From: Croceibacterium segetis
GTDB lineage: Bacteria; Pseudomonadota; Alphaproteobacteria; Sphingomonadales; Sphingomonadaceae
Direction of reading: 5' to 3'
Assembly: GCF_011320115.1 (NCBI RefSeq)
Contig: NZ_JAANOZ010000010.1
Location: 1 to 64,000 of the forward strand
DNA length: 64,000 bases
The notes under the pieces are model-generated. The model was given only the letters and a program-made list of their open reading frames with translations, did not search any database and was not told the DNA's origin. Positions within the stretch are counted from its first letter, which is position 1. Each line of letters begins with the position of its first letter. A program made the position numbers and the translations under genes. This document shows, piece by piece, positions 1 through 64,000 of this stretch.

Positions 1-84
1 CGGGGTCTAACCCGGCAGAAGGAGGAAGACGTGTGCACCCGCGCCTCCCGGCCCCTTGCTTCCTCAGGTAAGGAAGCGGCGGTC

Positions 85-113
85 CACATAACCGATATGG
101 TTCGTTATGTCAA
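85..113 (-). promoter_or_regulatory. Putative leftward promoter overlapping a palindrome
   Basis: On the minus strand TTGACA (113-108) and TATGTG (90-85) are separated by 17 bases, a good fit to a housekeeping promoter reading out of the left edge. The palindrome CATAAC-N11-GTTATG (87-109) covers the spacer and both boxes, so a repressor bound there would block polymerase. The half-site CATAACGA resembles the operator half-sites at 5126, 8258 and 13530. The gene served must lie mostly outside the window; a possible GTG start with a GGGAGG ribosome site lies at 38-36, but too little of it is visible to call a gene. Confidence 0.45.
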
Positions 114-130
114 TAGAAAAGTGCCGAACC

Positions 131-688
131 CTAATCCTTGGTGATGTCGTAGTCCATCCGCGGCGTGTAGGTATCCTTCATCGACTTCGGCAGGCCGCTG
201 TCGGCGATGACGACACGGTGCTTGATCAGCCACTTGCCGTCCTTCTTCACCAGCCGGTCGTACTCGCGGCCCTGCTCCCACAAGCGGGGCGGGCCGTCGA
301 TCTTGTCGTTGAGCACCCCGGTCCACAGGAACGTGGCGGTCGCGGAATCGCCTTGAACGTCGATCACCGGGTTGCTCAGGATCATGTGGAACACGCCCTG
401 GGACGCAGGATTGGCGTCGCCCGCCAGCGCGGCGTAGATTCCCGGCACCTCCGCCTTGCCGTGCGCGACCTTGCCGTTGACGTCGAGCACGGCGTCGTCG
501 GTGAAATAGTCCTCGAAGGCGTGATTATCGCTCTTGCCGAAGTTCGCATAGTAGCGCCCGACCAGGTCCTGGATCGCCACCCGGTCGAGCATCGCCTGGG
601 TGGCGGGGTCCGGCGCCTTGTCGCCGACGCTTGCGTTGCACCCCGCCAGCGTGAGCGCCGCGAGCGCGGCCATCGTTCGTCCCAGCAT
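131..688 (-). CDS. SnoaL/NTF2-like lipoprotein
   Basis: A 185-residue protein with a lipoprotein signal (hydrophobic stretch ending in LTLAGC, lipidated Cys near residue 17) followed by one SnoaL-like cone-shaped domain (motifs VAIQDLVGRYYANF and YFTDDAVLDVNGK). The start at 688 is preferred over an upstream in-frame start because GGAGGGG lies just before it and the signal peptide begins there. Such domains either bind or transform small hydrophobic ligands, or act as non-catalytic partners; the substrate cannot be read from sequence. Lipidation places it in the cell envelope. It is one of six SnoaL-like proteins in the window, most of them next to aromatic-oxidation genes, which suggests a catabolic role by association only. 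Confidence 0.85.
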   Translation of the reverse strand: MLGRTMAALAALTLAGCNASVGDKAPDPATQAMLDRVAIQDLVGRYYANFGKSDNHAFEDYFTDDAVLDVNGKVAHGKAEVPGIYAALAGDANPASQGVFHMILSNPVIDVQGDSATATFLWTGVLNDKIDGPPRLWEQGREYDRLVKKDGKWLIKHRVVIADSGLPKSMKDTYTPRMDYDITKD

Positions 689-700
689 GATCCCCTCCGT

Positions 701-715
701 CGTTGAGTTTGTCCG
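701..715 (-). promoter_or_regulatory. Copy 1 of the CGGACAAANTCAACG motif
   Basis: On the minus strand this reads CGGACAAACTCAACG and ends 12 bases before the ATG of the SnoaL lipoprotein gene. The same 15-mer, differing only at position 9, recurs at 19107 and 39783. Here it is also part of a dyad: GTTTGTCC (707-714) faces GGACAAAC (732-739) across 17 bases. Operator function is inferred. Confidence 0.45.
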
Positions 716-843
716 ATAATCGCACCGTGGAGGACAAACGCAAGCGGATTGCCGTGCGCGCTCCGGCAGCGTAGTCTCGCCGCGGGCCCGGGGGAGAGCC
801 GCGGCCAACAACGATAACTCGTCGCTTGGGAGGTCTACGGAAA

Positions 844-1374
844 ATGCCTGCACTTATTGCACTTGCGCTGTCGGTCGGCGTGCTCGCCGTCCTCGATACC
901 TGGCTCTACGTCGGCCCGCTGGCCGCCTTCCTGCCGGGCCTTGTGTGGATCTCGTTCATCGCCTGGGGCTGCCACTTCCATTCGGGTGGCGGGTCGAAGG
1001 GCTCGATCACCACCGTCACCTGCATGAGCTGGGGCGCGTTGGTCGGCATGGGCGCAGTGATGCTCGCCGGCGGCGTGCTCGCCGGTCTCGGCACGCTGGC
1101 GGCGCCGGTCGCTGTCGGCCTTGGCGCGGCGGTGATCTGCCTGTCGTCGGCCATCGGCCTGCTGCAGACGATCCCCGCGAGCGTCTATGGCTTCGCCTCG
1201 ATCGCCGGACCGATCCTGCTCGCCAACATGGCGCCCGACAAGGCGATCCTGCCGACGGTCGTCTCGATCATTATCGGCGCGGCGTTCGGCTACGTCTCGG
1301 AGATGCTGGCCAACGCGCTCACGAAGAAGGGCGACGTTTCGGCCGAAGCCACCGCCGATCCCGGCCACGCCTGA
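844..1374 (+). CDS. DUF1097 family integral membrane protein
   Basis: A 176-residue, very hydrophobic protein with about five predicted membrane segments and a small polar loop rich in Gly/Ser (HFHSGGGSKGS near residues 45-55). The spacing and loop fit the DUF1097 family of inner-membrane proteins, whose function is not established. The ATG at 844 is chosen because TGGGAGG (827-833) lies at a proper distance; an upstream TTG at 826 overlaps that ribosome site. It stands alone, divergent from the SnoaL lipoprotein gene and convergent with the next operon, from which it is separated by a strong hairpin. No role in the neighbouring catabolism is evident. Confidence 0.75.
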   Translation: MPALIALALSVGVLAVLDTWLYVGPLAAFLPGLVWISFIAWGCHFHSGGGSKGSITTVTCMSWGALVGMGAVMLAGGVLAGLGTLAAPVAVGLGAAVICLSSAIGLLQTIPASVYGFASIAGPILLANMAPDKAILPTVVSIIIGAAFGYVSEMLANALTKKGDVSAEATADPGHA

Positions 1375-1387
1375 TCGAGTGAATGAG

Positions 1388-1421
1388 AAAGTCCCCGCCG
1401 GAGCGATCCGGCGGGGACTTT
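1388..1421. terminator. Bidirectional terminator hairpin
   Basis: Perfect 15-bp stem (AAAGTCCCCGCCGGA, 1388-1402, paired with 1407-1421) with a GCGA loop, bounded by A and T runs on either side. It lies between two convergent genes and should end transcription from both sides. Confidence 0.85.
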
Positions 1422-1426
1422 GCCTG

Positions 1427-2398
1427 TTACTTCCCGAACACGTCCGGCGTCTGGTACGGCGCCGTCCAGCCGACCGCCTCGATCTCGTGGATCTTGCCGC
1501 CCCACACCTTGAAGATGTGGATCGCCGGCATGTCGAACGGCTTGTATTCCATATGCCGGACGGTGGTGCCAGGCACCCCGAGCAGCGGGAAGTCCTTCTT
1601 GGTGAAGTCGTGGCGGAAATGGCTCATGCCCCAGACCAGGCCGGTCACGGGGTCGGCGATCTCCACCCGCCGGTGATGGATCTCGGTGATGTACTCCCAC
1701 ATGTTGGTGTCCATCTGCGCCGCGCAGCCGAGCCCGCCGAGGTAGGCGAAGCTGGGATCGTTGACGTTGCCGGTGCCGGGGCGGGTCAGCGGATTGCGCG
1801 CGGTCTGGAAGCCGTTCTCGTGCCGCTCGCAATCGTCGGCGAAAGCGGATTCCTGCGAATTGCCGTCGTCGAGCGCGTCGTAATAGCTCTTGCCGAGCCA
1901 GATCAGCCGGCCGCGAGAATCCGCGTACTCATACGGCACCTCGCGCAGCAGCCCCGGACGCACCGCCTGCAGGTTGGCCATCGCCGTTGGGGCGGGCGTG
2001 TTGCCGACCAGATGCTCGGCCTCGGTGATCTTGCCGTTCTCGACCTTGAGCCGCACGCCGAACATCGCCGGCTTGCCGTCGGCGGCGGCGGCCACGAGCA
2101 GCACGCCGACCTGCTCGGAGACCGGATCGGGCACATGGAGCACGAACCCGCTCGGCCCGGCGCCGAGCGATTGCCACAGGCCTTCGCCGGGCTTGATCGC
2201 CTTCATGTTTTCGACAGTCACGGCATTCGCCGCCAGCGGCACCGCCTTGGGGTTATGCGCAACCAGCGCGGCCACATACTTGTCGGAGAGGTCGATCAGG
2301 CACTGCCGGTCGCATGGGCCCGGCTTGTCCTGCGCGGCCGTCGGCGCGGCCAGGGTCAGCCCGGCAACACCGAGCAGCAGTGCCAGCTTCGCGCGCAT
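1427..2398 (-). CDS. Exported protein of uncharacterised family X (copy 1)
   Basis: A 323-residue protein with a Sec signal peptide (MRAKLALLLGVAGLTLAAP, cleavage near TAAQD) and a mature domain shared with two other proteins here (7354-8214 and 47799-48743). Shared features are an N-terminal NTF2-like segment (CDRQC..., VTVEN, GEGLW) and a C-terminal segment containing RHENG followed by a block with the pattern HRRVEIADPVTGLVWGMSHF. I do not recognise an assigned function; the family may correspond to a DUF of NTF2-like type. Its ATG overlaps the upstream stop as TGATG, so it is translationally coupled to the preceding secreted protein and sits in the operon of cleavage oxygenase 1. A periplasmic enzyme or binding protein for a cleavage product is plausible, not shown. 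Confidence 0.7.
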   Translation of the reverse strand: MRAKLALLLGVAGLTLAAPTAAQDKPGPCDRQCLIDLSDKYVAALVAHNPKAVPLAANAVTVENMKAIKPGEGLWQSLGAGPSGFVLHVPDPVSEQVGVLLVAAAADGKPAMFGVRLKVENGKITEAEHLVGNTPAPTAMANLQAVRPGLLREVPYEYADSRGRLIWLGKSYYDALDDGNSQESAFADDCERHENGFQTARNPLTRPGTGNVNDPSFAYLGGLGCAAQMDTNMWEYITEIHHRRVEIADPVTGLVWGMSHFRHDFTKKDFPLLGVPGTTVRHMEYKPFDMPAIHIFKVWGGKIHEIEAVGWTAPYQTPDVFGK

Positions 2399-3498
2399 CA
2401 CTTGTTGCTCGAGCTTGTGCTGCGGTCGGCGACCTGCAGGGTGCCCGCTGCGCGCGCCTTCTCGCGCGCCTCGCGCTTGGCGGCTTCGTAGGGGCTGGTG
2501 CCCTCGATATAGCCGCGGGTCTGCTCGTTGCCTTCGAAGCAGGCGTACTCGAACTGCTTGTAATCCTTGTTGCGGGTCCACGGGAAGTCGAGCTTGAACG
2601 GCGCGCTGAGGGTCACCGGATCGCTGACCCAGGCTTCGTAGTGGATATGGTCGGGCCCGGTCGGGGTGAGCCGCTCGACCACCTTCATCTGATCGCTGTT
2701 GGGTATCGCGCGGCCACCGGCGCCGTTGCCGCCGATCGGCTGGTTGGGGACGAAGTTGGTCGTCTCCACCACCAGCGTGTCGCCTTCCCAGTGTCCCACC
2801 GAATAGCCCATCCAGCTCTTCACCGGCGCCGGCGGCGGACCTTTGCCGGCGAGCGGGATGATCCGCGCTTCATGGATCATCTCCAGCTTGATCACCGCAT
2901 AGCCGGGCGATTGCCAGACCTCGATGCCGCTGTTGTACGCGCCGGGCAGCATCGAGCTGGGCATGCCGCGGGTGATGCAGCGGTCATAAGGACTGAAATC
3001 GGTCACCCAGGTGAAAGTGTCCTCGGTCCAGCTGCTCTTCATGTTCTTGGAGAGCTCGGCGCCGAGCGGCGTCGGCGGGGGAATGCGGCCGTTGGCCGGC
3101 TCCATGATCAGCGAGGTCTGCCGCATCGGCACGCCGCGCTCGGTCCAGTGGCCCATGCCCATGCGGTTGGCCTTGACCTCGAGGTTGTAGAGCTTGAGCT
3201 GCTCGTCGGCGGCCTTCTTCGCCGCGGCGTATTCCTCGTCGGTCAGCCAGGCCTTGGTGCCGAGGTTCGGCGGCCGCTGCGACGGGGTCGAGCTGAGGAT
3301 GTCGATCGGCCAGCTGCCGGTCAGGTCGGGATCGCCCCATTCGGTGCGCGGCGCGTGCCAGCCGGGCGGGGCCTTGAGGCCCGGCTCGTCGGGTGTGGTC
3401 GCTGAAGCGGCGGGCCTGGCGTCGTCGGCCGCGGCCGGCCCGGCGGCGGCGAGAAACAGCGGAACGGCCAGCGCGGCCCCAACAAAGCGCAGACTCAT
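2398..3498 (-). CDS. Conserved secreted protein of unknown function (WEGDTLVVET type)
   Basis: A 366-residue protein with a signal peptide (MSLRFVGAALAVPLFLAAAG, cleavage after AAA). The mature part has the sequence GHWEGDTLVVETTNF and a preceding GRIPP...TP region, a signature met in many secreted proteins of unknown function in Proteobacteria and Acidobacteria. An EYACFEGN motif near the C terminus is typical of the same group. No catalytic site is evident. It follows cleavage oxygenase 1 after about 100 bases and overlaps the family-X gene, so the three probably form one transcript. The start at 3498 is set by the signal peptide and a GGGAGAGG ribosome site. Confidence 0.75.
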   Translation of the reverse strand: MSLRFVGAALAVPLFLAAAGPAAADDARPAASATTPDEPGLKAPPGWHAPRTEWGDPDLTGSWPIDILSSTPSQRPPNLGTKAWLTDEEYAAAKKAADEQLKLYNLEVKANRMGMGHWTERGVPMRQTSLIMEPANGRIPPPTPLGAELSKNMKSSWTEDTFTWVTDFSPYDRCITRGMPSSMLPGAYNSGIEVWQSPGYAVIKLEMIHEARIIPLAGKGPPPAPVKSWMGYSVGHWEGDTLVVETTNFVPNQPIGGNGAGGRAIPNSDQMKVVERLTPTGPDHIHYEAWVSDPVTLSAPFKLDFPWTRNKDYKQFEYACFEGNEQTRGYIEGTSPYEAAKREAREKARAAGTLQVADRSTSSSNK

Positions 3499-3570
3499 CG
3501 AAACCTCTCCCACACGTTTTGCCGGAGAGTATGCTCGCAATGGCCGGGGTTGCAAGCGTTGCGCTGCCCT

Positions 3571-3587
3571 TTTTGCCTGCGGCAAAA
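3571..3587. promoter_or_regulatory. Palindrome TTTTGCC-N3-GGCAAAA
   Basis: A perfect 7-bp inverted repeat (TTTTGCCTGCGGCAAAA) in the 101-base gap between cleavage oxygenase 1 and the secreted protein gene. A further copy of the half-site, TTTTGCCG, lies at 3517-3524. The stem is AT-flanked without a clear T-run after it, so it may be an internal operator as easily as a weak terminator. Confidence 0.3.
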
Positions 3588-3599
3588 TAGATCCGGTCG

Positions 3600-5090
3600 T
3601 CAGCCCTTGAGCTTGCTCGCCTCGAGCTTCGCCCGCGACACCCACGTGCCGTGGACCTGGCTGCGCAGCGCCAGCCCGGTCTTGATCCTGGCCACCGGGC
3701 CCCTGGCGATCTCGCCGGCGTTCACGATCCACAGCTCCGATGAATAATCGCCGGGGACCTGCTGCGCCGGGTTCGGGTTGTTGGGAATGTCCACCACGGT
3801 GAGCAGCCAGCCCTCGTGGCCCGGTTCGCTCGACGGCACGTGCGCCGGCTCGCTGATCGCCGCGCCGGGGGGAACGCCCATCAGCTCGACCCGGCCGTTG
3901 CCGACCTCGATCCGTAGCAGCGCGTTGAAGTTGGCGCCGACCGGGCCTCCGGGCATCGGCGGGCCGCCCTGCGGGTTCATGCTGAGGTACCAGGCGTGGC
4001 TGTACGGCCGCCCCTGGTCGGCGTCGGCGAGCCGCGGGAGGTCGCCCGGAGGGCCGAGCGGGCGCTCCTGGATCGTCGGCCGGGCCTTGCTCATGTCGAT
4101 CGTCCAGCGGGTGAGCGCGCCCTGGATTTCCTGCTGCGGCTTATGGATCCCGCCGGCCTCGCGCATGAAGCTGAAGGCGTTGGTCTCGGTCAGGCACATG
4201 TCGATGTGGACCAGGTTGCCGTCGTCGTAGGCGTTGACCTCGTGGAACACCGAGACGCCGACGGGCCCCTCGATCCAGATCATCTCCTCGACCTTGCCGT
4301 AGCGCGGCATGATCCCGACCCAGCTCGGCAGGTCCTGATGGTGCGCCCAGTGCGCGCCGCCGGCCTTGAGCCGATCGAGGTCGGCGAGCGTCGGGAAGAT
4401 CGGGAACACGGCGTACTTCTCGGTGATCACGAAATCGTGGATCGTCGAGCAATAGGGCTGCTTGAACCACTGCTCGCTGGTGAGATTGCCGTCCTTGTCG
4501 GCGATGCCGTAGGCGACGTCGAGGCTGCACAGCCCGCCCGCCTCGTAACCGAAGAAGAACATCTCGCCGGTGCCCGGATCGATCCGCGGGTGCGCGGTGA
4601 AGGTCTCGGACTTGAGCGCGCCGTAGTAATCCCACTTGCCGGCGGTCTCGAGCGTGTGCGGGTTGACCTCGTAACCGCGCCCGTCCTCCTTGGTCATGAA
4701 CAGCCGGCCGCCGTGCCACACGGGCGTGGTGTTGGAGACCGTGCGGTCGACTCCCTCGACGCTGGGATCGTCGGTGAACGGGTTGCGGTAGCGGCCGAAC
4801 AACGCGCGGCGGGCCTTCTTCTCGGCGAGGTAGCGCTCGGTCTCGACATATCTGATGTCGAAATCGGCGGCGCCGTTCTCGATGTTGAAGCGGGCGATCA
4901 TCCCGTCGGCGTTGAGCGCGATGTCGTCCTCGAACATCGGCGCGTGGGCGTTGTCGGGCACCGCGCGGAAGAACGCGCCGTCGACCTCGGCGGGGATTTC
5001 GCCCTCGACCTCGAGGTCGCGCTTGGAGAGCTCGGTCCGGCGCGGCGTGTTGCTGCCGATGAAGTGGATCGTCTGCGGAAAGGCACCCAT
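3600..5090 (-). CDS. Carotenoid-cleavage-oxygenase family protein, lignostilbene-dioxygenase-like (1)
   Basis: A 496-residue cytoplasmic non-haem iron(II) oxygenase of the RPE65/CCO family, which splits C=C bonds with O2. The four iron-binding histidines are visible: His167 (TAHPRID), His218 (STIHDF), His283 (VFHEVNAY) and His480 (QVHGTWV). Sphingomonad lignostilbene dioxygenases use Tyr101 and Lys134 to bind the 4-hydroxyl of the stilbene; both residues occur here at the same numbers (GRYRNPF and MTKEDG), while position 59 is Leu rather than the Phe I recall for LsdA. This favours a 4-hydroxystilbene-like substrate giving two aldehydes. It is the first gene of an operon and is divergent from a MarR gene with a palindrome between them. 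Product details are inferred. Confidence 0.9.
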   Translation of the reverse strand: MGAFPQTIHFIGSNTPRRTELSKRDLEVEGEIPAEVDGAFFRAVPDNAHAPMFEDDIALNADGMIARFNIENGAADFDIRYVETERYLAEKKARRALFGRYRNPFTDDPSVEGVDRTVSNTTPVWHGGRLFMTKEDGRGYEVNPHTLETAGKWDYYGALKSETFTAHPRIDPGTGEMFFFGYEAGGLCSLDVAYGIADKDGNLTSEQWFKQPYCSTIHDFVITEKYAVFPIFPTLADLDRLKAGGAHWAHHQDLPSWVGIMPRYGKVEEMIWIEGPVGVSVFHEVNAYDDGNLVHIDMCLTETNAFSFMREAGGIHKPQQEIQGALTRWTIDMSKARPTIQERPLGPPGDLPRLADADQGRPYSHAWYLSMNPQGGPPMPGGPVGANFNALLRIEVGNGRVELMGVPPGAAISEPAHVPSSEPGHEGWLLTVVDIPNNPNPAQQVPGDYSSELWIVNAGEIARGPVARIKTGLALRSQVHGTWVSRAKLEASKLKG

Positions 5091-5125
5091 GGCCCTTGTC
5101 TCCCATTGATTCTTGGCTTCGGACC

Positions 5126-5139
5126 GTAACGGATGTTAC
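5126..5139. promoter_or_regulatory. Probable MarR operator (site 1)
   Basis: The inverted repeat GTAAC-GGAT-GTTAC lies in the gap between the divergent cleavage oxygenase and MarR genes. Adding the flanks gives ACCGTAAC facing GTTACAGT, 8-base arms with one mismatch. The right-hand flank continues as AGTCGAGGCAAG, close to the flank of the site at 13530. Position between regulator and target is typical of MarR autoregulation. Confidence 0.6.
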
Positions 5140-5191
5140 AGTCGAGGCAAGGCCGCGCTTTGCTCGCGCGCAATCCGGGGGGGAACGGAAC

Positions 5192-5722
5192 TTGGGACGG
5201 CAGGACAAGATCGACGACCGGCGCCTCGGCGTCAGCGAGCCGGAAGGCAGCGTGGGCACGCTGCATCGGCTGCTCAAGCTCAACAACAGGCTGATGCAGC
5301 CGTTCTCGATGTACCTGTCGCACCGGCACAACATCAGCCTCAACGAATTCCGCCTGCTGATGGCGATCGGCCGCCTCGGCGCGAGCGCCAGCCACGAACT
5401 CGCCGAGCACACCGGCGTCAACGCGATGAGCGTCAGCCGCGCGGTCTCCACGCTGCAGCGGCACGGCAGGATCACCGTCGAGCCCGATCCCAGCAACCGC
5501 CGCCGCAAGGTGCTCAAGCTCACGCCCGAAGGCCGCCGGCTCTACGAGCTCATGCGCCCGCAGACACTCGCCGTGGCCGACTACTTGCTGTCCGATCTGC
5601 CCGAAGCCGATCTCGCCAAGCTCGACCATCTGGTGAGCGACCTGATCGCCCGGCTCGAGGCGACCGACGAGAAGGGCCGTTCGCTGTTCCTCGAGCGGAC
5701 CAAGCCCGCGGACGAAGGATGA
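5192..5722 (+). CDS. MarR-family transcriptional regulator
   Basis: A 176-residue regulator with the MarR winged helix: SLNEFRLLMAIGRLG, then the recognition region AEHTGVNAMSVSRAVSTLQRHG and the wing DPSNRRRKVLKLTPEGRRL. Flanking N- and C-terminal helices would form the dimer and ligand pocket. A TTG start at 5192 is chosen because GGGGGGGAACGG precedes it; a further TTG at 5096 would run through the promoter region. MarR proteins usually repress until a phenolic ligand binds. The gene is divergent from cleavage oxygenase 1 across the palindrome at 5126-5139, and related palindromes lie before two other operons (8258, 13530), so it may govern a small regulon. It overlaps the following SnoaL gene by ATGA. 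Confidence 0.85.
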   Translation: MGRQDKIDDRRLGVSEPEGSVGTLHRLLKLNNRLMQPFSMYLSHRHNISLNEFRLLMAIGRLGASASHELAEHTGVNAMSVSRAVSTLQRHGRITVEPDPSNRRRKVLKLTPEGRRLYELMRPQTLAVADYLLSDLPEADLAKLDHLVSDLIARLEATDEKGRSLFLERTKPADEG

Positions 5723-6150
5723 GCCCCGCCGAGCGCCGCGCGATCGAGGCCGACGTCGAGCGGCTGATCAAGCGCTACGTCAATCTCAACGACGCGCAGG
5801 ACTGGGAAGCGGTCGCCGCGCTCTACACCGACGACGCCCGCTTCGCCCGGCCGAGCAAGCCCGGCGAGTTCGTTGCCGGGCGCGCGGCGATCCTCGCCAG
5901 CTTCCGCGCCCGCCCGCCGCGTGCCCAGCGGCACGTGATCGCAAACGTGGTGGTCGACGTCGAAAGCCCTTCCACCGCGCGGGCGTTCAGCGTGATCGTG
6001 CTTTACCAGGGCGACCCGGCGCCGGAGGGCGAGTTACCCGCGATGAGCGCGGATTCACCGCTGGTCGGCACCTTCACCGACCGGCTGGTGCTGACGGAGG
6101 AGGGCTGGCGCTTCGCCGAACGGGTCGGCGGGCTCGACTTCAGGCCGTAG
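5719..6150 (+). CDS. SnoaL-like NTF2-fold protein
   Basis: A 143-residue single-domain cytoplasmic protein of the SnoaL/NTF2 fold (IEADVERLIKRYVNLNDAQDWE, ALYTDDARFARPS, ERVGGLDF). No signal peptide. The ATG overlaps the MarR stop as ATGA, so the two are co-translated. The residues His/Asp used by polyketide cyclases cannot be placed with certainty, so the activity is open: isomerase, dehydratase or a ligand-binding partner. Its end overlaps the end of the convergent MFS gene by 11 bases. Confidence 0.8.
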   Translation: MSPAERRAIEADVERLIKRYVNLNDAQDWEAVAALYTDDARFARPSKPGEFVAGRAAILASFRARPPRAQRHVIANVVVDVESPSTARAFSVIVLYQGDPAPEGELPAMSADSPLVGTFTDRLVLTEEGWRFAERVGGLDFRP

Positions 6151-7357
6151 CCGGTCTCGCGTCGAACGCTTCGCGCACTCTCAGCGCCATCGGCACCGCC
6201 AGGCACACCAGCGCGCAAATCGCGGCGGGACCGGCGGCGGCAGCGAGAAACAGGCGCGGGGCGACGTTGGCACCGAGCATGACCTGGCCGAGCGGCGGGC
6301 CGAGGATCGCGCCAATGCGGGCGACCAGGATGCCCATGCCGACCGCCGAGGAAAGCAGCCGCGGCGGGAACAAATAGGCGCACAGCGCCGGCAGCGCCAT
6401 GCCGCCGGCCGAGGCGCCGCCCATGCCGACCATCAGCAGCAGCGTCCAGCGGCTGGCATCGGGGGCGGTCGTGCCGATCGCCAGGAAGCACAGCGCCATC
6501 AGGGCGAACGCGCCGACCAGCGTCGCACCCGGCCGCCACCGATCGATCAGCACGCTGACCAGGATGCCGAACGCCAACCCGGCCAGCTGGACCTCGCCCG
6601 CGACTTGCGCCGCGGCGTCGAGCGTGAAACCGGCCCGCGGCAGGATCGTCGGCAGCCACGAATTGAGGAAGTAGAGGTTCATCGCATTCAGCGAGAGCAC
6701 GGCCGCGACCACCCCGAACGGCAGCAGCCACGGCGCGCGGAACAGTTCGAGCTGGGGGGCTTTTGTGCGCGGGGGCGCGCCCGGCACGGTTTCGGGCGCG
6801 CCGCCGGCCAGCACGAACCCAAGGGTGATGGCGAGCAAGGCGGCAAACAGGCCGGGGACGACGAACAACCCTTGCCAGCCGCCGGCCGCAACCACCATCG
6901 GCGTCATCAGACCGGCGAGCGCGAGTCCGAGCGGGATCCCGGCGGAGACGACCGACATCAAGGTCGCCCGCAGGCGGTCAGGGGCCAGCTCGGCGGATAG
7001 TGCTGAAACGTTGGGCAGGCAGGCGCCGAGCGCGAAGCCGGTCAGGAAGCGCCAGAAGAGGAACGCCGGGATGCTCGCCGAGAGCGAGGTCGCCAGCGTC
7101 GACAGGGCAACCCCGAGGCAGCCGAACACGATCAGCGGTCGCCGCCCGATCCGGTCCCCCAGCGGCGCCAGGGTGGCCCCGCCGACGCCGATGCCCACCA
7201 GCAGCGCCGAGAACACCCAGCCGAACGCCGCCGGCTCGAGCCCGAGCGCGCCCTTCAACCGCGGAACGGCGAGCGCCATCGCGTTGAGGTCGTACCCCTC
7301 CATCACGAACACGCCGCCGAGCAGCACCAGCGCCAGAATGCGGCGGAAGCCGGTCAC
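6140..7357 (-). CDS. MFS transporter, aromatic-acid symporter type
   Basis: A 405-residue permease with 12 predicted membrane helices. The loop between helices 2 and 3 has the MFS signature DRIGRRP, and helix 1 has EGYDLNAMALAVP, close to the D-x-x-D/N aromatic-acid:H+ symporter pattern (GFDxxxxxxxAP). It should import an aromatic carboxylate across the inner membrane. The GTG start overlaps the stop of the upstream family-X gene as GTGA, so the two are coupled. Substrate cannot be read from sequence; the coupling suggests it carries something the family-X protein binds or acts on. Confidence 0.82.
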   Translation of the reverse strand: MTGFRRILALVLLGGVFVMEGYDLNAMALAVPRLKGALGLEPAAFGWVFSALLVGIGVGGATLAPLGDRIGRRPLIVFGCLGVALSTLATSLSASIPAFLFWRFLTGFALGACLPNVSALSAELAPDRLRATLMSVVSAGIPLGLALAGLMTPMVVAAGGWQGLFVVPGLFAALLAITLGFVLAGGAPETVPGAPPRTKAPQLELFRAPWLLPFGVVAAVLSLNAMNLYFLNSWLPTILPRAGFTLDAAAQVAGEVQLAGLAFGILVSVLIDRWRPGATLVGAFALMALCFLAIGTTAPDASRWTLLLMVGMGGASAGGMALPALCAYLFPPRLLSSAVGMGILVARIGAILGPPLGQVMLGANVAPRLFLAAAAGPAAICALVCLAVPMALRVREAFDARPATA

Positions 7358-8214
7358 GCCCGCGCGTCCCACGGGGAGGGCATGTGATAAGGCACGGTGA
7401 TGAAGTTCGCCTCGATCTGCAGAATCGCACCTTGGCGTATCTTGAAGGCTTCGGACAGATAGAACGTGTGCGGCCGGCGGATCGGGCTGGAGGCGGGCGT
7501 GCCGTCGGTCAGCTGGTACTCGCCGAGACGGCCGCAATGATCGATGAACCCGTGCGCGAGGACGATCCCGCGCTCCTCATCGACCAGGGGAAAGCGCCGG
7601 CCGCGCAGGCGGTCGTCGTAGCGGTAGTTGCCGAGGCGGAATTGCTCCTCGCACGGGAGACCGGCGACGGGGACGAAGAAGTCGGGATTGTTGGTCGTCT
7701 GGACGCCGTTCTCGATCCGGTTGCAGCCGGGGTGGAACCTGGTGCGGATGGTGCCGTCGTTCTTCTCGAGCGTGGCGAAATAGCCGTCGGCGAGCGCGAT
7801 CATCTCGGCCCGGCTCGAGCGCTCGGCTTCGGGCACGATCTCTTCCATCACCGGCTTGCGCTCGAATTTGGGATCGGGAAACACCAGCGCCTCGTCGGCC
7901 TGGCGCACCACGATCGTCTCGACTTCGGCGATCGCGTCGCCGCGCAGGCCGATGCGGATGCACGCGCCCGAGATGTCGCGGGTTTCGGTCACCGTAGTGA
8001 ACAGCGCGACCTGACCCGTCTCCAGATCGGCGAAGCGCAAGTCGTACGGGCCGAGGCCGGTGATCGTTCCCCACAGCCCGTCGCCCGGTTCGAGCGCGAC
8101 GTTGTTCTCGGTGACGAGCGAGTCGGGTGTCCAGGCCAGGCGGGTGTGGTCGCGCGCCAGCAGCGCCTCGCAATAGCGGTCGAGCGCCGCGTACAGGTCG
8201 TCGCGAGTTGCCAA
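7354..8214 (-). CDS. Protein of uncharacterised family X (copy 2), cytoplasmic
   Basis: A 286-residue protein without signal peptide, clearly related to 47799-48743 and more distantly to 1427-2398. Shared blocks include VTENN near residue 35, GDGLWGT, ADGYFATLEKNDGTIRTRFHPGCNRIENG, LVDEERGIVLAHGFIDHCG and PYHMPSPW at the C terminus. The two halves each look NTF2-like, but no function is known to me. A TTG start at 8214 is chosen with GGAGGGG seven bases before it; the overlapping ATG of another frame sits too close to that site. It leads a two-gene operon with an MFS carrier and is divergent from the SDR gene across the palindrome at 8258. Confidence 0.7.
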   Translation of the reverse strand: MATRDDLYAALDRYCEALLARDHTRLAWTPDSLVTENNVALEPGDGLWGTITGLGPYDLRFADLETGQVALFTTVTETRDISGACIRIGLRGDAIAEVETIVVRQADEALVFPDPKFERKPVMEEIVPEAERSSRAEMIALADGYFATLEKNDGTIRTRFHPGCNRIENGVQTTNNPDFFVPVAGLPCEEQFRLGNYRYDDRLRGRRFPLVDEERGIVLAHGFIDHCGRLGEYQLTDGTPASSPIRRPHTFYLSEAFKIRQGAILQIEANFITVPYHMPSPWDARA

Positions 8215-8257
8215 AATTCATCCCCTCCGCTTGACTTGCGGCGGTGCTAGCTCAAAA

Positions 8258-8271
8258 GTAACGATCGTTAA
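8258..8271. promoter_or_regulatory. Probable MarR operator (site 2)
   Basis: GTAACGATCGTTAA contains the perfect 12-base palindrome TAACGATCGTTA (8259-8270) and matches the RTAAC-N4-GTTAN pattern of sites 5126 and 13530. The right flank AAGTCGCGG resembles CAGTCGAGG beside site 1. It lies between the divergent family-X/MFS operon and the SDR/flavoprotein operon. Confidence 0.55.
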
Positions 8272-8322
8272 AGTCGCGGTTCGCGCGACTCCTGCTTTCG
8301 CAGGGACAGGTGGGAGAGGGAA

Positions 8323-9090
8323 GTGGATCCGAGCGGCAAGGTCGCCATCGTCACCGGCGGCAATTCGGGCCTCGGCGAAGGCGGCATCCATCGCCTGCTG
8401 CGCGCGGGAGCGAGCGTCGTCTCGCTCGATCTCTCCGGCAAGCCTCCGCCGGGCGCCGATTTCGTGGAATGCGACGTCAGCGACGAAGGGTCGGTCAAGT
8501 CCGCGGTCAAGCAGGTCGTGGACCGCTACGGCGAAATCCACATGCTGCTCAACAACGCCGGGATCGGCGGCCTCGCCCCGATCGCCACGGCCGAGTGTCC
8601 CTGCAACATGGACGAGTTCCGCAAGATCATCGCCGTGAATCTGATCGGCGCCGCGCAAGTCGCCGCGCACGTCTCCCACCGCATGATCGGCAACGCGCCT
8701 TCGGGCACGGACGGCGAGCGCGGGGTTATCGTCAACACTTGCTCCATCGCCAGCTTCGAGGGCCAGGAAGGCATGGGCGCCTACACCGCCGCCAAGGCCG
8801 CGCTGGCGGCGCTGACGCTGGTCTGGGCGCGCGACCTGTCGCGCCACGGCATCCGCGTGAACGCCGTCGCGCCCGGCTTCATGGACACGCCGATGGTTGC
8901 CTCGCTGCCGCCCGAATTCGTCGACGAGCTCATTTCGGGTAACGAGTTCCCCAAGCGCGCCGGCACTCCCGACGAATATGGCGCGGTGGCCGAGTTCCTC
9001 ATCCGCACGCCGCTGATAAACGGCGAAGTCGTCCGCCTTGACGCCGGGGCGCGGCCTCCCGCGCGCACCCAATGGGCCGCAGGCCAGTAA
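8323..9090 (+). CDS. Short-chain dehydrogenase/reductase
   Basis: A 255-residue classical SDR. The nucleotide-binding motif is TGGNSGLG near residue 11, the structural NNAG motif follows at about residue 79, and the catalytic Ser (NTCSIASF) and Tyr-x3-Lys (YTAAK) are present, so it should be an active NAD(P)-dependent alcohol/ketone oxidoreductase. An acidic residue after the second strand (LDLSG) favours NAD. A GTG start at 8323 follows GGGAGAGGG. It begins an operon with the VAO-type flavoprotein and cytochrome, where it could oxidise a benzylic or side-chain alcohol of the same substrate. Confidence 0.85.
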   Translation: MDPSGKVAIVTGGNSGLGEGGIHRLLRAGASVVSLDLSGKPPPGADFVECDVSDEGSVKSAVKQVVDRYGEIHMLLNNAGIGGLAPIATAECPCNMDEFRKIIAVNLIGAAQVAAHVSHRMIGNAPSGTDGERGVIVNTCSIASFEGQEGMGAYTAAKAALAALTLVWARDLSRHGIRVNAVAPGFMDTPMVASLPPEFVDELISGNEFPKRAGTPDEYGAVAEFLIRTPLINGEVVRLDAGARPPARTQWAAGQ

Positions 9091-9100
9091 AGGGACCTAA

Positions 9101-10663
9101 ATGGCAGACATTCCTCTCCCGCCCGGCTTCACCGCCGCCAAGATGAGCCAGGCGCAGAAGGCGTTCGAGGCCGCGCTCGGCGCCGACAAGGTGTTCTTCG
9201 AGGCCCTCGACCGGATCAGCTACCAGGACAAGTTCGCCATCGACGAGGCGCGCCATCATCCGGCCGGCGCCATCGCCCCGACCTCGGTCGAGGAAGTCCA
9301 GGCTGCGGTGAAGATCGCCAACCAGTTCCGCGTGCCCTTGTGGCCGATCAGCCGGGGCAAGAACCTCGGCTACGGCGGCACCGCGCCGGAGCTCGCCGGC
9401 AGCGTGGTGCTCGACCTCAGCCGAATGAAGAAGATCGAGTTCGACGCGGCCAACGGCGTCGTCACCCTCGAGCCCGGCGTCGGCTTCTACGACCTCTACG
9501 ACTACATCCAGCAGCACAAGCTGCCCTACTGGCTCTCCACCCCCGGCAATTCGTGGGGCTCGGTGATCGGCAACGCCCTCGACCGCGGGGTCGGCTACAC
9601 GCCGTACGGCGAGAACACGAAGAACTTCTGCGGGATGGAAGTGGTGCTGCCGACCGGCGAGGTGGTCCGCACCGGCATGGGCGCGTTCTCCAACGCGCCG
9701 ACCTGGGGCCTCTACCCGTTCGGCTATGGCCCGGCCTGGGACCAGATGTTCGTCCAGTCGAACTTCGGCATCGTGACCAAGGCCAACATGTGGCTGATGC
9801 CCGAGCCCGAGAGCCTGATGGGCATGGACGTCGAGTTCGACCGGCCGGAGGACCTCAAGGCGATGGTCGACACCATCGGGCCCTTGCGGCGCGAGCGCCT
9901 GCTCCAGCAGAGCCCGAGCATCGGCAACTGGCTGCGCGCCGCCGCCGTGCTGACCACGCGCAAGGAATGGACCGACAAGCCCGGCGCGCTGGACGACAGC
10001 GTGATCAGTGCGATCCGCAAGAAGTTCAACATCGGCTGGTGGGGCGTTTCGCTGCGCCTCTACGGGCGCGAGGAGGTCAACAAGGCGGTCTACAAGGTGC
10101 TCGAAAAGGCGATGAGCGACATCAAGCCGATGCTGCTCAAGCCGACCACCTGGGTGAAGGGCCAGCCGATGGAGTATTCGGGCTGGACCGGCACGCCGAT
10201 GACCTTCCCGATGCAGAACATCAACTGGTACGGCGGGCGCGGCGGGCACATCGGCTTTTCGCCGCTGCTGCCGCAGGACGGCACCAAGGCGCTCGAGCAG
10301 TTCCAGCGGACTTACGCGCGCTACAAGGAATACGGCATGGACTACCAGGGCAGCTTCGCCTTCGGCGAGCGGCACCTGGTCAACGTCAACGCGATGATCT
10401 TCGACAAGGACAACCCGCAGATGATGGGGCGGATCGACCCGTTCTTCCGCACGCTCGTCGCCGACGCCAAGGCGCAAGGCTACGGCGAATACCGCACGCA
10501 CCTCGACTACATGGACCTGGTCGCGGAAAGCTACGACTGGGGCGGGGGGGCGCTCAGGAAGCTCAACGAGAAGGTCAAGAACGCGCTCGACCCCAACGGC
10601 ATCCTCGCGCCGGGCAAGAGCGGCATCTGGCCGACGACCTACAACGGGGAGCGCAAGGCATGA
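9101..10663 (+). CDS. VAO-family flavoprotein (4-cresol dehydrogenase / eugenol hydroxylase type)
   Basis: A 520-residue FAD enzyme of the vanillyl-alcohol-oxidase family. The N-terminal PCMH-type FAD domain has PTSVEEVQAAVKIAN and ISRGKNLGYGG; the C-terminal part ends with LDPNGILAPGKSGIWP, typical of 4-cresol dehydrogenase and eugenol hydroxylase flavosubunits. It would oxidise a para-alkylphenol through a quinone methide, adding water at the benzylic carbon. The residue that may hold FAD covalently was not assigned. The next gene overlaps it by ATGA and encodes a cytochrome c, so electrons go to cytochrome rather than O2, as in flavocytochrome pairs. No export signal is visible, although the partner is exported. 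Confidence 0.87.
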   Translation: MADIPLPPGFTAAKMSQAQKAFEAALGADKVFFEALDRISYQDKFAIDEARHHPAGAIAPTSVEEVQAAVKIANQFRVPLWPISRGKNLGYGGTAPELAGSVVLDLSRMKKIEFDAANGVVTLEPGVGFYDLYDYIQQHKLPYWLSTPGNSWGSVIGNALDRGVGYTPYGENTKNFCGMEVVLPTGEVVRTGMGAFSNAPTWGLYPFGYGPAWDQMFVQSNFGIVTKANMWLMPEPESLMGMDVEFDRPEDLKAMVDTIGPLRRERLLQQSPSIGNWLRAAAVLTTRKEWTDKPGALDDSVISAIRKKFNIGWWGVSLRLYGREEVNKAVYKVLEKAMSDIKPMLLKPTTWVKGQPMEYSGWTGTPMTFPMQNINWYGGRGGHIGFSPLLPQDGTKALEQFQRTYARYKEYGMDYQGSFAFGERHLVNVNAMIFDKDNPQMMGRIDPFFRTLVADAKAQGYGEYRTHLDYMDLVAESYDWGGGALRKLNEKVKNALDPNGILAPGKSGIWPTTYNGERKA

Positions 10664-11022
10664 GCCGGATCGCACTCGCCGCCCTCGCGGCGCTGGGGCT
10701 CGCGAGCGTCGCCATGGCGCAAGGCATGCCCAAGCCGACGACCATCGTCGACCGCCCGAACGCCACCGGCGGCGAGAAGCTCTACGTCGAGCATTGCGTG
10801 ATGTGCCACGGCCCGAACGGCATGGGCACGGGCCTGCTCGCCCGCCGGGTGCAGCCGGCGCTGCTCGAACAGCGCGACAACCTCGCCGCCGCCTACGTGA
10901 TCATGGCCGCGCGGCGTGGCATCGGCAACATGCCGCAAATCCCGCGCGGCGAGGTCAGCGATGCCGAGCTCAAGCAGATCGCCGACTATCTTGCGGCCGG
11001 TCCGCACGGAGCGGCCAAGTGA
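10660..11022 (+). CDS. Cytochrome c subunit of the flavoprotein dehydrogenase
   Basis: A 120-residue exported class I cytochrome c: signal peptide MSRIALAALAALGLASVAMAQ, one haem site CVMCH near residue 47, and a probable axial Met in GIGNMPQIP. It should take electrons from the VAO-family flavoprotein encoded just upstream and pass them to the respiratory chain in the periplasm. Overlap with the upstream gene (ATGA) and with the downstream gene (GTGA) points to a fixed three-gene unit. Length and haem position match the small cytochrome partners of 4-cresol dehydrogenase and eugenol hydroxylase. Confidence 0.88.
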   Translation: MSRIALAALAALGLASVAMAQGMPKPTTIVDRPNATGGEKLYVEHCVMCHGPNGMGTGLLARRVQPALLEQRDNLAAAYVIMAARRGIGNMPQIPRGEVSDAELKQIADYLAAGPHGAAK

Positions 11023-11387
11023 TCCGGGCCACCCGGCGCGGGGCGCTGGCGGGAGCCCTGGCGTTGCCGGCTGCCGCCTCGCTGGCGAAGACGCCGCGCC
11101 GCAAGCCGAGCGGCACCGTCTTGCTGCACGATCCTTCGCTTGAAGCCGGCCGCCGCTTCGCGGCTGCAGGCGCAGCGCGCGGCGACAAGGTCCTCACCAT
11201 CGAGGGCGACCGCATCCGCTTCGCCCGCACGGTGTTCGAACGCGCGCCCGCGCTGGTGATCGGCGTCAGCCGCGCGGCCGACGCGGTCCTTATCGAGGAC
11301 GTCGCGCGCGAGGCAGGTTACGCGCCGGTCACCGTGCCGGCACCACTCGTAGGCGAGTTCGCCTGGGCGCTGGCACCGCGAGTCTGA
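11019..11387 (+). CDS. Small exported protein of unknown function, coupled to the flavocytochrome
   Basis: A 122-residue protein starting at GTG, overlapping the cytochrome stop as GTGA. The N terminus (RATRRGALAGALALPAAASLA) has two arginines and a moderately hydrophobic stretch like a Tat signal. The rest contains alternating short strand- and helix-like segments (GTVLLHDPSLEAGRRFAAAG, RAADAVLIEDVAREAGYAPVTV). No family is recognised. Tight coupling suggests a maturation or docking factor for the flavoprotein or cytochrome, which is only an inference. Confidence 0.65.
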   Translation: MIRATRRGALAGALALPAAASLAKTPRRKPSGTVLLHDPSLEAGRRFAAAGAARGDKVLTIEGDRIRFARTVFERAPALVIGVSRAADAVLIEDVAREAGYAPVTVPAPLVGEFAWALAPRV

Positions 11388-11390
11388 TCG

Positions 11391-12980
11391 CTAGCCGCGC
11401 TCGCCGGGCGATCCGGTCGCGGCCGTGTCCGCCTTCGCGCACACGAAGCTCTTCTCCGAGGTCACGTCGCCCACGCCGTCGTACTTCGCGATCAGCGGAT
11501 ACGGGCATAACGGGCGGCTGATCGGCGGCAGTTTGGGCGCGTTGGGGTTGGGCGAGGGCGTGCGGGTGGCGACGATCCGCTCGGGCGCCTTGCCGGAGGT
11601 TGCCCAGGCATCGATCGTGCCCAGCGTGTCGAAGGTCGAGGCGCCTTCGCCGCCCCCGCAATGGTCCATGCCGGGGACCATGAACAGCCGCACCTGATTG
11701 CGCGCCTGCGCCGCAGGGAGCGCGCCGAGCAGGCCGGTGTAGAACTCGACCGAGTTGTTCGCCGGGATCAGCCCGTCGGTCCAGCCGTGACTCATCAGCA
11801 GCTTGCCGCCGCGGGCGAAGAACGGCCCGAGGCCGGTCGGCGGCACGTCGAGCATGTTCGCGCCATAAGCGCGCGCGGCAGCGAGCTCGGCGCCGTAGTC
11901 GCTCACCTTCCAGTCCCATCCGGGCTGGCTGGCGAACACGAGGTCGCGGAAATAGCTCGTCGCCACCGGGAACGGCTCATTGCCGCCGATCAGCAGTGCC
12001 AGCTGCATTTCGCTGCCGACCGGCCAGCCGGGCCTGATCACTCTGCCCGTCGCATCGCGCACGCCGCCGTAGATCATGTGCAGGGCATCGACTTGCGCCG
12101 GGGCGAGGCACGAGGCGGTCTCGCCCGCCTTGCATTGCAGCACCGCCGGATCGAACCCGCAGTGCAACGGATCGCCGATCAGCCCGTCCTCGGCCCCGTC
12201 GAGCTTGTCGCAGGCTTTCACCACGGCCGCGTGGACCATGCCCATCGTCGCCGGCGATAGCGCCGCCCCGGGCGCGTGCTTGGGCGCCCAGCCGACCCAC
12301 ATCGACTGGACCATCAGCCCGGTCATCGGGTTGGCCGGGGCCATCGCGCTGATCGCGTCGAAATCGTTCGGATAGCGGTGCGCTTCCATCAGGCCCTGGC
12401 GGCCGCCGGTCGAGCAGGAGTCCCAGTAGGACTTCGTCGGCTTCGCGGCATAGAAGGCATTTATCGCCTGCTTGCCCGTCACGACCATTTCGTGGACCGC
12501 GCGGTAGCCGAAATCGACCAGCTTCTCGGGGTGGCCGACCGCCCACTTGGCGTCGAGACCGCTGCCCTTGTGGCCGGTGTCGGTGGTGGCGACGGCGTAG
12601 CCCTGCTTGAGCGGGGCGGCCATCGCCGAATAGGAGAGCTGGCCGGCCCAGATGCCGTTGCCGACGGCGACGAACTTGCCGTTCCAGCCGGTGGCCGGGA
12701 GCCAGACTTCGACCTTGATGTCCGAGTCTTTCGTCGGCGTGAGTGTCGCCTCGATGCGGCAGAACGCCGGCACGTCCTTGTACGACGCGCCGCCGACGCC
12801 CGGAGGCGCGCCGGGTCCCGCGGGTTGCTGGAAGCCGCCGGCGGGAACCAGCGTGGCGGCGGTGACCTTGCCGTCGACCTTGAGGTTCGCGAGGCTGGCG
12901 CAATCCTTGGCGCCGGCCGGCGCGGCGAAGGCGAGTGCAGCGACGGCGGTGCCGATCGCCAGGTGCGTCGTGAATTTCAT
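11391..12980 (-). CDS. Tannase / feruloyl-esterase family protein
   Basis: A 529-residue secreted alpha/beta-hydrolase. Signal peptide MKFTTHLAIGTAVAALAFAAP, mature start near GAKDC. The nucleophile motif SCSTGGRQ (Ser190, preceded by Cys189) is that of tannases and fungal-type feruloyl esterases, whose neighbouring cysteine forms a disulfide with the Cys beside the catalytic His; that His is in GMDHCGGG and the Asp in GWTDGLIP. DGAEDGLIGDPLHC is the calcium loop of the lid domain. It should split esters of hydroxylated aromatic acids in the periplasm or outside. It lies upstream-adjacent to nothing on its strand but the SnoaL gene at 13003, with which it probably forms an operon. Confidence 0.9.
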   Translation of the reverse strand: MKFTTHLAIGTAVAALAFAAPAGAKDCASLANLKVDGKVTAATLVPAGGFQQPAGPGAPPGVGGASYKDVPAFCRIEATLTPTKDSDIKVEVWLPATGWNGKFVAVGNGIWAGQLSYSAMAAPLKQGYAVATTDTGHKGSGLDAKWAVGHPEKLVDFGYRAVHEMVVTGKQAINAFYAAKPTKSYWDSCSTGGRQGLMEAHRYPNDFDAISAMAPANPMTGLMVQSMWVGWAPKHAPGAALSPATMGMVHAAVVKACDKLDGAEDGLIGDPLHCGFDPAVLQCKAGETASCLAPAQVDALHMIYGGVRDATGRVIRPGWPVGSEMQLALLIGGNEPFPVATSYFRDLVFASQPGWDWKVSDYGAELAAARAYGANMLDVPPTGLGPFFARGGKLLMSHGWTDGLIPANNSVEFYTGLLGALPAAQARNQVRLFMVPGMDHCGGGEGASTFDTLGTIDAWATSGKAPERIVATRTPSPNPNAPKLPPISRPLCPYPLIAKYDGVGDVTSEKSFVCAKADTAATGSPGERG

Positions 12981-13002
12981 CTTGGCTCCCCCTTGATGGC
13001 GC

Positions 13003-13500
13003 TCAGCGCCTGATGATCAGGCTCTCCGGCCGCTTCCTTGCCACCCACTGACCACGACCGGGGAAGTTCTTCAAGACCTCGCCGTCCCACAGCCGCACCG
13101 TGCGGCGCCTGAAGCGCCATTGCCCGTCGGCGCCCTTGACCGCGTGATCGTCGTACCAGCCGGTGAAGCGCAGGACGTAGGGCGGCTCGCCCTCGCATTC
13201 GGTGACGAAGGCGAAGCCGCGCATCTTTACGCTGCCGTCGGCCTGCGGCGCGTACTGGACTTGCGTCACGTGGTGCTGGCGGCCGGGAAAGCCGGGCGCG
13301 TTGGCGTAGTGCTTCATCAGCCCGCGGATGCCGTCGTGGCCTTCCCAGACGTCGGGGTCTTCGAACACCTCTTCGCTCATCACGCAATCCTCGGTGAAGC
13401 AGGCGACGAGGCCGTCGGCGTCGCCGGTGTCGAGCGCCCAGCTGTAGGCGGCGATCAGGTCCTGCAGGGCGATGCGGTCTTCGATGGAAAGCTTGCTCAC
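13003..13500 (-). CDS. SnoaL-like protein (bile-acid-dehydratase/NTF2 type)
   Basis: A 165-residue SnoaL_4-type protein: LSIEDRIALQDLIAAYSWALDTGDADGLVACFTEDC is the typical N-terminal helix, and GRQHHVTQV carries the histidines often found in the cavity of this group. It closely resembles 41220-41735 in layout (same DTGD and QHHV motifs). A GTG start at 13500 follows GAGGAGAGGG. Transcribed first in an operon with the tannase-type esterase and divergent from the NmrA-like gene across a large palindrome. Enzymatic role unproven. Confidence 0.82.
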   Translation of the reverse strand: MSKLSIEDRIALQDLIAAYSWALDTGDADGLVACFTEDCVMSEEVFEDPDVWEGHDGIRGLMKHYANAPGFPGRQHHVTQVQYAPQADGSVKMRGFAFVTECEGEPPYVLRFTGWYDDHAVKGADGQWRFRRRTVRLWDGEVLKNFPGRGQWVARKRPESLIIRR

Positions 13501-13518
13501 GGAATCCCTCTCCTCATG

Positions 13519-13554
13519 TTGCCTCAATCGTAACACTCGTTATGATTGAGGCAA
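13519..13554. promoter_or_regulatory. 36-bp inverted repeat containing MarR-type operator (site 3)
   Basis: Left arm TTGCCTCAATCGTAAC, spacer ACTC, right arm the complement with a single mismatch (15 of 16 pairs). The core GTAAC-ACTC-GTTAT matches sites 5126 and 8258; the outer part extends the symmetry well beyond them. It occupies the gap between the divergent SnoaL/tannase and NmrA/PQQ-dehydrogenase operons, so one bound dimer, or two, could control both. Confidence 0.65.
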
Positions 13555-13582
13555 GCGGGCGAGTTCCGCACGGGAGAGATTC

Positions 13583-14497
13583 GTGGGCAAGATCATCGTG
13601 ACCGGCGCGTCCGGCCAGTTCGGCAATGCGACGGCGAAGATGCTGCTCGAGCAGGTTCCGGCCGAGGACCTGGTGTTCCTTTCGCGCACGCCGGAAAACC
13701 TCGCCGAGTTCGCCGAGAGCGGCGCGCATATCCGCCGTGCAGACTTCGACGATCCCTCGACGCTACAGGCCGCGATGGAAGGCGGCGAGCGGATGCTGCT
13801 GATCTCGACGGTTCGCGTCGGCAGCCGCGTCGAACAGCACACCGCCGCGGTCGAGGCGGCCGTCGCGCAGGGGGTCAAGCATGTGGTCTATACCTCGCTC
13901 CTTGGGGTGAGAACGCCGGGCAATCCCTCGGTCGAGGGTTTCGATCACATCGCCACCGAGCGGATGATCGAGGCGTCCGGCCTTGCCTGGACCCACTTGC
14001 GCGACAGCCTCTATGCCGAAGCCGTGGCCACCGCGATGGCCATTCCGGCGCTGCAGGCGGGCCGCAAGCCGGAGAATTCGGGGGCGGGCCGCGTCCCCAT
14101 CGTCAGCCGCGACGACTGCGTGGCGACGGCGGTGAGCGTGCTGACCCAGGATGGGCATGCCAACAAGGCCTACGACGTCACCGGGCCGGAGCTGTGGACC
14201 CTGCCCGACGCGATGGCGCTGGTGTCGCAGATGGCCGGCAAGCCGATCGAGGTCGAACCGGTCGATGACGAAGGGATGTACGCCTATTTCGATTCGCTCG
14301 GAGTGGCGCGCAAGGCGTCCGACGTGATGCCCGATGGCCCGATTCCGTGGGCGAGCGAGGGCATGGTCACCTTCGGCCAGTCGATCCGCGAGGGCTTCAT
14401 GGACGTCGAGTCGAACGACGTCGAGCGCATCACCGGCCGTCCGCCCCGCACGCTGCGCTCGGTTCTCGAACAGTACCGGCACCTGTGGCCGCAATGA
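13583..14497 (+). CDS. NmrA-like / atypical SDR NAD(P)-binding protein
   Basis: A 304-residue Rossmann protein of the NmrA/quinone-oxidoreductase-2 type: the N terminus KIIVTGASGQFGNATAKMLL is the dinucleotide site, followed by FLSRTPENLAEF and VYTSLLGV. Members either reduce quinones or sense NAD(P) and regulate. The GTG start at 13583 follows GGGAGAG. Its stop overlaps the ATG of the PQQ dehydrogenase, so they share a transcript; a quinone reductase beside a quinoprotein would make sense, but this is inference. Confidence 0.8.
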   Translation: MGKIIVTGASGQFGNATAKMLLEQVPAEDLVFLSRTPENLAEFAESGAHIRRADFDDPSTLQAAMEGGERMLLISTVRVGSRVEQHTAAVEAAVAQGVKHVVYTSLLGVRTPGNPSVEGFDHIATERMIEASGLAWTHLRDSLYAEAVATAMAIPALQAGRKPENSGAGRVPIVSRDDCVATAVSVLTQDGHANKAYDVTGPELWTLPDAMALVSQMAGKPIEVEPVDDEGMYAYFDSLGVARKASDVMPDGPIPWASEGMVTFGQSIREGFMDVESNDVERITGRPPRTLRSVLEQYRHLWPQ

Positions 14498-16695
14498 GGA
14501 GGCTGGTCCTCTTCGCCGCGCTGGCGCTCGCCGCATGCAACGCGGTCACCTCGGACAAGCCGCAGGTCGACACCGCGACCTTTGGCGCCGGAGACAACTG
14601 GGACAACCCGGGCGGCGACTGGGCCGGAAGCCACTACTCGCGGCTGACCGACATCGGCCCGAAGAACGTCGGCCAGCTCGGTCTCGCCTGGGAATACGAC
14701 CTCGGCAGCGACCGGGTGCAGGAAGCAACGCCGGTGGTGATCGACGGGGTGATGTACACCAGCGGCAACCTTGGCCGGGTCTATGCGCTCGACGCGGCGA
14801 CCGGCAAGGAACTGTGGATCTTCACGCCCGAGGTCGACGGGCAGGTCAACCGCTACGCCTGCTGCGACCAGGCCAATCGCGGAGTGCAGGTTTACAACGG
14901 CAAGGTCTACGTCGCCTCGCTCGACGGCGTGCTTTACGCGCTCAACGCCAAGACCGGGCAGGTGGTGTGGAAGACCGACACCGTCGCCGATCACACCCGC
15001 GCCTATACCAGCACCGGCGCACCGGAGATCGCCGGCAACCTGGTGATCATCGGCAACGCCGGGGCGGAAGACGATACCCGCGGCTACGTCACCGCTTACG
15101 ACGCCGACGAGGGCGGGCAGGTGTGGCGCTTCTGGACCGTGCCGCACGACCCCAGGGAAGGTCCTCAGGAAAGCCCCGCGCTCGACGCCGCGGTCAAGAC
15201 CTGGGCGCCGAACTCGAGCTGGGAGATCGGCGGCGGCGGGACCGCGTGGGACGCGATCGTCTACGACCCGGAGTTCGACCAGGTGATCGTCGGCGTCGGC
15301 AACGGCACGCCCTATCCGCAGTCGGCGCGTTCGCCCGGCGGCGGGGACAATCTGTACCTCGAGTGCCTCGTCGCGCTCGACCGCAAGACCGGCAAGCTCA
15401 AGTGGTACTTCCAGGAAACGCCTAAGGACCAGTCCGATTACGACGCGGTGCAGCCGATCGTGCTGACCGACCTCGACGTGGGCGGGGGCGGGAAGCGGCC
15501 GGTGCTGCTGCACACGCCCAAGAACGGATTCTTCTTCGTGGTCGACCGCAAGACCGGCAAGCCGCTCGCGGCCAACCCGATCGTCCGCACCAGCTGGGCC
15601 GACGGCTGGGACCTGAAGACCGGCTTGCCGCACCTGACGCCCGAAGGGAGCGATTACAGTAACGGACCGAAGGTCGTCTTCCCGGCGACGCCGGGCGCGC
15701 GCAACTGGTACCCGGCGGCCTACGACCCGCAGCGGGGCACCTACTTCGCGCACGTGCTCGACATGGGCAACCTGCTGTGGGTTCCCGGTCCGCCACAGAC
15801 CAAGCGCGATCCCAAGTTCCTCAACGCCGGCGCGGCGGTGATCTTCTCGCCCGACCTGCAGGCGGCCGCGCCCGGCCTGCCGCCGCCGATCCGCGAGGCG
15901 ATGGAGAAGACCGCGCAGTGGCAATGGGTCAAGGACAAGCCGTTTTCCAGCGAGCTGCGGGCGATCGATCCGCTGACCGGAAAGACCAAGTGGAGCGTCA
16001 AGGCGCTCGGCTGGCAAGACCGCTTCGGCACCCTTGCCACCGCCTCGGGCCTGTTGTTCCACGGCAACGTCGGCGGGCAGCTGTTCGCCCGCGACGCCGA
16101 GACCGGCAAGGCGCTGTGGCAGGTCGAAACCGGCACTTCGATCATGGCCGCGCCGATGACTTACCGGGTGGGCGGCGTGCAATACGTCGCGGTGCAGGCC
16201 GGCTGGGGCGGCGGCGGGTGGGGCTTCACCCCCGGCTATTCGGCCGCCTACCAGCGCGGCAACGCCAACCGCCTGCTGGTGTTCAAGCTCGGCGGCGGAC
16301 CTGTGCCGGTGCCGCCTCCGTTGCCCGCGCTCGAGCCTGCGCCCGTGCCGCCGCCGCAGCTTCCGGGCGTGACCCCGGCCATGCTGGCGCAGGGCCAGGG
16401 GCTGTTCACCGCGAACTGCTCGATCTGCCATTCGAACCAGGCCCGCTCGGGCCTACCGGACCTGCGGCGGATGCCGCAGCCGGTCCACGACCAGTTCGAC
16501 AAGATCGTGCTCGAAGGGCTGCTGACCCCGCGCGGAATGCCGCACTGGGAGGACCGGCTCAGCGCCGACCAGGTCAAGGCGATCCACGCCTACCTGATCA
16601 GCCTGCAGGGCCCGCTGCACGACAAGGAAACGGCCCTGAAGAAGGCGGGCAAGCCGCTCGATTCGCAGAGCCTGACGATTTTGAGTAGTTACTAG
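14494..16695 (+). CDS. PQQ- and haem-dependent alcohol dehydrogenase (quinohaemoprotein), lipoprotein form
   Basis: A 733-residue quinohaemoprotein dehydrogenase. Start at 14494 overlaps the previous stop (ATGA) and gives MRRLVLFAALALAACNA, a lipoprotein signal with Cys15. The eight-bladed propeller follows, with the vicinal cysteine pair NRYACCDQ that lies over PQQ and repeated DAATGKELW and DRKTGK tryptophan-docking-like motifs. After a proline-rich linker (PVPPPLPALEPAP) comes a cytochrome c domain with CSICH and a Met in RGMPHWED. It should oxidise alcohols or benzylic alcohols in the periplasm and pass electrons to the respiratory chain. The lipid anchor is less usual than a soluble form. 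The aldehyde produced could feed the aldehyde dehydrogenase gene that follows. Confidence 0.9.
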   Translation: MRRLVLFAALALAACNAVTSDKPQVDTATFGAGDNWDNPGGDWAGSHYSRLTDIGPKNVGQLGLAWEYDLGSDRVQEATPVVIDGVMYTSGNLGRVYALDAATGKELWIFTPEVDGQVNRYACCDQANRGVQVYNGKVYVASLDGVLYALNAKTGQVVWKTDTVADHTRAYTSTGAPEIAGNLVIIGNAGAEDDTRGYVTAYDADEGGQVWRFWTVPHDPREGPQESPALDAAVKTWAPNSSWEIGGGGTAWDAIVYDPEFDQVIVGVGNGTPYPQSARSPGGGDNLYLECLVALDRKTGKLKWYFQETPKDQSDYDAVQPIVLTDLDVGGGGKRPVLLHTPKNGFFFVVDRKTGKPLAANPIVRTSWADGWDLKTGLPHLTPEGSDYSNGPKVVFPATPGARNWYPAAYDPQRGTYFAHVLDMGNLLWVPGPPQTKRDPKFLNAGAAVIFSPDLQAAAPGLPPPIREAMEKTAQWQWVKDKPFSSELRAIDPLTGKTKWSVKALGWQDRFGTLATASGLLFHGNVGGQLFARDAETGKALWQVETGTSIMAAPMTYRVGGVQYVAVQAGWGGGGWGFTPGYSAAYQRGNANRLLVFKLGGGPVPVPPPLPALEPAPVPPPQLPGVTPAMLAQGQGLFTANCSICHSNQARSGLPDLRRMPQPVHDQFDKIVLEGLLTPRGMPHWEDRLSADQVKAIHAYLISLQGPLHDKETALKKAGKPLDSQSLTILSSY

Positions 16696-16747
16696 GACCA
16701 ACGGCCGCGCCCGTGTGTTGAAGGCGTGAGCGAGAGGAGATTTCCCA

Positions 16748-18220
16748 ATGACCCCCGAAGGCGTTTTCATCCGCAATCCCGACAAGCTCTACATCGGCGG
16801 CGAGTGGGTCGCCCCGCTCAGCGGCGAGAGCATCGAAGTGGTCAATCCGGTCAGCGAGGAAGTGATCGCCCGCGTCGCCGCCGCCGGCGATGCCGACATG
16901 GAGCGAGCGGTCGCCGCCGCGCGCCAGGCCTTCGACCACGGCCCGTGGCCGACCACTCCCCCGGCCGAGCGCGGCAAGGTGCTGATGGCGATGGCCGCGA
17001 TCCTCGAAAAGCGCGTGCCCGAAATCGCCAAGGCCTGGTGTGCCCAGATCGGTGGCCTGACCACCCGCTCGGAAGGCATGCAGATGGGCTCGGTGATGGG
17101 CCTGCGCGGAATTGCCGCATTGGGCGAAAGCTTCCCGTGGACCGAGACCAAGAAGGGCCAGATGGTCGATACGGCGGTGATCGTGCGCGAGCCGGTCGGC
17201 GTGGTCGTCGGCATCGCCCCGTGGAACGCGCCGTTCGGCATCATGCTCAACAAGGTCGCCTATGCGCTGATCGCCGGCAACACGATCGTGATGAAGCCCT
17301 CGCCGGAAACCCCGCTGGAGGCCTACATCATCGCCGAAGCGGCAGAGGAAGCCGGCCTGCCGCCGGGCGTGATCAACCTCGTCCCGGCGGATCGCGAGGC
17401 CTCCGATCACCTGATCCATTCGAGGGACATCGACAAGGTCAGCTTCACCGGGTCCTCGGCGGCCGGCATGCATATCGCCAGCGTGTGCGGCGCCAAGATG
17501 ACTCGCGCCACGTTCGAGCTCGGCGGCAAGTCGGCGGCGATCGTGCGCGACGACTTCCCGATCGAGGACGCCGCCAACATCCTCGGCAACACGATCACAA
17601 TGCTGTCGGGCCAGATCTGCGCGATGCTCAGCCGAGCGATCGTCACGAAGGACCGCCACGACGAGCTCGCCGAGGCGATCGCCAAGGTGATGAAAGGCGT
17701 GAAGATCGGCGATCCGGCCGATCCCGAGACCCAGCTCGGCCCGCTGGCGATGAAGCGCCAGCTCGAGCGGGTCGAGATGTACATCGAGGAAGGCAAGAAG
17801 TCGGGCGCCGACCTCGTGACGGGGGGCGGCCGGCCGGCGCATCTCAACAAGGGCTATTTCATCGAGCCGACACTGTTCGCCAACGTCGATAACCAGTCCC
17901 GCATCGCCCAGGAGGAGATCTTCGGCCCGGTGCTGTGCCTGATCCCGGCCGAGGACGAGGAAGACGCCATCCGCATCGCCAACGAGAGCAATTACGGCCT
18001 CAACGGCGCGGTGATGACCGGCGACGCCCAGGCCGCCTACGACGTGGCCCGCAGGGTGCGCACCGGCGTCGTCGGCCAGAACGGCATGCGGATGGAGTTC
18101 GGCATGCCCTTCGGCGGCTTCAAGCAGAGCGGCATCGGCCGCGAAGGCGGCGAGGAAGGGCTGTGGCCTTACGTCGAGACCAAGACCATCCTGCTCGACG
18201 CCGCGCCGGCGGTCTTTTGA
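16748..18220 (+). CDS. NAD(P)-dependent aldehyde dehydrogenase
   Basis: A 490-residue ALDH-superfamily enzyme. Active-site residues are visible: Asn160 (IAPWNAPF), Glu257 (FELGGKS) and Cys291 (SGQICAM). Length and motifs fit class 1/2-like ALDHs of aromatic pathways (benzaldehyde, vanillin or similar). It lies 52 bases after the PQQ dehydrogenase and follows it on the same strand with its own GAGAGGAG ribosome site; the pair would turn a primary alcohol into the acid, with the second step in the cytoplasm. Confidence 0.9.
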   Translation: MTPEGVFIRNPDKLYIGGEWVAPLSGESIEVVNPVSEEVIARVAAAGDADMERAVAAARQAFDHGPWPTTPPAERGKVLMAMAAILEKRVPEIAKAWCAQIGGLTTRSEGMQMGSVMGLRGIAALGESFPWTETKKGQMVDTAVIVREPVGVVVGIAPWNAPFGIMLNKVAYALIAGNTIVMKPSPETPLEAYIIAEAAEEAGLPPGVINLVPADREASDHLIHSRDIDKVSFTGSSAAGMHIASVCGAKMTRATFELGGKSAAIVRDDFPIEDAANILGNTITMLSGQICAMLSRAIVTKDRHDELAEAIAKVMKGVKIGDPADPETQLGPLAMKRQLERVEMYIEEGKKSGADLVTGGGRPAHLNKGYFIEPTLFANVDNQSRIAQEEIFGPVLCLIPAEDEEDAIRIANESNYGLNGAVMTGDAQAAYDVARRVRTGVVGQNGMRMEFGMPFGGFKQSGIGREGGEEGLWPYVETKTILLDAAPAVF

Positions 18221-18230
18221 CTGCCGAGCG

Positions 18231-18422
18231 TCAGGAAGCCTTGGCGCAGGTGTTGATTCCCAGAACGCAGTAGAGCGGGCAAACGCCGATCAGGCCCGTT
18301 GCAAGCGGGATCACGCCCAGCCATCCCCACGGGGTGTGAGGACCGGTAAACACCAGGGCCAGCAAGACCACGCCGACGACGATGCGGAGCAGTCGGTCAA
18401 TCGTGCCTTCGTTCGTGCGCAT
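18231..18422 (-). CDS. DUF2892 (YgaP-like) small membrane protein
   Basis: A 63-residue protein with two predicted membrane helices (LLRIVVGVVLLALVF and WLGVIPLATGLIGVCPLYCVLG). The N-terminal pattern NEGTIDRLLRI and the CPLYC...GINTC cysteine cluster are characteristic of DUF2892 inner-membrane proteins. ATG at 18422 preceded by GGGAGA. Function unknown; homologous domains are fused to rhodanese in YgaP, suggesting sulfur chemistry, but no rhodanese is present here. Confidence 0.85.
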   Translation of the reverse strand: MRTNEGTIDRLLRIVVGVVLLALVFTGPHTPWGWLGVIPLATGLIGVCPLYCVLGINTCAKAS

Positions 18423-18506
18423 GGTGAAATCTCCCGCAGGCTGTTGTGCAGGCATCATCGGGCGCGCGAAGCGGTCCGCCCATTCGCAATTGTCCGGAGG
18501 CGCGGG

Positions 18507-19034
18507 CTAGAGCTTCTTGTCGTTCGGATCGACCGGCGCGTCGCTCTTGAGCATCGGGTCCCAGTGCTCGGCGATCTTGCCGTCCTCGATCCGGTAGAGG
18601 TCGAACCAGGTGGAGTAGTAGGTCTGTCCGCTGGCATCCTTCTCGGGACGGACGAACGCGGTCATGACCTTGTCGCCCTCGGCGATCAGGTCGATCAGCG
18701 GCAGCTCGAGCTTGTCCCTGATCTCCCGGTGGGGCCGGGTCTTGCGGATGTATTCCTGCACGCCCGCCAGGCCTTGGCCGGCGTTCGGATTGTGCTGCAG
18801 GTAGTCGTCGCGGATGAACTCCCCCGCGCGCTCCCAGATGCCGGCCTGCAGCACGATGCGGTACATGTCGTAGACCAGCTTCTTGTTGGCCGCGAGCTTC
18901 GGGTCCGGGCTGGCGAGCAGCGCGGCGTGGTCGGTCGCGACTTGCGGCGGGGTGGCGGTCATCGGCGGCTTGCTCTCCTGGGCGTGGACGCTACTGGCGA
19001 AGGCCAGCAACGCGGCGGCAACGAATAGGCGCAT
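18507..19034 (-). CDS. Secreted SnoaL-like protein
   Basis: A 175-residue protein with signal peptide (MRLFVAAALLAFASSVHAQ) and a SnoaL-type domain containing YLQHNPNAGQGLAGVQEY, typical of the group labelled predicted aldol-condensation-type SnoaL enzymes, and VMTAFVRPEKD, EDGKIAEHWDP. The HNP and HWD motifs line the cavity in this group. Periplasmic location is inferred from the signal. Divergent from the TonB receptor gene at 19142, suggesting shared control. Confidence 0.82.
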   Translation of the reverse strand: MRLFVAAALLAFASSVHAQESKPPMTATPPQVATDHAALLASPDPKLAANKKLVYDMYRIVLQAGIWERAGEFIRDDYLQHNPNAGQGLAGVQEYIRKTRPHREIRDKLELPLIDLIAEGDKVMTAFVRPEKDASGQTYYSTWFDLYRIEDGKIAEHWDPMLKSDAPVDPNDKKL

Positions 19035-19106
19035 CGGCGGAAATCTCCCGTTCAGGCCACCCTGCCAAAGGGCAGGTGACAGGGCAAGCCTGCTCGGCTA
19101 TCACGC

Positions 19107-19121
19107 CGGACAAAGTCAACG
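19107..19121 (+). promoter_or_regulatory. Copy 2 of the CGGACAAANTCAACG motif
   Basis: CGGACAAAGTCAACG ends 20 bases before the ATG of the TonB receptor. Orientation relative to the downstream gene is the same as in copy 1. A hairpin-like repeat (CTGCC 62-66 with GGCAG 71-75 of the 19000s) lies 30 bases upstream in the divergent gap. Confidence 0.45.
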
Positions 19122-19141
19122 AGATCACCTTGAGGGATGCC

Positions 19142-21148
19142 ATGAACGTCAAGTACTTGCTGCTCGCGGGCCTCGCGTTGCCCGCCGCGCCCGCGCTGGC
19201 GCAGGACGCCGCGGCGCCCGCTTCGCAGCAGATCGTCGTCACCGGCCGCGGGCTCGACCAGACGCCGGCGACGCCGGCTTACGACGTGCAGGAGATCGGC
19301 CGCGACGAGATCGTTTCGACCTCCTCCGGCCGGCTCGAGGATGCGCTCGAGAACGTCGCCGGCTTCCAGCAATTCCGCCGCTCCGACAGCCGCTCGTCGA
19401 ACCCTTCGGCGCAAGGCGTCACCCTGCGCGCATTGGGCGGCAACGCCACCAGCCGCGCGCTCGTCTTGCTCGACGGCGTGCCGATGACCGATCCGTTCTT
19501 CGGCTACGTCCCGCTCTCGGCGATCGCGCCCGAGCGGCTCGAGAACATCCGCGTCACCCGCGGCGGCGGCTCGGGCCCGTTCGGCTCGGGGGCGCTCGCC
19601 GGGGTGATCGAGCTCGACAGCGCCGACGCGCCCGACCTCGGCCTGTTCACCGGCTCGGCGATGCTCGACCAGCGCGGCGAGACCGAGCTCAGCGGCTCGC
19701 TCGCGCCGGAAATCGGCGAGGGTTACGCGGTCGTCAGCGGCCGCTGGGATCGCGGCAAGGGCTTCTTCACCACGCCCGAGGCGCAGCGCGTGCCCGCCAC
19801 CGTCCGCGCGAAGTATGACAGCTGGTCGACCAGCGCGCGCCTCGTCGAGCCGATCGGCGACGACCTGACGCTGCAGCTGCGCGGGCTTGCCTTCGAAGAC
19901 AACCGCGTGCTGCGCTTCGCCGGCGCGACCACCGGCATGGAAGGGCAGGACGTCAGCGCGCGCCTCGTCGGCCGCGGCGCGTGGCAGTTCGACGCGGTGG
20001 CCTATGCCCAGTGGCGCAACTTCAACAACCGGGTGATCTCGTCGAGCACCTACAAGCTCTCGCTCGACCAGAAGGATACGCCGGCGAGCGGGCAGGGCGG
20101 CAAGATCGAAATCCGCCCGCCGGTCGGCGGAGGGCACACGCTGCGGCTGGGCGGGGATTATCGCCGCATGAAGGGTGACCTCAAGGAAGACGCCTACAAC
20201 GCTTCCACCGGCGTGCTGACGGCTCACCGCTTCGGCGGCGGCGTGAACGCCGACGTCGGCCTCTTTGCCGAGGACGACTGGGAGCTCGGCCCGGTCACCC
20301 TGACCGGCGGCGTGCGCGGCGACCGCTACGCGATCAGGGACGGATATTACCGCTCGGTCAACGGCGCCGGGATCACCACCATCGACAAGACTTTCGCCAA
20401 TCGGTCCGATTGGGAGTTCACCTGGCGCGGCGGCGGCGTGTTCCACGCCAGCGACGCGCTGCAATTGCGCGCCGCGGCCTACACCAGCTTGCGCCTGCCG
20501 ACGCTCAACGAGCTGTATCGTCCGTTCGTGGTCTTCCCGGTGACGACGCAGGCAAACGAGAACCTCAAGCCCGAGCGGCTGGTGGGCTACGAAGCCGGGG
20601 TCGACTGGCAGGTGGCCGACGGCGTGAAGCTGACCGCCACGGCGTTCGACAACAAGGTCAAGGACGCGATCACCAACGTCACCATCGCCACCAACACCCG
20701 CCAGCGCCGCAACATCGACGCGATCCGCGCCAGGGGACTGGAGTTCGGGGCGCAGGCGACGTTCGGCCAGCTGAGCCTCGACGGCTCGCTCGCTTACACG
20801 CACGCGCGCCAGCACAGCCCCGGAACCGACCTCGACGGCTTCATTCCGTCGCAAACGCCGGCGTGGGCCGAAAGCGCGACGGTGACCTACCGCCCGGCCG
20901 AGCGCATGCTGTTCTCGGCGACGGTGCGTCACGTCGGCAAGCAGTACGAGGATGACCAGCAGACCGACGTGCTACCGGGTGCGACGACCGTGGACTTGTT
21001 CGCGCAAGTGCCCATCGTCGACCGCCTGAGCTTCGTCGCCCGCGCCGAGAACCTGTTCGATGCCGAAGTAATCACCCGCAACCAGGGCGGCTCGATGGAC
21101 CTCGGCGCCCCGCGCACTCTGTGGGCGGGGTTGCGTTACGGGTTCTAG
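19142..21148 (+). CDS. TonB-dependent outer-membrane receptor (small type)
   Basis: A 668-residue receptor. Signal peptide MNVKYLLLAGLALPAAPALAQ; a TonB-box-like QIVVTGRG at about residue 31; plug domain with TLRALGGNATSRALVLLDGVPMTDPFFG and RVTRGGGSGPFGSGALAGVIEL; then a 22-strand barrel ending in aromatic LRYGF. The length and the plug resemble BtuB/siderophore-type receptors more than the long FecA-like sphingomonad catabolic receptors elsewhere here. The cargo is unknown. ATG at 19142 chosen for GAGGGATGCC before it and the signal peptide. A strong terminator follows directly. Confidence 0.88.
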   Translation: MNVKYLLLAGLALPAAPALAQDAAAPASQQIVVTGRGLDQTPATPAYDVQEIGRDEIVSTSSGRLEDALENVAGFQQFRRSDSRSSNPSAQGVTLRALGGNATSRALVLLDGVPMTDPFFGYVPLSAIAPERLENIRVTRGGGSGPFGSGALAGVIELDSADAPDLGLFTGSAMLDQRGETELSGSLAPEIGEGYAVVSGRWDRGKGFFTTPEAQRVPATVRAKYDSWSTSARLVEPIGDDLTLQLRGLAFEDNRVLRFAGATTGMEGQDVSARLVGRGAWQFDAVAYAQWRNFNNRVISSSTYKLSLDQKDTPASGQGGKIEIRPPVGGGHTLRLGGDYRRMKGDLKEDAYNASTGVLTAHRFGGGVNADVGLFAEDDWELGPVTLTGGVRGDRYAIRDGYYRSVNGAGITTIDKTFANRSDWEFTWRGGGVFHASDALQLRAAAYTSLRLPTLNELYRPFVVFPVTTQANENLKPERLVGYEAGVDWQVADGVKLTATAFDNKVKDAITNVTIATNTRQRRNIDAIRARGLEFGAQATFGQLSLDGSLAYTHARQHSPGTDLDGFIPSQTPAWAESATVTYRPAERMLFSATVRHVGKQYEDDQQTDVLPGATTVDLFAQVPIVDRLSFVARAENLFDAEVITRNQGGSMDLGAPRTLWAGLRYGF

Positions 21149-21159
21149 GCCTCGCACAA

Positions 21160-21190
21160 GACAAGGGCCGCGCAGCGCGCGGCCCTTGTC
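21160..21190. terminator. Bidirectional terminator hairpin
   Basis: A perfect 14-bp stem (GACAAGGGCCGCGC, 21160-21173, with 21177-21190) and a 3-base loop between the TonB receptor and the convergent small gene at 21209. Confidence 0.8.
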
Positions 21191-21208
21191 CGGGTTTAAT
21201 GGTTGAAA

Positions 21209-21373
21209 TCAGGGGTTGCGGCGAGTGCTGGGATCGCTGTCCCGCTCGCCGATCTGGTTCCCGCTGCCGCCTTGCTGTTCCTGCTGGCGGCTGCGATCGC
21301 CCTGCTGTTGCGGCTGGCGACCCTGCTGGCCGTGCTGCGGCTTGCGGCTGTCGCTGTGGTTGCGGTTACCCAT
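21209..21373 (-). CDS. Very small hydrophilic Gln/Arg-rich protein
   Basis: An open frame of 54 residues beginning MGNRNHSDSRKPQHGQQ and ending DPSTRRNP, with about a quarter Gln plus many Arg, Ser, Asn and Gly and no hydrophobic stretch; expected to be fully disordered. AAGGAG lies eight bases before the ATG, supporting translation. Composition resembles stress-related hydrophilic small proteins, but no family is recognised. It is on the same strand as, and 128 bases downstream of, another Gln-rich small protein (21502-21717). Confidence 0.6.
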   Translation of the reverse strand: MGNRNHSDSRKPQHGQQGRQPQQQGDRSRQQEQQGGSGNQIGERDSDPSTRRNP

Positions 21374-21420
21374 CGATCTTCTCCTTTTGTGTCCGCCATT
21401 CGCGGGCGGACAGGAGAATC

Positions 21421-21444
21421 AACGCCTTAGCAGCGCGCGGTTCC
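21421..21444 (-). promoter_or_regulatory. Possible stress-sigma (EcfG-like) promoter
   Basis: On the minus strand GGAAC (21444-21440) and CGTT (21424-21421) are separated by 15 bases, about 50 bases before the small Gln/Arg-rich gene. The alphaproteobacterial EcfG consensus is GGAAC-N16..18-CGTT, so spacing is one base short. Confidence 0.35.
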
Positions 21445-21501
21445 GGGAATTGAGCCCATACGTGGCTCTTGCCGGATCGCGCGCTGCCTATGGCGTGACG
21501 A

Positions 21502-21717
21502 TCAGCCTTCGCGGCCGCCTTCGTCCGGCTGCGGGGTCTGGCCACCCTGCTGCTGCTGCTGACCGGGCTGTTGCCCCGGCTGGCGCTCTTCCTGTTCTTC
21601 CTGGTCCGGGTTGTTGGGCTGCTGGCCGGGCTGGCGCTCTTCCTGCTCCTGCTGGCCGGGATTCTGCGGCTGGCCGGGGTTCTGCGGCTGGCCCGGATTG
21701 TTGTTCTGATCGGTCAT
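21502..21717 (-). CDS. Small Gln/Pro/Glu-rich repeat protein
   Basis: A 71-residue protein of almost only Gln, Pro, Gly, Asn and Glu. It contains NPGQPQ repeats at the N terminus and two copies of the block EQEERQPGQQP. No hydrophobic core, so it should be disordered. GAGGAGACCCCC precedes the ATG. Reading on the opposite strand also gives a hydrophobic open frame, a by-product of the repeat, and the minus-strand gene is preferred because of its ribosome site. No family recognised. Confidence 0.6.
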   Translation of the reverse strand: MTDQNNNPGQPQNPGQPQNPGQQEQEERQPGQQPNNPDQEEQEERQPGQQPGQQQQQGGQTPQPDEGGREG

Positions 21718-21758
21718 GGGGGTCTCCTCTCGATCCGCGACGTTGCGGTCGATAGATC

Positions 21759-21782
21759 AACGCTGTGGCGGGCCGTGTATCC
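21759..21782 (-). promoter_or_regulatory. Possible stress-sigma (EcfG-like) promoter, second copy
   Basis: On the minus strand GGATA (21782-21778), 15 bases, then CGTTGAT. The same CGTTGAT element and the same 15-base spacing occur before the sister small gene at 21421-21444. The -35 match to GGAAC is imperfect. Confidence 0.3.
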
Positions 21783-21909
21783 CGTGCGATGAGTGCATTC
21801 TCGACGGGACGCGCGCGGCTCGCGCCAGTCCGCTGATTCGCTGCACTTCGCGCTACCCACGTCGCTCCTCAGGCGTTACGCAACGACGACAAATTCCGAG
21901 GGGAGAACG

Positions 21910-23373
21910 ATGGCGTCGGCTGCGATCGCACAGGAAGTCATGCTCGAGATCCGCAACCCCAGAACGGGGCAGCCGGACCGCACGCTGGCCGTTTCGAGCC
22001 GCGCGGAAGTCGCTGAAAAGGCAGCGCAATTGCGCTCAGCCCAGCCGGCCTGGGAAGCGCTCGGCGTCGGCGGCCGCTGCGCGGTCATGGCGCGCTGGCT
22101 CGGGGCGGTGAAGACCAGAGCTCAGGACATCGGCGAGGCCGACGCGGTCGACACCGGGGGCTGTCACACAAGCTACCTCCAGGGCTTCATCACGTGCGGC
22201 AATATCGGCGGCTGGCTGGAGGATGCGCCCAAGGCCTTCGAGGCGCTCAAGTGGCAAGGCATGAGCACTTCGATGCCGACCGTGGCGATCGAGAGCCAGG
22301 TCGTCGCCTATCCGCTCGTCGGGGTGATCTCCCCGTGGAACGCGCCGCTGATGCTGGCGCTGCTCGACGCGGTTCCCGCGCTGTTTGCCGGCAGCGCGGT
22401 GCTGCTCAAGCCGAGCGAGGTCACCCCGCGGGTGATCGACACGCTATTCGAGACGGTGCGCGAAGTGCCCGAACTGGCGGCGGTGTTCGACTACGTCACC
22501 GGCCCGGGCGAGGTCGGTCAGGCGGTGATCGCCGAGGCGGATACGATCTGCTTCACCGGCTCGGTGCCCACGGGGCGCAAGGTCGCCGTCGCCTGCGCCG
22601 AGCGGCTGATCCCGTGCAACCTCGAGCTGGGGGGCAAGGATCCCTGCGTGGTCACCGAGACGGCCGACCTCGAGCGTGCGGCGACGGCGGTGCTGCGCGG
22701 CGCGGTCTATGCCACCGGGCAAGTCTGCTATTCGGTCGAACGGGTCTATGTGCACGAGAGCGTGCACGACGCCTTCGTCGAGAAGCTGGTCGAGAAGGCG
22801 AAGGCCGTGCGGCTCAATGCCGACAACCCGCGCGCCGGGCATATCGGCCCGTTCACGTTCGCCCCGCAGGCCGAGATCGTCAGGCGCCACATCGAGGATG
22901 CCAGGGCCAAGGGCGCGAAGGTGCTCACCGGCGGCGAGATCGAGGACATCGGCGGCGGGCTCTACTTGCGGCCGACGGTGCTGACCGGCGTCACCCACGA
23001 CATGCTGATCATGCAGGACGAGACCTTCGGCCCGTGCATACCCGTGATGGCCTACAAGGATACCGAGGAGGCGATCCGCCTCGCCAACGATACGCAGTTC
23101 GGCCTCACCGCCAGCGTGATCGCCGGCGATGTCGAGGAAGCGAAGGCGATCGGCCGGCGGATCAACGCCGGCGGGATATTCCTCCAGGATACCTTCCTGA
23201 CTTTCGCCAAGCTCGGGACGTTCGGGTCGGACAGCTTCGGCTGGTCGGGTTACGGCGCGCCGCGCATCGGGCCCGAAAGCCTGCGCCGCTTCCTGCGCCG
23301 CAAGAGCCTGCTGACGCAGACCGGGCCGGTGGCCGACATTCAGAACGATCATCACCTTGGCGCGACCGCATGA
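21910..23373 (+). CDS. Aldehyde dehydrogenase family protein
   Basis: A 487-residue ALDH with Asn144 (ISPWNAPL), Glu239 (LELGGKD) and Cys273 (GQVCYSV) in place, so it should oxidise an aldehyde with NAD(P). ATG at 21910 has GAGGGGAGAACG before it. It starts a three-gene block with 4-base overlaps (ATGA) to a zinc alcohol dehydrogenase and then a hydrolase, so the alcohol-aldehyde-acid steps are in one transcript. It shares only family-level similarity with the other ALDH at 16748. Confidence 0.88.
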   Translation: MASAAIAQEVMLEIRNPRTGQPDRTLAVSSRAEVAEKAAQLRSAQPAWEALGVGGRCAVMARWLGAVKTRAQDIGEADAVDTGGCHTSYLQGFITCGNIGGWLEDAPKAFEALKWQGMSTSMPTVAIESQVVAYPLVGVISPWNAPLMLALLDAVPALFAGSAVLLKPSEVTPRVIDTLFETVREVPELAAVFDYVTGPGEVGQAVIAEADTICFTGSVPTGRKVAVACAERLIPCNLELGGKDPCVVTETADLERAATAVLRGAVYATGQVCYSVERVYVHESVHDAFVEKLVEKAKAVRLNADNPRAGHIGPFTFAPQAEIVRRHIEDARAKGAKVLTGGEIEDIGGGLYLRPTVLTGVTHDMLIMQDETFGPCIPVMAYKDTEEAIRLANDTQFGLTASVIAGDVEEAKAIGRRINAGGIFLQDTFLTFAKLGTFGSDSFGWSGYGAPRIGPESLRRFLRRKSLLTQTGPVADIQNDHHLGATA

Positions 23374-24479
23374 AGATCACCGCCGCCGTCAGCCGCGGCG
23401 ACACGCCCGCGCCCGCGCTCGAACAGCTCGAGCTGGAGGAACCGCGCGCGGGCGAGATGCGCATTCGCCTCGTCGCCACCGGCATCTGCCACACCGACCT
23501 GCACGAGCATCCCGGCCGCCACTCGCCGCACCCGATCGTGCTCGGCCACGAGGGCGCCGGAGTGGTCGAGAAGCTCGGCGACGGCGTGAGCGGGTTCGAG
23601 GTCGGCGACCACGTCATCCTGAGCGGCAATTCGTGCGGGCAATGCCCGAGCTGCCGCGCCAACCGGCCGACTTACTGCGACCTCGCGATGCCGCTGTGCT
23701 TCGGCGGTCAGCGGCTCGACGGCTCGACCTCGCTGGAGGGGGGCGCGGTCCATTCGCACTTCTTCGGCCAGTCGAGCTTCGCGACGCATTGCCTCGTGCC
23801 GCAGCGCACCGCGGTGAAAATGGACAAGGACCTGCCGCTCGAAAAGCTCGGGCCGCTGGGCTGCGGCGTGGTCACCGGCGCCGGGGCGGTGATCGAGGCG
23901 CTTAAAGTGGGCTACGGCGACACCATCGCGGTGTTCGGCACCGGCGGCGTCGGCCTCAGCGCCGTCATGGCGGCCAAGCTGGTCGGCGCGCGGCGGATCG
24001 TCGCGGTCGACGTGAACCGCGAGCGGCTCGAGCTGGCCCGCGAGCTGGGCGCGACCGATTGCATCGCGGCCGACGAGGAGGGCGTGGCCGACAAGGTCCG
24101 GGCGGTCACCGGGCGCGGAGTCGATTTCAGCTTCAACACCACCACCGTGCCCGAGGTGCACACCTGGGCGCTCGAAGTTCTGGCGATGAACGGCACCGCC
24201 GGCTTCGTCGCCGCGCCGCGCCCAAATAGCGCAGGAGAACAATGGGCGCCGAAGATGTTCGCCATGCTCGCCGGCGGGCGCCAGCTGCGCGGCATCCTCG
24301 GCGGTGACGCGCACCCGGGCCTGTTCCTGCCCAAGCTGGTCGATTACTGGCGCCAGGGCCGCTTCCCGTTCGACCGCTTGCTGACCTTCTACCCCTTCGC
24401 CGAGATCGACCGCGCCTTCGCCGACGCCCGTTCGGGCAAGGCGATCAAGCCGGTGCTGCTGATAGGAGACCCCGCATGA
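23370..24479 (+). CDS. Zinc-dependent alcohol dehydrogenase (aryl/benzyl-alcohol type)
   Basis: A 369-residue MDR-family enzyme. Catalytic zinc ligands are Cys in GICHTDLHEHP and His in GHEGAGVVE; the structural zinc site is CGQCPSCRANRPTYC; the nucleotide motif is GTGGVGLSAV with an acidic residue (AVDVNRERL) that favours NAD. This pattern is close to benzyl-alcohol dehydrogenases. Overlaps the ALDH gene before it and the hydrolase after it by ATGA, so the three are co-translated; together they would take an aryl alcohol ester or alcohol to the acid. Confidence 0.88.
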   Translation: MKITAAVSRGDTPAPALEQLELEEPRAGEMRIRLVATGICHTDLHEHPGRHSPHPIVLGHEGAGVVEKLGDGVSGFEVGDHVILSGNSCGQCPSCRANRPTYCDLAMPLCFGGQRLDGSTSLEGGAVHSHFFGQSSFATHCLVPQRTAVKMDKDLPLEKLGPLGCGVVTGAGAVIEALKVGYGDTIAVFGTGGVGLSAVMAAKLVGARRIVAVDVNRERLELARELGATDCIAADEEGVADKVRAVTGRGVDFSFNTTTVPEVHTWALEVLAMNGTAGFVAAPRPNSAGEQWAPKMFAMLAGGRQLRGILGGDAHPGLFLPKLVDYWRQGRFPFDRLLTFYPFAEIDRAFADARSGKAIKPVLLIGDPA

Positions 24480-25348
24480 CCCCCGAATTCCGCGCCAAGG
24501 TGCAAGGCTTCGGCCGCGAACTGACCCCCGAGCTGCTCACCGGCACCAGCATGATGATGGCCGGGATGTTCGAAGGGATGGACCCGCAGACGATCGAGGA
24601 CGAGGACATCGCATACGGCCCCGACCCGCGCCATCGGCTCGACCTCTACCGCCAGCAGAACATCGAGAAGGCACCGGTGTTCGTGTTCGTCCACGGCGGC
24701 GGCTTCGTCATGGGCAACAAGCGCAATCCGCCGGGCCCGTTCTACCGCAACGTCGGCGATTTCGCCGCGCGTCACGGGTGGATCGGCGTGGTGCCGACTT
24801 ACCCGCTCGCGCCCGATCATCCCTGGCCCGCCGGCGCCGAGGCGGTGCGCGGCGTGGTCGAGTGGATTCGCGAGCACGCCGCCGAATTCGGCGGCGATCC
24901 GGAGCGGATCGTCCTGTCGGGCCAATCGGCCGGCGCGGTACACGTGGCCGGCTACGTTGCGCATTCGGCGTACCACGCGGTCCCCGGCGGCGGCCTGCGC
25001 GGCGCGGTGCTGATGAGCGGGATTTTCGATACCACCATCGGCCGCCCGGGCGAGGGTCCCCACCCTTACTACGGCACCGATGCGGCGACATTTGCCGAAG
25101 CGAACTGCCTGCCCGGCCTGCTTGCGACTGACATTCCGCTCTGCTTCACCGTCAGCGAGTTCGATGCGGCGATGTTCCAGGCCGAAGCGGCCCATGTCGT
25201 CGGTGCCTGGGGCCAGGCCAAGGGCTCCTATCCGGAGATGCACTACCTCGTCGGCCACAACCACCTGACCCCCTCGCAATCGCTCGGCTCGCCGGTCAAG
25301 GACGTCGAGGCGCTGGTGGCGGGCTTCGTGCGGCGGATTACGGCTTAG
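24476..25348 (+). CDS. Alpha/beta-hydrolase, HSL-type carboxylesterase
   Basis: A 290-residue serine esterase with the oxyanion motif HGGGF near residue 73 and the nucleophile GQSAG near residue 145. Catalytic Asp is probably in SEFDAAMF and His in VGHNHL. No signal peptide, so cytoplasmic. It should hydrolyse a small ester, for example an aryl acetate or methyl ester, providing the alcohol for the dehydrogenase encoded just upstream. Its end overlaps the convergent lipoprotein gene by 11 bases. Confidence 0.85.
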   Translation: MTPEFRAKVQGFGRELTPELLTGTSMMMAGMFEGMDPQTIEDEDIAYGPDPRHRLDLYRQQNIEKAPVFVFVHGGGFVMGNKRNPPGPFYRNVGDFAARHGWIGVVPTYPLAPDHPWPAGAEAVRGVVEWIREHAAEFGGDPERIVLSGQSAGAVHVAGYVAHSAYHAVPGGGLRGAVLMSGIFDTTIGRPGEGPHPYYGTDAATFAEANCLPGLLATDIPLCFTVSEFDAAMFQAEAAHVVGAWGQAKGSYPEMHYLVGHNHLTPSQSLGSPVKDVEALVAGFVRRITA

Positions 25349-25673
25349 CCGCCGCTTTCGCTTCGGTCGCGGCAGGTTTCGGCGCGCAACCCTCGAGCAG
25401 CGTGCGCAATTGCTGGCCCCAGTCGCGCAAGGCCTTGGCGTTGGGGGCGAGGACCTGGAGGTCGTGCTTGGCGTCGCCGTTGAACCGCTGCCCGACCATC
25501 GGCGGCTCGGCCGGGATCTGCGCCGGATCGACGCAGGCGACCGGGTCCGGCGTCGGCAGGACAGCGGCGGGCGCCTGCTTCTGAAATGCCGCGCAGCCGC
25601 CGAGCAGCAGCGTGAGCACGAGCGCTCGCGCTACAGGCCTTCGGCGTTGCGAATAGACTTGGGGGTTACGCAA
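25338..25673 (-). CDS. Small proline-rich lipoprotein, Rz1-like (possible outer-membrane spanin)
   Basis: A 111-residue protein with a charged N terminus (SQRRRPVAR), a short hydrophobic stretch and a lipobox LLLGGC (Cys27), then a proline-rich segment (PAAVLPTPDPVACVDPAQIPAEPP). It starts at TTG (AGGGA before it) inside the 3' end of the gene at 25631 in another frame. A short lipoprotein encoded in an overlapping frame of a membrane-anchored coiled-coil gene is the arrangement of phage Rz/Rz1 spanins that fuse inner and outer membranes at lysis. At 111 residues it is longer than lambda Rz1. No other phage gene is near. It could instead be a host envelope protein. Confidence 0.5.
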   Translation of the reverse strand: MRNPQVYSQRRRPVARALVLTLLLGGCAAFQKQAPAAVLPTPDPVACVDPAQIPAEPPMVGQRFNGDAKHDLQVLAPNAKALRDWGQQLRTLLEGCAPKPAATEAKAAAKP

Positions 25674-25990
25674 TTGGCTTCCCTGACCTTTTCCTGCCGC
25701 AAGGTCTCGGCCTGATGCTCGAGCTCTTCGGCGCGCTTCTGGGCGTCGGCTATCTTGGTGTCGATGATATTTTCATGCACGTCGCTGTTCAACTGTCCGC
25801 TGGCGACCTGGTACTTGAGCGCGTTCAAAGACAGCTCGGTGGCGGCGCGCGCCTGGCGTTCGGCGATCGCCTGCCGGCCGAAGTCGTCGCGCTCCTTGGC
25901 GATTGCCTCGGTGCGCCAGGCGAGCACGCCGCAGGCGACGATCAGCGCGAGGATCATCGCCTCGCGGATGCCAAATTCGGGCCTAGCCAT
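25631..25990 (-). CDS. Membrane-anchored coiled-coil protein, Rz-like (possible inner-membrane spanin)
   Basis: A 119-residue protein: N-terminal membrane helix (AMILALIVACGVLAW, residues 11-25), then a long charged helix with heptad character (TKIADAQKRAEELEHQAETL) and a single Cys107 near the end (NCVTPKSIRNAEGL). This is the shape of phage i-spanins, whose C-terminal tail with a Cys and a short C..P..R pattern meets the lipoprotein partner. Start at 25990 follows GGAG; two more in-frame ATGs lie six and twelve bases upstream. The last 43 bases overlap the lipoprotein gene in another frame. Assignment rests on architecture, not on a recognised family match. Confidence 0.55.
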   Translation of the reverse strand: MARPEFGIREAMILALIVACGVLAWRTEAIAKERDDFGRQAIAERQARAATELSLNALKYQVASGQLNSDVHENIIDTKIADAQKRAEELEHQAETLRQEKVREANCVTPKSIRNAEGL

Positions 25991-26057
25991 CGCCATCTCC
26001 ATTTCCGGGTTTGGCCCGGTTTGGAGATGAACGGCGCGGAATTCAACCTGAACGGGC

Positions 26058-27461
26058 TCAGGCGGGCATCCAGCTCCCGTGGAACGCCATCGGCAGCGCG
26101 AAAGGCAGCTTGACGGTGGCGAGCGCCGGGCGGCTGACGTCGTTGCCGTCGAGCACCAGCAGGTCGGTGCGCTTTTCGGCGAAGCGGTCGACCGCGGTGA
26201 GGATGAAACCGTCGCCCTCGGGCGAATTCGCGCTGCGGGGCACGAACAGCGGTTCCTGCGCCGCGCCGCCATCGATGTCGTGGAACCGCATCTCGCGCGT
26301 GTCCCAGTCGATCTGCGCCACGCCCATGCGCGGGTAATCGCGGAAGGCGAGGTAGCCGACGCGGTACTTCTCCATCGCATAACGGTCGTCGATCTTGGGC
26401 ATGTCGCCGTAGGCGCCCTGGACCGGCTCCAACGTCACCGCTTCGGCGTCGGGCTTGGAGAGGTCGAAGGTGATCCGCGTCAGCTGGGTGATGGTTTCGG
26501 GCAGGCTCGGCAGGTTGCCGTGCTTGTCCTTGAAGAAGCAGAAGCAGTTGCCGGGGCTCACCGGCGTGTCGACGATGACCTTCGAGCCCTCGGTGTAGGC
26601 GTTCATCACGTGGCCCATCACGATGCCCGGGATCTTGAACCAGCGCATCTCCGCGACGCTGCCATTGCGCGGCATCACGCCCCACATGCTCGGCAGGTCG
26701 GGGTCGTACTGGTAGTACTGGCCGCCCGCGCGCAGCCGCTTGTCGTCGGCCGTCAGCGGCATGATCGGGAACACCAGGTGCTCGCGGGTCACGCCCCAGT
26801 CGTGGCTCACGCCGGGGTAGGGGGTGTAGAACCACTCCTCGCGGATCAGCGCGCCCGACTTGTCGAACACGTGGAGCGAAGCGTCGGTGGTCGGCTCGCC
26901 CTTGGCGAACACGCCGTAGCTCCACCATTCGCCGGTTTTCGGGTCGATCTTCGGGTGCGCCGTCAGCGCGGTCGAGCCGAGGTTGCCGAACCGCGCGACC
27001 TCGATCGTGTCGAGCGTCTCGGGATCGACCGAGTAGGGGTGCGAATCCTCGCGCAGCATGAACAGCCGCCCGTGGTGGTTGAAGGCGTTGGTGTTGCCGG
27101 TGTTGTCGCGCTCGGGGAGGTTATCGACGCTCGGGTCGTCGGTGTACTTGTTGCGGTAGTGGCCATAGAGCCGCCGCCGCGCCTCGCGCTCGCGCTTCAG
27201 CCGCTCCGTCTGGACGTAGCGGCTGCGGAAGCTGACATGGCCGCCCTCGAAGCGGAACATCGATACCAGGCCGTCGCCGTTGAGGATGATGTCGTTCTCG
27301 AGGCTCGGATACTGCCGGTCGCCGCCGGTGCGGAAATAGGCCCCTTCGAGCTCCGCCGGGATCTCGCCCTCGACCTCGCATTCGTAGACATCGGCCTCGA
27401 AGCGCATCGTCTGCCGCTTCTGCAGGCCGAAGCTGTCGTAAGGGAGAAAAATCTCGGGCAT
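26058..27461 (-). CDS. Carotenoid-cleavage-oxygenase family protein (2)
   Basis: A 467-residue CCO-family iron oxygenase with His169 (TAHPKID), His220 (VSHDWG), His284 (GHVMNAY) and His461 (FHGSW). Tyr102 matches the phenol-binding Tyr of lignostilbene dioxygenases, but the equivalent of Lys134 is Arg137 (FMLREDS), unlike copies 1 and 3, so it likely takes a different substrate. An additional insert of charged residues (LPERDNTGNTNA) lies before this region. GGAGGCGAGG precedes the ATG at 27461. Divergent from a SnoaL gene. Upstream on its strand TTGACCATAACAAAC resembles the palindrome half-sites at the MarR operators. Confidence 0.87.
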   Translation of the reverse strand: MPEIFLPYDSFGLQKRQTMRFEADVYECEVEGEIPAELEGAYFRTGGDRQYPSLENDIILNGDGLVSMFRFEGGHVSFRSRYVQTERLKREREARRRLYGHYRNKYTDDPSVDNLPERDNTGNTNAFNHHGRLFMLREDSHPYSVDPETLDTIEVARFGNLGSTALTAHPKIDPKTGEWWSYGVFAKGEPTTDASLHVFDKSGALIREEWFYTPYPGVSHDWGVTREHLVFPIMPLTADDKRLRAGGQYYQYDPDLPSMWGVMPRNGSVAEMRWFKIPGIVMGHVMNAYTEGSKVIVDTPVSPGNCFCFFKDKHGNLPSLPETITQLTRITFDLSKPDAEAVTLEPVQGAYGDMPKIDDRYAMEKYRVGYLAFRDYPRMGVAQIDWDTREMRFHDIDGGAAQEPLFVPRSANSPEGDGFILTAVDRFAEKRTDLLVLDGNDVSRPALATVKLPFALPMAFHGSWMPA

Positions 27462-27472
27462 CCTCGCCTCCG

Positions 27473-27515
27473 TTTGTTATGGTCAAAATAGAACCGCGAT
27501 ACGGCGGCTTGGCAA
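27473..27515 (-). promoter_or_regulatory. Putative promoter of cleavage oxygenase 2 with operator-like half-site
   Basis: Reading on the minus strand, TTGCCA, 17 bases, then TCTATT could be the -35 and -10; directly after comes TTTGACCATAACAAAC. TTCTATT-TGAC-ATAACRAAC also occurs at the left edge promoter (reading 121 to 102). Half of an RTAAC-type operator is present, the opposite half is not. Confidence 0.3.
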
Positions 27516-27538
27516 GAGCGCATTGAGGGAGAGCAAGA

Positions 27539-28093
27539 ATGTCCGACAATCCGTGGCCCGATGGCGTGCCGGAGATCATGCCGGCGCAGGACCGCGCCGA
27601 GATCGAGGAGCTCTATGCGCGCTATTGCTGGGGCATCGACCTCGCCGACGAGGAGCTGGCGGTGAACACGTTCGCCGAGGACGGCGAGTTCGACCACCTG
27701 TGGCAGGGCAAGGTCAAGGGCCACGCCGCGATCCGCGAGAACCTGCGCAAGCTGTGGTACGACAGACAACACTGGTGGTACGGACGCCAGCACCTGATGA
27801 ACCACTTCATCATGGACCCGCGCCCCGAAGGCGCCCGCGTGCGCTGCTTCTTCCAGATCCTGCAGTGGAACGCCGACTACCAGACCAACTTCGTTTTCGG
27901 CATCGGCACGCGGGACGACCGGCTGGTGAAGCGGGGCGGGCGGTGGAGGTTCCTGCGGCTGGTGGTCAACGCCTGGACCGCGGTCGACCAGGTGCCGTGG
28001 AAGGGCGAACGGACGCTGCCGATGAGACCGCCGTACAAGAGCCCGCCGGCGGACACGCGCCCGTTCGACGAGGCGACGGCAGATGAGTGGTAG
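27539..28093 (+). CDS. SnoaL-like protein
   Basis: A 184-residue cytoplasmic SnoaL-type protein: RAEIEELYARYCWGIDLADEELAVNTFAEDGEFD at the N terminus, then YGRQHLMNHFIMDPRPEGARV, a motif placing a His in the cavity. Unusually rich in Trp in the middle (DRQHWWYGRQ). GAGGGAGAG precedes the ATG. Divergent from cleavage oxygenase 2, the same pairing as SnoaL and family-X proteins with oxygenases 1 and 3. Possible partner or next enzyme. Confidence 0.82.
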   Translation: MSDNPWPDGVPEIMPAQDRAEIEELYARYCWGIDLADEELAVNTFAEDGEFDHLWQGKVKGHAAIRENLRKLWYDRQHWWYGRQHLMNHFIMDPRPEGARVRCFFQILQWNADYQTNFVFGIGTRDDRLVKRGGRWRFLRLVVNAWTAVDQVPWKGERTLPMRPPYKSPPADTRPFDEATADEW

Positions 28094-28188
28094 GGAGCGT
28101 GACGGCGATTAGTCTTGTGTCCCAAGAGCTATATATTTCGATTGGACATGGATTAGAACACGTTTCGACATTCTGTCGGGGAAAAACT

Positions 28189-28374
28189 ATGTGGTACGTT
28201 AGAATGGTCATATTCCTTGTTCTGAGTATGTTAAACTTCTTCAGTCGGGAAATTCTCAACCTCATCGGAGTGGAACGAGGTTATGTAAGCGGCGGATTAT
28301 TTATTTTTATTACTAGCGCCATGGCCGTCTTTGCAATTAACTTTACTCGCGATGTCGAGGCTAAAGGTAAGTAG
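28189..28374 (+). CDS. Small two-helix membrane protein in AT-rich DNA
   Basis: A 61-residue protein with two predicted membrane helices (MVIFLVLSMLNFF and GGLFIFITSAMAVFAI) joined by a short loop, ending in a charged tail (RDVEAKGK). GGGGAAAA lies before the ATG at 28189; a longer version from 28087 would overlap the previous gene and lacks a ribosome site. Base composition (about 28,100-28,370) is much richer in A and T than all neighbours, and codons such as ATT, TTT and TTA are frequent, which points to recent acquisition. No family recognised. Confidence 0.55.
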   Translation: MWYVRMVIFLVLSMLNFFSREILNLIGVERGYVSGGLFIFITSAMAVFAINFTRDVEAKGK

Positions 28375-28441
28375 ACATGGCCCTGTCCTCTTGCGGGAGG
28401 GGCCGGGGGTGGGCTCGTCCCGCAATCGAAGGCAGCCACTC

Positions 28442-28834
28442 GTGACCCAAAACACTGCCAGTTGCCTATGCGGCGAGGTTCGGTTGATGGCGACGGGCGA
28501 GCCTTATCGTGTCGGCCTTTGCCATTGCCTCGATTGCCGCAAGAACAGCGGCTCGCTGTTCCAGGCGCTGGCGATGTTCCCGCAGGACGCGGTGACGGTC
28601 GTGGGCGAGACGCGCGAGTTCGCCGGGCGGCATTTCTGCCCGCGCTGCGGCTCGACGGTGTTCGGGCGCAGCGGCGACGAGATCGAGGTCGCCCTCGGCG
28701 CCTTCGACGCGCCCGACCGGTTCACCCCGACTTATGAGCTATGGACCGTGCGCCGCGAAGCCTGGCTGCCGCCGTTCCCGCTCGCGCACCATTACGCGCA
28801 CAACCGGGAAAGCGAGGGGCGGTTCGAGGACTAG
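28442..28834 (+). CDS. GFA-family (CENP-V/GFA) zinc-binding protein
   Basis: A 130-residue GFA-domain protein with the zinc cysteines in order: CLCGEV, CHCLDCRKNSGS and CPRCGS. The fold is that of glutathione-dependent formaldehyde-activating enzyme, although most members do not have proven activity. GTG start at 28442; ribosome site weak (AAGG nine bases before). Stands alone between the AT-rich patch and a hairpin terminator. Confidence 0.88.
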   Translation: MTQNTASCLCGEVRLMATGEPYRVGLCHCLDCRKNSGSLFQALAMFPQDAVTVVGETREFAGRHFCPRCGSTVFGRSGDEIEVALGAFDAPDRFTPTYELWTVRREAWLPPFPLAHHYAHNRESEGRFED

Positions 28835-28838
28835 CTGC

Positions 28839-28875
28839 GGAAAAGCCGCGTCTCGGACTGCGCAGACGGCTTTCC
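28839..28875. terminator. Hairpin terminator after the GFA gene
   Basis: GGAAAAGCCG (28839-28848) pairs with CGGCTTTCC (28867-28875); inner bases add CGTCT with AGACG, with a small bulge. It lies five bases after the stop codon. Confidence 0.6.
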
Positions 28876-28928
28876 CGTTCGCATCGATTGCGGTTATTCA
28901 AAGCCGAAAGGTAGTCGACGGGGGCAAG

Positions 28929-29342
28929 ATGCAGTTTCAAAGATGCTTGGTCGTGCCGATGGCGGCGGTCGCTTGCGCGTCCGCGCCGATCTCGCAAGGG
29001 TTCGCCGAAGAGCCGCCGCAGGCGCGCACACCGCAAGCGTGGGTTCGCTGCGGATCGGCTGCCGAGGCGATGCTGCAATCGCGGCAGAAGACGCGCGACA
29101 GCCTCGCCAACGATGCCCAGGCTGCCAGAACGGTGACCGCGCTCGACGCGGACATGGATCGGTTGCGCTCACTCGAGAATCGCTTCTTCGGGTTCGTGCT
29201 CGAGGCAAAGGTGAGCGATGCCCAACTCAAGAAGATGCAGGCAAAGTCCGACGCCGAGTTCGCCACGCCGGAGGGCGCCCAAACCGCGCGCCTGGTGATG
29301 AAGGACTGCGTCGCGGAGTTGCGGAGCATCGACGCCGGCTGA
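28929..29342 (+). CDS. Exported protein of unknown function
   Basis: A 137-residue protein with a signal peptide (MQFQRCLVVPMAAVACASAPISQGFA, cleavage before EEPP). The mature part is mainly helical and charged, with two cysteines (WVRCGS and MKDCVAEL) that could form a disulfide. No family recognised. ATG at 28929 has GGGGCAAG before it, weak. A hairpin (GCCGCCGGC with GCCGGCGGC, 29372-29395) 30 bases after the stop may terminate it. Confidence 0.6.
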   Translation: MQFQRCLVVPMAAVACASAPISQGFAEEPPQARTPQAWVRCGSAAEAMLQSRQKTRDSLANDAQAARTVTALDADMDRLRSLENRFFGFVLEAKVSDAQLKKMQAKSDAEFATPEGAQTARLVMKDCVAELRSIDAG

Positions 29343-29371
29343 GCGTCGCGGGTTCGCGGCGAAACCAGGGT

Positions 29372-29395
29372 GCCGCCGGCAACCGCGCCGGCGGC
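29372..29395. terminator. GC hairpin downstream of the exported protein
   Basis: Perfect 9-bp stem GCCGCCGGC / GCCGGCGGC with a 6-base loop. There is no T-run, so termination is uncertain. Confidence 0.4.
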
Positions 29396-29454
29396 CGATG
29401 GATGAGGCGGACCGAATCCATCAAAGCTTTGGCGCGCGAAGAAAGCGCTGTCCT

Positions 29455-29643
29455 ACAAACCCCGGTTTGTGGCTTATGCTGGGGATGGGCGAATCCACCA
29501 TCCAGCGAAAAGACGTCGCGTGCTCGCAGGTGAATCGGGCGAATCGTATTGGAGAAGTGTCACCCTGTCGCCTGACCAAAAAGCGCGGATTTCCGCGGCT
29601 TCGCGGGCGACGCCAGGGTGACAGGGTCCGTAAAGTGTCACCC
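29455..29643. repeat. Cluster of inverted and direct repeats in a gene-free stretch
   Basis: This is the only stretch over 300 bases without a gene (29343-29688). It holds ACAAACC-CC-GGTTTGT (29455-29470), a CTGGGGATGG/CCATCCAG hairpin (29479-29505), AAGTGTCACCCTGTCGCC (29555-29572) facing an imperfect inverted copy GGCGACGCCAGGGTGACA (29606-29623), a GCGGATTTCCGC hairpin between them, and a third AAAGTGTCACCC (29632-29643). The GTGTCACCC elements look like a dispersed sphingomonad repeat or MITE remnant. No open frame with a ribosome site was seen. Confidence 0.5.
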
Positions 29644-29688
29644 GGAAAACCCCATCCCCGAGGGGGAGGGGTTCGCTGGGCGTGCGCG

Positions 29689-31035
29689 TCAGGCCGCCCG
29701 CACGTGCTGGAGGAAGTCGTCGGCCTGGGTCTTGAGGGCCGCGGCCTGGCGTTCGAGCTCGGTCGAGCTGGTCAGCACCTGGGTTGCCGCGCTGCCGGTG
29801 GCGAGCGAGGTGTCGCGGACCTGGTCGAGGTTGCTGGTCACTTCCTCGGCGCTGCGCGCGGCGAGGTCGATCGAGCGGGCGAGATCCTGGCCGGCGACCG
29901 ATTGCTGGTCGACCGCCGCGGCGATCGACACCGCGGTCGTTTCGAGCTGCTTGATCTGCTCGGCGATCTTGCGCAGCGCGTCCACGCTGGCGCCGGTGGT
30001 TTCCTGCATCGCGCGGATCTGCCCGGCGACTTGCTCGGTCGCCTTGCCGGTCTGCGTCGCCAGTTCCTTGACCTCGGTGGCGACGACCGCGAAGCCGCGG
30101 CCGGCTTCGCCGCCGCGCGCCGCCTCGATCGAGGCATTGAGAGCGAGCAGGTTGGTGCGCTGGGCGATGGTCGAGATCATCTCGACGATGTCGCCGACCT
30201 GGCTGGCCGAATCCGCCAGCTCGGAAATCGTCGAATCCGCGGCGACCGCGGCGTTGCTCGCCTTGCGGGCGAGCTCGGCGCTGGTCGAGGCCTGGCGGCT
30301 GATCTCGCCGATCGACATCGCGAACTCGTCGCTCGCGGCGGCCGCGGCGGTGACGCCGGCGGTTGCCTCGGAGAGCGACATCGAGACGCGCGAGGACTGG
30401 TTGGCCGATTGCTCGGCGCAGGCGGCCATCGCGGTGGCGGTGGCCTGCAGCTCGCTCGACGCGCTGGCGACGCTGCCGACGATCTCGCTGACGTTCTTCT
30501 CGAAGCCTTCGGTCAGCTTGCGCAAAGTATCGAAGTGGCCCTGGCGGTCGGTTTCGGTCTGCGCCTGCAGCTTCTGGAACTTGAAGGCCGCCTTCTTGAT
30601 CGTCAGCAGGGCGCGGGCGATGTCGCCGATTTCGTCCTGGCGCTCGGCGTTTTCGACGTCGACGTCGTGGTGGCCGTCGGCCAGTTCGACCGCGCTCGCC
30701 GCCGCGCTTTGCAGCGGGCGGACGATGTCCTGCTGGATGAACTGCCGCGCGAACCACACGAGACCGGCGGCGCCGAGCGTCAGCACGGCCAGCACGCCGA
30801 AGACCCAGCGGGGCGCCGCCCCCATGCTGGTCAGCGCGGCAGCGGCGAGAAGGCCGTTGCCGGCGGCGAGGAAGGCCTGTGCGGCCACCACCGTGCGCAT
30901 GCGCTGGGCGATCGAACCGATGCCGAAATAGCCGATGTCGCGCCTTGTCGGCGCGCGGCGTTCAACCCGGCGTTCGGCGCGCTCGCGCTCGAGTTCGTCG
31001 GCTTCGGGCACCTCAGGCGTGTGCGACATGTCCAT
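29689..31035 (-). CDS. Methyl-accepting chemotaxis protein without periplasmic domain
   Basis: A 448-residue transducer. Residues 45-100 hold two close membrane helices ([20 protein letters not shown] and [19 protein letters not shown]) with only a few residues between them, so there is no periplasmic sensor domain. A HAMP-like segment follows ([23 protein letters not shown]), then the signalling hairpin with the strongly conserved tip [37 protein letters not shown] (given in parts: [17 protein letters not shown], then [14 protein letters not shown]). It probably senses membrane or cytoplasmic state. Last gene of the chemosensory operon, overlapping the GGDEF-EAL gene by 23 bases. Confidence 0.92.
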
Positions 31036-32536
31036 GGTAATCGTCTCCGGAATCGGTCGTCTTGTTAGCGTTGGAATGGTTCATATTCAGTTGACGCGTG
31101 ATCTCGGCGGCAGGGATGGCCTTGTAATAAAGCCAGCCCTGCATGGTGTCGCAGCCCGCGGTGCGGGCGAGCGTCGCCTGCGCTTGCGTCTCGACGCCCT
31201 CGGCGGTCACGAACATGTTCATGGCGCGGGCGACGGCGATGGAAGACACCATCATCGCCCGGCTGCCGGCGTCGTCCGCCGCTTCGACGATCAGCGAACG
31301 GTCGAGCTTGAGCTTCTCGAAGCGGAACTTCCTGAGGAAGCCGATCGAGGCATAGCCGGTGCCGAAATCGTCGAGCGAGATGCCGACGCCGAAGCCGCGG
31401 ATCACGTCGAGCGCGCGGCCGGCAATGACCGGGTCGCCGACGAGGTAGGTTTCGGTGATCTCGAGTTCGAGCCGCTCGGGCGGGAAGCCGGTTTCCTCGA
31501 GGATATGGCCGAGCTGGACCGGAAAGTCGGGGTTGCGCAACTGGGCGGGAGACACGTTGACCGAAAGCTTGATCACGTCCCACTCGAGCGCATCGGTGCA
31601 CGCCTGGCGCAGCGCCCAGCGGCCGATCGGATTGATCAGGCCGGTCTCCTCGGCGATCGGGATGAACACCGCCGGGCTGATGAAGCTGCCGTCGGGCTGT
31701 TCCCAGCGCATAAGCGCCTCGACCGCGACGATCTCGCCGCTCGTGGCGTCGACCAGCGGCTGGTAGTTGAGGGTGAACTCGTTGTTGAGAATCGCGTTGC
31801 GCAGGTCGGCCTCGACTTGCTGCGAGAGTTCGCGCTTGCGGTCGAAATCGGGATTGAACCAGGTGCAGCGCATCTTGCCGCCGGTCTTCGAGGCGTACAT
31901 CGCCACGTCGGACTGGCGCAGCAGGTCGGACGAGCTGGCGCGGTTGCCGCGCGTGCCTCGCGACAGGCCGATGCTGGCGCCGATGCTGATCTGCCGGTCC
32001 TCGATGCCGATCGGCTTGGCCAGGCGCTCGAGCAGGCGGCGGCACAGGCCTTCGAGGATGTTGCCGGCGATCGGGCCGATCACCACCAGCGCGAACTCGT
32101 CGCCGCCGAGGCGATAGGCCCGCGCTTCCTGGCCGCACAAGTCGAGCAGCAGAGCGGCGCATTCCTTGATCAGCTTGTCGCCGACGAAGTGGCCGTAGTG
32201 GTCGTTGACCGACTTGAACCCGTCGAGGTCAACCAACGCCAGCGCGACCTCGTCGTCGGCATCGGCGAGATTGACGATGTCGAGATGCAGCGCGCGGCGG
32301 TTGGGCAGGCCGCTGAGGCTGTCGGTGAGGCCGAGCAACTCGAGGTGTCCGATGCTCGAAAGACCGATGCGGGCGAAGAGCAGCGCGGCCGCGCAGTACA
32401 GCGCCAGGCCGATGCCGAGCGCGCGATAGCTGGCGGGAGTGGTGAGCAGACCGCGGCTGGAAAGGTACAGCACGGCCGCGGCGACGATCGCGGTCACGAC
32501 CACGATCGGCGCGAATACCAGCACCCTGGCAGACAT
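31013..32536 (-). CDS. Membrane GGDEF-EAL protein (cyclic-di-GMP enzyme)
   Basis: A 507-residue protein with two N-terminal membrane helices ([21 protein letters not shown] and a second ending in LLFA), a GGDEF domain with intact [10 protein letters not shown], and an EAL domain with [25 protein letters not shown] and KLKLDRSLI. Catalytic residues for both synthesis and breakdown of cyclic-di-GMP appear present; which prevails is not decidable here. ATG at 32536 is chosen because AGGGACC precedes it; an ATG at 32584 lacks a ribosome site. Being inside the che operon, it may set motility or attachment in response to the chemosensory array. Confidence 0.88.
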
Positions 32537-32645
32537 TTGGTCCCTGCGGAGCGTGCTTGCCACTCTCTCCCCCTTTGGCGTCATCAATACGGGGGGAGGA
32601 CTTAAGGAAGGTTTAAGTCGGCGTTTACCGTCTTGGGTGCCGGTT

Positions 32646-33497
32646 TCAGGCGGCGTGCGCGCGGATCGGGCGGTCGCCCGCCGGCAGCGGTTCGTAAAGT
32701 GCGAAGCGCTCCTCCGAGGGGCGGAAATAGGCGCCCTTCTCGAGCACCGTCTCGCCGCCGCCGAGCAGCAGCTTGCCGTCCGGCGCGAGCGCCTCGGCGA
32801 GGCGGGCAAAGGCTCGCGCCCGTACCGGGCCATCGAAGTAGAGGAGCACGTTGCGGCACAGGATCAGGTCGAACTGCCCGGGGTAGGGCGCCGGGTGCAG
32901 AACGTTGTGCACCTCGTAGCGGACCATCTGCCGCAAGTTGTCGCGCGCCCGCCATCCTTCGGGCGTCTCGGTGAAGAAGCCGAGCATCTGGCCGACGCCG
33001 AGCCCGCGCTGGATCTGGAAGTTGGAGTAGGTCGCCGTGCGGGCGAAATCGACCGCCGAGGCCGACACGTCGGTGCCGAGGATCTCGATCGACCAGCCGT
33101 CCCAGCGGGCCTGCTGCTCGAGGAAGGTCATCGCCACCGACAACGTCTCCTGCCCGGTCGAGCAGCCGACGCACCAGATCGCCAGCTTGCGCTCGGCGGC
33201 ACGCTTGGCGCTGAGATCGGCAAGCACGCCGCTGGCCAGGTAATCGAAGATCTGCCGGTCGCGGAAGAAGTAGGTCTCGTTGTTGAGCAGCGCTTCGACG
33301 ACGTCCTGCGCGAGCGAGGATTCGTCGGGCTGGGTGAGCAGCACGACGAGGTCCTGGTTGCTCGAGATGCCGCGGTCGCGGAACAGCCCGGCCAGCGCCG
33401 GGGCGATGCGCCAGCGGCGATCCTCGGTCAGCTTCTGGCCGGTGCGCGCTTCGAGCAGTCCCGCGATGATGCCGATCGCGATGTCATCAGGGTCCAT
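32646..33497 (-). CDS. cheR: CheR protein-glutamate methyltransferase
   Basis: A 283-residue CheR. N-terminal helical domain (ITEDRRWRIAPAL-like region, then NNETYFFRD, typical of CheR), SAM-binding motif IWCVGCSTGQETLSVAM and ILGTDVSASAVDFAR, then DLILCRNVLLYFD. It methylates receptor glutamates using S-adenosylmethionine. Its ATG overlaps the cheB stop (TGATG). Downstream is a 109-base gap before the GGDEF-EAL gene. Confidence 0.95.
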   Translation of the reverse strand: MDPDDIAIGIIAGLLEARTGQKLTEDRRWRIAPALAGLFRDRGISSNQDLVVLLTQPDESSLAQDVVEALLNNETYFFRDRQIFDYLASGVLADLSAKRAAERKLAIWCVGCSTGQETLSVAMTFLEQQARWDGWSIEILGTDVSASAVDFARTATYSNFQIQRGLGVGQMLGFFTETPEGWRARDNLRQMVRYEVHNVLHPAPYPGQFDLILCRNVLLYFDGPVRARAFARLAEALAPDGKLLLGGGETVLEKGAYFRPSEERFALYEPLPAGDRPIRAHAA

Positions 33498-34597
33498 CAG
33501 GCGCTCCGTCCGGTCGCGGCGGAAGCGATGCGGCCGGCGATGTCGAGCGGATGGAGGATCGCCGAGGCGAGCCCCGCTCGAGCGACCGAACCGGGCATGC
33601 CCCAGACCGCGGAAGTGGCTTCGTTCTGCACCAGGATGGTCCCGCCCGCTTCGACGAGTTCCTCGGCGCCGAGCGTGCCGTCGCGGCCCATGCCGGTCAG
33701 CACCACGCCGAGGCCGCCGCCGCCGTAGACTTCGGCGATCGAGGCGAACATCGGGTCGACCGAGGGCATGCAGCCGCTCGGGGCCGGGCGCCGCTCGAGC
33801 TTGACGGCCACGCCGCTCGGCTTGCGCACGACGGTGATGTGAGCGTCGCCGGGGGCAATCAGGATGCCGTCGGGGACCAGCGCCATGCCTTCGGCCGCCG
33901 CGAAAGTCTCGCGTCCGGTCAGTTCGCGCAACTGCTGCGCGAAGGCGGGAATGAACGAGACCGGCAAGTGCTGTGTGATCAGGATCGGGATGCCGAGCCC
34001 CATCGGCAGCGCGCCGAACAGCTGGCCGATCGAATGGATGCCGCCGGTCGATGCGCCGATGGCGACGATCCTGGCGCGTTCGCGCGAAGGACTGCGCAGC
34101 GTCGCCGTGTTCGCCGGGCCGTCGGCGCTGACCGCCTTGCGCAGCGGCCGCCGGCCGAGCGCGCGGATCTTGGCGAGCAGCTTGTCCTTGTAGTCGCGGT
34201 CGAAGCCGCCCGAAGCGGGCTTCTGAAGGGTGTCCGCCGCGCCGAGCGCGAGGGCTTCCACGGTATGTTCGGCGCCGTCGGCGGTGAGGCTCGACACGAC
34301 CATGATCTTGGCTTCGCGGGCCCGCTCGATCATCTGCGGCAAGGCGCCGAGACCGCCCATCCCGGGCATCTCGAGGTCGAGCAGAATCACGTCGACCCGC
34401 TCGCTGGCGAGCAGCGTCAGGGCATCCTCGGCGGTCGAGACGGCGGCGGCCAGCTCGAGGTCGGCCTCCTGGTCGACCAGGCGCGAGAAGGCGGCGCGGA
34501 CGATCAGCGAATCGTCGACCACCATGACCCGGATCTGGCGGCCGCGCTGAAGCGCCGGCCCCGCTCCGGGGGCGCCTAGCGGGGAAGAGTAGCCCAA
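33497..34597 (-). CDS. cheB: CheB protein-glutamate methylesterase
   Basis: A 366-residue CheB: receiver domain with VVDDS and phospho-acceptor Asp74 (VILLDLEMPGMGG), Lys in TLQKPASG, and a C-terminal methylesterase with Ser (IGASTGGIHS), His (TQHLPVSF) and Asp (GMGRDG). A TTG start at 34597 follows the strong AGGAGGAGAGC. It removes methyl groups set by CheR for adaptation. Lies nine bases after cheY in the operon. Confidence 0.95.
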   Translation of the reverse strand: MGYSSPLGAPGAGPALQRGRQIRVMVVDDSLIVRAAFSRLVDQEADLELAAAVSTAEDALTLLASERVDVILLDLEMPGMGGLGALPQMIERAREAKIMVVSSLTADGAEHTVEALALGAADTLQKPASGGFDRDYKDKLLAKIRALGRRPLRKAVSADGPANTATLRSPSRERARIVAIGASTGGIHSIGQLFGALPMGLGIPILITQHLPVSFIPAFAQQLRELTGRETFAAAEGMALVPDGILIAPGDAHITVVRKPSGVAVKLERRPAPSGCMPSVDPMFASIAEVYGGGGLGVVLTGMGRDGTLGAEELVEAGGTILVQNEATSAVWGMPGSVARAGLASAILHPLDIAGRIASAATGRSA

Positions 34598-34606
34598 GCT
34601 CTCCTC

Positions 34607-34972
34607 CTAAGCGGCGCCGACCAGCTGCAGTTTGATCTGCAGCGTATCGTGGTCGAACGGCTTCATGACATATTCGTCCGCCCCGGCGTCGATCGCCTCG
34701 CGGATGTGGGCGACGTCGTTCTCGGTGGTGCAGAACACGACCTTGGGCACGCGGCCGTCGGGCCGGTCGCGCAGCTTGGTCAGGAACTCGATCCCGCTCA
34801 TCACCGGCATGTTCCAGTCGAGCAGGATCACGTCGGGCATGGCCTCGTCGCATTTGGCGAGCGCTTCCTGGCCGTCCGCGGCTTCGTCGACTTCGAAGCC
34901 GAGCGTCTCGACGATGTGCCGCGACACCTTGCGGATCACCCGCGAGTCGTCGACGATCAGGCAGTTCTTCAT
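34607..34972 (-). CDS. cheY: CheY-like single-domain response regulator
   Basis: A 121-residue receiver domain: Asp8-Asp9 (CLIVDDSR), phospho-acceptor Asp52 (VILLDWNMPVMSG), Thr in VVFCTTEND and Lys in YVMKPF. ATG at 34972 preceded by AAGGGGCC; a longer form from 35023 would add an unconserved tail. It would carry the phosphate from CheA to the motor or to another output. Confidence 0.93.
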   Translation of the reverse strand: MKNCLIVDDSRVIRKVSRHIVETLGFEVDEAADGQEALAKCDEAMPDVILLDWNMPVMSGIEFLTKLRDRPDGRVPKVVFCTTENDVAHIREAIDAGADEYVMKPFDHDTLQIKLQLVGAA

Positions 34973-35027
34973 GGCGTTCGGCCCCTTGTTGGCGGTGTCC
35001 GATAGTCGCTTCACGGTAAACATTGGC

Positions 35028-35462
35028 TTACGCAGCCTTCCTTTTTGCAGGGCCTTCGATGAGTTTTGCGGGGTCGACGACCAGCGCCGGCCCGGCGCTC
35101 GTCTCGACCATGCCGATTGCCGCGCGGGCCCAGCCCGGCAGCAGATCGGCGCGAATTTCGCTCGGCTCGGTGTCGAACGGGACCACTTCCTCGACCGCGT
35201 CGACGACCAACGCGTAGAGAAACTCGTCGATCTCCACGACTACGGCGAGCGAACCGGGCACCTCAGCCTCGGGCAGCTCGAGGGTGCGGCGGCAATCGAC
35301 CACCGTCATCGCCCGGCTGCGCAGCGCGGCCAGCCCGGCGATGTGCTCCGGCGCGCGCGGCACCGGGGTTATGCCGTCGAGCTCGACGACCGAGCGGATG
35401 ATCTCGGAGGCGAAGGCGGCGCGTTCGCCGGCGATCGAAACGAGGAGAAGCGAACGGTCCAT
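35028..35462 (-). CDS. cheW: CheW-like coupling protein
   Basis: A 144-residue single CheW domain (LLVSIAGERAAFASEIIRSVVEL, GLAALRSRAMTVVDCRRTL, ALVVDAVEEVV). It links the receptor to CheA. Its ATG lies one base after the cheA stop. Shorter than typical Escherichia coli CheW but with the full two-barrel core. Confidence 0.88.
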   Translation of the reverse strand: MDRSLLLVSIAGERAAFASEIIRSVVELDGITPVPRAPEHIAGLAALRSRAMTVVDCRRTLELPEAEVPGSLAVVVEIDEFLYALVVDAVEEVVPFDTEPSEIRADLLPGWARAAIGMVETSAGPALVVDPAKLIEGPAKRKAA

Positions 35463-35463
35463 C

Positions 35464-37530
35464 TCAGGCCTCCGCATTCGCGAGGATCGCCGCGCCCGCC
35501 AGCAGCGCGTCTGCGTCGAACAATTCGACCGGGCGTCCACCGATCAGCGCCAGGCGTTGACCCGTCTCGCCTTTGGCGACGACGACTTCGGCCGGGTCGA
35601 ATTCGCACAAATCGACGATCTCGGCGTAGGCATAAGCCCGCTCATCCCCATCCTCGCCGGCGCGGAACAGGTTGATCTCCTCGCCTTCCGGCTTGAATCC
35701 GCCGAGGCCAATGAGCGGGACGATGCGGCCGTCGATAACGGCTTGCGCAGTGCCATCCTTGGCGGTGCGCAAGGCGGAAACCGGAAGCTTTTCGATCCGT
35801 CGCACCGCGTCCATCTCGACCGCGCGCTCGGCGCCGTCGAAGCCGCGGAACATCAGCGCCGGCACCAGCTCGCGCTCCTCGGTGCGTTCGTGGCGCAGCT
35901 CGCGGCGCAGCGAGCGGTCCTTGACCTCGCGGATCATTCCGGCCGAGCGGGCGACGCCGGAGACGTCGAGCATCGGCACCGGGCTGCCGTCATCGAGCTG
36001 GGTCGTGCCCACGTAGAAACCGCAGGCCATCAGCACCGGCGCGATCGGTTTGACCACCAGTTCTTCGTGGTTGTGGATCGCATCGACCGCGAGGCCGAAG
36101 AGGTCGCCGCCAACCAGCCGGATGAGGACATAGAGGCGCGCTTCGCGCGGGCAGGTCGATTCCACGCCGAGGATTTCATCGAGCCCGACGCAGGCGATGC
36201 GCTGTCCGCGCACGGTGATGAACTCGCGGCCGCCGATCTGGGCGCTGTCCATCTCCTCGCTCGAGGCGCGGACGATCTCTTCGACGTAGCTGCGCGGGAT
36301 CGCGAACGTGCGCTCGCCGACGCCGATGGTCAGCGACGGCACGATGCTGAGCGTCAGCGGAACGTTGAGCATCATTCGCGTGCCCGAGCCCGGGGTGCTG
36401 TCGATCATCAGCGAGCCGCCGATCTTCTCGATATTGGCGCGCACGACGTCCATGCCGACGCCGCGGCCGGAAACTGCGGTGACCTCCTTGGCGGTGCTCA
36501 GACCGGGCTCGCAGATCAGCGCGTTGCGCTCGCGCATGCTGAGCAACTTGGCCTCTTCGGCGGTCAGGATGCCGGCGGCCACGGCCTTCTCGACCAGCTT
36601 GTCGCCGTCGATGCCCTTGCCGTCGTCGACGATGCCGATGCGGATCTCGCTGCCGGTCTGGCGTGCCGAGATCTGCAGCATGCCGATCTCGCGCTTGCCG
36701 GCGGCCTGCCGCTCGGCAGGGGTCTCGATACCATGGTCGACGGCGTTGCGGATGAGGTGGACGAGCGGATCGCGGACGACCTCGATCATCTCGCGGTCGA
36801 TCTCGACGTCGCCGCTCTCGATCTCCACCATGACCTGCTTGCCGAGTTCGTGCGACAAGTCGCGCACCATCCGCGGAAAGCCGGAGAACAGCGTCTCGAT
36901 CCGCTGCATGCGGATGCGGGTGATTGCCTCACGCAAATCGGCGAGGATCGCCGAGAGTCGGTTGAACGGCGCGTCGAGGCCGGTTTCTCCCTCATGCTGC
37001 GCGATTCGTCGGGCGAGGTCGTTGCGCGCCACGGCCATGTCGGACACGCCGCTCATCACGCGGTCGAGCAGTTCGACCGGCAGGCGGATGGTCCGCGGGG
37101 TCGCCGACTGGCGGCGCTGGGCGCGGGTGGCGGCGGCGGCGGGAGCGGGCGCGCTTTCCTCGGCGTTGGCGTCGAGCGCGGCGATCAGCGGCGCGTCGTC
37201 GGCCTCTGGCTGTTCACGCCCGTCGCCGATCGCGGCGACGATTTCGGCGATACGGTCGATAATGGCGAGGACCGCGCTGACCAGCGCCTGATCGGGCTGG
37301 CGGCGTCCGGCGCGCACGTCGGCCAGGGCATCCTCGGCGGCATGGCTCAAAGCCTCGAGCCGCGGAAATTCGAAAAAGCCACAATTGCCTTTGACGGTAT
37401 GGACGAAGCGGAAGATCGCATCGAGGCGCGCGCGATCGGCGGGATCGGCCTCCCACGCGACGATCTCGCCCGACAGCGCTTCGAGCATGTCGCGCGATTC
37501 GGCGATGAATTCGGCGAGCAGGTCTTCCAT
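35464..37530 (-). CDS. cheA: Chemotaxis histidine kinase CheA
   Basis: A 688-residue CheA. HPt domain with phosphorylated His44 (RFVHTVKGNCGFF), a proline/alanine linker but no CheY-binding P2 domain, dimerisation helices (VELLDRVMSGVSDMAVARND), and the ATPase with HLIRNAVDHGIE, IVDDGKGID and VSGRGVGMDVV. The C terminus has a CheW-like domain (VPLTLSIVPSLTIGVGERTF...) and a second CheW-like stretch (RELVPALMFRGFDGAERAVE...), longer than the single P5 domain usual in this family. First gene of the operon, divergent from the FNT channel. Confidence 0.94.
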   Translation of the reverse strand: MEDLLAEFIAESRDMLEALSGEIVAWEADPADRARLDAIFRFVHTVKGNCGFFEFPRLEALSHAAEDALADVRAGRRQPDQALVSAVLAIIDRIAEIVAAIGDGREQPEADDAPLIAALDANAEESAPAPAAAATRAQRRQSATPRTIRLPVELLDRVMSGVSDMAVARNDLARRIAQHEGETGLDAPFNRLSAILADLREAITRIRMQRIETLFSGFPRMVRDLSHELGKQVMVEIESGDVEIDREMIEVVRDPLVHLIRNAVDHGIETPAERQAAGKREIGMLQISARQTGSEIRIGIVDDGKGIDGDKLVEKAVAAGILTAEEAKLLSMRERNALICEPGLSTAKEVTAVSGRGVGMDVVRANIEKIGGSLMIDSTPGSGTRMMLNVPLTLSIVPSLTIGVGERTFAIPRSYVEEIVRASSEEMDSAQIGGREFITVRGQRIACVGLDEILGVESTCPREARLYVLIRLVGGDLFGLAVDAIHNHEELVVKPIAPVLMACGFYVGTTQLDDGSPVPMLDVSGVARSAGMIREVKDRSLRRELRHERTEERELVPALMFRGFDGAERAVEMDAVRRIEKLPVSALRTAKDGTAQAVIDGRIVPLIGLGGFKPEGEEINLFRAGEDGDERAYAYAEIVDLCEFDPAEVVVAKGETGQRLALIGGRPVELFDADALLAGAAILANAEA

Positions 37531-37657
37531 CGGGCTTCGGTCCTCTTGCCCGTGCCTTATGCCTGCAGATGGTTAAGCGGCAGTTACGGAAAGCACATGG
37601 AACCGGCGGCGCGCTAACCTGTTCGGGTGAGGCCCTTGTTGCGGAGAGCGCGGGACG

Positions 37658-38509
37658 ATGTCGAATAAGCCAGACGGTAGTGCGAAGCCAGGGGGCAGCA
37701 TCGACGGCGGAACCGACCAGCCGGACATGGAGCAGGCCAGCGAACGCCAACGCCTGTCGGCGGTGACCGTCTTCGAAACGCTCCGCGGGGAGGGCGAGGA
37801 CGAACTCGAACGGCCGGTCGTTGCCCTGTGGTGGTCGGGCGTTGCCGCCGGCATCGCGTTGCCGACGTCGGTCCTCGCGGAAGCGGTGCTCTACCGGGCA
37901 TTCGCCGGCAATCCGGCGCAAGAAATAATCGCTGCTTGCGGCTACGCGCTCGGCTTCGTGCTGGTGATCCTGGCCAGGCTGCAGCTGTTCACCGAGAACA
38001 CCATCAGTGTAGTCCTGCCGGTGCTGGCCGAGCCGACCGGCGACAAGCTGTGGCGTGCGGCGCGCCTGTGGGCGGTGGTGTTCGTAGCCAACCTGGCCGG
38101 CACCTTTGCGACCGCCTTTATCTCGCTCAAGCTTGGAACGACGAGCCCGGAGAACACCGCCGCCATGCTCGAGGTTTCGCGCAAGGTACTCGAGCAAGCC
38201 GGCTGGTCCGGATTCTTCCAGGCCATTCCGGCAGGCTTTTACATCGCCGCGATCGTGTGGATGCTGCCGAGCTCGAAAAGCTTCGAGTTCTTCACCATCC
38301 TGGTCTTCGCGTGGCTGATCGGCGCCGGCGCGTTCGCGCACGTCATCGTTGGCTCGGCCGAAGTCTTTCTGCTCGTCGTGCACGGCGAACTGGGCTTGTG
38401 GAGCGGATTCTCCACAATCTTGCTGCCCGTGCTCGCCGGCAACGTGATTGGCGGGACCGGGCTGTTCGCTTTTCTCGCCTACGGTCAGACCGAAGGCGGC
38501 AAGGACTAG
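37658..38509 (+). CDS. Formate/nitrite transporter (FNT) family channel
   Basis: A 283-residue protein with a hydrophilic 55-residue N terminus, then six membrane helices. The FNT-type sequences GFVLVILARLQLFTENT and GTGLFAFLAYGQ match the family signature near the selectivity filters. The long N-terminal tail and the ARLQLFTENT motif are closest to the YfdC-like branch, whose substrate is not settled. Probably passes small monovalent anions. Ribosome site weak. Divergent from cheA but no functional link to chemotaxis is evident. Confidence 0.85.
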   Translation: MSNKPDGSAKPGGSIDGGTDQPDMEQASERQRLSAVTVFETLRGEGEDELERPVVALWWSGVAAGIALPTSVLAEAVLYRAFAGNPAQEIIAACGYALGFVLVILARLQLFTENTISVVLPVLAEPTGDKLWRAARLWAVVFVANLAGTFATAFISLKLGTTSPENTAAMLEVSRKVLEQAGWSGFFQAIPAGFYIAAIVWMLPSSKSFEFFTILVFAWLIGAGAFAHVIVGSAEVFLLVVHGELGLWSGFSTILLPVLAGNVIGGTGLFAFLAYGQTEGGKD

Positions 38510-38513
38510 GCTG

Positions 38514-39740
38514 CTAGCCGCTGTAGTAATTGCCCGAGGGCAAGTGGATCGTCGCGGCGCCGTCGTCGAAGGCGACACCGGGCGGGTCACCGCCTGCCGC
38601 TACTGTCTCCATCGCCCGGCGCAAGGCGCGGCGCTGCATGGCTATGCCTTTGTCGGAGGTCACCAGGTGCTCCTCGCTGTGGAGCGAGATCGCGCCCTGG
38701 CCGGCCTGCGCTTCATAGTCGCCCGGCTGGTCCTGCCGCTCTTCGAGGGTGCGCTGCGACCAGGGCTTGAAGTTCTCCGCCTCGAGCCCGCGCATCGGCC
38801 GGCGGCCGTCGGGCGTGACGGCCGCGCGCATCGCCATCAGGATGCGGCTATGGCTGTCGTCGACCGGCACCGAGAAGCCGATCCCGTTCGGTCGGCCCGG
38901 GCGCATCGCCACGTCGGGCACGCACATCACGTTGGGCATGATCCAGGTCGAGACGCGGTTGACGTGGCGACCGTCTTCGAGATCGCGGTGCGCCTTGTAG
39001 ACCACGCCGCCGTCGATCTCCTCGAACTCGACCGTCGGCATGACCGCGAACTCGCGGACGAACTGGGTGCCGCTGAAGGTCGTGTGCAGCACCTGCACGT
39101 GGAATGGGTCCATCACGTTGTCGTTCATGTGCAGCCAGCTGTAGGGCACGACCTCCGGGCCATTGATGTCGCCGTGCGAGCCGAGCGAATTGTCGAAGGC
39201 GAGGTAGTCTTCGCCGTCCTCCAGAGGCTCCATCGAATCGAAGCGCGGCAGCACCGGCATCTTCTCGGGCGGGCCCATGTAAGCCCAGACCAGGCCGTAG
39301 CGCTCGCGCACCGGATACCACGGCTGGCGATGCTCGGAACGGCAGAGGTAAGGGTTCGGCTCGCACGGCTGCTCGATGCAGTTGCCTTCGACGTCGAACT
39401 TCCAGCCGTGATAGCAGCAGCGCAGTCCGTCGGGCTCGACATGGCCCCACAGCAGGCTGGTGCCGCGGTGCATGCAGCGCGGGTAGAGCAGCCCGGGCCG
39501 CCCCTCGCCGTCGCGGAACACGATCAGGTCCTCGCCGAGAATGCGCACCTCGCGCGGGCGCGTTGTGACATTGCGGCTGGCGAGTACGGGCTGCCAGTAA
39601 CGGCGCATCAGCTCACCCATCGGCGTGCCCGCTCCGACCTGGGTCAGCGCCGCCTCAGGGTGCTGCGCGGAACGGCCGTAAGCGGTGCCTTGCGGGACCG
39701 ATTGCTGGGTCGGTGCGGTGGGGTCTATCACGCTGGCCAT
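38514..39740 (-). CDS. Rieske non-haem iron oxygenase, phthalate-dioxygenase/demethylase type
   Basis: A 408-residue oxygenase subunit: Rieske cluster ligands in CMHRG and CYHGWK, catalytic iron ligands in NVMDPFHVQVLH (Asp, His, His). Length and the order GDINGPEVVPYSWLHMNDN place it near single-component vanillate-demethylase/phthalate-dioxygenase types that use a separate reductase, which is not encoded nearby. It would hydroxylate or O-demethylate an aromatic acid. A short gap to the upstream Nudix gene holds copy 3 of the CGGACAAANTCAACG motif. Confidence 0.9.
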   Translation of the reverse strand: MASVIDPTAPTQQSVPQGTAYGRSAQHPEAALTQVGAGTPMGELMRRYWQPVLASRNVTTRPREVRILGEDLIVFRDGEGRPGLLYPRCMHRGTSLLWGHVEPDGLRCCYHGWKFDVEGNCIEQPCEPNPYLCRSEHRQPWYPVRERYGLVWAYMGPPEKMPVLPRFDSMEPLEDGEDYLAFDNSLGSHGDINGPEVVPYSWLHMNDNVMDPFHVQVLHTTFSGTQFVREFAVMPTVEFEEIDGGVVYKAHRDLEDGRHVNRVSTWIMPNVMCVPDVAMRPGRPNGIGFSVPVDDSHSRILMAMRAAVTPDGRRPMRGLEAENFKPWSQRTLEERQDQPGDYEAQAGQGAISLHSEEHLVTSDKGIAMQRRALRRAMETVAAGGDPPGVAFDDGAATIHLPSGNYYSG

Positions 39741-39782
39741 CGGCGGCTCCTCTTTCCCTGTCGGGCAGTCTCGGACAGCGAG

Positions 39783-39797
39783 CGGACAAAATCAACG
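39783..39797 (+). promoter_or_regulatory. Copy 3 of the CGGACAAANTCAACG motif
   Basis: CGGACAAAATCAACG lies 43 bases upstream of the Rieske oxygenase start. Its orientation relative to that gene is opposite to copies 1 and 2. On the gene's strand the following bases repeat TGTCCG at one helical turn (TTTTGTCCGCTCGCTGTCCG). Confidence 0.4.
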
Positions 39798-39798
39798 A

Positions 39799-40260
39799 TT
39801 AGGTTTTGCCGAGCGCCTCAAGCAGGCGATCGAGCAGCGGGTGCTGGCTTTCGAGCATCATCTGGCGCGCTTCGGGAATGTTCATCCATCGCGCGGCGTC
39901 GACCTCCGGAAAGGCGGCCATCTTGCCGCTCTTCGGCGGCCATTCGAGCTCGAACGCATTGCTGGCAAGCGTGGCCGGGTCGAAATCGTGCTCTACCGCG
40001 AAGGCGGTCACGTACTTGCCGCCCGCCTGGCGAATTTCGCCCAGAGGGACGAGCTCCTCCGCGAGCTCGAGCCCGATCTCCTCCGCCAGCTCGCGCCGGG
40101 CGGCGACATCGTGTTGCTCGCCGGGATGGATGGCACCTTTGGGAATCTGCCAGGCCCCGCGATCCTTGCGCCGCCAGTATGGCCCGCCCGGATGGACGAG
40201 CAACACTTCGATCTCGGGCGCCAGCCTGTAGAGAAGCATTCCGGCACTGCGAGCGACCAT
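39799..40260 (-). CDS. Nudix hydrolase
   Basis: A 153-residue Nudix protein. The Nudix box is complete: the Gly of GAIHPGEQ, seven residues on the Glu-rich REL AEEIGL motif (RELAEEIGL) gives G-x5-E-x7-REUxEExGU. N-terminal MVARSAGMLLYRL and QIPKGAIHPGE match predicted NTP pyrophosphohydrolase (DR-1025-like) members. Housecleaning of nucleoside diphosphate derivatives is likely; no link to neighbours is visible. Confidence 0.9.
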   Translation of the reverse strand: MVARSAGMLLYRLAPEIEVLLVHPGGPYWRRKDRGAWQIPKGAIHPGEQHDVAARRELAEEIGLELAEELVPLGEIRQAGGKYVTAFAVEHDFDPATLASNAFELEWPPKSGKMAAFPEVDAARWMNIPEARQMMLESQHPLLDRLLEALGKT

Positions 40261-40434
40261 CCGACCGGCGATCTAGTCGAAGCAAATGACGGAGATGGAA
40301 TATGCCAATTCGGCTTGCTTATTTGAGGAAGCGCCTGGAGTTGATGCGAAAGCCATAAGACTGGCCATAAATGCGGCGACGGTTCACGCCAACCCGCGAT
40401 TGGAAACCACCGAGCATACGTGGAGAGGGGCGCG

Positions 40435-41223
40435 ATGGATTTGGGCATCAGAGGCCGCAGGGCGATCGTCAATGGAGGCAGCGCGGGCATGGGCCGAAGT
40501 GCCGCGCTGGCTTTGGCACGCGAGGGGGTCGAGGTCTTCGTCTCCGCCCGGCGTGAGGATCGCCTGGTCAAGGCGTGCGCCGAGATCGCCGCCGAAACGG
40601 GGGCGAAGGTCACGCCCATATGCGCCGACCACAGCAGCGCCGAAGGCCGCGAACGGATCCTCGCCGCCTGTCCGGAGCCCGACATCCTCGTCGGCACCTG
40701 CGCGCCGCCGCCGATGACGCCCGACTACCGGGCGATCACCGACCGGCAGTGGCGCGAGGCGATCGACATTTCACTGCTCTCGCCGATTGAATTCATGCGC
40801 CGCGTGCTCGACGGAATGGTCGAGCGCAAGTGGGGCCGCGTCGTCAACATCGCCACCGTGGCGGCCAAGTATCCCGGCGAGATCCGTGCGCTTTCAGGCA
40901 GCACCCGGGCGGCGCTGGTCAACTACACGGTGGCCGTGTCGAAGATCGTCGCTCCGCACAACGTGGTCATCAACAATCTCCTGCCCGGAATGCACCATAC
41001 GGCGACCGTCGAAGAGCTGTTCACGGCCCGCGCCAAGGCCAAGGGCATCACCTACGACGACGAGGTCGCCGAATTCGTCAAGGATTGGCGCATCGCCAGC
41101 GGGCGGTTCGGCGATGCCGACGACGTCGGCGCCATCACCGCGATGTTCTGCAGCGAGTTCGCCAATTATATCACCGGCCAGAGCCTGGTTATCGACGGCG
41201 GGGCGACGACTTCGACGTTCTAG
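40435..41223 (+). CDS. SDR-family protein with altered active site
   Basis: A 262-residue SDR fold protein. The dinucleotide motif is NGGSAGMG near residue 12, but the structural NNAG is replaced by GTCAPPP, and the usual Tyr-x3-Lys is replaced by LSGSTRAAL, so the normal proton relay is missing. Such LSxxxR-type SDRs are known in proteobacteria and their chemistry is not settled. GGAGAGGGGCGCG precedes the ATG at 40435. Convergent with the SnoaL gene at 41220, overlapping it by four bases. The 174-base gap upstream of it shows no clear repeat and probably holds its promoter. Confidence 0.8.
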   Translation: MDLGIRGRRAIVNGGSAGMGRSAALALAREGVEVFVSARREDRLVKACAEIAAETGAKVTPICADHSSAEGRERILAACPEPDILVGTCAPPPMTPDYRAITDRQWREAIDISLLSPIEFMRRVLDGMVERKWGRVVNIATVAAKYPGEIRALSGSTRAALVNYTVAVSKIVAPHNVVINNLLPGMHHTATVEELFTARAKAKGITYDDEVAEFVKDWRIASGRFGDADDVGAITAMFCSEFANYITGQSLVIDGGATTSTF

Positions 41224-41735
41224 CCCGCATCGGGCGTGTAAGTCAGGCCGTCCAGCGGCGCCGGCTTGGGCCGGGCGACACGTTCTCCGGTCTGGCCGGC
41301 GATCCCGCGCAAGACCGGCCCGGACCAGTCGCGGATCAGCCGCTCGGCGAGGCGCCAGTGGCCCTCCTCGCGGCGGAACAGGTCTTCGTAATAGCCCATT
41401 ACGTTGAGCAGGTGCGGCCCGTCCCCCTGGCGCAAGGCGACCGCCACATAAGACCGGCTGCGCGCGCCTTCTGCGCAGGGCTCTATCAGCGTGTTGCTCA
41501 CATGGTGCTGGCGCCCGGCCGACGACGGCAGGCTGCGGAAGAATTCGGCGAAGTGACGGAGGGCCTTCGCGCCCTGCCATCGCTCCGGTTTTTCGAACGC
41601 ATCCCACACCAGCACGCCGTCGCGGCAGAAGCAGGCCACGAAGCCATCGACGTCACCAGTATCGAGCGCCCAGACATAGCGGGCGATGGTGTCGCGAATG
41701 GCCAAGCGATCATCGGCGGTGAGGGTTGGGGTCAC
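41220..41735 (-). CDS. SnoaL-like protein
   Basis: A 171-residue SnoaL_4-type protein with LTADDRLAIRDTIARYVWALDTGDVDGFVACFCRDG and AGRQHHVSNTLIE, closely parallel to the protein at 13003. GTG start at 41735, two bases after the stop of the DUF3237 gene, so it is co-transcribed with it and divergent from the GMC oxidase gene. A role in side-chain chemistry with these partners is inferred. Confidence 0.82.
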   Translation of the reverse strand: MTPTLTADDRLAIRDTIARYVWALDTGDVDGFVACFCRDGVLVWDAFEKPERWQGAKALRHFAEFFRSLPSSAGRQHHVSNTLIEPCAEGARSRSYVAVALRQGDGPHLLNVMGYYEDLFRREEGHWRLAERLIRDWSGPVLRGIAGQTGERVARPKPAPLDGLTYTPDAG

Positions 41736-41737
41736 GA

Positions 41738-42208
41738 TCAGGTCACCGCGTAATAGTCGAACGCGGTGGAAGCGCCCTGGCGCTCGGCCACGCCGACGAA
41801 GACGGTCCGATTGAGCCAGTCATGGGGGCCGGGCGGCACCTCGAAGGTGGGCGTGATGCGACAGTAGGTCGCGGCGGGATCGACGCTCTCGCCAGCTTCG
41901 ATCCTGGCAACTACCTGGGGATCGGACCAGGCGATGCCGCGGTTGTGGATGTAGATCGGCGTGCCGTCGTCGGCTTCGAGCATATAATGAGCTTCGAATT
42001 CGATCAGCCCGCTGGCCCAGATGCGCGGCCAGTCGCCGCCCGAGAAGGGGACCACCCGGCCGGACAAGCGCGGGCCGCTGATCTCACCGCCGACGACGGC
42101 GACGAATCCGCGGGTGAAGGCCTTGGCAGCGGGCTCGAACCGCAGCCGCGGCCCCTCGCCGAAATCGAGGCGCGCGCGAAACGCCAGTTCGAGCGACGGT
42201 GTCTGCAA
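41738..42208 (-). CDS. DUF3237 family protein (1)
   Basis: A 156-residue single-domain protein. The family signature is visible: GGEISGPRLSGRVVPFSGGDWPRI, FEAHYMLEADDGTPIYIHNRGI and PPGPHDWLNRTVFVGV. A TTG start at 42208 is chosen because AAGGAGGATCGGC directly precedes it; an ATG further upstream would have an unconserved tail. DUF3237 is a small beta-rich fold of unknown function often found near aromatic genes. Four copies are in this window. Confidence 0.82.
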   Translation of the reverse strand: MQTPSLELAFRARLDFGEGPRLRFEPAAKAFTRGFVAVVGGEISGPRLSGRVVPFSGGDWPRIWASGLIEFEAHYMLEADDGTPIYIHNRGIAWSDPQVVARIEAGESVDPAATYCRITPTFEVPPGPHDWLNRTVFVGVAERQGASTAFDYYAVT

Positions 42209-42281
42209 GCCGATCCTCCTTGTAGCGCCGCTGGTCACATGCGCTAGACAGGCGGCGACTCCTAACGGGACGACGGGCAAG

Positions 42282-43853
42282 GTGGAAGAGTTCGACTATA
42301 TCATTGTCGGCGCCGGCAGCGCCGGATGCGTTCTCGCCAATCGTCTCAGCGCTGATCCGGCCATGCGGGTGGCGCTGGTCGAGGCGGGCGGCGAATGCCG
42401 CCATCCGCTGATCGACATGCCGCTGACCTGGATGCAGGCAGCCGCCTCGCCTCGGTTCGGCTGGGGCTACGAAAGCGAACCCGATCCCAACCTCGACGGG
42501 CGAACCCAGCCGATCCCGCGCGGCAAGGTCCTGGGCGGCTCGTCCTCGATCAACGGCACGATGTATATCCGTGGGGCGGCCGCCGATTACGATGCGTGGC
42601 GCGACGCCGGCCATGAGGGCTGGGGCTACGAAGACGTCCTGCCGCTGTTCAAGCGTTCCGAAGCGAACTGGCGCGGGGCGAGCGAGGTTCATGGCGGCAG
42701 CGGCGAAATGGACGTTTCGCCGATGCGGCCCGACCCGATGCTGTATCCGGCGTTTCTCGAAACGGCGCACGCGCTCGGGTACCCCGACTGTCAGGACTTC
42801 AACGTCCCCCAGCCCGAAGGTTTCGGCATGCCCGACTGCACGATCCGCGCGGGCCGCCGGGCGAGCAGCGTGCGGGCGTTCATCGACCCGGTCGCCGGAA
42901 GGGCGAACCTCTCGGTCGTGGCCAACGCCACTGTTCGCCGCGTCGTTATCGAGGATCGCCGCGCGACCGGCGTCGAGCTGGCGGACGGGCGCAGGCTGGG
43001 TTGCCGAGGCGAAACGATCCTGTGCGCCGGCGCGCTCAACAGCCCGCACCTGCTGATGCTGTCGGGGATTGGTCCCGCCGCATCGCTCAAGTCTGCCGGG
43101 ATCGAACCGCTGGTCGACCTTTCGGGGGTGGGACAGAACCTGCAGGACCACCCGATCGCGATGAGCATCTGGAAGTCGGCAGTGCCGATCGGCTTCAACC
43201 GCGACATTCGCCTCGACCGGCTGGCGCTCAACTTCGTGCGCTGGCAACTGACCGGGCGCGGCCCGCTGAGCCAAAGCCCGATGTCGATCCAGGGCTTCGT
43301 GCGCTCGGGCGACGATCAGGAGCGGCCCGACCTGCAGTTCCAGATCGTCCATAGCGGCTACGACGCGCGGGTCTGGTTTCCCGGCTGGCGCAAGGCCCCT
43401 ACGCCGATGTTTTCCTGCGGCGCGATCCTGCTCAATCCCGAGAGCCGCGGCGACGTTACGCTGGTTTCGGCCGATCCGCTGGCTTTGCCGCGAGTGCAGT
43501 TCAACTTCATGAGCGCCGAGGGCGACCGCGAGCGTCTTCGCCGCGGCTTTCGCTTCATCCGCCGGTTCTTCGCCACCTCCCCGGCGAGCGGTCTGGTCGA
43601 GACAGAGCTGGCGCCCGGCCTGCAGGCGCAGAGCGAGGACGAGATCGACGCCTGGCTGCGGGCGTCCTTGATCAGCGCAGGGCACCCGACCGGCACATGC
43701 GCGATGGGCAGGGTGGTCGACGACGCGTTGCGGGTGGTCGGGGTCGAACGGCTGCGGGTGGCAGACGCTTCGGTCATGCCCAGCGTCATTCGCGGCAACA
43801 CCCATGCGCCGACGGTGATGATCGCCGAAAAGGCGGCGAAGCTAGTTCGCTGA
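42282..43853 (+). CDS. GMC-family FAD oxidoreductase (choline/alcohol dehydrogenase type)
   Basis: A 523-residue GMC oxidoreductase. The FAD motif IIVGAGSAGCVLANRLS starts the protein; GKVLGGSSSINGTMYIRG and GETILCAGALNSPHLLMLSGIGP are the two family signatures; the C terminus has His in SAGHPTGTCAMG and in GNTHAPTVMIAEKAA. It should oxidise a primary alcohol to an aldehyde with FAD. GTG start at 42282, with GACGGGCAAG before it. Divergent from the DUF3237/SnoaL pair. Confidence 0.9.
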   Translation: MEEFDYIIVGAGSAGCVLANRLSADPAMRVALVEAGGECRHPLIDMPLTWMQAAASPRFGWGYESEPDPNLDGRTQPIPRGKVLGGSSSINGTMYIRGAAADYDAWRDAGHEGWGYEDVLPLFKRSEANWRGASEVHGGSGEMDVSPMRPDPMLYPAFLETAHALGYPDCQDFNVPQPEGFGMPDCTIRAGRRASSVRAFIDPVAGRANLSVVANATVRRVVIEDRRATGVELADGRRLGCRGETILCAGALNSPHLLMLSGIGPAASLKSAGIEPLVDLSGVGQNLQDHPIAMSIWKSAVPIGFNRDIRLDRLALNFVRWQLTGRGPLSQSPMSIQGFVRSGDDQERPDLQFQIVHSGYDARVWFPGWRKAPTPMFSCGAILLNPESRGDVTLVSADPLALPRVQFNFMSAEGDRERLRRGFRFIRRFFATSPASGLVETELAPGLQAQSEDEIDAWLRASLISAGHPTGTCAMGRVVDDALRVVGVERLRVADASVMPSVIRGNTHAPTVMIAEKAAKLVR

Positions 43854-45143
43854 GCGTCGGCCGGGAGCCAGGGCGATGACCGGCAGCGCCAGTATCAACA
43901 GCGAGGCGAGCAACCCGATCGCCAGCGGAAACCCCCCGCGGCCGGCGACCAGCACCCCGGTCAGCCATGGCCCGATCACCCCGCCCGCCGTGCCGAACAT
44001 GCTGATCAATGCGATGGCGCCGACCGGCACGCTGTCGCCGCCGAGCCGCACGCTGGCGGGCACTGCCCAGAACACGCCTTGCGCGGCGCCGATGCCCAAT
44101 CCCGCCACGCAAAGCAGCGCAAGAACCGGCCAGCCCGGCGGGAGCAAGGCCGCGGCCAGCATGGCGAGACCCGCGGCGGCGCAGGGCAGGCCGGTGTGCA
44201 GGAGCCGCTCGCGTTTGCGGTCGGAGCGCCGCCCGTTGGCGACCAGCCCCACGGCCAATCCCAACAGAGGCAAGGCGCTGAGTGTGCCGATGGCGAGCTC
44301 GCTGCCGCCGAGCGCCAATTGGCGCACGAGCTGGGGCAACCAGAACACCAGCGCGTAGGAACCGGTCATGACTAGCAGCCAGGCCACCGAGCAGCGCCAC
44401 AGCCAGGGATCGCGCAGGATCCGCAGGTTCGGTGCCGCGCTGGTGGTGGCGGGTGCCGCGCTGTTGGCAAACTCTCGCTCGATCCAGTGCGCTTCCTCGC
44501 GCGAGAGCCAGCGCGCCTTGTCCGGCCGGTCGACCATGTACAGGGCCGCGGCCACCGCGATGATCGCATTGGGCACGGCGAGCAGCAGGAACATGTAGCG
44601 CCACGGCGCCACTCCCAAGGGATTGGCGATGCCGAGCAGCCAGCCGCACAGCGGCCCGCCGAGCACCATCGACAAGGGCACTGCGACCAGCGCCCCAGCG
44701 AGCGCCCGGGCGCGCATCGAGGGCGGCGCCCATTGCGAGATCAGCCAGGTCATTCCGGGTGCGAAGCCCGCTTCGGCCATGCCGAGCAGGAAGCGCGCGG
44801 CGTAGAACTCGTTGGCGCTGGCGATCCGCGCCATCAGCAACCCGGAGGCCGCCCACAGGAGCATGGACACGAAGATCCATGACTTGATCCCCCAGGCCCT
44901 CAGCAGCCGCACGTGCGGATACTGGAACAGCAGGTAGGCGATGAAGAACGCGCTCACCCCCTGGCCGAACTGGCTCGGCGAAAGACCGAGATCGGCCGAC
45001 ATTGCGCTGCCGGCGTAGCTGATGTTGACCCGGTCGATCGAGTTGACGAAGGTAATCAGGGCGATCGGCACGATCAGCCAGACGATCAGCTTGCGCTCGA
45101 CCCGCCGCCTGAGCCCCTCGTCGCCCTCGTCCGGTCCTGCCAA
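43842..45143 (-). CDS. MFS transporter, anion/cation symporter (ACS) type
   Basis: A 433-residue, 12-helix MFS permease. Helix 1-2 region ALITFVNSIDRVNISYAGSAM is the ACS/phthalate-permease signature, and MAEAGFAPGMTWLISQWAP lies in helix 4-5. TTG start at 45143 with GAGGGGGACGAGCA before it. It should import an organic anion, perhaps an aromatic acid. Convergent overlap of 12 bases with the GMC oxidase, divergent from cleavage oxygenase 3 across about 100 bases. Confidence 0.82.
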   Translation of the reverse strand: MAGPDEGDEGLRRRVERKLIVWLIVPIALITFVNSIDRVNISYAGSAMSADLGLSPSQFGQGVSAFFIAYLLFQYPHVRLLRAWGIKSWIFVSMLLWAASGLLMARIASANEFYAARFLLGMAEAGFAPGMTWLISQWAPPSMRARALAGALVAVPLSMVLGGPLCGWLLGIANPLGVAPWRYMFLLLAVPNAIIAVAAALYMVDRPDKARWLSREEAHWIEREFANSAAPATTSAAPNLRILRDPWLWRCSVAWLLVMTGSYALVFWLPQLVRQLALGGSELAIGTLSALPLLGLAVGLVANGRRSDRKRERLLHTGLPCAAAGLAMLAAALLPPGWPVLALLCVAGLGIGAAQGVFWAVPASVRLGGDSVPVGAIALISMFGTAGGVIGPWLTGVLVAGRGGFPLAIGLLASLLILALPVIALAPGRRSAN

Positions 45144-45251
45144 TGCTCGTCCCCCTCGATCACCCCCGTCTATGCGGTCCCGCGCAGCCACGATAGTGCC
45201 GACGCAAAGGGTCTTGCCCGGCCCCCTGCCGCGTGTGACGATGGGCGTCGA

Positions 45252-46730
45252 ATGGTCGCCCGCTTTTCCAGGCCCCAGCCGCAAGGCTTCCTCGCGCCGC
45301 AACGCTTCGACGCCGACTTGCTCGATTGCGAGGTCGAGGGGACGATTCCCGCGGACATGGACGGCGACTTCGTCCGCGTCGGCGGCGAGTGGTTCTACCC
45401 GCCGAAGTTCCCCGACGACGCGCCGCTCCATTCCGACGGCTACATCAGCCGCTTCCGCTTCAAGGACGGTCGCGTTGCGTACAAAGGCCGGTTCGTCCGC
45501 ACGCCCCGGTTCGAGGCCAACCTCGCCGCCGGGCGCCAGCAGTTCGGCTATTACCGCAACCCATTCACCTGCGAGGCCGCAGTCCGCGGGTTGAACGGCA
45601 CGGTCTCCAACACCGCTCCGCTGGTCCATGCGGGAAAGCTGTTCACGCTAAAGGAGGACGCGCTGCCGATCGAGATCGATCCCGATACGCTGGACACGAT
45701 CGGACAGTGGGATTTCGGCGGCGACTACAAGAGCGAGACGTTCACCGCGCATCCCAAGGTCGACCCCACTTCAGGAGAGATGATCGCCTTCGGTTACGAG
45801 GCGACGGGCCTCGCGAGCGACGACTTGTTCGTCTATTTCATCGACGGGCACGGCCAGGTCGCCCGCGAGGTTCGCCTGAAGGTGCCCTATGTCTCGATGA
45901 TCCACGATTTCGCGGTCACCCAGGACCACCTCATCTTCCCCTTCGCCTGCTACACGACGAGCATGGAGCGGCTGGAGGCGGGCAAGGTCCACTGGGCGTG
46001 GAACCGGCAATTGCCGAGCATGATCGGGGTGATGCGCCGCGACGGGGACGGGTCCGACATCCGCTGGTTCAAGGGGCCGGAACGCTGCATGATGCACGTG
46101 TTCAACGCCTACAGCGAAGGCGACAAGGTGGTCCTCCACGCGCCGTTCTATGAATCGAACTTCTTCCCCTTCTTCCCCAACGTCGACGGCTCGCCGTGGG
46201 ATCCGACCAAGGCCGTCGCCTACGTCCGAAGGCTGACCTTCGACCTCGGCAAACCCGGTGAAAGCTGGGACGAAGAAATTCTCTTTCCCAACCCGATCGG
46301 CGATCTCGGCAAGGTCGACTCGCGCTACACTACTCTGCCGCAGCGCTATGCCTTCACCAATTTCGCCGACGCGGCGCGACCCTTCGACGAGGCGCGAACC
46401 GGAATGCCGCGGGCGCGGATCACCAATACTTACGGGCGGTTCGACCTGCACACAGGCGCGATCGACCGCCTGTTCGTTGGTGACACCCACACGCTGCAGG
46501 AATGCAGTTTCGTGCCTCGGCGCGGCAGCAGCGAAGAAGGCGACGGCTATTTGATCGGCACCGTCTCCAATCTCGTCGAGATGCGCACCGAGTTGGTCAT
46601 CGCCGATGCTCAGCGCCTCGGTGAAGGCGAACTGGCGCGGTTGCACCTGCCGTTTCGCGCCGCGGCGCAAGTCCACGGTTGCTGGTACGACGCGGAGCAA
46701 CTCACACCACTGGCGGAAGGTCCTGCATGA
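45252..46730 (+). CDS. Carotenoid-cleavage-oxygenase family protein, lignostilbene-dioxygenase-like (3)
   Basis: A 492-residue CCO-family iron oxygenase with His167 (TAHPKVD), His218 (SMIHDF), His282 (MHVFNAY) and His475 (VHGCWY). Tyr101 (YYRNPF) and Lys134 (TLKEDA) match the phenol-binding pair of lignostilbene dioxygenases, as in copy 1. ATG at 45252; ribosome site is weak. It overlaps the following DUF3237 gene by ATGA and heads a four-gene overlapping operon with two DUF3237 proteins and a family-X protein, so these must act with it or on its products. Confidence 0.88.
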   Translation: MVARFSRPQPQGFLAPQRFDADLLDCEVEGTIPADMDGDFVRVGGEWFYPPKFPDDAPLHSDGYISRFRFKDGRVAYKGRFVRTPRFEANLAAGRQQFGYYRNPFTCEAAVRGLNGTVSNTAPLVHAGKLFTLKEDALPIEIDPDTLDTIGQWDFGGDYKSETFTAHPKVDPTSGEMIAFGYEATGLASDDLFVYFIDGHGQVAREVRLKVPYVSMIHDFAVTQDHLIFPFACYTTSMERLEAGKVHWAWNRQLPSMIGVMRRDGDGSDIRWFKGPERCMMHVFNAYSEGDKVVLHAPFYESNFFPFFPNVDGSPWDPTKAVAYVRRLTFDLGKPGESWDEEILFPNPIGDLGKVDSRYTTLPQRYAFTNFADAARPFDEARTGMPRARITNTYGRFDLHTGAIDRLFVGDTHTLQECSFVPRRGSSEEGDGYLIGTVSNLVEMRTELVIADAQRLGEGELARLHLPFRAAAQVHGCWYDAEQLTPLAEGPA

Positions 46731-47350
46731 TCGATCGCCGGGAAGTCCTCGCGGGCATGACTGCGGCCGGCGCGCTGGCGGCAACCGCCACGCCATCGAG
46801 CGCGAAAAAGGGAAACGGAATGAGCGAGGCATCCCCGATCAAGGAAATGGCCGGCGTGCGCTATCGCTGGGCGTTTTCGGTCAGCGTCTTCTTCAAGGAA
46901 CGCGTGGCCATAGAATCCCCCTATCGCCGCACCTTCGTGCCGGCGGTCGGGGGCGACATCTGGGGCCCGCGCCTGCAGGGCAGGGTGGTCCCCTATGGCG
47001 GAGCCGACTTCGGCGGCGGCGGGGGGCCGCTCGACGCGCATTACATGTTCGAGGCGGCCGACGGGCATTACATCTACATCAACAACCGCGCCTACATGCG
47101 CCGCGTGGGGTGGGATCCGGCGACCGGCGTCGAGCGGCACGTAGCGCAGCCCGCGCCCGGCGATCGCTTCAGCCAGGACTTCATCGCCCCGCCGGATTCG
47201 GCGGTCCCGCTGCGCATGCGCACCTCGCCCTTCTTCGACGCGCCGAGCAACAGCCCGCATGACTGGATGAACCGCACGCTGTTCTTCGGCCACGGGCTGC
47301 GCCGAACCGATCCCGACCGGACGATCTTCACCTATTACGAGGTGCTCTGA
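46727..47350 (+). CDS. DUF3237 family protein (2), exported
   Basis: A 207-residue DUF3237 protein with a Tat-like signal (DRREVLAGMTAAGALAATATPSSA: two arginines then a hydrophobic core). The family motifs VGGDIWGPRLQGRVVPYGGADF, YMFEAADGHYIYINNRAYM and HDWMNRTLFFG follow. Coupled by ATGA to cleavage oxygenase 3 and by TGATG to the next DUF3237. An exported copy next to a non-exported copy in one operon is unusual. Confidence 0.78.
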   Translation: MIDRREVLAGMTAAGALAATATPSSAKKGNGMSEASPIKEMAGVRYRWAFSVSVFFKERVAIESPYRRTFVPAVGGDIWGPRLQGRVVPYGGADFGGGGGPLDAHYMFEAADGHYIYINNRAYMRRVGWDPATGVERHVAQPAPGDRFSQDFIAPPDSAVPLRMRTSPFFDAPSNSPHDWMNRTLFFGHGLRRTDPDRTIFTYYEVL

Positions 47351-47802
47351 TGGCCGAGATGGCAATTCCCGGCGACCGTTCGCCCGACCTCGTCGCACCG
47401 ATCGGCTTCGAACCCGCGTTCACCCTGACGCTCGAATACGGCCCCCGCCACCTCGAACGAACCCCGCACGGCGGGCGCCTTTTCCGCAAGATCACGGGCG
47501 GTGCGGTCTCCGGCAAGATCGAAGCCACGGTCTACCCGCAAGGCGCGGGCGAGTATTCGCTGGTCCGCAGTGACGGCGTGACCGACGTCAACGAGCATGT
47601 CCTGGTCCGCGACGAGGGCGGCGAATGGATCTACATCCGCAACATCGGCTATTCCCGGCAGGACGGCTATTACCGCGTAACCAGTTGGGTGGACGCCGAC
47701 GTGCGGGGCAAGCACGACTGGGTGCTCGGACTGCTGTTCCTCGGGATGGCCGAACCGGGCGGCAAGGATCGCGTCACGATTCGCTACTTCGAGGTCCTAT
47801 GA
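47350..47802 (+). CDS. DUF3237 family protein (3), cytoplasmic
   Basis: A 150-residue DUF3237 protein without signal peptide. The family signature is degenerate: TGGAVSGKIEATVYPQGAG replaces GPRL-G-V-P-GGDW, and VNEHVLVRDEGGEWIYIRNIGYSR and KHDWVLGLLFLGM remain. Coupled to both neighbours by overlaps (TGATG, ATGA). The divergence suggests a division of labour with the exported copy. Confidence 0.75.
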   Translation: MAEMAIPGDRSPDLVAPIGFEPAFTLTLEYGPRHLERTPHGGRLFRKITGGAVSGKIEATVYPQGAGEYSLVRSDGVTDVNEHVLVRDEGGEWIYIRNIGYSRQDGYYRVTSWVDADVRGKHDWVLGLLFLGMAEPGGKDRVTIRYFEVL

Positions 47803-48743
47803 ACGGAAGGAGGACGAGCTCGAGTTTCGCTGCGGCCGCCAAGATCACCGTGGCCGCCGCCGCGTTCCTGCTCACCGGCGCATCGGGAGACAGCCGCGTG
47901 AAGCCCTGCGACAAGGCATGCCTCGAGCAAATCGGCGACAGCTACCGCGCCGCCTATTTGGCGCACGATCCAGCCAGGGCGCCCTTCGCGGCAAAGGTTC
48001 GCTTCAGCGAAAACAACATCGAGATGCCTTTCCCCGACGGAACCTGGGACACCGTGACCGAGGAAGTCGGCCCGACGCTGACGCTGTCAGATCCTCAGAC
48101 CGGTGACATTGGCATCTACACCGCGATCAAGCAGCGCGAAGTCCCCGGCTTCCTGGCGGTCCGCCTAAGAGTCGAGGGCCGCAAGATCACCGAGGTCGAA
48201 CAGATCATTTCGACCAAGCGCAATCTCAGCAGCCCGCCGACGCCGATCGGGGACATCGAAGGCTATGCCCTACCCCCGATCGTCGACCAGGTAGTGCCGA
48301 AGGAAAAGCGCGCGTCGCGCGAAGCGCTGATGGGTCACGCCGACGGCTATTTCGATACGCTGCAGCACAACAACGGCGAAATCCGCGGTACCTGCTTTCA
48401 CCCCGACGCCACCCGCCGCGAGAACGGCATGCTGTTCAGCGACATCAAGGGCGGCTTCGAATCCGGTCGCTACGCCTTCAACGACCGCGTGCGGCGCGAG
48501 ATCGTGCTTGTCGACCAAGAGCGCCAGGTGGTGATGGCGCGCGGGTTCATCGATCACAAAGGCGTGCTCGACGAATACAACCTCACCGACGGGACCAAGG
48601 CCAAGTCGGTTTTCCAGGAACCGCAGAGCTGGGGCTTGCTCGAAAGCTTCAAGGTCACCGACGGCTGCATCGCCGCCGTGGTCGCGACATTTTACCAGGC
48701 GCCGTACTACACGGTGTCGCCGTGGACGCCGCGGGGGCGCTGA
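47799..48743 (+). CDS. Exported protein of uncharacterised family X (copy 3)
   Basis: A 314-residue family-X protein. The N terminus (KITVAAAAFLLTGASG) looks like an export signal. Shares with 7354-8214 the blocks MGHADGYFDTLQHNNGEIRGTCFHPDATRRENG, VLVDQERQVVMARGFIDHKGVLDEY and PYYTVSPW. ATGA overlap with the previous DUF3237 gene. As copy 1 (1427) also sits with a lignostilbene-type oxygenase, the family seems bound to that chemistry. Confidence 0.72.
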   Translation: MNGRRTSSSFAAAAKITVAAAAFLLTGASGDSRVKPCDKACLEQIGDSYRAAYLAHDPARAPFAAKVRFSENNIEMPFPDGTWDTVTEEVGPTLTLSDPQTGDIGIYTAIKQREVPGFLAVRLRVEGRKITEVEQIISTKRNLSSPPTPIGDIEGYALPPIVDQVVPKEKRASREALMGHADGYFDTLQHNNGEIRGTCFHPDATRRENGMLFSDIKGGFESGRYAFNDRVRREIVLVDQERQVVMARGFIDHKGVLDEYNLTDGTKAKSVFQEPQSWGLLESFKVTDGCIAAVVATFYQAPYYTVSPWTPRGR

Positions 48744-48746
48744 TCG

Positions 48747-49229
48747 TCACACCACCACGAAGTAGTGGATCCGATTGGCTCCCGGCAGTTTCTCGGCCAC
48801 CCCCACGAAGACATGCCGGGACAGCCATTCGTGCGGCCCGGCGGGGGCGTCGAACTTCGGGGTCACGCGCATGTAGTAGTCGGAAAAGTCGGCCGCTTCG
48901 TTGCGGCGCATGGCAGCGCCGACTTTCTCGCCGCGCGCCCAGCGATAGCCGCGGTTTTCCAAGTATATGATTGCGCCGTCGCTGGCTTCGAGCAAGTAGC
49001 GCGCGTCGAAATCGATCACGCCGTCGGGGCGCTGGAGCGGGAAGTCGCCGCCCGACATGGGGATCACCCTTCCGTTGAGCCGGGGCCCTTCCACCGTGCC
49101 GCTCGCGGCGTAGATCGCCGCCCGGGTTTCGCCGCGCACGGAGGGCTCCACCCAATAAGGCTTGGACAGGTCGATCGAGATCGTAAAGGCGTGTTCGAAG
49201 CGCGGGGCGAAAGGGTGCGGATCGGCCAT
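48747..49229 (-). CDS. DUF3237 family protein (4)
   Basis: A 160-residue DUF3237 protein: GTVEGPRLNGRVIPMSGGDFPL, FDARYLLEASDGAIIYLENRGYRW and GPHEWLSRHVFVGVAE. No signal peptide. Convergent with the operon of cleavage oxygenase 3, only three bases apart. Upstream on its strand TTGACT, 17 bases, TCTATG is a possible promoter. Confidence 0.8.
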   Translation of the reverse strand: MADPHPFAPRFEHAFTISIDLSKPYWVEPSVRGETRAAIYAASGTVEGPRLNGRVIPMSGGDFPLQRPDGVIDFDARYLLEASDGAIIYLENRGYRWARGEKVGAAMRRNEAADFSDYYMRVTPKFDAPAGPHEWLSRHVFVGVAEKLPGANRIHYFVVV

Positions 49230-49315
49230 CGCGCAGGCATAGACGGCGAATTTGTCGTCAAGTCAACGCAATCGCCGCGCGTTCGCCGGCAATGGTCTCG
49301 GGGCAAGATTGTTGG

Positions 49316-49333
49316 CGATGGACGCGGCCATCG
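49316..49333. terminator. Weak hairpin downstream of the LysR gene
   Basis: CGATGG and CCATCG, 6-bp arms with a 6-base loop, 18 bases past the end of the LysR gene. No T-run. Confidence 0.25.
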
Positions 49334-49350
49334 AGACATGGCGACAGCTG

Positions 49351-50259
49351 TCAGAGTGTGAGCGGTGGCACGTTGAGCACATGGAGTGCGCGGCAAACCC
49401 CTTCGTAGATTTCAAGATCGCACCCCGGGTCCGCCATGAGGATAAGCAGGAGAGGGCGGGCGACCGGCGCTATGGGCACAAGGTCGCCTGCGCGAACAAG
49501 GTCTCCCACATGCATGTTCATCAAGACGGCTACGCCGGCTCCTGATCGAACCTCATCAACGAGGGAATCCAGCGAGCCTGTGACTTCCCGGCGATTGGCG
49601 GGATCCAGGCCCGCCCTCGACATCGTATCCTCGAGCCACTGGCTAAGCTGCGGCGCGCGGGATGGAATGAGGTAGACGAGGTCCGCAAGCTTGCGATTGC
49701 CCTCGGCAAGATCGCGCGCGATGGAAGGCGCAGCAAACAAGGCGCCATGCTGCTCTGCGACAACGTGACTGATGTAGTCCGTGCGCACCGGAATGCGGAC
49801 CGAACCGAACAGGGCAAAGGCCTCTCGTTTCGCGGGGTCCGAATCCAACGCAGCCAGGGGATCTCCGCTCATCACGAAAGCAGTGCGTCGCGGTAAACCC
49901 GCGGCAAAAAGCTCGGGCATAATCGAACTGATCTTGGCGAGTTGGAGTTCGCGCACATAGATGCGGGGCAATGCGCGGCCATCATCCGTCTCGCGCCGGA
50001 TGAGCCGCCGCTGTAGCTCCAGCGTGGCGCGGGCGTCCTGCAAGAGCTCTCTGCCCAGCGCCGAAAGTTCCGCCCGTCCTCCCCTCGTGCGGACAACGAG
50101 TTCACCGCCAACGGACCTTTCAAGTGCCTTGATCTGCTTGCTGATCGACGGTTGCGAAATGTCGAGAGCGTCGGCTGCGCGGCGCATGCTGCCGCACTCG
50201 GCAACGGCCAAGAAGAGTTCGAGTTGGCGGGTCGTCGGCACCGGCGAATGATATCCCAA
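49351..50259 (-). CDS. LysR-type transcriptional regulator
   Basis: A 302-residue LTTR. The N-terminal winged helix is clear: TTRQLELFLAVAECGSMRRAADALDISQPSISKQIKALERSVGGEL (shown in parts: AADALDISQPSISKQI). The C-terminal effector domain contains GAGVAVLMNMHVG. Start is uncertain: TTG at 50259 as given, or a GTG 18 bases later. It is divergent from a TonB receptor gene with a matching LTTR box between them, so it likely controls that gene in response to an aromatic compound. Confidence 0.88.
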   Translation of the reverse strand: MGYHSPVPTTRQLELFLAVAECGSMRRAADALDISQPSISKQIKALERSVGGELVVRTRGGRAELSALGRELLQDARATLELQRRLIRRETDDGRALPRIYVRELQLAKISSIMPELFAAGLPRRTAFVMSGDPLAALDSDPAKREAFALFGSVRIPVRTDYISHVVAEQHGALFAAPSIARDLAEGNRKLADLVYLIPSRAPQLSQWLEDTMSRAGLDPANRREVTGSLDSLVDEVRSGAGVAVLMNMHVGDLVRAGDLVPIAPVARPLLLILMADPGCDLEIYEGVCRALHVLNVPPLTL

Positions 50260-50260
50260 A

Positions 50261-50279
50261 GGCTATCACACCGATAGCC
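50261..50279. promoter_or_regulatory. LysR-type operator
   Basis: GGCTATCACACCGATAGCC, a perfect 7-bp inverted repeat around 5 bases, containing T-N11-A (50264-50276), the LTTR consensus. It lies one base before the LysR gene start and 102 bases before the TonB receptor start. Confidence 0.7.
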
Positions 50280-50381
50280 ACCCAAGATATTGCTTTGCTT
50301 TTGTCAACCGCAGCACACCCGCGAGTGCAGGCAGCGCTGGCGATCCGCGAGCGGACTCAGCTGCCGCATCGGGAGGATTGC

Positions 50382-52976
50382 ATGACGGGTATCACCAGCA
50401 GCGCTGTGGCGCGCATCGTTTTGGCAGCCGGGGTATCGGCAGTGGCCCTCTTGGCCGCGCCGGCGCCGGCCCAGGATCAGGCGGCGTCGGCTCAGGATAC
50501 AACGCAAGCTGGAGCCGCCGGCGCCACAGGGAGCGACGGAAATAGCGAAATCATCGTTACCGCGCAGTTCCGTGAACAGAACCTGCAGGACACGCCGCTG
50601 GCGATCACCGCCGTCAACGCGGCGATGCTCGAGGCGCGTAGTCAGACCGACATCAGCCAGGTCGCCAACCAGGCGCCGTCGGTAACGCTCAAGCCGCAAG
50701 GGGCCGCCTATGGGCCTTCGCTTGGGGCAAACATTCGCGGTGTCGGCCAGTTCGACTTCAATCCCGCGCTGGAACCCGGCGTCGGCTTTTACGTCGACGA
50801 TGTGTATTATGCCACATTGACGGGTTCGATCCTCGACCTGCTCGATCTCGACCGCGTGGAAGTGCTGCGCGGTCCGCAAGGCACTCTCGCCGGGCGCAAC
50901 TCGATCGGCGGGGCGATCAAGCTCTATTCGCAAAAGCCGGAAGGCAGCAATTCCGGCTCGGTGACGGCGACGTATGGAAGCCGCAATCGGATGGATCTTC
51001 GTGCCAGCGCCGATTTCAACCTGGCGCCGGGCATCGACATGCGCATCGCCGGCGTGTCGAAAAACCAGGAAGGCTACGTCAAACGCTACGACTTCGGTTG
51101 CGTTTACCCGGCCGGTGGCCCCGCCACCTTCACCCCGGCGTTTCCGACCGCGAGCAACCCGACGATGGCGCCGATGCTGGTCAACCCGGTCGGCGGCGTG
51201 CCGGCGCGGACCAACAATGCGAACTGCGTCACCGCCAAGGAAGGCGAAGTCGGTTTCATCGCCGGACGCGCTCAGCTTCGCATCCGCCCGACCGACACGC
51301 TCGATATCAACCTGATCGCCGACTACACGGATGACGATCGCGTCGGGGCGCCCACGGTCCTTCTTCTGCGCAAGTATCCCGACGGATCTATCGCTTCGCC
51401 GCACTACCCGCTGCCGCTGATTCCCGCCCCGGGTTCGTCGCCGCCGCAGAACTATGCCACTCCCACGCCAGGTTCGCGCGACATCAATCCGTTCGCGGCA
51501 CCCAGCAGCCTCTTGTCCTACGACAATCGGTTTCTCTGTGGGCCGTATTGCAACTTCGTTTCTTTCGACAACCCGGCCGACGGCCCGTTCCGCGCCTCGA
51601 CCGCGGACGGGCGGGTGCATTACAAGGGCTGGGGTTATTCCGGTCAGGTTGACTGGGACTTGTCCGATGCGCTGCAGGTCCAGTCGATCACTGCCTATCG
51701 TGGCTACCGCTCAATCTTCTCGAACGACAACGATGCTTCGCCGATGGCGCACAGCCTGGGGTATGGGCCTCTGACGTTCCGCTTCTTCAGCCAGGAACTG
51801 CGGCTCAACGGCTCGATCGGCAATACCATCGAATATACCCTGGGCGGCTATTACAGCGATCAAAAGTCGGTCTATGCCTCCTTCCAGGATTTGCGTTCCT
51901 CGGCCCTTGAGTTCCAACAGCGTGATCCGGTCAATGCGGACAGCAAGGCCGTTTTCCTGCACCTCTCGTGGAACCCGATCGAACCGCTCACCCTGATCGG
52001 CGGTGTTCGCTACACGAAGGAATCGAAGGACTACACGTACATCCGCGAAAAGCCGTACAACGATCCGACCTCGACCACTGCCAACGCGGTGCTCCCGCTC
52101 AACGGTACCATCGGCAAATACAGCGGCGATCGCGTGGACTATCGCGCAACCGCGCAATTCGCCGTCACCGACGACGTCATGGTCTATGCCCAGTTTTCGA
52201 CCGGCTACAAAGGCGGCGGCGTCAACCCGCGTCCGTTCTTCGTGCAGCAGGCGCTGCCGTTCGGACCGGAAACGCTTCAGGCTTACGAGGCGGGCCTGAA
52301 AACCGATCTGTTCAACCGCATGCTTCGCTTCAACGTCGCGGCCTTCCTCAGCAAATACAAGGATATGCAGCTTTCGCTCGGCAACTGCACCGCCATTACC
52401 GGTCCCGGCTTCGGTGCACCCTGCGCAATGCCGGTCAACGCCGGCGATGCCGACATCAAGGGCATAGAGGTCGAGGCATCGCTCCATCCTGTCACCGGGC
52501 TGAGCATCGACAGCTCGCTGAGCTACCTCGACTTCAAGTACAAGAAGTTCGGCTCGTACACCGCGGGCGCGACGACGGTATCGGTCGGCGGACCGACCAA
52601 TCTAAACGGACCCCAGTTCGGCGACTACGCGCCGTTCACTCCGAAGTGGAAGTGGAGCGCCGGGGTCCAGTACGAGATCGATCTCGGGACGGCGGGGTCG
52701 CTGACTCCGCGCTTCGACGCCGCCTATCAGAGCACGGTCTATACCGTATCGGCCAATCGCCCGAGCAACAGAATCGGCTCGTACACGCTAGCCAACGCGC
52801 GGCTCACATGGCGTAACGTCGGAAGGGACCTCGACGTGTCGCTCGAAGTGACGAACTTGTTCGACAAGTACTACCTGCTGACGATTTTCGATCAGACCAC
52901 GGGCGGTCAGGGCTATGCCACGGGGCAGCCGGGCCGGCCGCAGGAATGGGCGGTCTCACTCAAGAAGAAGTTCTAG
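50382..52976 (+). CDS. TonB-dependent receptor, sphingomonad catabolic type
   Basis: An 864-residue receptor: signal peptide ending PAPAQDQ, a Q/A/G-rich linker, TonB box NSEIIVTAQ, a plug with DTPLAITAVNAAMLEARS and RVEVLRGPQGTLAGRNSIGGAIKL, then a 22-strand barrel ending KKKF. This length and the GPQGTLAGRN motif are those of catabolic receptors that take up aromatic or plant-derived molecules in sphingomonads. ATG at 50382 has GGGAGGATTGC before it. Divergent from the LysR gene and closed by a classic terminator. Confidence 0.92.
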   Translation: MTGITSSAVARIVLAAGVSAVALLAAPAPAQDQAASAQDTTQAGAAGATGSDGNSEIIVTAQFREQNLQDTPLAITAVNAAMLEARSQTDISQVANQAPSVTLKPQGAAYGPSLGANIRGVGQFDFNPALEPGVGFYVDDVYYATLTGSILDLLDLDRVEVLRGPQGTLAGRNSIGGAIKLYSQKPEGSNSGSVTATYGSRNRMDLRASADFNLAPGIDMRIAGVSKNQEGYVKRYDFGCVYPAGGPATFTPAFPTASNPTMAPMLVNPVGGVPARTNNANCVTAKEGEVGFIAGRAQLRIRPTDTLDINLIADYTDDDRVGAPTVLLLRKYPDGSIASPHYPLPLIPAPGSSPPQNYATPTPGSRDINPFAAPSSLLSYDNRFLCGPYCNFVSFDNPADGPFRASTADGRVHYKGWGYSGQVDWDLSDALQVQSITAYRGYRSIFSNDNDASPMAHSLGYGPLTFRFFSQELRLNGSIGNTIEYTLGGYYSDQKSVYASFQDLRSSALEFQQRDPVNADSKAVFLHLSWNPIEPLTLIGGVRYTKESKDYTYIREKPYNDPTSTTANAVLPLNGTIGKYSGDRVDYRATAQFAVTDDVMVYAQFSTGYKGGGVNPRPFFVQQALPFGPETLQAYEAGLKTDLFNRMLRFNVAAFLSKYKDMQLSLGNCTAITGPGFGAPCAMPVNAGDADIKGIEVEASLHPVTGLSIDSSLSYLDFKYKKFGSYTAGATTVSVGGPTNLNGPQFGDYAPFTPKWKWSAGVQYEIDLGTAGSLTPRFDAAYQSTVYTVSANRPSNRIGSYTLANARLTWRNVGRDLDVSLEVTNLFDKYYLLTIFDQTTGGQGYATGQPGRPQEWAVSLKKKF

Positions 52977-53002
52977 ATTCGGCGCACTAGAGCGGTTCAC
53001 AG

Positions 53003-53034
53003 AAGGGGCGGCCCATCGGGTCGCCCCTTTTTTT
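53003..53034 (+). terminator. Rho-independent terminator after the TonB receptor
   Basis: GGGGCG-G-CCC pairs with GGG-T-CGCCCC around a short loop, followed by seven T residues (53028-53034). Confidence 0.85.
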
Positions 53035-53071
53035 GCCGGTCAGTCGGGAAATAGAGGCACGGTCTGTCTGA

Positions 53072-54154
53072 TCACAACTGTCTGCGATCGGTTTTCAGGC
53101 CCATAAGTGCGGCCGCATTCTCGCTCTCGATCCGGAGGAGTTGCTCCGCGGAGAGCCCCACGCGCTCCAGAGCCGCGCGGGAGGCCGCCAGCGTGCCCCA
53201 GGGGAAGTCCGTGCCATATAGAATATGGTCGGGCGGCAACCATGCGGTCAACGCGGCCATAGCCGGCTTGCCTGTGACGCTGGCGGTATCGACGTAGATT
53301 CGCGACAGTGCCGCCGGGGCCCCCTCGGGGACCTTGGCCCCGAGCGATGGATCGACAAATCCCATCGCGATTACGCGCTCCGTCACCATCGGCAAGGCGC
53401 CGCCGCCATGTGAGAAGATGAAGCGGATATTGGGATGGGCGCTCAAGGTGCCCGACCACAGAAGGCTAGCGATCGTGCGAGCCGTGTCGACGGGGAACTC
53501 GATGAGCGGCGTGGCGAGGCCGGGCACCAGCCCTGCGCAACAAGGTGCGTCGGTCGGGTGGACGTAGACCAAGGCACCGCGCCGGTTCAGCCACTCGAAC
53601 AGCGGCTTGAAGCGAGCCTCGCCGAGATATCCTCCGCCGTAGTTGCTCAGCATGCCCACGCCGCGACACCCTGAGAGGGCCAGCGCACGCTCGGCCTCCC
53701 TTATGGCGGAGTCTACGTCGGGCAGCGGCAGGGCGGCAAAGAACTTGAAGCGGTCCGGGTGGTCCTTGCACAAGCCGGCGGCATAATCGTTGCATGCTCT
53801 CGCCAGTTCCACTGCCTGCAGGTCGTCTCCGAAATGAACTCCCGGCGAGGAAATCGACAAGATCGCCGTGCCGACAACCGCCTCGTCCATCGCTGCCAGC
53901 GAGGCTTCCGGGGTCCACGCCAGCACCGCCGACACGCCGGTGGCGAACTTGTCCAGCCAGGGCTTCGCGAGAGGCTTGTAGAACGGCGGCAGGAAATGAT
54001 GGTGGACGTCGATCGCTGCCCTCACGAACCGGGGGGCGTCGGCAGCGCGGGCGGGCGCGCCGCGCGCCAGCGTGGCCGCGGTTCCGGCGAGCACGTAGCG
54101 TCGAGTACAGCCCGAAAGGCGCGAAATCTCGCCAGAGAGCTTTGCATCCGTCAC
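53072..54154 (-). CDS. Metal-dependent amidohydrolase, aromatic-acid decarboxylase type
   Basis: A 360-residue amidohydrolase-2 protein. Metal ligands are visible: DVHHHFLPP (His-x-His) near residue 50, YVHPTD, FSHGGGALP and the final Asp in GTDFPWG. This is the pattern of non-oxidative decarboxylases (6-methylsalicylate, gamma-resorcylate, 5-carboxyvanillate). The N terminus has a twin-Arg-like signal (CTRRYVLAGTAATLARGAPARAADA), unusual for this family, so the enzyme may be exported. GTG start at 54154 with AAAGGAG before it. Divergent from the MFS carrier. Confidence 0.85.
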   Translation of the reverse strand: MTDAKLSGEISRLSGCTRRYVLAGTAATLARGAPARAADAPRFVRAAIDVHHHFLPPFYKPLAKPWLDKFATGVSAVLAWTPEASLAAMDEAVVGTAILSISSPGVHFGDDLQAVELARACNDYAAGLCKDHPDRFKFFAALPLPDVDSAIREAERALALSGCRGVGMLSNYGGGYLGEARFKPLFEWLNRRGALVYVHPTDAPCCAGLVPGLATPLIEFPVDTARTIASLLWSGTLSAHPNIRFIFSHGGGALPMVTERVIAMGFVDPSLGAKVPEGAPAALSRIYVDTASVTGKPAMAALTAWLPPDHILYGTDFPWGTLAASRAALERVGLSAEQLLRIESENAAALMGLKTDRRQL

Positions 54155-54167
54155 GGCCAGCTCCTTT

Positions 54168-54187
54168 AATTCCGCTGTTCCGGAATT
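54168..54187. promoter_or_regulatory. Inverted repeat AATTCCG-N6-CGGAATT
   Basis: Seven-base perfect arms with a 6-base spacer in the gap between the divergent amidohydrolase and MFS genes. A related GGAAT-N4-ATTCC lies at 55494 before the TonB receptor. Confidence 0.5.
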
Positions 54188-54237
54188 TTATCGGTTAAAG
54201 CTGGGCTGCGTGCAATAGGTGCGCCAACGGGGAGGAG

Positions 54238-55488
54238 ATGATGGACGCTCGGGGTCACCATCTTGCGCATGAATCGTGGCGGGAGTTCGCGCTCGGATGG
54301 CGAGTGCTTCTCGGCGCGTCGTTCGGCGTAGGGCTCGGGGTCTCGGGCCTGCTGACTTACAACCTGGGCCTGTTCACCACTGATCTGGAATACCAGATCG
54401 GCCTCACTCCCGCGACATATGGCGGTGTGCTCCTCGGCCTCAACCTGGCGCTCGCGCTGGCGATGCCCCTCGTCGGACGCCTTGTCGACCGGTTTGGCCC
54501 GAGAGCGGTTGCTGCCACGGGTTCGGCCATCCTTGCCGTCGGGTTCCTGGCGCTTTCGCGCACCCAGTCGGTCGCCTTCTACGCCGCCGCGTTGGTTGTG
54601 ATCGGCTTCTGCGCCAGCTTGTCCGCACCGGTCGCGCACACTCGCGCGGTGGCTGGAATTTTCGCGCGGCGCCGCGGGCTGGCGCTTGGGATAACCCAGA
54701 TCGGGATCGGTCTAGCGGCCGCGCTCGTGCCGCCGCTCGTTGCTGCACAAATCGTCAGCGGCGGCTGGCGCAGCGGGTTCGTCCTTCTGGCCGCGCTGGC
54801 GGCGGGCGCGCTCGTGCCGATTTCTTTGGGTCTCCCCGGCAAGCGAAGAGGCGAAGTCCCGGCCGCTCGACCAGACAAGGGCGCGGCCTCGCTTTCGTCA
54901 TCGGTAACATTCTGGCTTCAGCTAGCCGCCTTCACGAGCATGGCGCTCGCCTTCATCGGGATCATTGCCCATTTCGTCCCGATGCTGCGCTCGAGCGGTA
55001 TTTCGCTTCCGGAGGCCGGAGCGCTCGCCGGTGCGATCGGCTTGTCGGTGATCGTCACTCGCCTCATCGTCGGCTGGCTCGCCGATCATGTACAACCCGC
55101 GTGGCTCGGCGCGGCGAGTTGCCTGATTTGCGCGGCGGGAGCCCTCGGACTGGCCGTGGGCGGCCCGGGCCTGGCGTTCCCGGCCGCGCTGACGCTGGGC
55201 TGCGCGATTGGCGCGGAAGCCGATCTGATTGGCATACTCACGGCCCGGAACTTCCCCTTGGACGCCTACAGCCGGGCCTATTCCGCGCAGTATGCGGCGT
55301 TCACTGTGGCCGGTGGTCTCAGCCCTTTGCTTGTCGGAATGCTCGTCGAAGAAACCGGCAACTATCGCGCGCCGCTGCTCGCAAGCGGCGTTCTGCTGGT
55401 GATTCCGGTGGCGTTGTTTGCCGTGCTCGCGCGCAGGAATCCGCCCCTTCCGCCCGCCCGATCGCCAGTCTCTGAAATTAATTCTTGA
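54238..55488 (+). CDS. MFS transporter, monocarboxylate/oxalate-formate-like type
   Basis: A 416-residue, 12-helix MFS protein. GRLVDRFGPRAVAATGSAIL is the loop 2-3 signature; the region LSAPVAHTRAVAGIFARRRGLALGITQIG is typical of the OxlT/MCT-like branch. GGGGAGGAG precedes ATGATG. It probably imports an organic acid, most likely an aromatic one given its position before a TonB receptor and the ring-cleavage genes. Confidence 0.82.
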   Translation: MMDARGHHLAHESWREFALGWRVLLGASFGVGLGVSGLLTYNLGLFTTDLEYQIGLTPATYGGVLLGLNLALALAMPLVGRLVDRFGPRAVAATGSAILAVGFLALSRTQSVAFYAAALVVIGFCASLSAPVAHTRAVAGIFARRRGLALGITQIGIGLAAALVPPLVAAQIVSGGWRSGFVLLAALAAGALVPISLGLPGKRRGEVPAARPDKGAASLSSSVTFWLQLAAFTSMALAFIGIIAHFVPMLRSSGISLPEAGALAGAIGLSVIVTRLIVGWLADHVQPAWLGAASCLICAAGALGLAVGGPGLAFPAALTLGCAIGAEADLIGILTARNFPLDAYSRAYSAQYAAFTVAGGLSPLLVGMLVEETGNYRAPLLASGVLLVIPVALFAVLARRNPPLPPARSPVSEINS

Positions 55489-55493
55489 TAGCC

Positions 55494-55507
55494 GGAATAA
55501 AAATTCC
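55494..55507. promoter_or_regulatory. Inverted repeat GGAAT-AAAA-ATTCC
   Basis: Five-base perfect arms in an AT-rich gap before the TonB receptor gene, preceded by CC as in the site at 54168 (CCGGAAT). The shared CCGGAAT element suggests one regulator for both promoters. Confidence 0.4.
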
Positions 55508-55546
55508 TAGCATCCAGAATATAAGACAAACGTGGGGAGATTTCAG

Positions 55547-58045
55547 ATGAGCAGGAAGCTTTTGCTCGGCGTGTCGGCCGCGGCCCTCGCGCTGCCCTTG
55601 CGCGCGCAGGCACAAGATGCGGCGCCGGTGCCGCAGAGCACTCCCGAGGCGAATTCGGCCAACGGCGCCGCAGTGGCACCGGCGGATCCCGAAGAAGAGG
55701 GCGGGCTGGGCCAGATCATCGTCACCGCCCAGCGCGTCGAGGAAAGCAGTCAACGCGCGCCGATCGCCATCGACGTGGTGTCGCCCGAGGAACTGGTGCG
55801 GCAGAACGTGATTCGCGCGGAAGACCTTTCCCGCACAAGTACCGCGCTTTCGGCGACGGGCAGCACGGGCGGCCCGACCACGGTGTTCTTCGTCCGCGGC
55901 GTGGGTAACGCGACCGTCAATGCCTACTCGGATCCGGCGATCTCGTTCAATTACGATGGCGTCTACATCGGCCGGCCGAGCTCGACTTCGGGCGTGTTTT
56001 ACGATCTCCAGCGGGTCGAAGTGCTCAAGGGCCCGCAGGGAACGCTTTACGGCCGCAATGCGACTGGAGGCGCGATCAACGTTATCCCCAACCGGCCGAA
56101 GCTGGACGACACTTCGGTCGATTTCTCACTGGGCTACGGCAATTACGATTGGCTGACGGGCCAGGCGGCGGTCAACGTGCCGCTCGGCGACAAGGTTGCC
56201 GTGCGCGTCGCCGGCTCTCTGTCCAATCATGACGGATTCCAGAGCGACGGCACCGGCAAGCAGCGCGAGTATGCCGGCCGCTTCCAGATTTACGCCGAGC
56301 CGACCGACCAGCTCAGCCTTCGCCTGGCGGCTGACGCCTCGCATCACGGCGGCAGCAGCCCCAGCGGTTTCTATCTCGGCAAGGTCGATCCGACCTTCGG
56401 TCCGACCGGGTTCGCCGGCTACAGTTTCACGCCGACGGGCTTTTCGCCCAGGCAAGGGCTGTTCGACCCCGCCTCGCAGGCGCTCCTCGCCTCGCGCTTC
56501 GTTTCGCAGGCCGGGCGGGCCGGCCAGGTGGTCGATGGCTTCCCGTTCAACGACGACGACTATTGGGGTGTTACGGGCGAGCTGAATTACGAAACCGACG
56601 CCGGTACGCTCACAATCCAACCCGCCTATCGCGAGGCCAAGCTCGCCTACCAGTTCAACGGCGTGTTCCGCGGCGCCTTCTCGGCTGAGAAGGACAAGCA
56701 GACGAGCCTCGAGGCGCGCTGGGCCGGCGACATCGGCACTGCGATCGACTACCTGATCGGCGGCATCTATTTCGACGAGAACATCGCCGCCACTGCGCGC
56801 TACGACCAGCAGATCCTGACGCCTTACCAGGACTTCACGACCGGAACGAAATCGTGGGCGGGCTTCGGGAAAGTCACGGTTCATGCGACCGACAAGCTGA
56901 GCCTGACGGCGGCCGGCCGCTACACCGCGGACAAGAAGCGGTTCGACGGCACCTCCAACGTCTACATCCTGTTCTGCGGAAATCCCGCGCCGCCGCAGGA
57001 TTTCTGCCCCAACCTGCCGTTCATTCCCGTGCTCGAGACGGAGCAGCAGTTCATCGACTTCTACACCTCGCGCGGAATTCCGATAACACCGGTGCCGCTG
57101 TTCGTGCTGCCGCCGTTTGCCGGAGGCTCGCAGACCGCGCCGTTCGTCCTGCGTTCGCCGATCGTGATCAATTCGGGCCTCAACAACGACAAGTTCACCT
57201 ATCGGCTGGCCGCGCAGTACGACATCACCCCGCGCAACATGGTCTACGCCAGCTTCGAGACCGGCTACCACGCCGGCGGGTTCTCGTTCGCCCGCGGGGT
57301 GGAGACCTACAAGCCCGAGACGATCGATGCCTACACCGTGGGCAGCAAGAACCGCTTCTTCGGCAATACGCTGCAGGTCAACCTCGAGGCGTTCCTGTGG
57401 AAGTACAGGAACCAGCAGTTCAGCCAGTTCGGCTACGACCTCGGCAATCCGCCGGCGACGGTCTTCCTCACCCGCAACATCGGCGACAGCACGATCAAGG
57501 GGGTCGATCTCGACGTCGACCTGAAGCCGACCCGAAACACTCTGCTGTCGGCCTCGGTGCAATACCTGCACGCGGTGTACGACAGCTTCACCTACTTTGT
57601 GCCGAACCAGGGGCTGCCGCCCAACTCGACCTGCGCCTATGCGCCGATCACGCAGACGGTCAACGGCGTCCCGCTGGCGCTGTACCAGATCGACTGCTCG
57701 GGCAAGCCAGCGTTCAATTCGCCCAAGTGGTCGTTGATCCTCAATGGCGAGCAGACGATCCCGTTCGATACCTTCCATGTCGTCCTTCAGGCCGGAACCC
57801 GCTATCGCAGCTCGAGCTACTCGACGGCGGACTACCTGCCGTTCCTGCAGTCGAAGGGGAACTTCGTGAGCGACGCGTCGATCACCTTGGGCACAAACGA
57901 TGACCGGATGTTCGTGAGCGTTTATGTGCGCAATCTCGAGAACAGTCGGCGCCAGCTCGGCGGCACCGTCAACACCGCCAACCTCGTGGTCTCGGCCGTC
58001 GAGCAGCCGCGAACCTACGGTGTCCGGATAGGCGGCAAGTTCTAG
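55547..58045 (+). CDS. TonB-dependent receptor, sphingomonad catabolic type
   Basis: An 832-residue receptor: signal peptide (MSRKLLLGVSAAALALPLRAQAQ), acidic linker, TonB box GQIIVTAQRVEE, plug with APIAIDVVSPEELVRQ and RVEVLKGPQGTLYGRNATGGAINVIPNRP, long barrel ending GKF. ATG at 55547 follows GGGGAGATTTCAG. It lies upstream of the extradiol dioxygenase by about 30 bases, so it should import the substrate of the ring-cleavage pathway. Confidence 0.92.
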   Translation: MSRKLLLGVSAAALALPLRAQAQDAAPVPQSTPEANSANGAAVAPADPEEEGGLGQIIVTAQRVEESSQRAPIAIDVVSPEELVRQNVIRAEDLSRTSTALSATGSTGGPTTVFFVRGVGNATVNAYSDPAISFNYDGVYIGRPSSTSGVFYDLQRVEVLKGPQGTLYGRNATGGAINVIPNRPKLDDTSVDFSLGYGNYDWLTGQAAVNVPLGDKVAVRVAGSLSNHDGFQSDGTGKQREYAGRFQIYAEPTDQLSLRLAADASHHGGSSPSGFYLGKVDPTFGPTGFAGYSFTPTGFSPRQGLFDPASQALLASRFVSQAGRAGQVVDGFPFNDDDYWGVTGELNYETDAGTLTIQPAYREAKLAYQFNGVFRGAFSAEKDKQTSLEARWAGDIGTAIDYLIGGIYFDENIAATARYDQQILTPYQDFTTGTKSWAGFGKVTVHATDKLSLTAAGRYTADKKRFDGTSNVYILFCGNPAPPQDFCPNLPFIPVLETEQQFIDFYTSRGIPITPVPLFVLPPFAGGSQTAPFVLRSPIVINSGLNNDKFTYRLAAQYDITPRNMVYASFETGYHAGGFSFARGVETYKPETIDAYTVGSKNRFFGNTLQVNLEAFLWKYRNQQFSQFGYDLGNPPATVFLTRNIGDSTIKGVDLDVDLKPTRNTLLSASVQYLHAVYDSFTYFVPNQGLPPNSTCAYAPITQTVNGVPLALYQIDCSGKPAFNSPKWSLILNGEQTIPFDTFHVVLQAGTRYRSSSYSTADYLPFLQSKGNFVSDASITLGTNDDRMFVSVYVRNLENSRRQLGGTVNTANLVVSAVEQPRTYGVRIGGKF

Positions 58046-58077
58046 CCGTCCACAGCAAACCCATGGAGCAACAGAGC

Positions 58078-58986
58078 ATGTCCGCGAGCGTTACCGATCT
58101 TCAATACATCGCCCTGGCAGTGCCGGATCTCGCGGCAGAGCGCGAGTTCTTCGGCAAGACCTGGGGCCTCGCCGAAGTGGGCGAGGAAGATGGCAGGATC
58201 CTGTTCGCGGCCGAAGGGTCGCCGCATCCCTACGTGATCAGCCTTCGCGAGGACGGCGAGCGAAAGACCGACCTCATCGGTTTCTCCGCGGCTTCGCGGG
58301 AAGATGTCGACGCGCTGTTCGGGCAAGTCCAGGCAGCCGGCGCGAAGGTCATCTCGCCGCCGGGCGAGATAAAGGGCGCGGCGGGCAATTATGGCTTCCG
58401 TTTCTTCGATCCCGACGGCCGGGCGATGGAAGTGATCACCGGCGGCACGCCGCGCGCCCATCGCACGCTCGAGCGTGGCGAGGCGATACCTGTCGGCATC
58501 AGCCACGTGGTGTTCCATTCGCCGAACCATGTCGGCCTAGCCGAGTTCTACCAGAACGCCCTCGGGTTTCGTCTTTCGGACTGGATCGGCACTTTCATGG
58601 TCTTCCTGCGCTGCAACCCGGTGCATCATCGCCTGGCGATCCTGCCGGGGCCGCCGGCCCTCAATCACATCGCCTTCGACGTCAGCTCGATCGACGAGCT
58701 CATGCGCGGGCTTGCCCGGATGCATGAGAAGGGCGTCAAGCTCAGCTGGGGTCCCGGCCGCCATACCGCGGGTAACAACACCTTCTGCTATTTCCTCACG
58801 CCCAACGGCAACGCGGTGGAATACACGTCCGACTTGGAAGAGGTGGACGATTCGACCTGGCAACCGCAGACCTATGAAGCGAAGCCGGAGATCACCGACC
58901 AGTGGGGCACCGGACGAATTCTTACCGGCAACGTCCCGCACGCCGAAATGACCCCTGACAAGGGATTGTGGCAGGTTCCGGCCTGA
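58078..58986 (+). CDS. Type I extradiol dioxygenase (VOC fold)
   Basis: A 302-residue two-domain VOC protein. Iron ligands His143 (GISHVVF), His197 (LNHIAFD) and Glu248 (NAVEYT) are in place, so it should cleave a catechol next to a hydroxyl with O2. ATG at 58078 has GGAG nine bases before; an ATG at 58063 lacks a ribosome site. It lies 32 bases after the TonB receptor, and its product should be passed to a hydrolase; the next genes are a flavin hydroxylase and a fumarylacetoacetate-hydrolase-family protein. Confidence 0.9.
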   Translation: MSASVTDLQYIALAVPDLAAEREFFGKTWGLAEVGEEDGRILFAAEGSPHPYVISLREDGERKTDLIGFSAASREDVDALFGQVQAAGAKVISPPGEIKGAAGNYGFRFFDPDGRAMEVITGGTPRAHRTLERGEAIPVGISHVVFHSPNHVGLAEFYQNALGFRLSDWIGTFMVFLRCNPVHHRLAILPGPPALNHIAFDVSSIDELMRGLARMHEKGVKLSWGPGRHTAGNNTFCYFLTPNGNAVEYTSDLEEVDDSTWQPQTYEAKPEITDQWGTGRILTGNVPHAEMTPDKGLWQVPA

Positions 58987-59008
58987 GCGCGACCGCGGGA
59001 GGATTGCG

Positions 59009-60127
59009 ATGATCGGCAAGGTTTTGGTGGTCGGCGGCGGCGTCGGCGGGATGAGCACGGCGCTGGCGCTTGCCCGCAGAGGCGTTCAGGTTGAGCTGGC
59101 CGACGCCGACCGGCACTGGCGCGCCTATGGGGCGGGGATCAGCGTCACGGGCCTGTCGCTCAGGGCTTTCGCCGATCTGGGGATTCTCGACGAAGTCCGC
59201 GAAAAGGGCTTTGTTGGCGGCGGCATACGCCTGCGCGGTGCCGATGGCGGCGTGATCATGGAGACGCCGCCCATTTCCGCTGAGGCGCCGCCGATCGCCC
59301 GCAGCGGCGGGATCATGCGCCCGGTCCTGCACGAGATAATGTCGCGCCGGGTTCGCGAGGCCGGCGTTCGCGTCACGCTCGGCGCGGAGATCGCCGACTT
59401 TGCGCAAGCCGACGGTGGAGTTCGGGTCGTCTTTCCGGATGGGCGCGCCGAACGCTTCGACCTCGTCGTTGCGGCGGACGGCATCTTCTCCAAGACACGC
59501 GGTGCGCTGTTCCCCGAAGCACCGCGGCCGCGCTTCACCGGCCAGGGCTGCTGGCGCATCGTCGCCGATCGGCCGCCGGAGGTGGACCGCGCCGAGATGT
59601 GGCTCGGCGGCCCGGTAAAGCTCGGATTCAATCCGGTGTCGCAAGGCAAGATGTATGCCTTCATTCTCGAGCACGTGCCCGACAATCCCTGGTATGCGCC
59701 CGAAGAGCAGCTTCCCCACGTCGCCGAGTTGCTGGCCCCGTACGGCGGATACGTGCCGGCGGTCCGTGACAGCCTCGGCGAAGCGTCGCTGGTCAATTAC
59801 CGTCCGCTCGAATGCCTGATGCTGCCGGCCCCATGGCACAAGGGACGAATTGTCATGATCGGCGATGCCGTTCACGCAACCACGCCGCACATGGCGTCGG
59901 GCGCGGGCATGGCGGTCGAGGATGGCCTCGTGCTCGCAGACGAGCTGGCCAGGCATGACGACGTTTCAGAGGCGCTGGCCGGTTTCACCGCCCGCCGCTT
60001 CGAACGCGCGCGAATGGTGGTCGAGAACTCGGTGCGCATCGGTGAGATCGAGATGGCGGGAGGCAACCAGATGGATGCCAACGCGATGCTCGGCGACACG
60101 ATGCAGAAGCTGCAGCAACCCTACTGA
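59009..60127 (+). CDS. FAD-dependent aromatic hydroxylase (PHBH/salicylate-hydroxylase fold)
   Basis: A 372-residue class A flavoprotein monooxygenase: VLVVGGGVGGMSTALALARRG (FAD), LVVAADGIFSKTR (the DG motif for NADPH and FAD) and VMIGDAVHATTPHMASGAGMAVEDG (GD motif). It should hydroxylate a phenolic ring, for example oxidative decarboxylation of a hydroxybenzoate, to make the catechol for the extradiol enzyme encoded just before. No C-terminal third domain, so of the shorter type. GGGAGGATTGCG precedes the ATG. Confidence 0.9.
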   Translation: MIGKVLVVGGGVGGMSTALALARRGVQVELADADRHWRAYGAGISVTGLSLRAFADLGILDEVREKGFVGGGIRLRGADGGVIMETPPISAEAPPIARSGGIMRPVLHEIMSRRVREAGVRVTLGAEIADFAQADGGVRVVFPDGRAERFDLVVAADGIFSKTRGALFPEAPRPRFTGQGCWRIVADRPPEVDRAEMWLGGPVKLGFNPVSQGKMYAFILEHVPDNPWYAPEEQLPHVAELLAPYGGYVPAVRDSLGEASLVNYRPLECLMLPAPWHKGRIVMIGDAVHATTPHMASGAGMAVEDGLVLADELARHDDVSEALAGFTARRFERARMVVENSVRIGEIEMAGGNQMDANAMLGDTMQKLQQPY

Positions 60128-60141
60128 CCGCTGGAGAGACG

Positions 60142-61104
60142 ATGACATACGGACTGGCAACGGTAGCGATCGGTGGTGCGCCGCAGGCGGTTCTGGTGCG
60201 CGGCGACCGCTTCGTGCCGCTGGCGCACTGGGGCGAACGGCGCGAGCTCCCGGCGTTGCTGGCGGACTGGGAAGCCGTGTCCGCCAAGCTCCGCGAATGG
60301 TCAGAGGACGAACCGGCATTGGCCTCGGGCGGTGCCTTCACCAACGCTGACGTCCAAGCGCCGTATCGCCCCGGCCAGGTCTTCTGCACCGGCGCCAATT
60401 ACAAGAAGCACGTCGTCGGCCTGATCCTGGGCGATCCCTCGATGCGCACCGCCGAGCACGAGAATCTCTCGCCCGAGGAGCTCAAGTCCCGCGTCGAGGC
60501 GATGATGGACCAGCGGGCCAAGGCGCTGCCGTTCGTGTTCCTCAAGCTGCCCTCGTGCGTCGTCGGGCCGCGCGACGAGGTGGTCCTGCCGAGGAACGTC
60601 GAGAAGCCGGACTGGGAGCTGGAGCTGGGCGTCGTCATCGGCAAGCGCGCGCATCACGTCAGCGCGGCCGAGGCGATGGACTATGTCGCCGGCTTTGCGG
60701 TGGTCAACGATGTGACCGCGCGCGAGCACATCTTCCGCCGCGACGGCTCCGCCATCGGCGCCGACTGGCTTTCCGGCAAATGCTTCCCGACCTTCCTGCC
60801 GTTCGGACCGATGGTGGTGCCGAAGGAGCAGGTCGGCGATCCCTACGAACTCAAGCTCACGCTCAAGGTCAACGGCAAGACGTATCAGGACGAGAGCACG
60901 TCCGACATGATGGCGTCGATCGAGCGGCAGATCGAATATCTGTCCGATCGCGTGGTGCTCGAACCGGGCGACCTCATCTGTACCGGTTCGCCTTACGGCA
61001 ATGGTTCGGCGTTCGGAGTCTTCCTCAAGCCAGGCGACGTGATGGAGGGGACGATCACCGGCCTTGGCACCCAGCACAACCGCTGCGTCGCCGAGGCTGG
61101 CTAG
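60142..61104 (+). CDS. Fumarylacetoacetate-hydrolase (FAH) family protein, acylpyruvase-like
   Basis: A 320-residue FAH-fold enzyme. Metal-binding Glu residues are in DWELELGVVIG and the Asp in GFAVVNDVTARE; GDLICTGSPYG is the C-terminal loop. It should hydrolyse a C-C bond in an acylpyruvate or decarboxylate/hydrate an oxo-acid made by ring cleavage. Follows the hydroxylase by 14 bases. Its stop overlaps the convergent TetR stop by four bases. Confidence 0.88.
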   Translation: MTYGLATVAIGGAPQAVLVRGDRFVPLAHWGERRELPALLADWEAVSAKLREWSEDEPALASGGAFTNADVQAPYRPGQVFCTGANYKKHVVGLILGDPSMRTAEHENLSPEELKSRVEAMMDQRAKALPFVFLKLPSCVVGPRDEVVLPRNVEKPDWELELGVVIGKRAHHVSAAEAMDYVAGFAVVNDVTAREHIFRRDGSAIGADWLSGKCFPTFLPFGPMVVPKEQVGDPYELKLTLKVNGKTYQDESTSDMMASIERQIEYLSDRVVLEPGDLICTGSPYGNGSAFGVFLKPGDVMEGTITGLGTQHNRCVAEAG

Positions 61105-61745
61105 CGCTTGCGGAGCCCGTCGGTGACGAGCCGGGTGACGAAGTCCTCGTATTGCCGCCCCAGCTCTTCCATGTCGGTGCCTTCCGGCACCAGCAGTTCG
61201 ACCAGTGGCGCACCGCTGGCGAAGAAGTCGCTGATTCCCACGACAGCCAAATGCATGAACACCGGGTCGAAGGCTCTCAGCTTGCCCTCGCCATCGAGCT
61301 CCTGCAGCTTGGCGTAGTAAGACAGGGGCACGCGGTTCCATTCGCGCATCTTGCTGCGCACTTCGGGCGAGCTGGCGGAATCGAGTTCCTCGATCATCAG
61401 CCGTTGCATATGCTTGGCCGAACGGGTGAACCTGAAAGTATTGTGGACCATCTCCACCAACAGTTCGACCGGATCGCCCGCGTCGGGCGGCGGGCGATTG
61501 GTCTCTGCGCCGATCTGGTTGGCCACTTCGAACAACAGGTTCTCGCGGTTGCCAAAGTAATAGCGGACCAACGCCGGGTCGGCATTGGCGCGGCGGGCGA
61601 TCGCCGTGCTAGTCACTTGCGCCGGAGGAAAATCCTGCAGCAGCGCGCGCGCGGCGGCGATCAGCGCCTCGCGACCGACTCCGCTTTGCGACGCCGTCGG
61701 CCGCCCCTTGCCGCGCTTGCCCGTTTTCTTCCGCCCCGCTGTCAT
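61101..61745 (-). CDS. TetR-family transcriptional regulator
   Basis: A 214-residue TetR regulator: basic tail MTAGRKKTGKRGKGRP, helix-turn-helix TSTAIARRANADPALVRYYFGNRENLLFEV, then a helical ligand domain (HNTFRFTRSAKHMQRLMIEELDS). ATG at 61745 is chosen; no strong ribosome site is seen. Divergent from the MBL-fold gene across the palindrome at 61811. Confidence 0.88.
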   Translation of the reverse strand: MTAGRKKTGKRGKGRPTASQSGVGREALIAAARALLQDFPPAQVTSTAIARRANADPALVRYYFGNRENLLFEVANQIGAETNRPPPDAGDPVELLVEMVHNTFRFTRSAKHMQRLMIEELDSASSPEVRSKMREWNRVPLSYYAKLQELDGEGKLRAFDPVFMHLAVVGISDFFASGAPLVELLVPEGTDMEELGRQYEDFVTRLVTDGLRKR

Positions 61746-61810
61746 CGCCGCAGGTGCTACGCGCAAACAGGGGTATTCGACAACCGGAGTTGCGGCAAAA
61801 TATTCTTGCG

Positions 61811-61828
61811 ACAAGGAATTATCCTTGT
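61811..61828. promoter_or_regulatory. Probable TetR operator
   Basis: ACAAGGAATTATCCTTGT, a perfect 7-bp inverted repeat around ATTA, between the divergent TetR and MBL genes. A further half-site TCCTTG lies at 61833-61838. Confidence 0.65.
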
Positions 61829-61856
61829 AGGGTCCTTGCAGCGGGGGGAAGAATGA

Positions 61857-62840
61857 ATGGCGAACTGGCCTTTCCATCACGGCGTCCACGATATCGGCAA
61901 CGGCGTCTACGGTTATGTGCAACCTGACGGAACCTGGGGCTGGTCGAATGCCGGCCTGATCACCTCGCAAGGCCAGACCCTGCTGATCGACACTTTGATG
62001 AGTGTGCCACTCACGCGCGACATGCTTGCCGCGTTTGCCAAGGTTCCCGGCGGAGCGCGGATCGATCGGCTGTTCAACACGCATGCCAATCCGGACCACT
62101 TCTTTGGCAACGGGCTGGTCGAGGGCGCGGAGATCATCGCAACGGCCAAGACGCGCGCGGAGATGGAAGGCTTCAATCCGCAAGCGCTCGCGAACCTTTC
62201 CGCCAACTGGGAGAATATGGGTGAGGCCGGCGAATTCCTGTTCGAGACGATGGGTCGTTATTTCGACTTCAGCGGCGTCGATGAACTGACGCTGCCGACG
62301 ACCACCTTCGACAAGGCAATGGTGATCACCGTCGGCGACAAGACCGTCGAGCTGACCGACCTCGGCCCGGCGCATACCGAGTCCGACACGATTGCCTGGG
62401 TGAAGGAAGATCGCACCGTCTTTACCGGCGACCTGCTGTTCAACGAAGGGCACCCGGTGGTCTGGGCCGGGCCGCTGGCGAACTGGATTGCCGCCTGCGA
62501 CTTCATTGTCGCTCTCGATCCGGAAGTCGTGGTGCCCGGCCATGGGCCGATCTGCGGCGTCGAGGCGGTGCGCACGATGAAGGGCTACTTCGAGCACTTG
62601 CGAAACGAGGCTCGAAGCCGCTTCGAGGCGGGGATGGACTGGCGCGAGGCGGCGCGCGACATCCCGATCAAGGACTATGCGCACTGGACCGATCCCGAGC
62701 GTGTCGTCGCCAACGTCTACTCGCTCTACAAGCAGTGGGATCCAGACATCCCCCACGCCCCGCCGCCGATGCTGTTCGCCGAGATGAACAAGTATCGCAA
62801 GGAGCACCATGAGCGGCACGGGTGCTCCCATGCCCATTGA
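61857..62840 (+). CDS. Metallo-beta-lactamase-fold hydrolase
   Basis: A 327-residue MBL-fold protein with the zinc motifs THANPDHFFGN (a variant of HxHxDH in which the second His is Asn), LGPAHTESD, FTGDLLF and PGHGP. The change His to Asn and the AlkB/SoxH-like layout make it a hydrolase of uncertain substrate. The C terminus is His-rich (EHHERHGCSHAH). GGGGGGAAG precedes the ATG at 61857. It overlaps the next gene by 32 bases, so the two are co-translated and under TetR control. Confidence 0.86.
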   Translation: MANWPFHHGVHDIGNGVYGYVQPDGTWGWSNAGLITSQGQTLLIDTLMSVPLTRDMLAAFAKVPGGARIDRLFNTHANPDHFFGNGLVEGAEIIATAKTRAEMEGFNPQALANLSANWENMGEAGEFLFETMGRYFDFSGVDELTLPTTTFDKAMVITVGDKTVELTDLGPAHTESDTIAWVKEDRTVFTGDLLFNEGHPVVWAGPLANWIAACDFIVALDPEVVVPGHGPICGVEAVRTMKGYFEHLRNEARSRFEAGMDWREAARDIPIKDYAHWTDPERVVANVYSLYKQWDPDIPHAPPPMLFAEMNKYRKEHHERHGCSHAH

Positions 62841-64000
62841 GCTCAACGCGACGCACGATCCCGCACGGCGGAGCTGGGTTGGAAGCGCCAACGCGTCCGG
62901 CACGGAATTTCCGATCCAGAACCTCCCGTTCGGTGTGTTCGACGAGGGCAAGGGCGCGCGCGGCGGCGTGGCGCTCGGCGATCGGATCATCGATCTTTCG
63001 GCCTTGCTCGCGGCCGGCCTGATCTCGGGCCCGGCCGCCGAAGCCGCCTGCGGCGCGACGTTGCTGCCGTTGTTCGCGCAGCCGCGCCGAGCCATGTCGG
63101 AATTGCGCGCCGCGCTGTCCGACCTTTACCGCGCGGACGGGGAAGGGGATCGCCGCGCAGCCGAAACCGCCCTCGTTCCGATGGCCGAAGCCGACCTGCT
63201 GATGCCGGCTAAGCCCGCCGCATTCACCGACTTTTGCACGTCGGCCGATCATATCCTGCGCATGGCCGCCAATGGCGGTCGCGCGCCGCAGCCCGCATGG
63301 GCGACATTGCCGGTAGCCTACAACGGCCGCGCCAGCTCGGTCGCGGCCAGTGGCACGCCGGTTATCCGGCCCGTCGGCCAGTTCGTTCCCCGGGGGGCGG
63401 AAAGAATGGTCGTCGGGCCGGAACCCATGCTCGATTTCGAGCTCGAGTTTGGCGCCTGGCTCGGCGGGCCGGTCAATCACCTCGGTGAGAGCGTCGACAT
63501 GGCGCGCGCCGACGAGATGCTGTTCGGCTGCTGCCTTGTCAACGACTGGTCGGCGCGCGCCATCCAGTTCTACGAGATGCTGCTCGGGCCGCACCTGGGC
63601 AAGAGCTTCCTGACCACGATCTCGCCATGGGTAGTGACGATGGAGGCCCTCGCTCCGTTCCGCGTTCCGGGCCGCGGCCGCACCGCGGAGCAGCCCGAGG
63701 TCCCGGCCTACCTCAACGATCCGTTCGACCGCGCGTCGGGCGGCCTGAACGTCGAACTGACGGCCGAGATCGATACCGGCTCGGGCCCTGCGACGATCGT
63801 GCACACCAACGTTGCCGAACTGTTCTGGACGCTGGCCCAGATGGTGACGCACCAGGCCTCGGGCGGCGCCCCGCTCGAGACCGGGGATCTGATTGCGACC
63901 GGGACCGTCTCGGGCGCCGCCGACGAGGCGCGGGCGTGCCTGGTCGAGATTACCAAGCTCGGCCAGGAGCCGCTGACGCTGCCCGACGGAACCAAGCGCG
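62809..64000 (+). CDS. Fumarylacetoacetase (partial, runs off the right edge)
   Basis: At least 397 residues without a stop inside the window. It has the FAH layout: GVFDEG and VALGDRIIDLSAL at the N terminus, FTDFCTSADHILRM near residue 145 (the Tyr of most homologues in this region is Cys here), metal-binding LDFELEFGAWLGG, CCLVNDWSARAIQFYEMLLGPHLGKSFLTTISPWVV (given in parts: LVNDWSARAIQ, GKSFLTTISPWVV). AAGGAGCACC precedes the ATG at 62809; an alternative ATG is at 62830. It would split a fumarylacetoacetate-like product, so the island may end in fumarate plus an acetoacetate-type acid. Confidence 0.88.
   Translation, partial: MSGTGAPMPIELNATHDPARRSWVGSANASGTEFPIQNLPFGVFDEGKGARGGVALGDRIIDLSALLAAGLISGPAAEAACGATLLPLFAQPRRAMSELRAALSDLYRADGEGDRRAAETALVPMAEADLLMPAKPAAFTDFCTSADHILRMAANGGRAPQPAWATLPVAYNGRASSVAASGTPVIRPVGQFVPRGAERMVVGPEPMLDFELEFGAWLGGPVNHLGESVDMARADEMLFGCCLVNDWSARAIQFYEMLLGPHLGKSFLTTISPWVVTMEALAPFRVPGRGRTAEQPEVPAYLNDPFDRASGGLNVELTAEIDTGSGPATIVHTNVAELFWTLAQMVTHQASGGAPLETGDLIATGTVSGAADEARACLVEITKLGQEPLTLPDGTKR

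Follow-up and report, generated by a model that had tools for sequence, protein, structure and literature searches.

The window analysed here, a stretch of 64,000 nucleotides from Croceibacterium segetis, contains four adjacent genes, OX, D1, D2 and FX, for a dioxygenase, two DUF3237 proteins and a protein with an NTF2-like fold. With slightly better than even confidence, we propose that OX-D1-D2-FX is a catabolic unit, which makes and then cuts the stilbene-type C=C bond of an aryl dimer; the substrate would be of the lignin, lignan or diferulate type. The proposal starts from what can be seen at the level of the sequence, namely the gene order, the counterparts in other genomes, the folds, the dioxygenase residues and the matched export signals.

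OX (45252..46730, 492 amino acids), D1 (46727..47350, 207 amino acids), D2 (47350..47802, 150 amino acids) and FX (47799..48743, 314 amino acids) are all located on the plus strand, and their reading frames are intact according to our own gene calls and translation. OX and D1 overlap by 4 bases, D1 and D2 by 1 base and D2 and FX by 4 bases. The sequence-only reading had described four genes for an oxygenase, two DUF3237 proteins and a family-X protein that overlap by 1-4 bases, with a further DUF3237 gene convergent and a transporter gene divergent to them, and the coordinates and Pfam matches agree with this description: the DUF3237 gene D3 (48747..49229, minus strand) is convergent to the module, and an MFS transporter gene (43842..45143, minus strand) is divergent from OX. 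The same reading took the strict coupling as a sign of a single process. However, 1- or 4-base overlaps were found in 11 of the 31 same-strand neighbour pairs of the window (own gene calls), three of which are those of the module; short overlaps are thus so common here that tight coupling alone is weak evidence, and overlap by itself was rejected as proof of a shared process. What holds of the argument is the gene order, which is conserved across genomes, and it is this conservation, rather than the overlap, that is the real evidence for a module. Further genes in the vicinity encode a GMC oxidoreductase (42282..43853, plus strand; 44-45% to PhcC and PhcD of SYK-6) and a LysR-type regulator (49351..50259, minus strand), which adjoins D3. 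The window is rich in lignin-dimer-type genes, and pin-like genes are present elsewhere in it.

The same gene order was looked for in other genomes, and the objection that it might be unique to the source genome fell away because OX, D1, D2 and FX recur together elsewhere. Colinear modules are found in S. nicotianae (76/77/66/73% identity to OX/D1/D2/FX of the window), A. buctensis (69/62/51/74%) and G191 (same genus; 68/63/56/71%). Four more genomes carry a rearranged module: in G117, OX-D1-D2 lie together and FX is 3.6 kb off, and in Sphingobium SYK-6, G329 and G360, OX-MFS-FX-hydrolase and D1-D2 are all located within about 6 kb. The 1-base overlap between D1 and D2 is kept in all eight genomes. 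The OX-D1 overlap recurs where D1-D2 is present and amounts to 7 or, more likely, 4 bases in S. nicotianae, depending on the D1 start chosen; that of D2 and FX is not conserved, the two genes being separated by 41, 25 and 137 bases in the other three colinear modules. In a family-level sample of 298 genomes, D1 (E <=2.9e-60) and D2 (E <=9.1e-32) occur in the same four genomes, and all six genomes with an OX of 56% identity or more also have an FX (51% or more) whose gene starts no further than 5 kb away, at cut-offs chosen after the matches had been viewed. In a class-wide sample of 289 genomes, module-type D2 is absent outside the source genome, the next match having an E-value of 4.9e-15. 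FastTree analysis placed G191, together with G136 where present, next to A. buctensis in all four gene trees, and the position of SYK-6 varies among them; tree congruence is only partial, and strict co-inheritance of all four genes is not claimed.

No D1-D2 was found alongside OX and FX in three of 11 genomes (G136, G076 and A. suaedae), so OX and FX can exist without D1-D2. OX and FX might accordingly form the core, and D1-D2 would be an accessory cassette, gained or lost between them, that serves one particular stereoisomer or class of substrates. G191, which has D1-D2, and G136, which lacks them, share 91% identity in OX and likewise in FX, A. suaedae and G076 also possess OX and FX only, and PhcF and PhcG, two DUF3237 proteins, are an enantiospecific pair. 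We nevertheless consider such a cassette unlikely: the OX-D1 and D1-D2 overlaps recur where it is present, and in the samples covered no D1 or D2 was detected apart from OX and FX.

OX is a lignostilbene-type dioxygenase and, judging from sequence comparison, the counterpart of LSD8/LsdE (SLG_27300) of SYK-6, with which it shares 55% identity. It scores 373.2 bits against the Pfam RPE65 family (cut-off 27), and it stays below the curated cut-offs of the two NCBIfam lignostilbene-alpha,beta-dioxygenase equivalogs (498.5 vs 800 and 412.3 vs 650 bits). The four iron-ligand histidines (167, 218, 284 and 476 of LSD4) are retained in OX and its aligned counterparts; in the alignment, OX also keeps the equivalents of Tyr-101 and Lys-134, while Phe-59 is replaced by Leu and Ser-283 by Met. 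LSD8 of SYK-6 was insoluble in E. coli and is an 'orphan' dioxygenase, for which no activity has been shown. A 2026 review (PMC12997858) lists lsdE as lacking a known counterpart in two further model strains, and it states that additional lignin-associated pathways are still to be characterised.

D1 and D2 both match Pfam DUF3237 (PF11578; 75.2 and 52.1 bits at a cut-off of 24), as do D3 (120.7 bits) and D4 (41738..42208, minus strand; 121.7 bits), for which an alternative earlier start at 42280 is possible; the whole genome contains seven such matches. It was claimed earlier that three of the four module proteins have no known function, which is overstated, since DUF3237 has experimentally studied members: PhcF, PhcG and PinX are decarboxylases that act ahead of a lignostilbene-type dioxygenase, decarboxylating the dimer, opening its furan ring and making the C=C bond that is later cut. 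In a phylogenetic tree, D1 forms a clade (support 100/99) that appears to group with PhcF with modest support (95/79), beside the PhcF clade and not inside it. D2 forms a separate clade (100/98), which joins neither PhcF nor PhcG and whose members were met only beside a D1. D3 falls inside the PhcG clade (99/99; 68% to SYK-6 PhcG), and D4 forms a small clade alone (42% to both PhcF and PhcG). Residues were compared at the 25 alignment columns that do not vary among 13 sequences of the PhcF/PhcG/PinX type. D1 copies keep 17 of these, have lost three (Gly-37, Arg-71 and Tyr-122) and vary at five; D2 retains ten and has lost the equivalents of Tyr-82, Glu-85, Asp-88 and Pro-127, and thus by neither clade nor conserved residues belongs to the PhcF/PhcG/PinX-type decarboxylases. 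As invariant columns are lost, the chemistry of D1 and D2 may differ from that of PhcF, PhcG and PinX. The losses are partly complementary: Gly-37, Arg-71 and Tyr-122 are present in D2, and Tyr-82, Asp-88 and Pro-127 in D1. D4 likewise lacks Gly-37 and Arg-71.

The profile match of D2 spans only positions 3-87 of 149, and it was considered whether D2 is a genuine DUF3237 protein at all; its AlphaFold model (pLDDT 91.5) argues that it is, as the top Foldseek matches are DUF3237 structures. The matches include PhnH structures, with E-values of about 1e-6, and, weakly, pterocarpan-synthase dirigent barrels (about 1e-2). PhnH of Penicillium herquei catalyses hydroalkoxylation, and the plant dirigent proteins handle quinone methides; only the barrel is common to them and D2.

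FX matches no Pfam or NCBIfam profile at an E-value of 0.1, SnoaL and NTF2 profiles included, and a PDB sequence search gave just two chance-level matches, neither of them relevant. Its AlphaFold model (pLDDT 87.5), however, retrieves NTF2/SnoaL folds in Foldseek (best E-value 7.9e-5), and the two halves of the protein align with each other (hhalign E-value 1.8e-8). According to the model, FX is composed of two tandem NTF2-like domains that arose by internal duplication. Among the matches listed, about 27 of 118 FX-like proteins have a listed dioxygenase within 10 kb, compared to about 2.85 expected, both values being approximate because only the best candidates per genome (at most five dioxygenases and seven FX proteins) and rough genome sizes were used. 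The window itself encodes two FX paralogues: one (7354..8214, minus strand) lacks a signal and a CxxxC motif and is located 2.3 kb from a PinU/LSD5-like dioxygenase gene (3600..5090, minus strand), and the second (1427..2398, minus strand) has a signal-like start and CxxxC. CxxxC is present in 17/17 FX-family sequences with a preceding signal-like stretch and in none of the six others. The stilbene-forming formaldehyde lyases LdpA and PcfL belong to the NTF2 superfamily. Their NTF2-type fold is also predicted for FX, and they act directly before lignostilbene-type dioxygenases, a position that FX would share in our proposal; however, FX is internally duplicated, and the resemblance is one of fold. 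PDB sequence searches with three SnoaL proteins of a single domain that the window also encodes (41220-41735, 27539-28093 and 13003-13500) gave entries of the ketosteroid-isomerase, scytalone-dehydratase-like and MonB types and unnamed NTF2 entries; none of those shown bears the label of a formaldehyde lyase.

Export signals were assessed by visual inspection and from hydrophobicity. In the window, D1, whose N-terminus (MIDRREVLAG...) is Tat-like, and FX, which has a signal-like N-terminus, look exported, and OX does not, as no export signal is visible; D2 has no signal either. Tat profile models score D1 of the window under their cut-offs. Both D1 and FX have signal-like starts in five genomes and neither has one in three, so that their states match in 8/8 genomes; the three signal-free genomes are close kin, and the match may therefore reflect a single change. 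In SYK-6-type loci, every step looks cytoplasmic. It is tempting to speculate that the DUF3237 enzyme is an obligate heteromer of D1 and D2, in which D2 is co-exported via the Tat signal of D1 and which, together with FX, builds an alkene in the periplasm that OX cuts inside the cell, although we rate this elaboration as doubtful. Hints of this are the 1-base overlap, the joint occurrence of D1 and D2, their partly complementary residue losses, the agreement of D1 and FX in export and the CxxxC pattern of FX. If true, one DUF3237 enzyme would be split over two proteins, and a lignostilbene-type substrate would be made in the periplasm; no example of either was met in the literature consulted.

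For the catabolic unit as such, we infer the reactions of D1, D2 and FX, the substrate and the uptake step as follows. A carboxylated dimer would be supplied by the neighbouring GMC oxidase (42282-43853) or be the natural substrate itself. D1, partnered by D2, would decarboxylate it via a quinone-methide-like state to yield the stilbene-type C=C bond, and FX, sharing the compartment of D1, might act on this precursor too, performing or preparing a step of the lyase or dehydratase type. Given the apparent export of D1 and FX but not of OX, the alkene would form outside the inner membrane and be taken up, perhaps via the divergent MFS protein, before the LsdE-type enzyme OX cleaves it into two aldehydes. 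The need for a transport step between exported D1 and FX and a cytoplasmic OX was counted against this reading.

The sequence-only reading had placed the companions after OX, as proteins that bind or convert the aldehydes released, for instance as periplasmic scavengers. They are closely associated with a dioxygenase of an aldehyde-releasing type, and exported proteins could intercept toxic products; however, their characterised DUF3237 relatives are upstream decarboxylases, the products of an OX without visible export signal would be cytoplasmic and thus apart from D1 and FX, and profile and fold searches with D1, D2 and FX yielded no aldehyde-handling family. No tie of D1, D2 or FX to aldehydes was found, and we regard such a role as rather improbable. 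By analogy with PhcF, PhcG and PinX, the order of function is probably reversed, with D1, D2 and FX acting before OX. That the genes are only co-regulated neighbours within an island of aromatic catabolism, with no common pathway, would fit the many lignin-dimer-type genes and frequent short overlaps of the window, but is very improbable, because the genes recur in different genera at 51-77% identity, the D1-D2 overlap is constant, and D1 and FX agree in their export states.

The suggestion that the module is undescribed was borne out: no account of it was found in the literature searched, which mostly excludes subscription papers (the PhcF/PhcG and LsdD originals among them). Among the six SYK-6 module locus tags, SLG_27300 alone turns up, and no publication was found that mentions nuclear transport factor 2 together with a lignostilbene dioxygenase. 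In the model lignin degrader SYK-6, orphan LSD8/LsdE gains recurring partners through the module and, with them, a testable pathway. The search is directed upstream, toward carboxylated dimers and away from aldehydes, and the candidates for lignin-dimer conversion now include two unstudied protein types, the DUF3237 pair and the tandem NTF2-like protein, the latter often encoded near stilbene-type dioxygenases.

Among known systems, the phc pathway of SYK-6, in which PhcC/PhcD and PhcF/PhcG are followed by a lignostilbene dioxygenase, has a GMC oxidase, DUF3237 decarboxylase-type proteins and a lignostilbene-type dioxygenase in common with the window. In contrast to phc, D1-D2 of the window stand apart as a pair of their own, linked to FX and to a dioxygenase of the LsdE type, D2 lies outside the PhcF and PhcG groups, and D1 and FX look exported. 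The pin pathway of Novosphingobium rhizosphaerae LY (PinZ, PinY, PinX, PinWV and PinU) likewise combines a DUF3237 decarboxylase (PinX) and a dioxygenase (PinU) within one route; however, the PinU-like enzyme of the window is encoded at 3600-5090 and is not OX, and the module lacks PinZ and PinWV. A further comparison is the LsdE/LSD8 locus of SYK-6, where counterparts of OX, FX, D1 and D2 lie within about 6 kb, although MFS, hydrolase and MarR genes intervene and D1 and FX are without signals. The module may show where this orphan dioxygenase belongs.

In the window, four intact genes are located end to end on the plus strand, each overlapping the next: OX (45252-46730), coding for a lignostilbene-type dioxygenase, D1 (46727-47350) and D2 (47350-47802), whose DUF3237 proteins both score above the family cut-off, and FX (47799-48743), coding for the so-called family-X protein. 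A further DUF3237 gene, D3 (48747-49229), is convergent with this module and lies 3 bases from FX. An MFS transporter gene (43842-45143) is divergent from it, followed by a GMC oxidoreductase gene (42282-43853) and a fourth DUF3237 gene, D4 (41738-42208). Short overlaps are ordinary in this window; 1 or 4 bases are shared by 11 of its 31 same-strand neighbor pairs, the three of the module included.

The sequence-only reading had suggested searching for the same gene order elsewhere, and it does recur. Scanning genome contigs with FX yielded 10 loci, three of which contain close FX relatives (70-74%), from Sphingobium nicotianae, Alteraurantiacibacter buctensis and Aurantiacibacter suaedae. OX-D1-D2-FX is found with the order and strand of the window in S. 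nicotianae and A. buctensis, and all four genes are also present in order in G191, a genome of the same genus as that of the window. In another genome of this genus, G136, OX and FX are each 91% identical to those of G191 and stand together without D1-D2, and family-sample searches found no module-type D1 or D2 there. FX adjoins OX in A. suaedae, where D1-D2 were not found in the 16.8 kb fetched around the pair. G117 carries OX-D1-D2-OX with FX 3.6 kb away, and in G076 FX and OX are 2.8 kb apart and D1-D2 are absent from the locus. Sphingobium SYK-6, its near twin G329 and G360 share the arrangement OX-MFS-FX-hydrolase with D1-D2 within approximately 6 kb and a MarR gene on the opposite strand. 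Thus, OX and FX are neighbors in 11/11 genomes with examined loci and D1-D2 accompany them in 8/11, a non-random sample since these genomes were chosen via OX, FX or D2 matches. D1 and D2 share exactly 1 base in all eight. OX and D1 share 4 bases in the window as well as in G191 and A. buctensis, and either 4 or 7 in S. nicotianae. D2 and FX, which overlap in the window, are separated by 41 bases in S. nicotianae, 25 in G191 and 137 in A. buctensis.

Within the family sample, module-type D1 (E <= 2.9e-60) and D2 (E <= 9.1e-32) occur in the same 4 of 298 genomes, and in each of the six genomes encoding OX with at least 56% identity, an FX gene (identity 51% or more) starts no further than 5 kb away. 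Of 94 genomes from the genus to which S. nicotianae belongs, four contain module-type D2 (G298, G328, which is SYK-6, G329 and G360); in the class sample (289 genomes) it was not found outside the window's own genome. Among the matches listed, 27 of 118 FX-like genes lie within 10 kb of a lignostilbene-type dioxygenase gene, compared to a random expectation of around 2.85.

OX belongs to the carotenoid-oxygenase family, and its top PDB sequence matches are lignostilbene-type dioxygenases. In SYK-6, its counterpart (55% identity) is SLG_27300 (LSD8/LsdE), an assignment made from gene position and by ruling out the others of the eight published LSDs; LSD8 was reported to be insoluble, and no cleavage was seen with lysates (PMC8191317). 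In the alignment, the four histidines that bind iron are conserved in OX, as are the equivalents of Tyr-101 and Lys-134, which hold the 4-hydroxyaryl group. Phe-59 is replaced by Leu and Ser-283 by Met in OX and the five counterparts aligned; LSD8 has Phe and Ile at these positions. From this pattern, OX likely cleaves a C=C bond adjoining a 4-hydroxyaryl ring, with the second half of the substrate bound in a pocket that differs.

The DUF3237 family includes published decarboxylases. PinX of Novosphingobium rhizosphaerae LY possesses a DUF3237 domain, matches PhcG and PhcF of SYK-6 at 42% and 38%, and is assigned a decarboxylation with opening of the furan ring; a pinX deletion mutant builds up lariciresinoate (PMC12607616). 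PhcF and PhcG convert DCA-CC by decarboxylation to a stilbene, which is then cut by a lignostilbene dioxygenase (PMC12997858, PMC11323797). PhcF, PhcG, PinX, PhcC and PhcD were placed in SYK-6 using DUF3237 and BLAST matches and gene order relative to published locus tags. In a 58-sequence tree, D3 falls inside the PhcG clade (support 99/99), the D1 copies form one clade (100/99), placed beside PhcF (95/79), D2 constitutes a separate clade (100/98), and D4 branches on its own together with a single relative. Thirteen PhcF/PhcG/PinX-type sequences share 25 invariant columns (PhcG numbering). D1 copies keep 17 of these, are variable at five and have lost Gly-37, Arg-71 and Tyr-122; D4 likewise lacks Gly-37 and Arg-71. 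D2 copies keep 10, including these three residues, and have all lost Tyr-82, Glu-85, Asp-88 and Pro-127. The D2 model (pLDDT 91.5) is a DUF3237 barrel, and its weak Foldseek matches (E ~1e-2) include plant pterocarpan-synthase dirigent proteins; dirigent proteins use quinone methides as substrates.

Another DUF3237 clade, in which several of the conserved columns differ, is encoded near LSD4-type dioxygenases in SYK-6 (locus L102, 4967-5443), S. nicotianae (L106, 5517-5978) and, 5 kb off, A. buctensis (L111, 10358-10819). A full-length DUF3237 match (114 bits) is located at 1156141-1156596 of contig C1 of A. suaedae (G300), approximately 1.2 kb past the end of the fetched locus L040 if both are the same contig.

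At E 0.1, FX matched neither a Pfam nor an NCBIfam model. Its model (pLDDT 87.5, 16 sequences) contains two NTF2-like domains, and the best 50 Foldseek matches listed are all single NTF2-type domains, natural or designed (top E 7.9e-5). As shown by aligning the family's first half with its second (hhalign E 1.8e-8), FX is an internal duplication. The NTF2 superfamily also includes LdpA and PcfL, which form stilbenes with loss of formaldehyde (PMC12997858, PMC11323797); the likeness to FX is one of fold. In one genome, G034, five consecutive FX-family matches are found (contig C122, 11498-19298).

In the window, and likewise in S. nicotianae, G191, G117 and A. buctensis, D1 starts with MIDRR and a hydrophobic stretch, and the start of FX is also signal-like; both features are absent in SYK-6, G329 and G360. 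Since the latter three are close kin, this match may reflect a single evolutionary change. The Tat profile exceeds its cut-off for D1 of G191 only (NCBIfam 20.7 versus 16.7 bits), is marginal in the window and gave no match at E 0.1 in S. nicotianae, G117 and A. buctensis. Of the 23 distinct sequences of the FX family, 17 carry a CxxxC pair, in each case preceded by a signal-like stretch. The other six have neither; in one of them (L116), a hydrophobic segment precedes the likely start. Judged by eye, no signal was seen on D2 or OX of these genomes. The OX of A. suaedae, an LsdE-type dioxygenase (L040, 8867-10459), has a Tat-like start, MKRRDFMG, scores just below the cut-off (15.1 versus 16.7) and is possibly an exported lignostilbene-type dioxygenase.

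The module is part of an aromatic catabolic island. A pinoresinol-type set (3600-18220) comprises an FX paralogue, a PQQ dehydrogenase, a dioxygenase 68% to LSD5/LsdF of SYK-6, whose counterpart is listed as PinU in a review (PMC12997858), PinW/PinV-like flavoprotein and cytochrome c genes with a 4-base overlap (71% and 67% to SYK-6 genes), and an NmrA-family protein 47.5% to SYK-6 PinZ, the latter located by gene order. Genes at 21910-28093 for an ALDH, an ADH, a third protein, a dioxygenase and a SnoaL protein correspond to the SYK-6 phc neighborhood (65, 72, 45, 41 and 67%); the PhcG relative D3 is around 20 kb away, and the phc-like set thus looks split. Chemotaxis- and two-component-like genes, named from reading translations rather than by profile search, interrupt the island at 29689-37530.

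The simplest account is that the module is a unit making and then cutting an aryl-alkene, for which the nearby GMC oxidoreductase, 44-45% to PhcC/PhcD, could supply the carboxylate. In G076, FX is separated from OX by a carboxylesterase gene with a twin-arginine start (L113, 8608-10248), and a gene similar in appearance, also with a twin-arginine start, occupies this place in G117 (L115, 10209-11837); both hint at an ester substrate. In view of these genes, and of DCA-CC, which is presumably the 8-5' diferulate, diferulates are one idea for a candidate substrate. A DUF3237 decarboxylase acting upstream of a lignostilbene-type dioxygenase is known from two pathways (PMC12607616, PMC12997858, PMC11323797); in contrast to these, the module pairs an LsdE-type enzyme with a distinct D1-D2 pair and FX.
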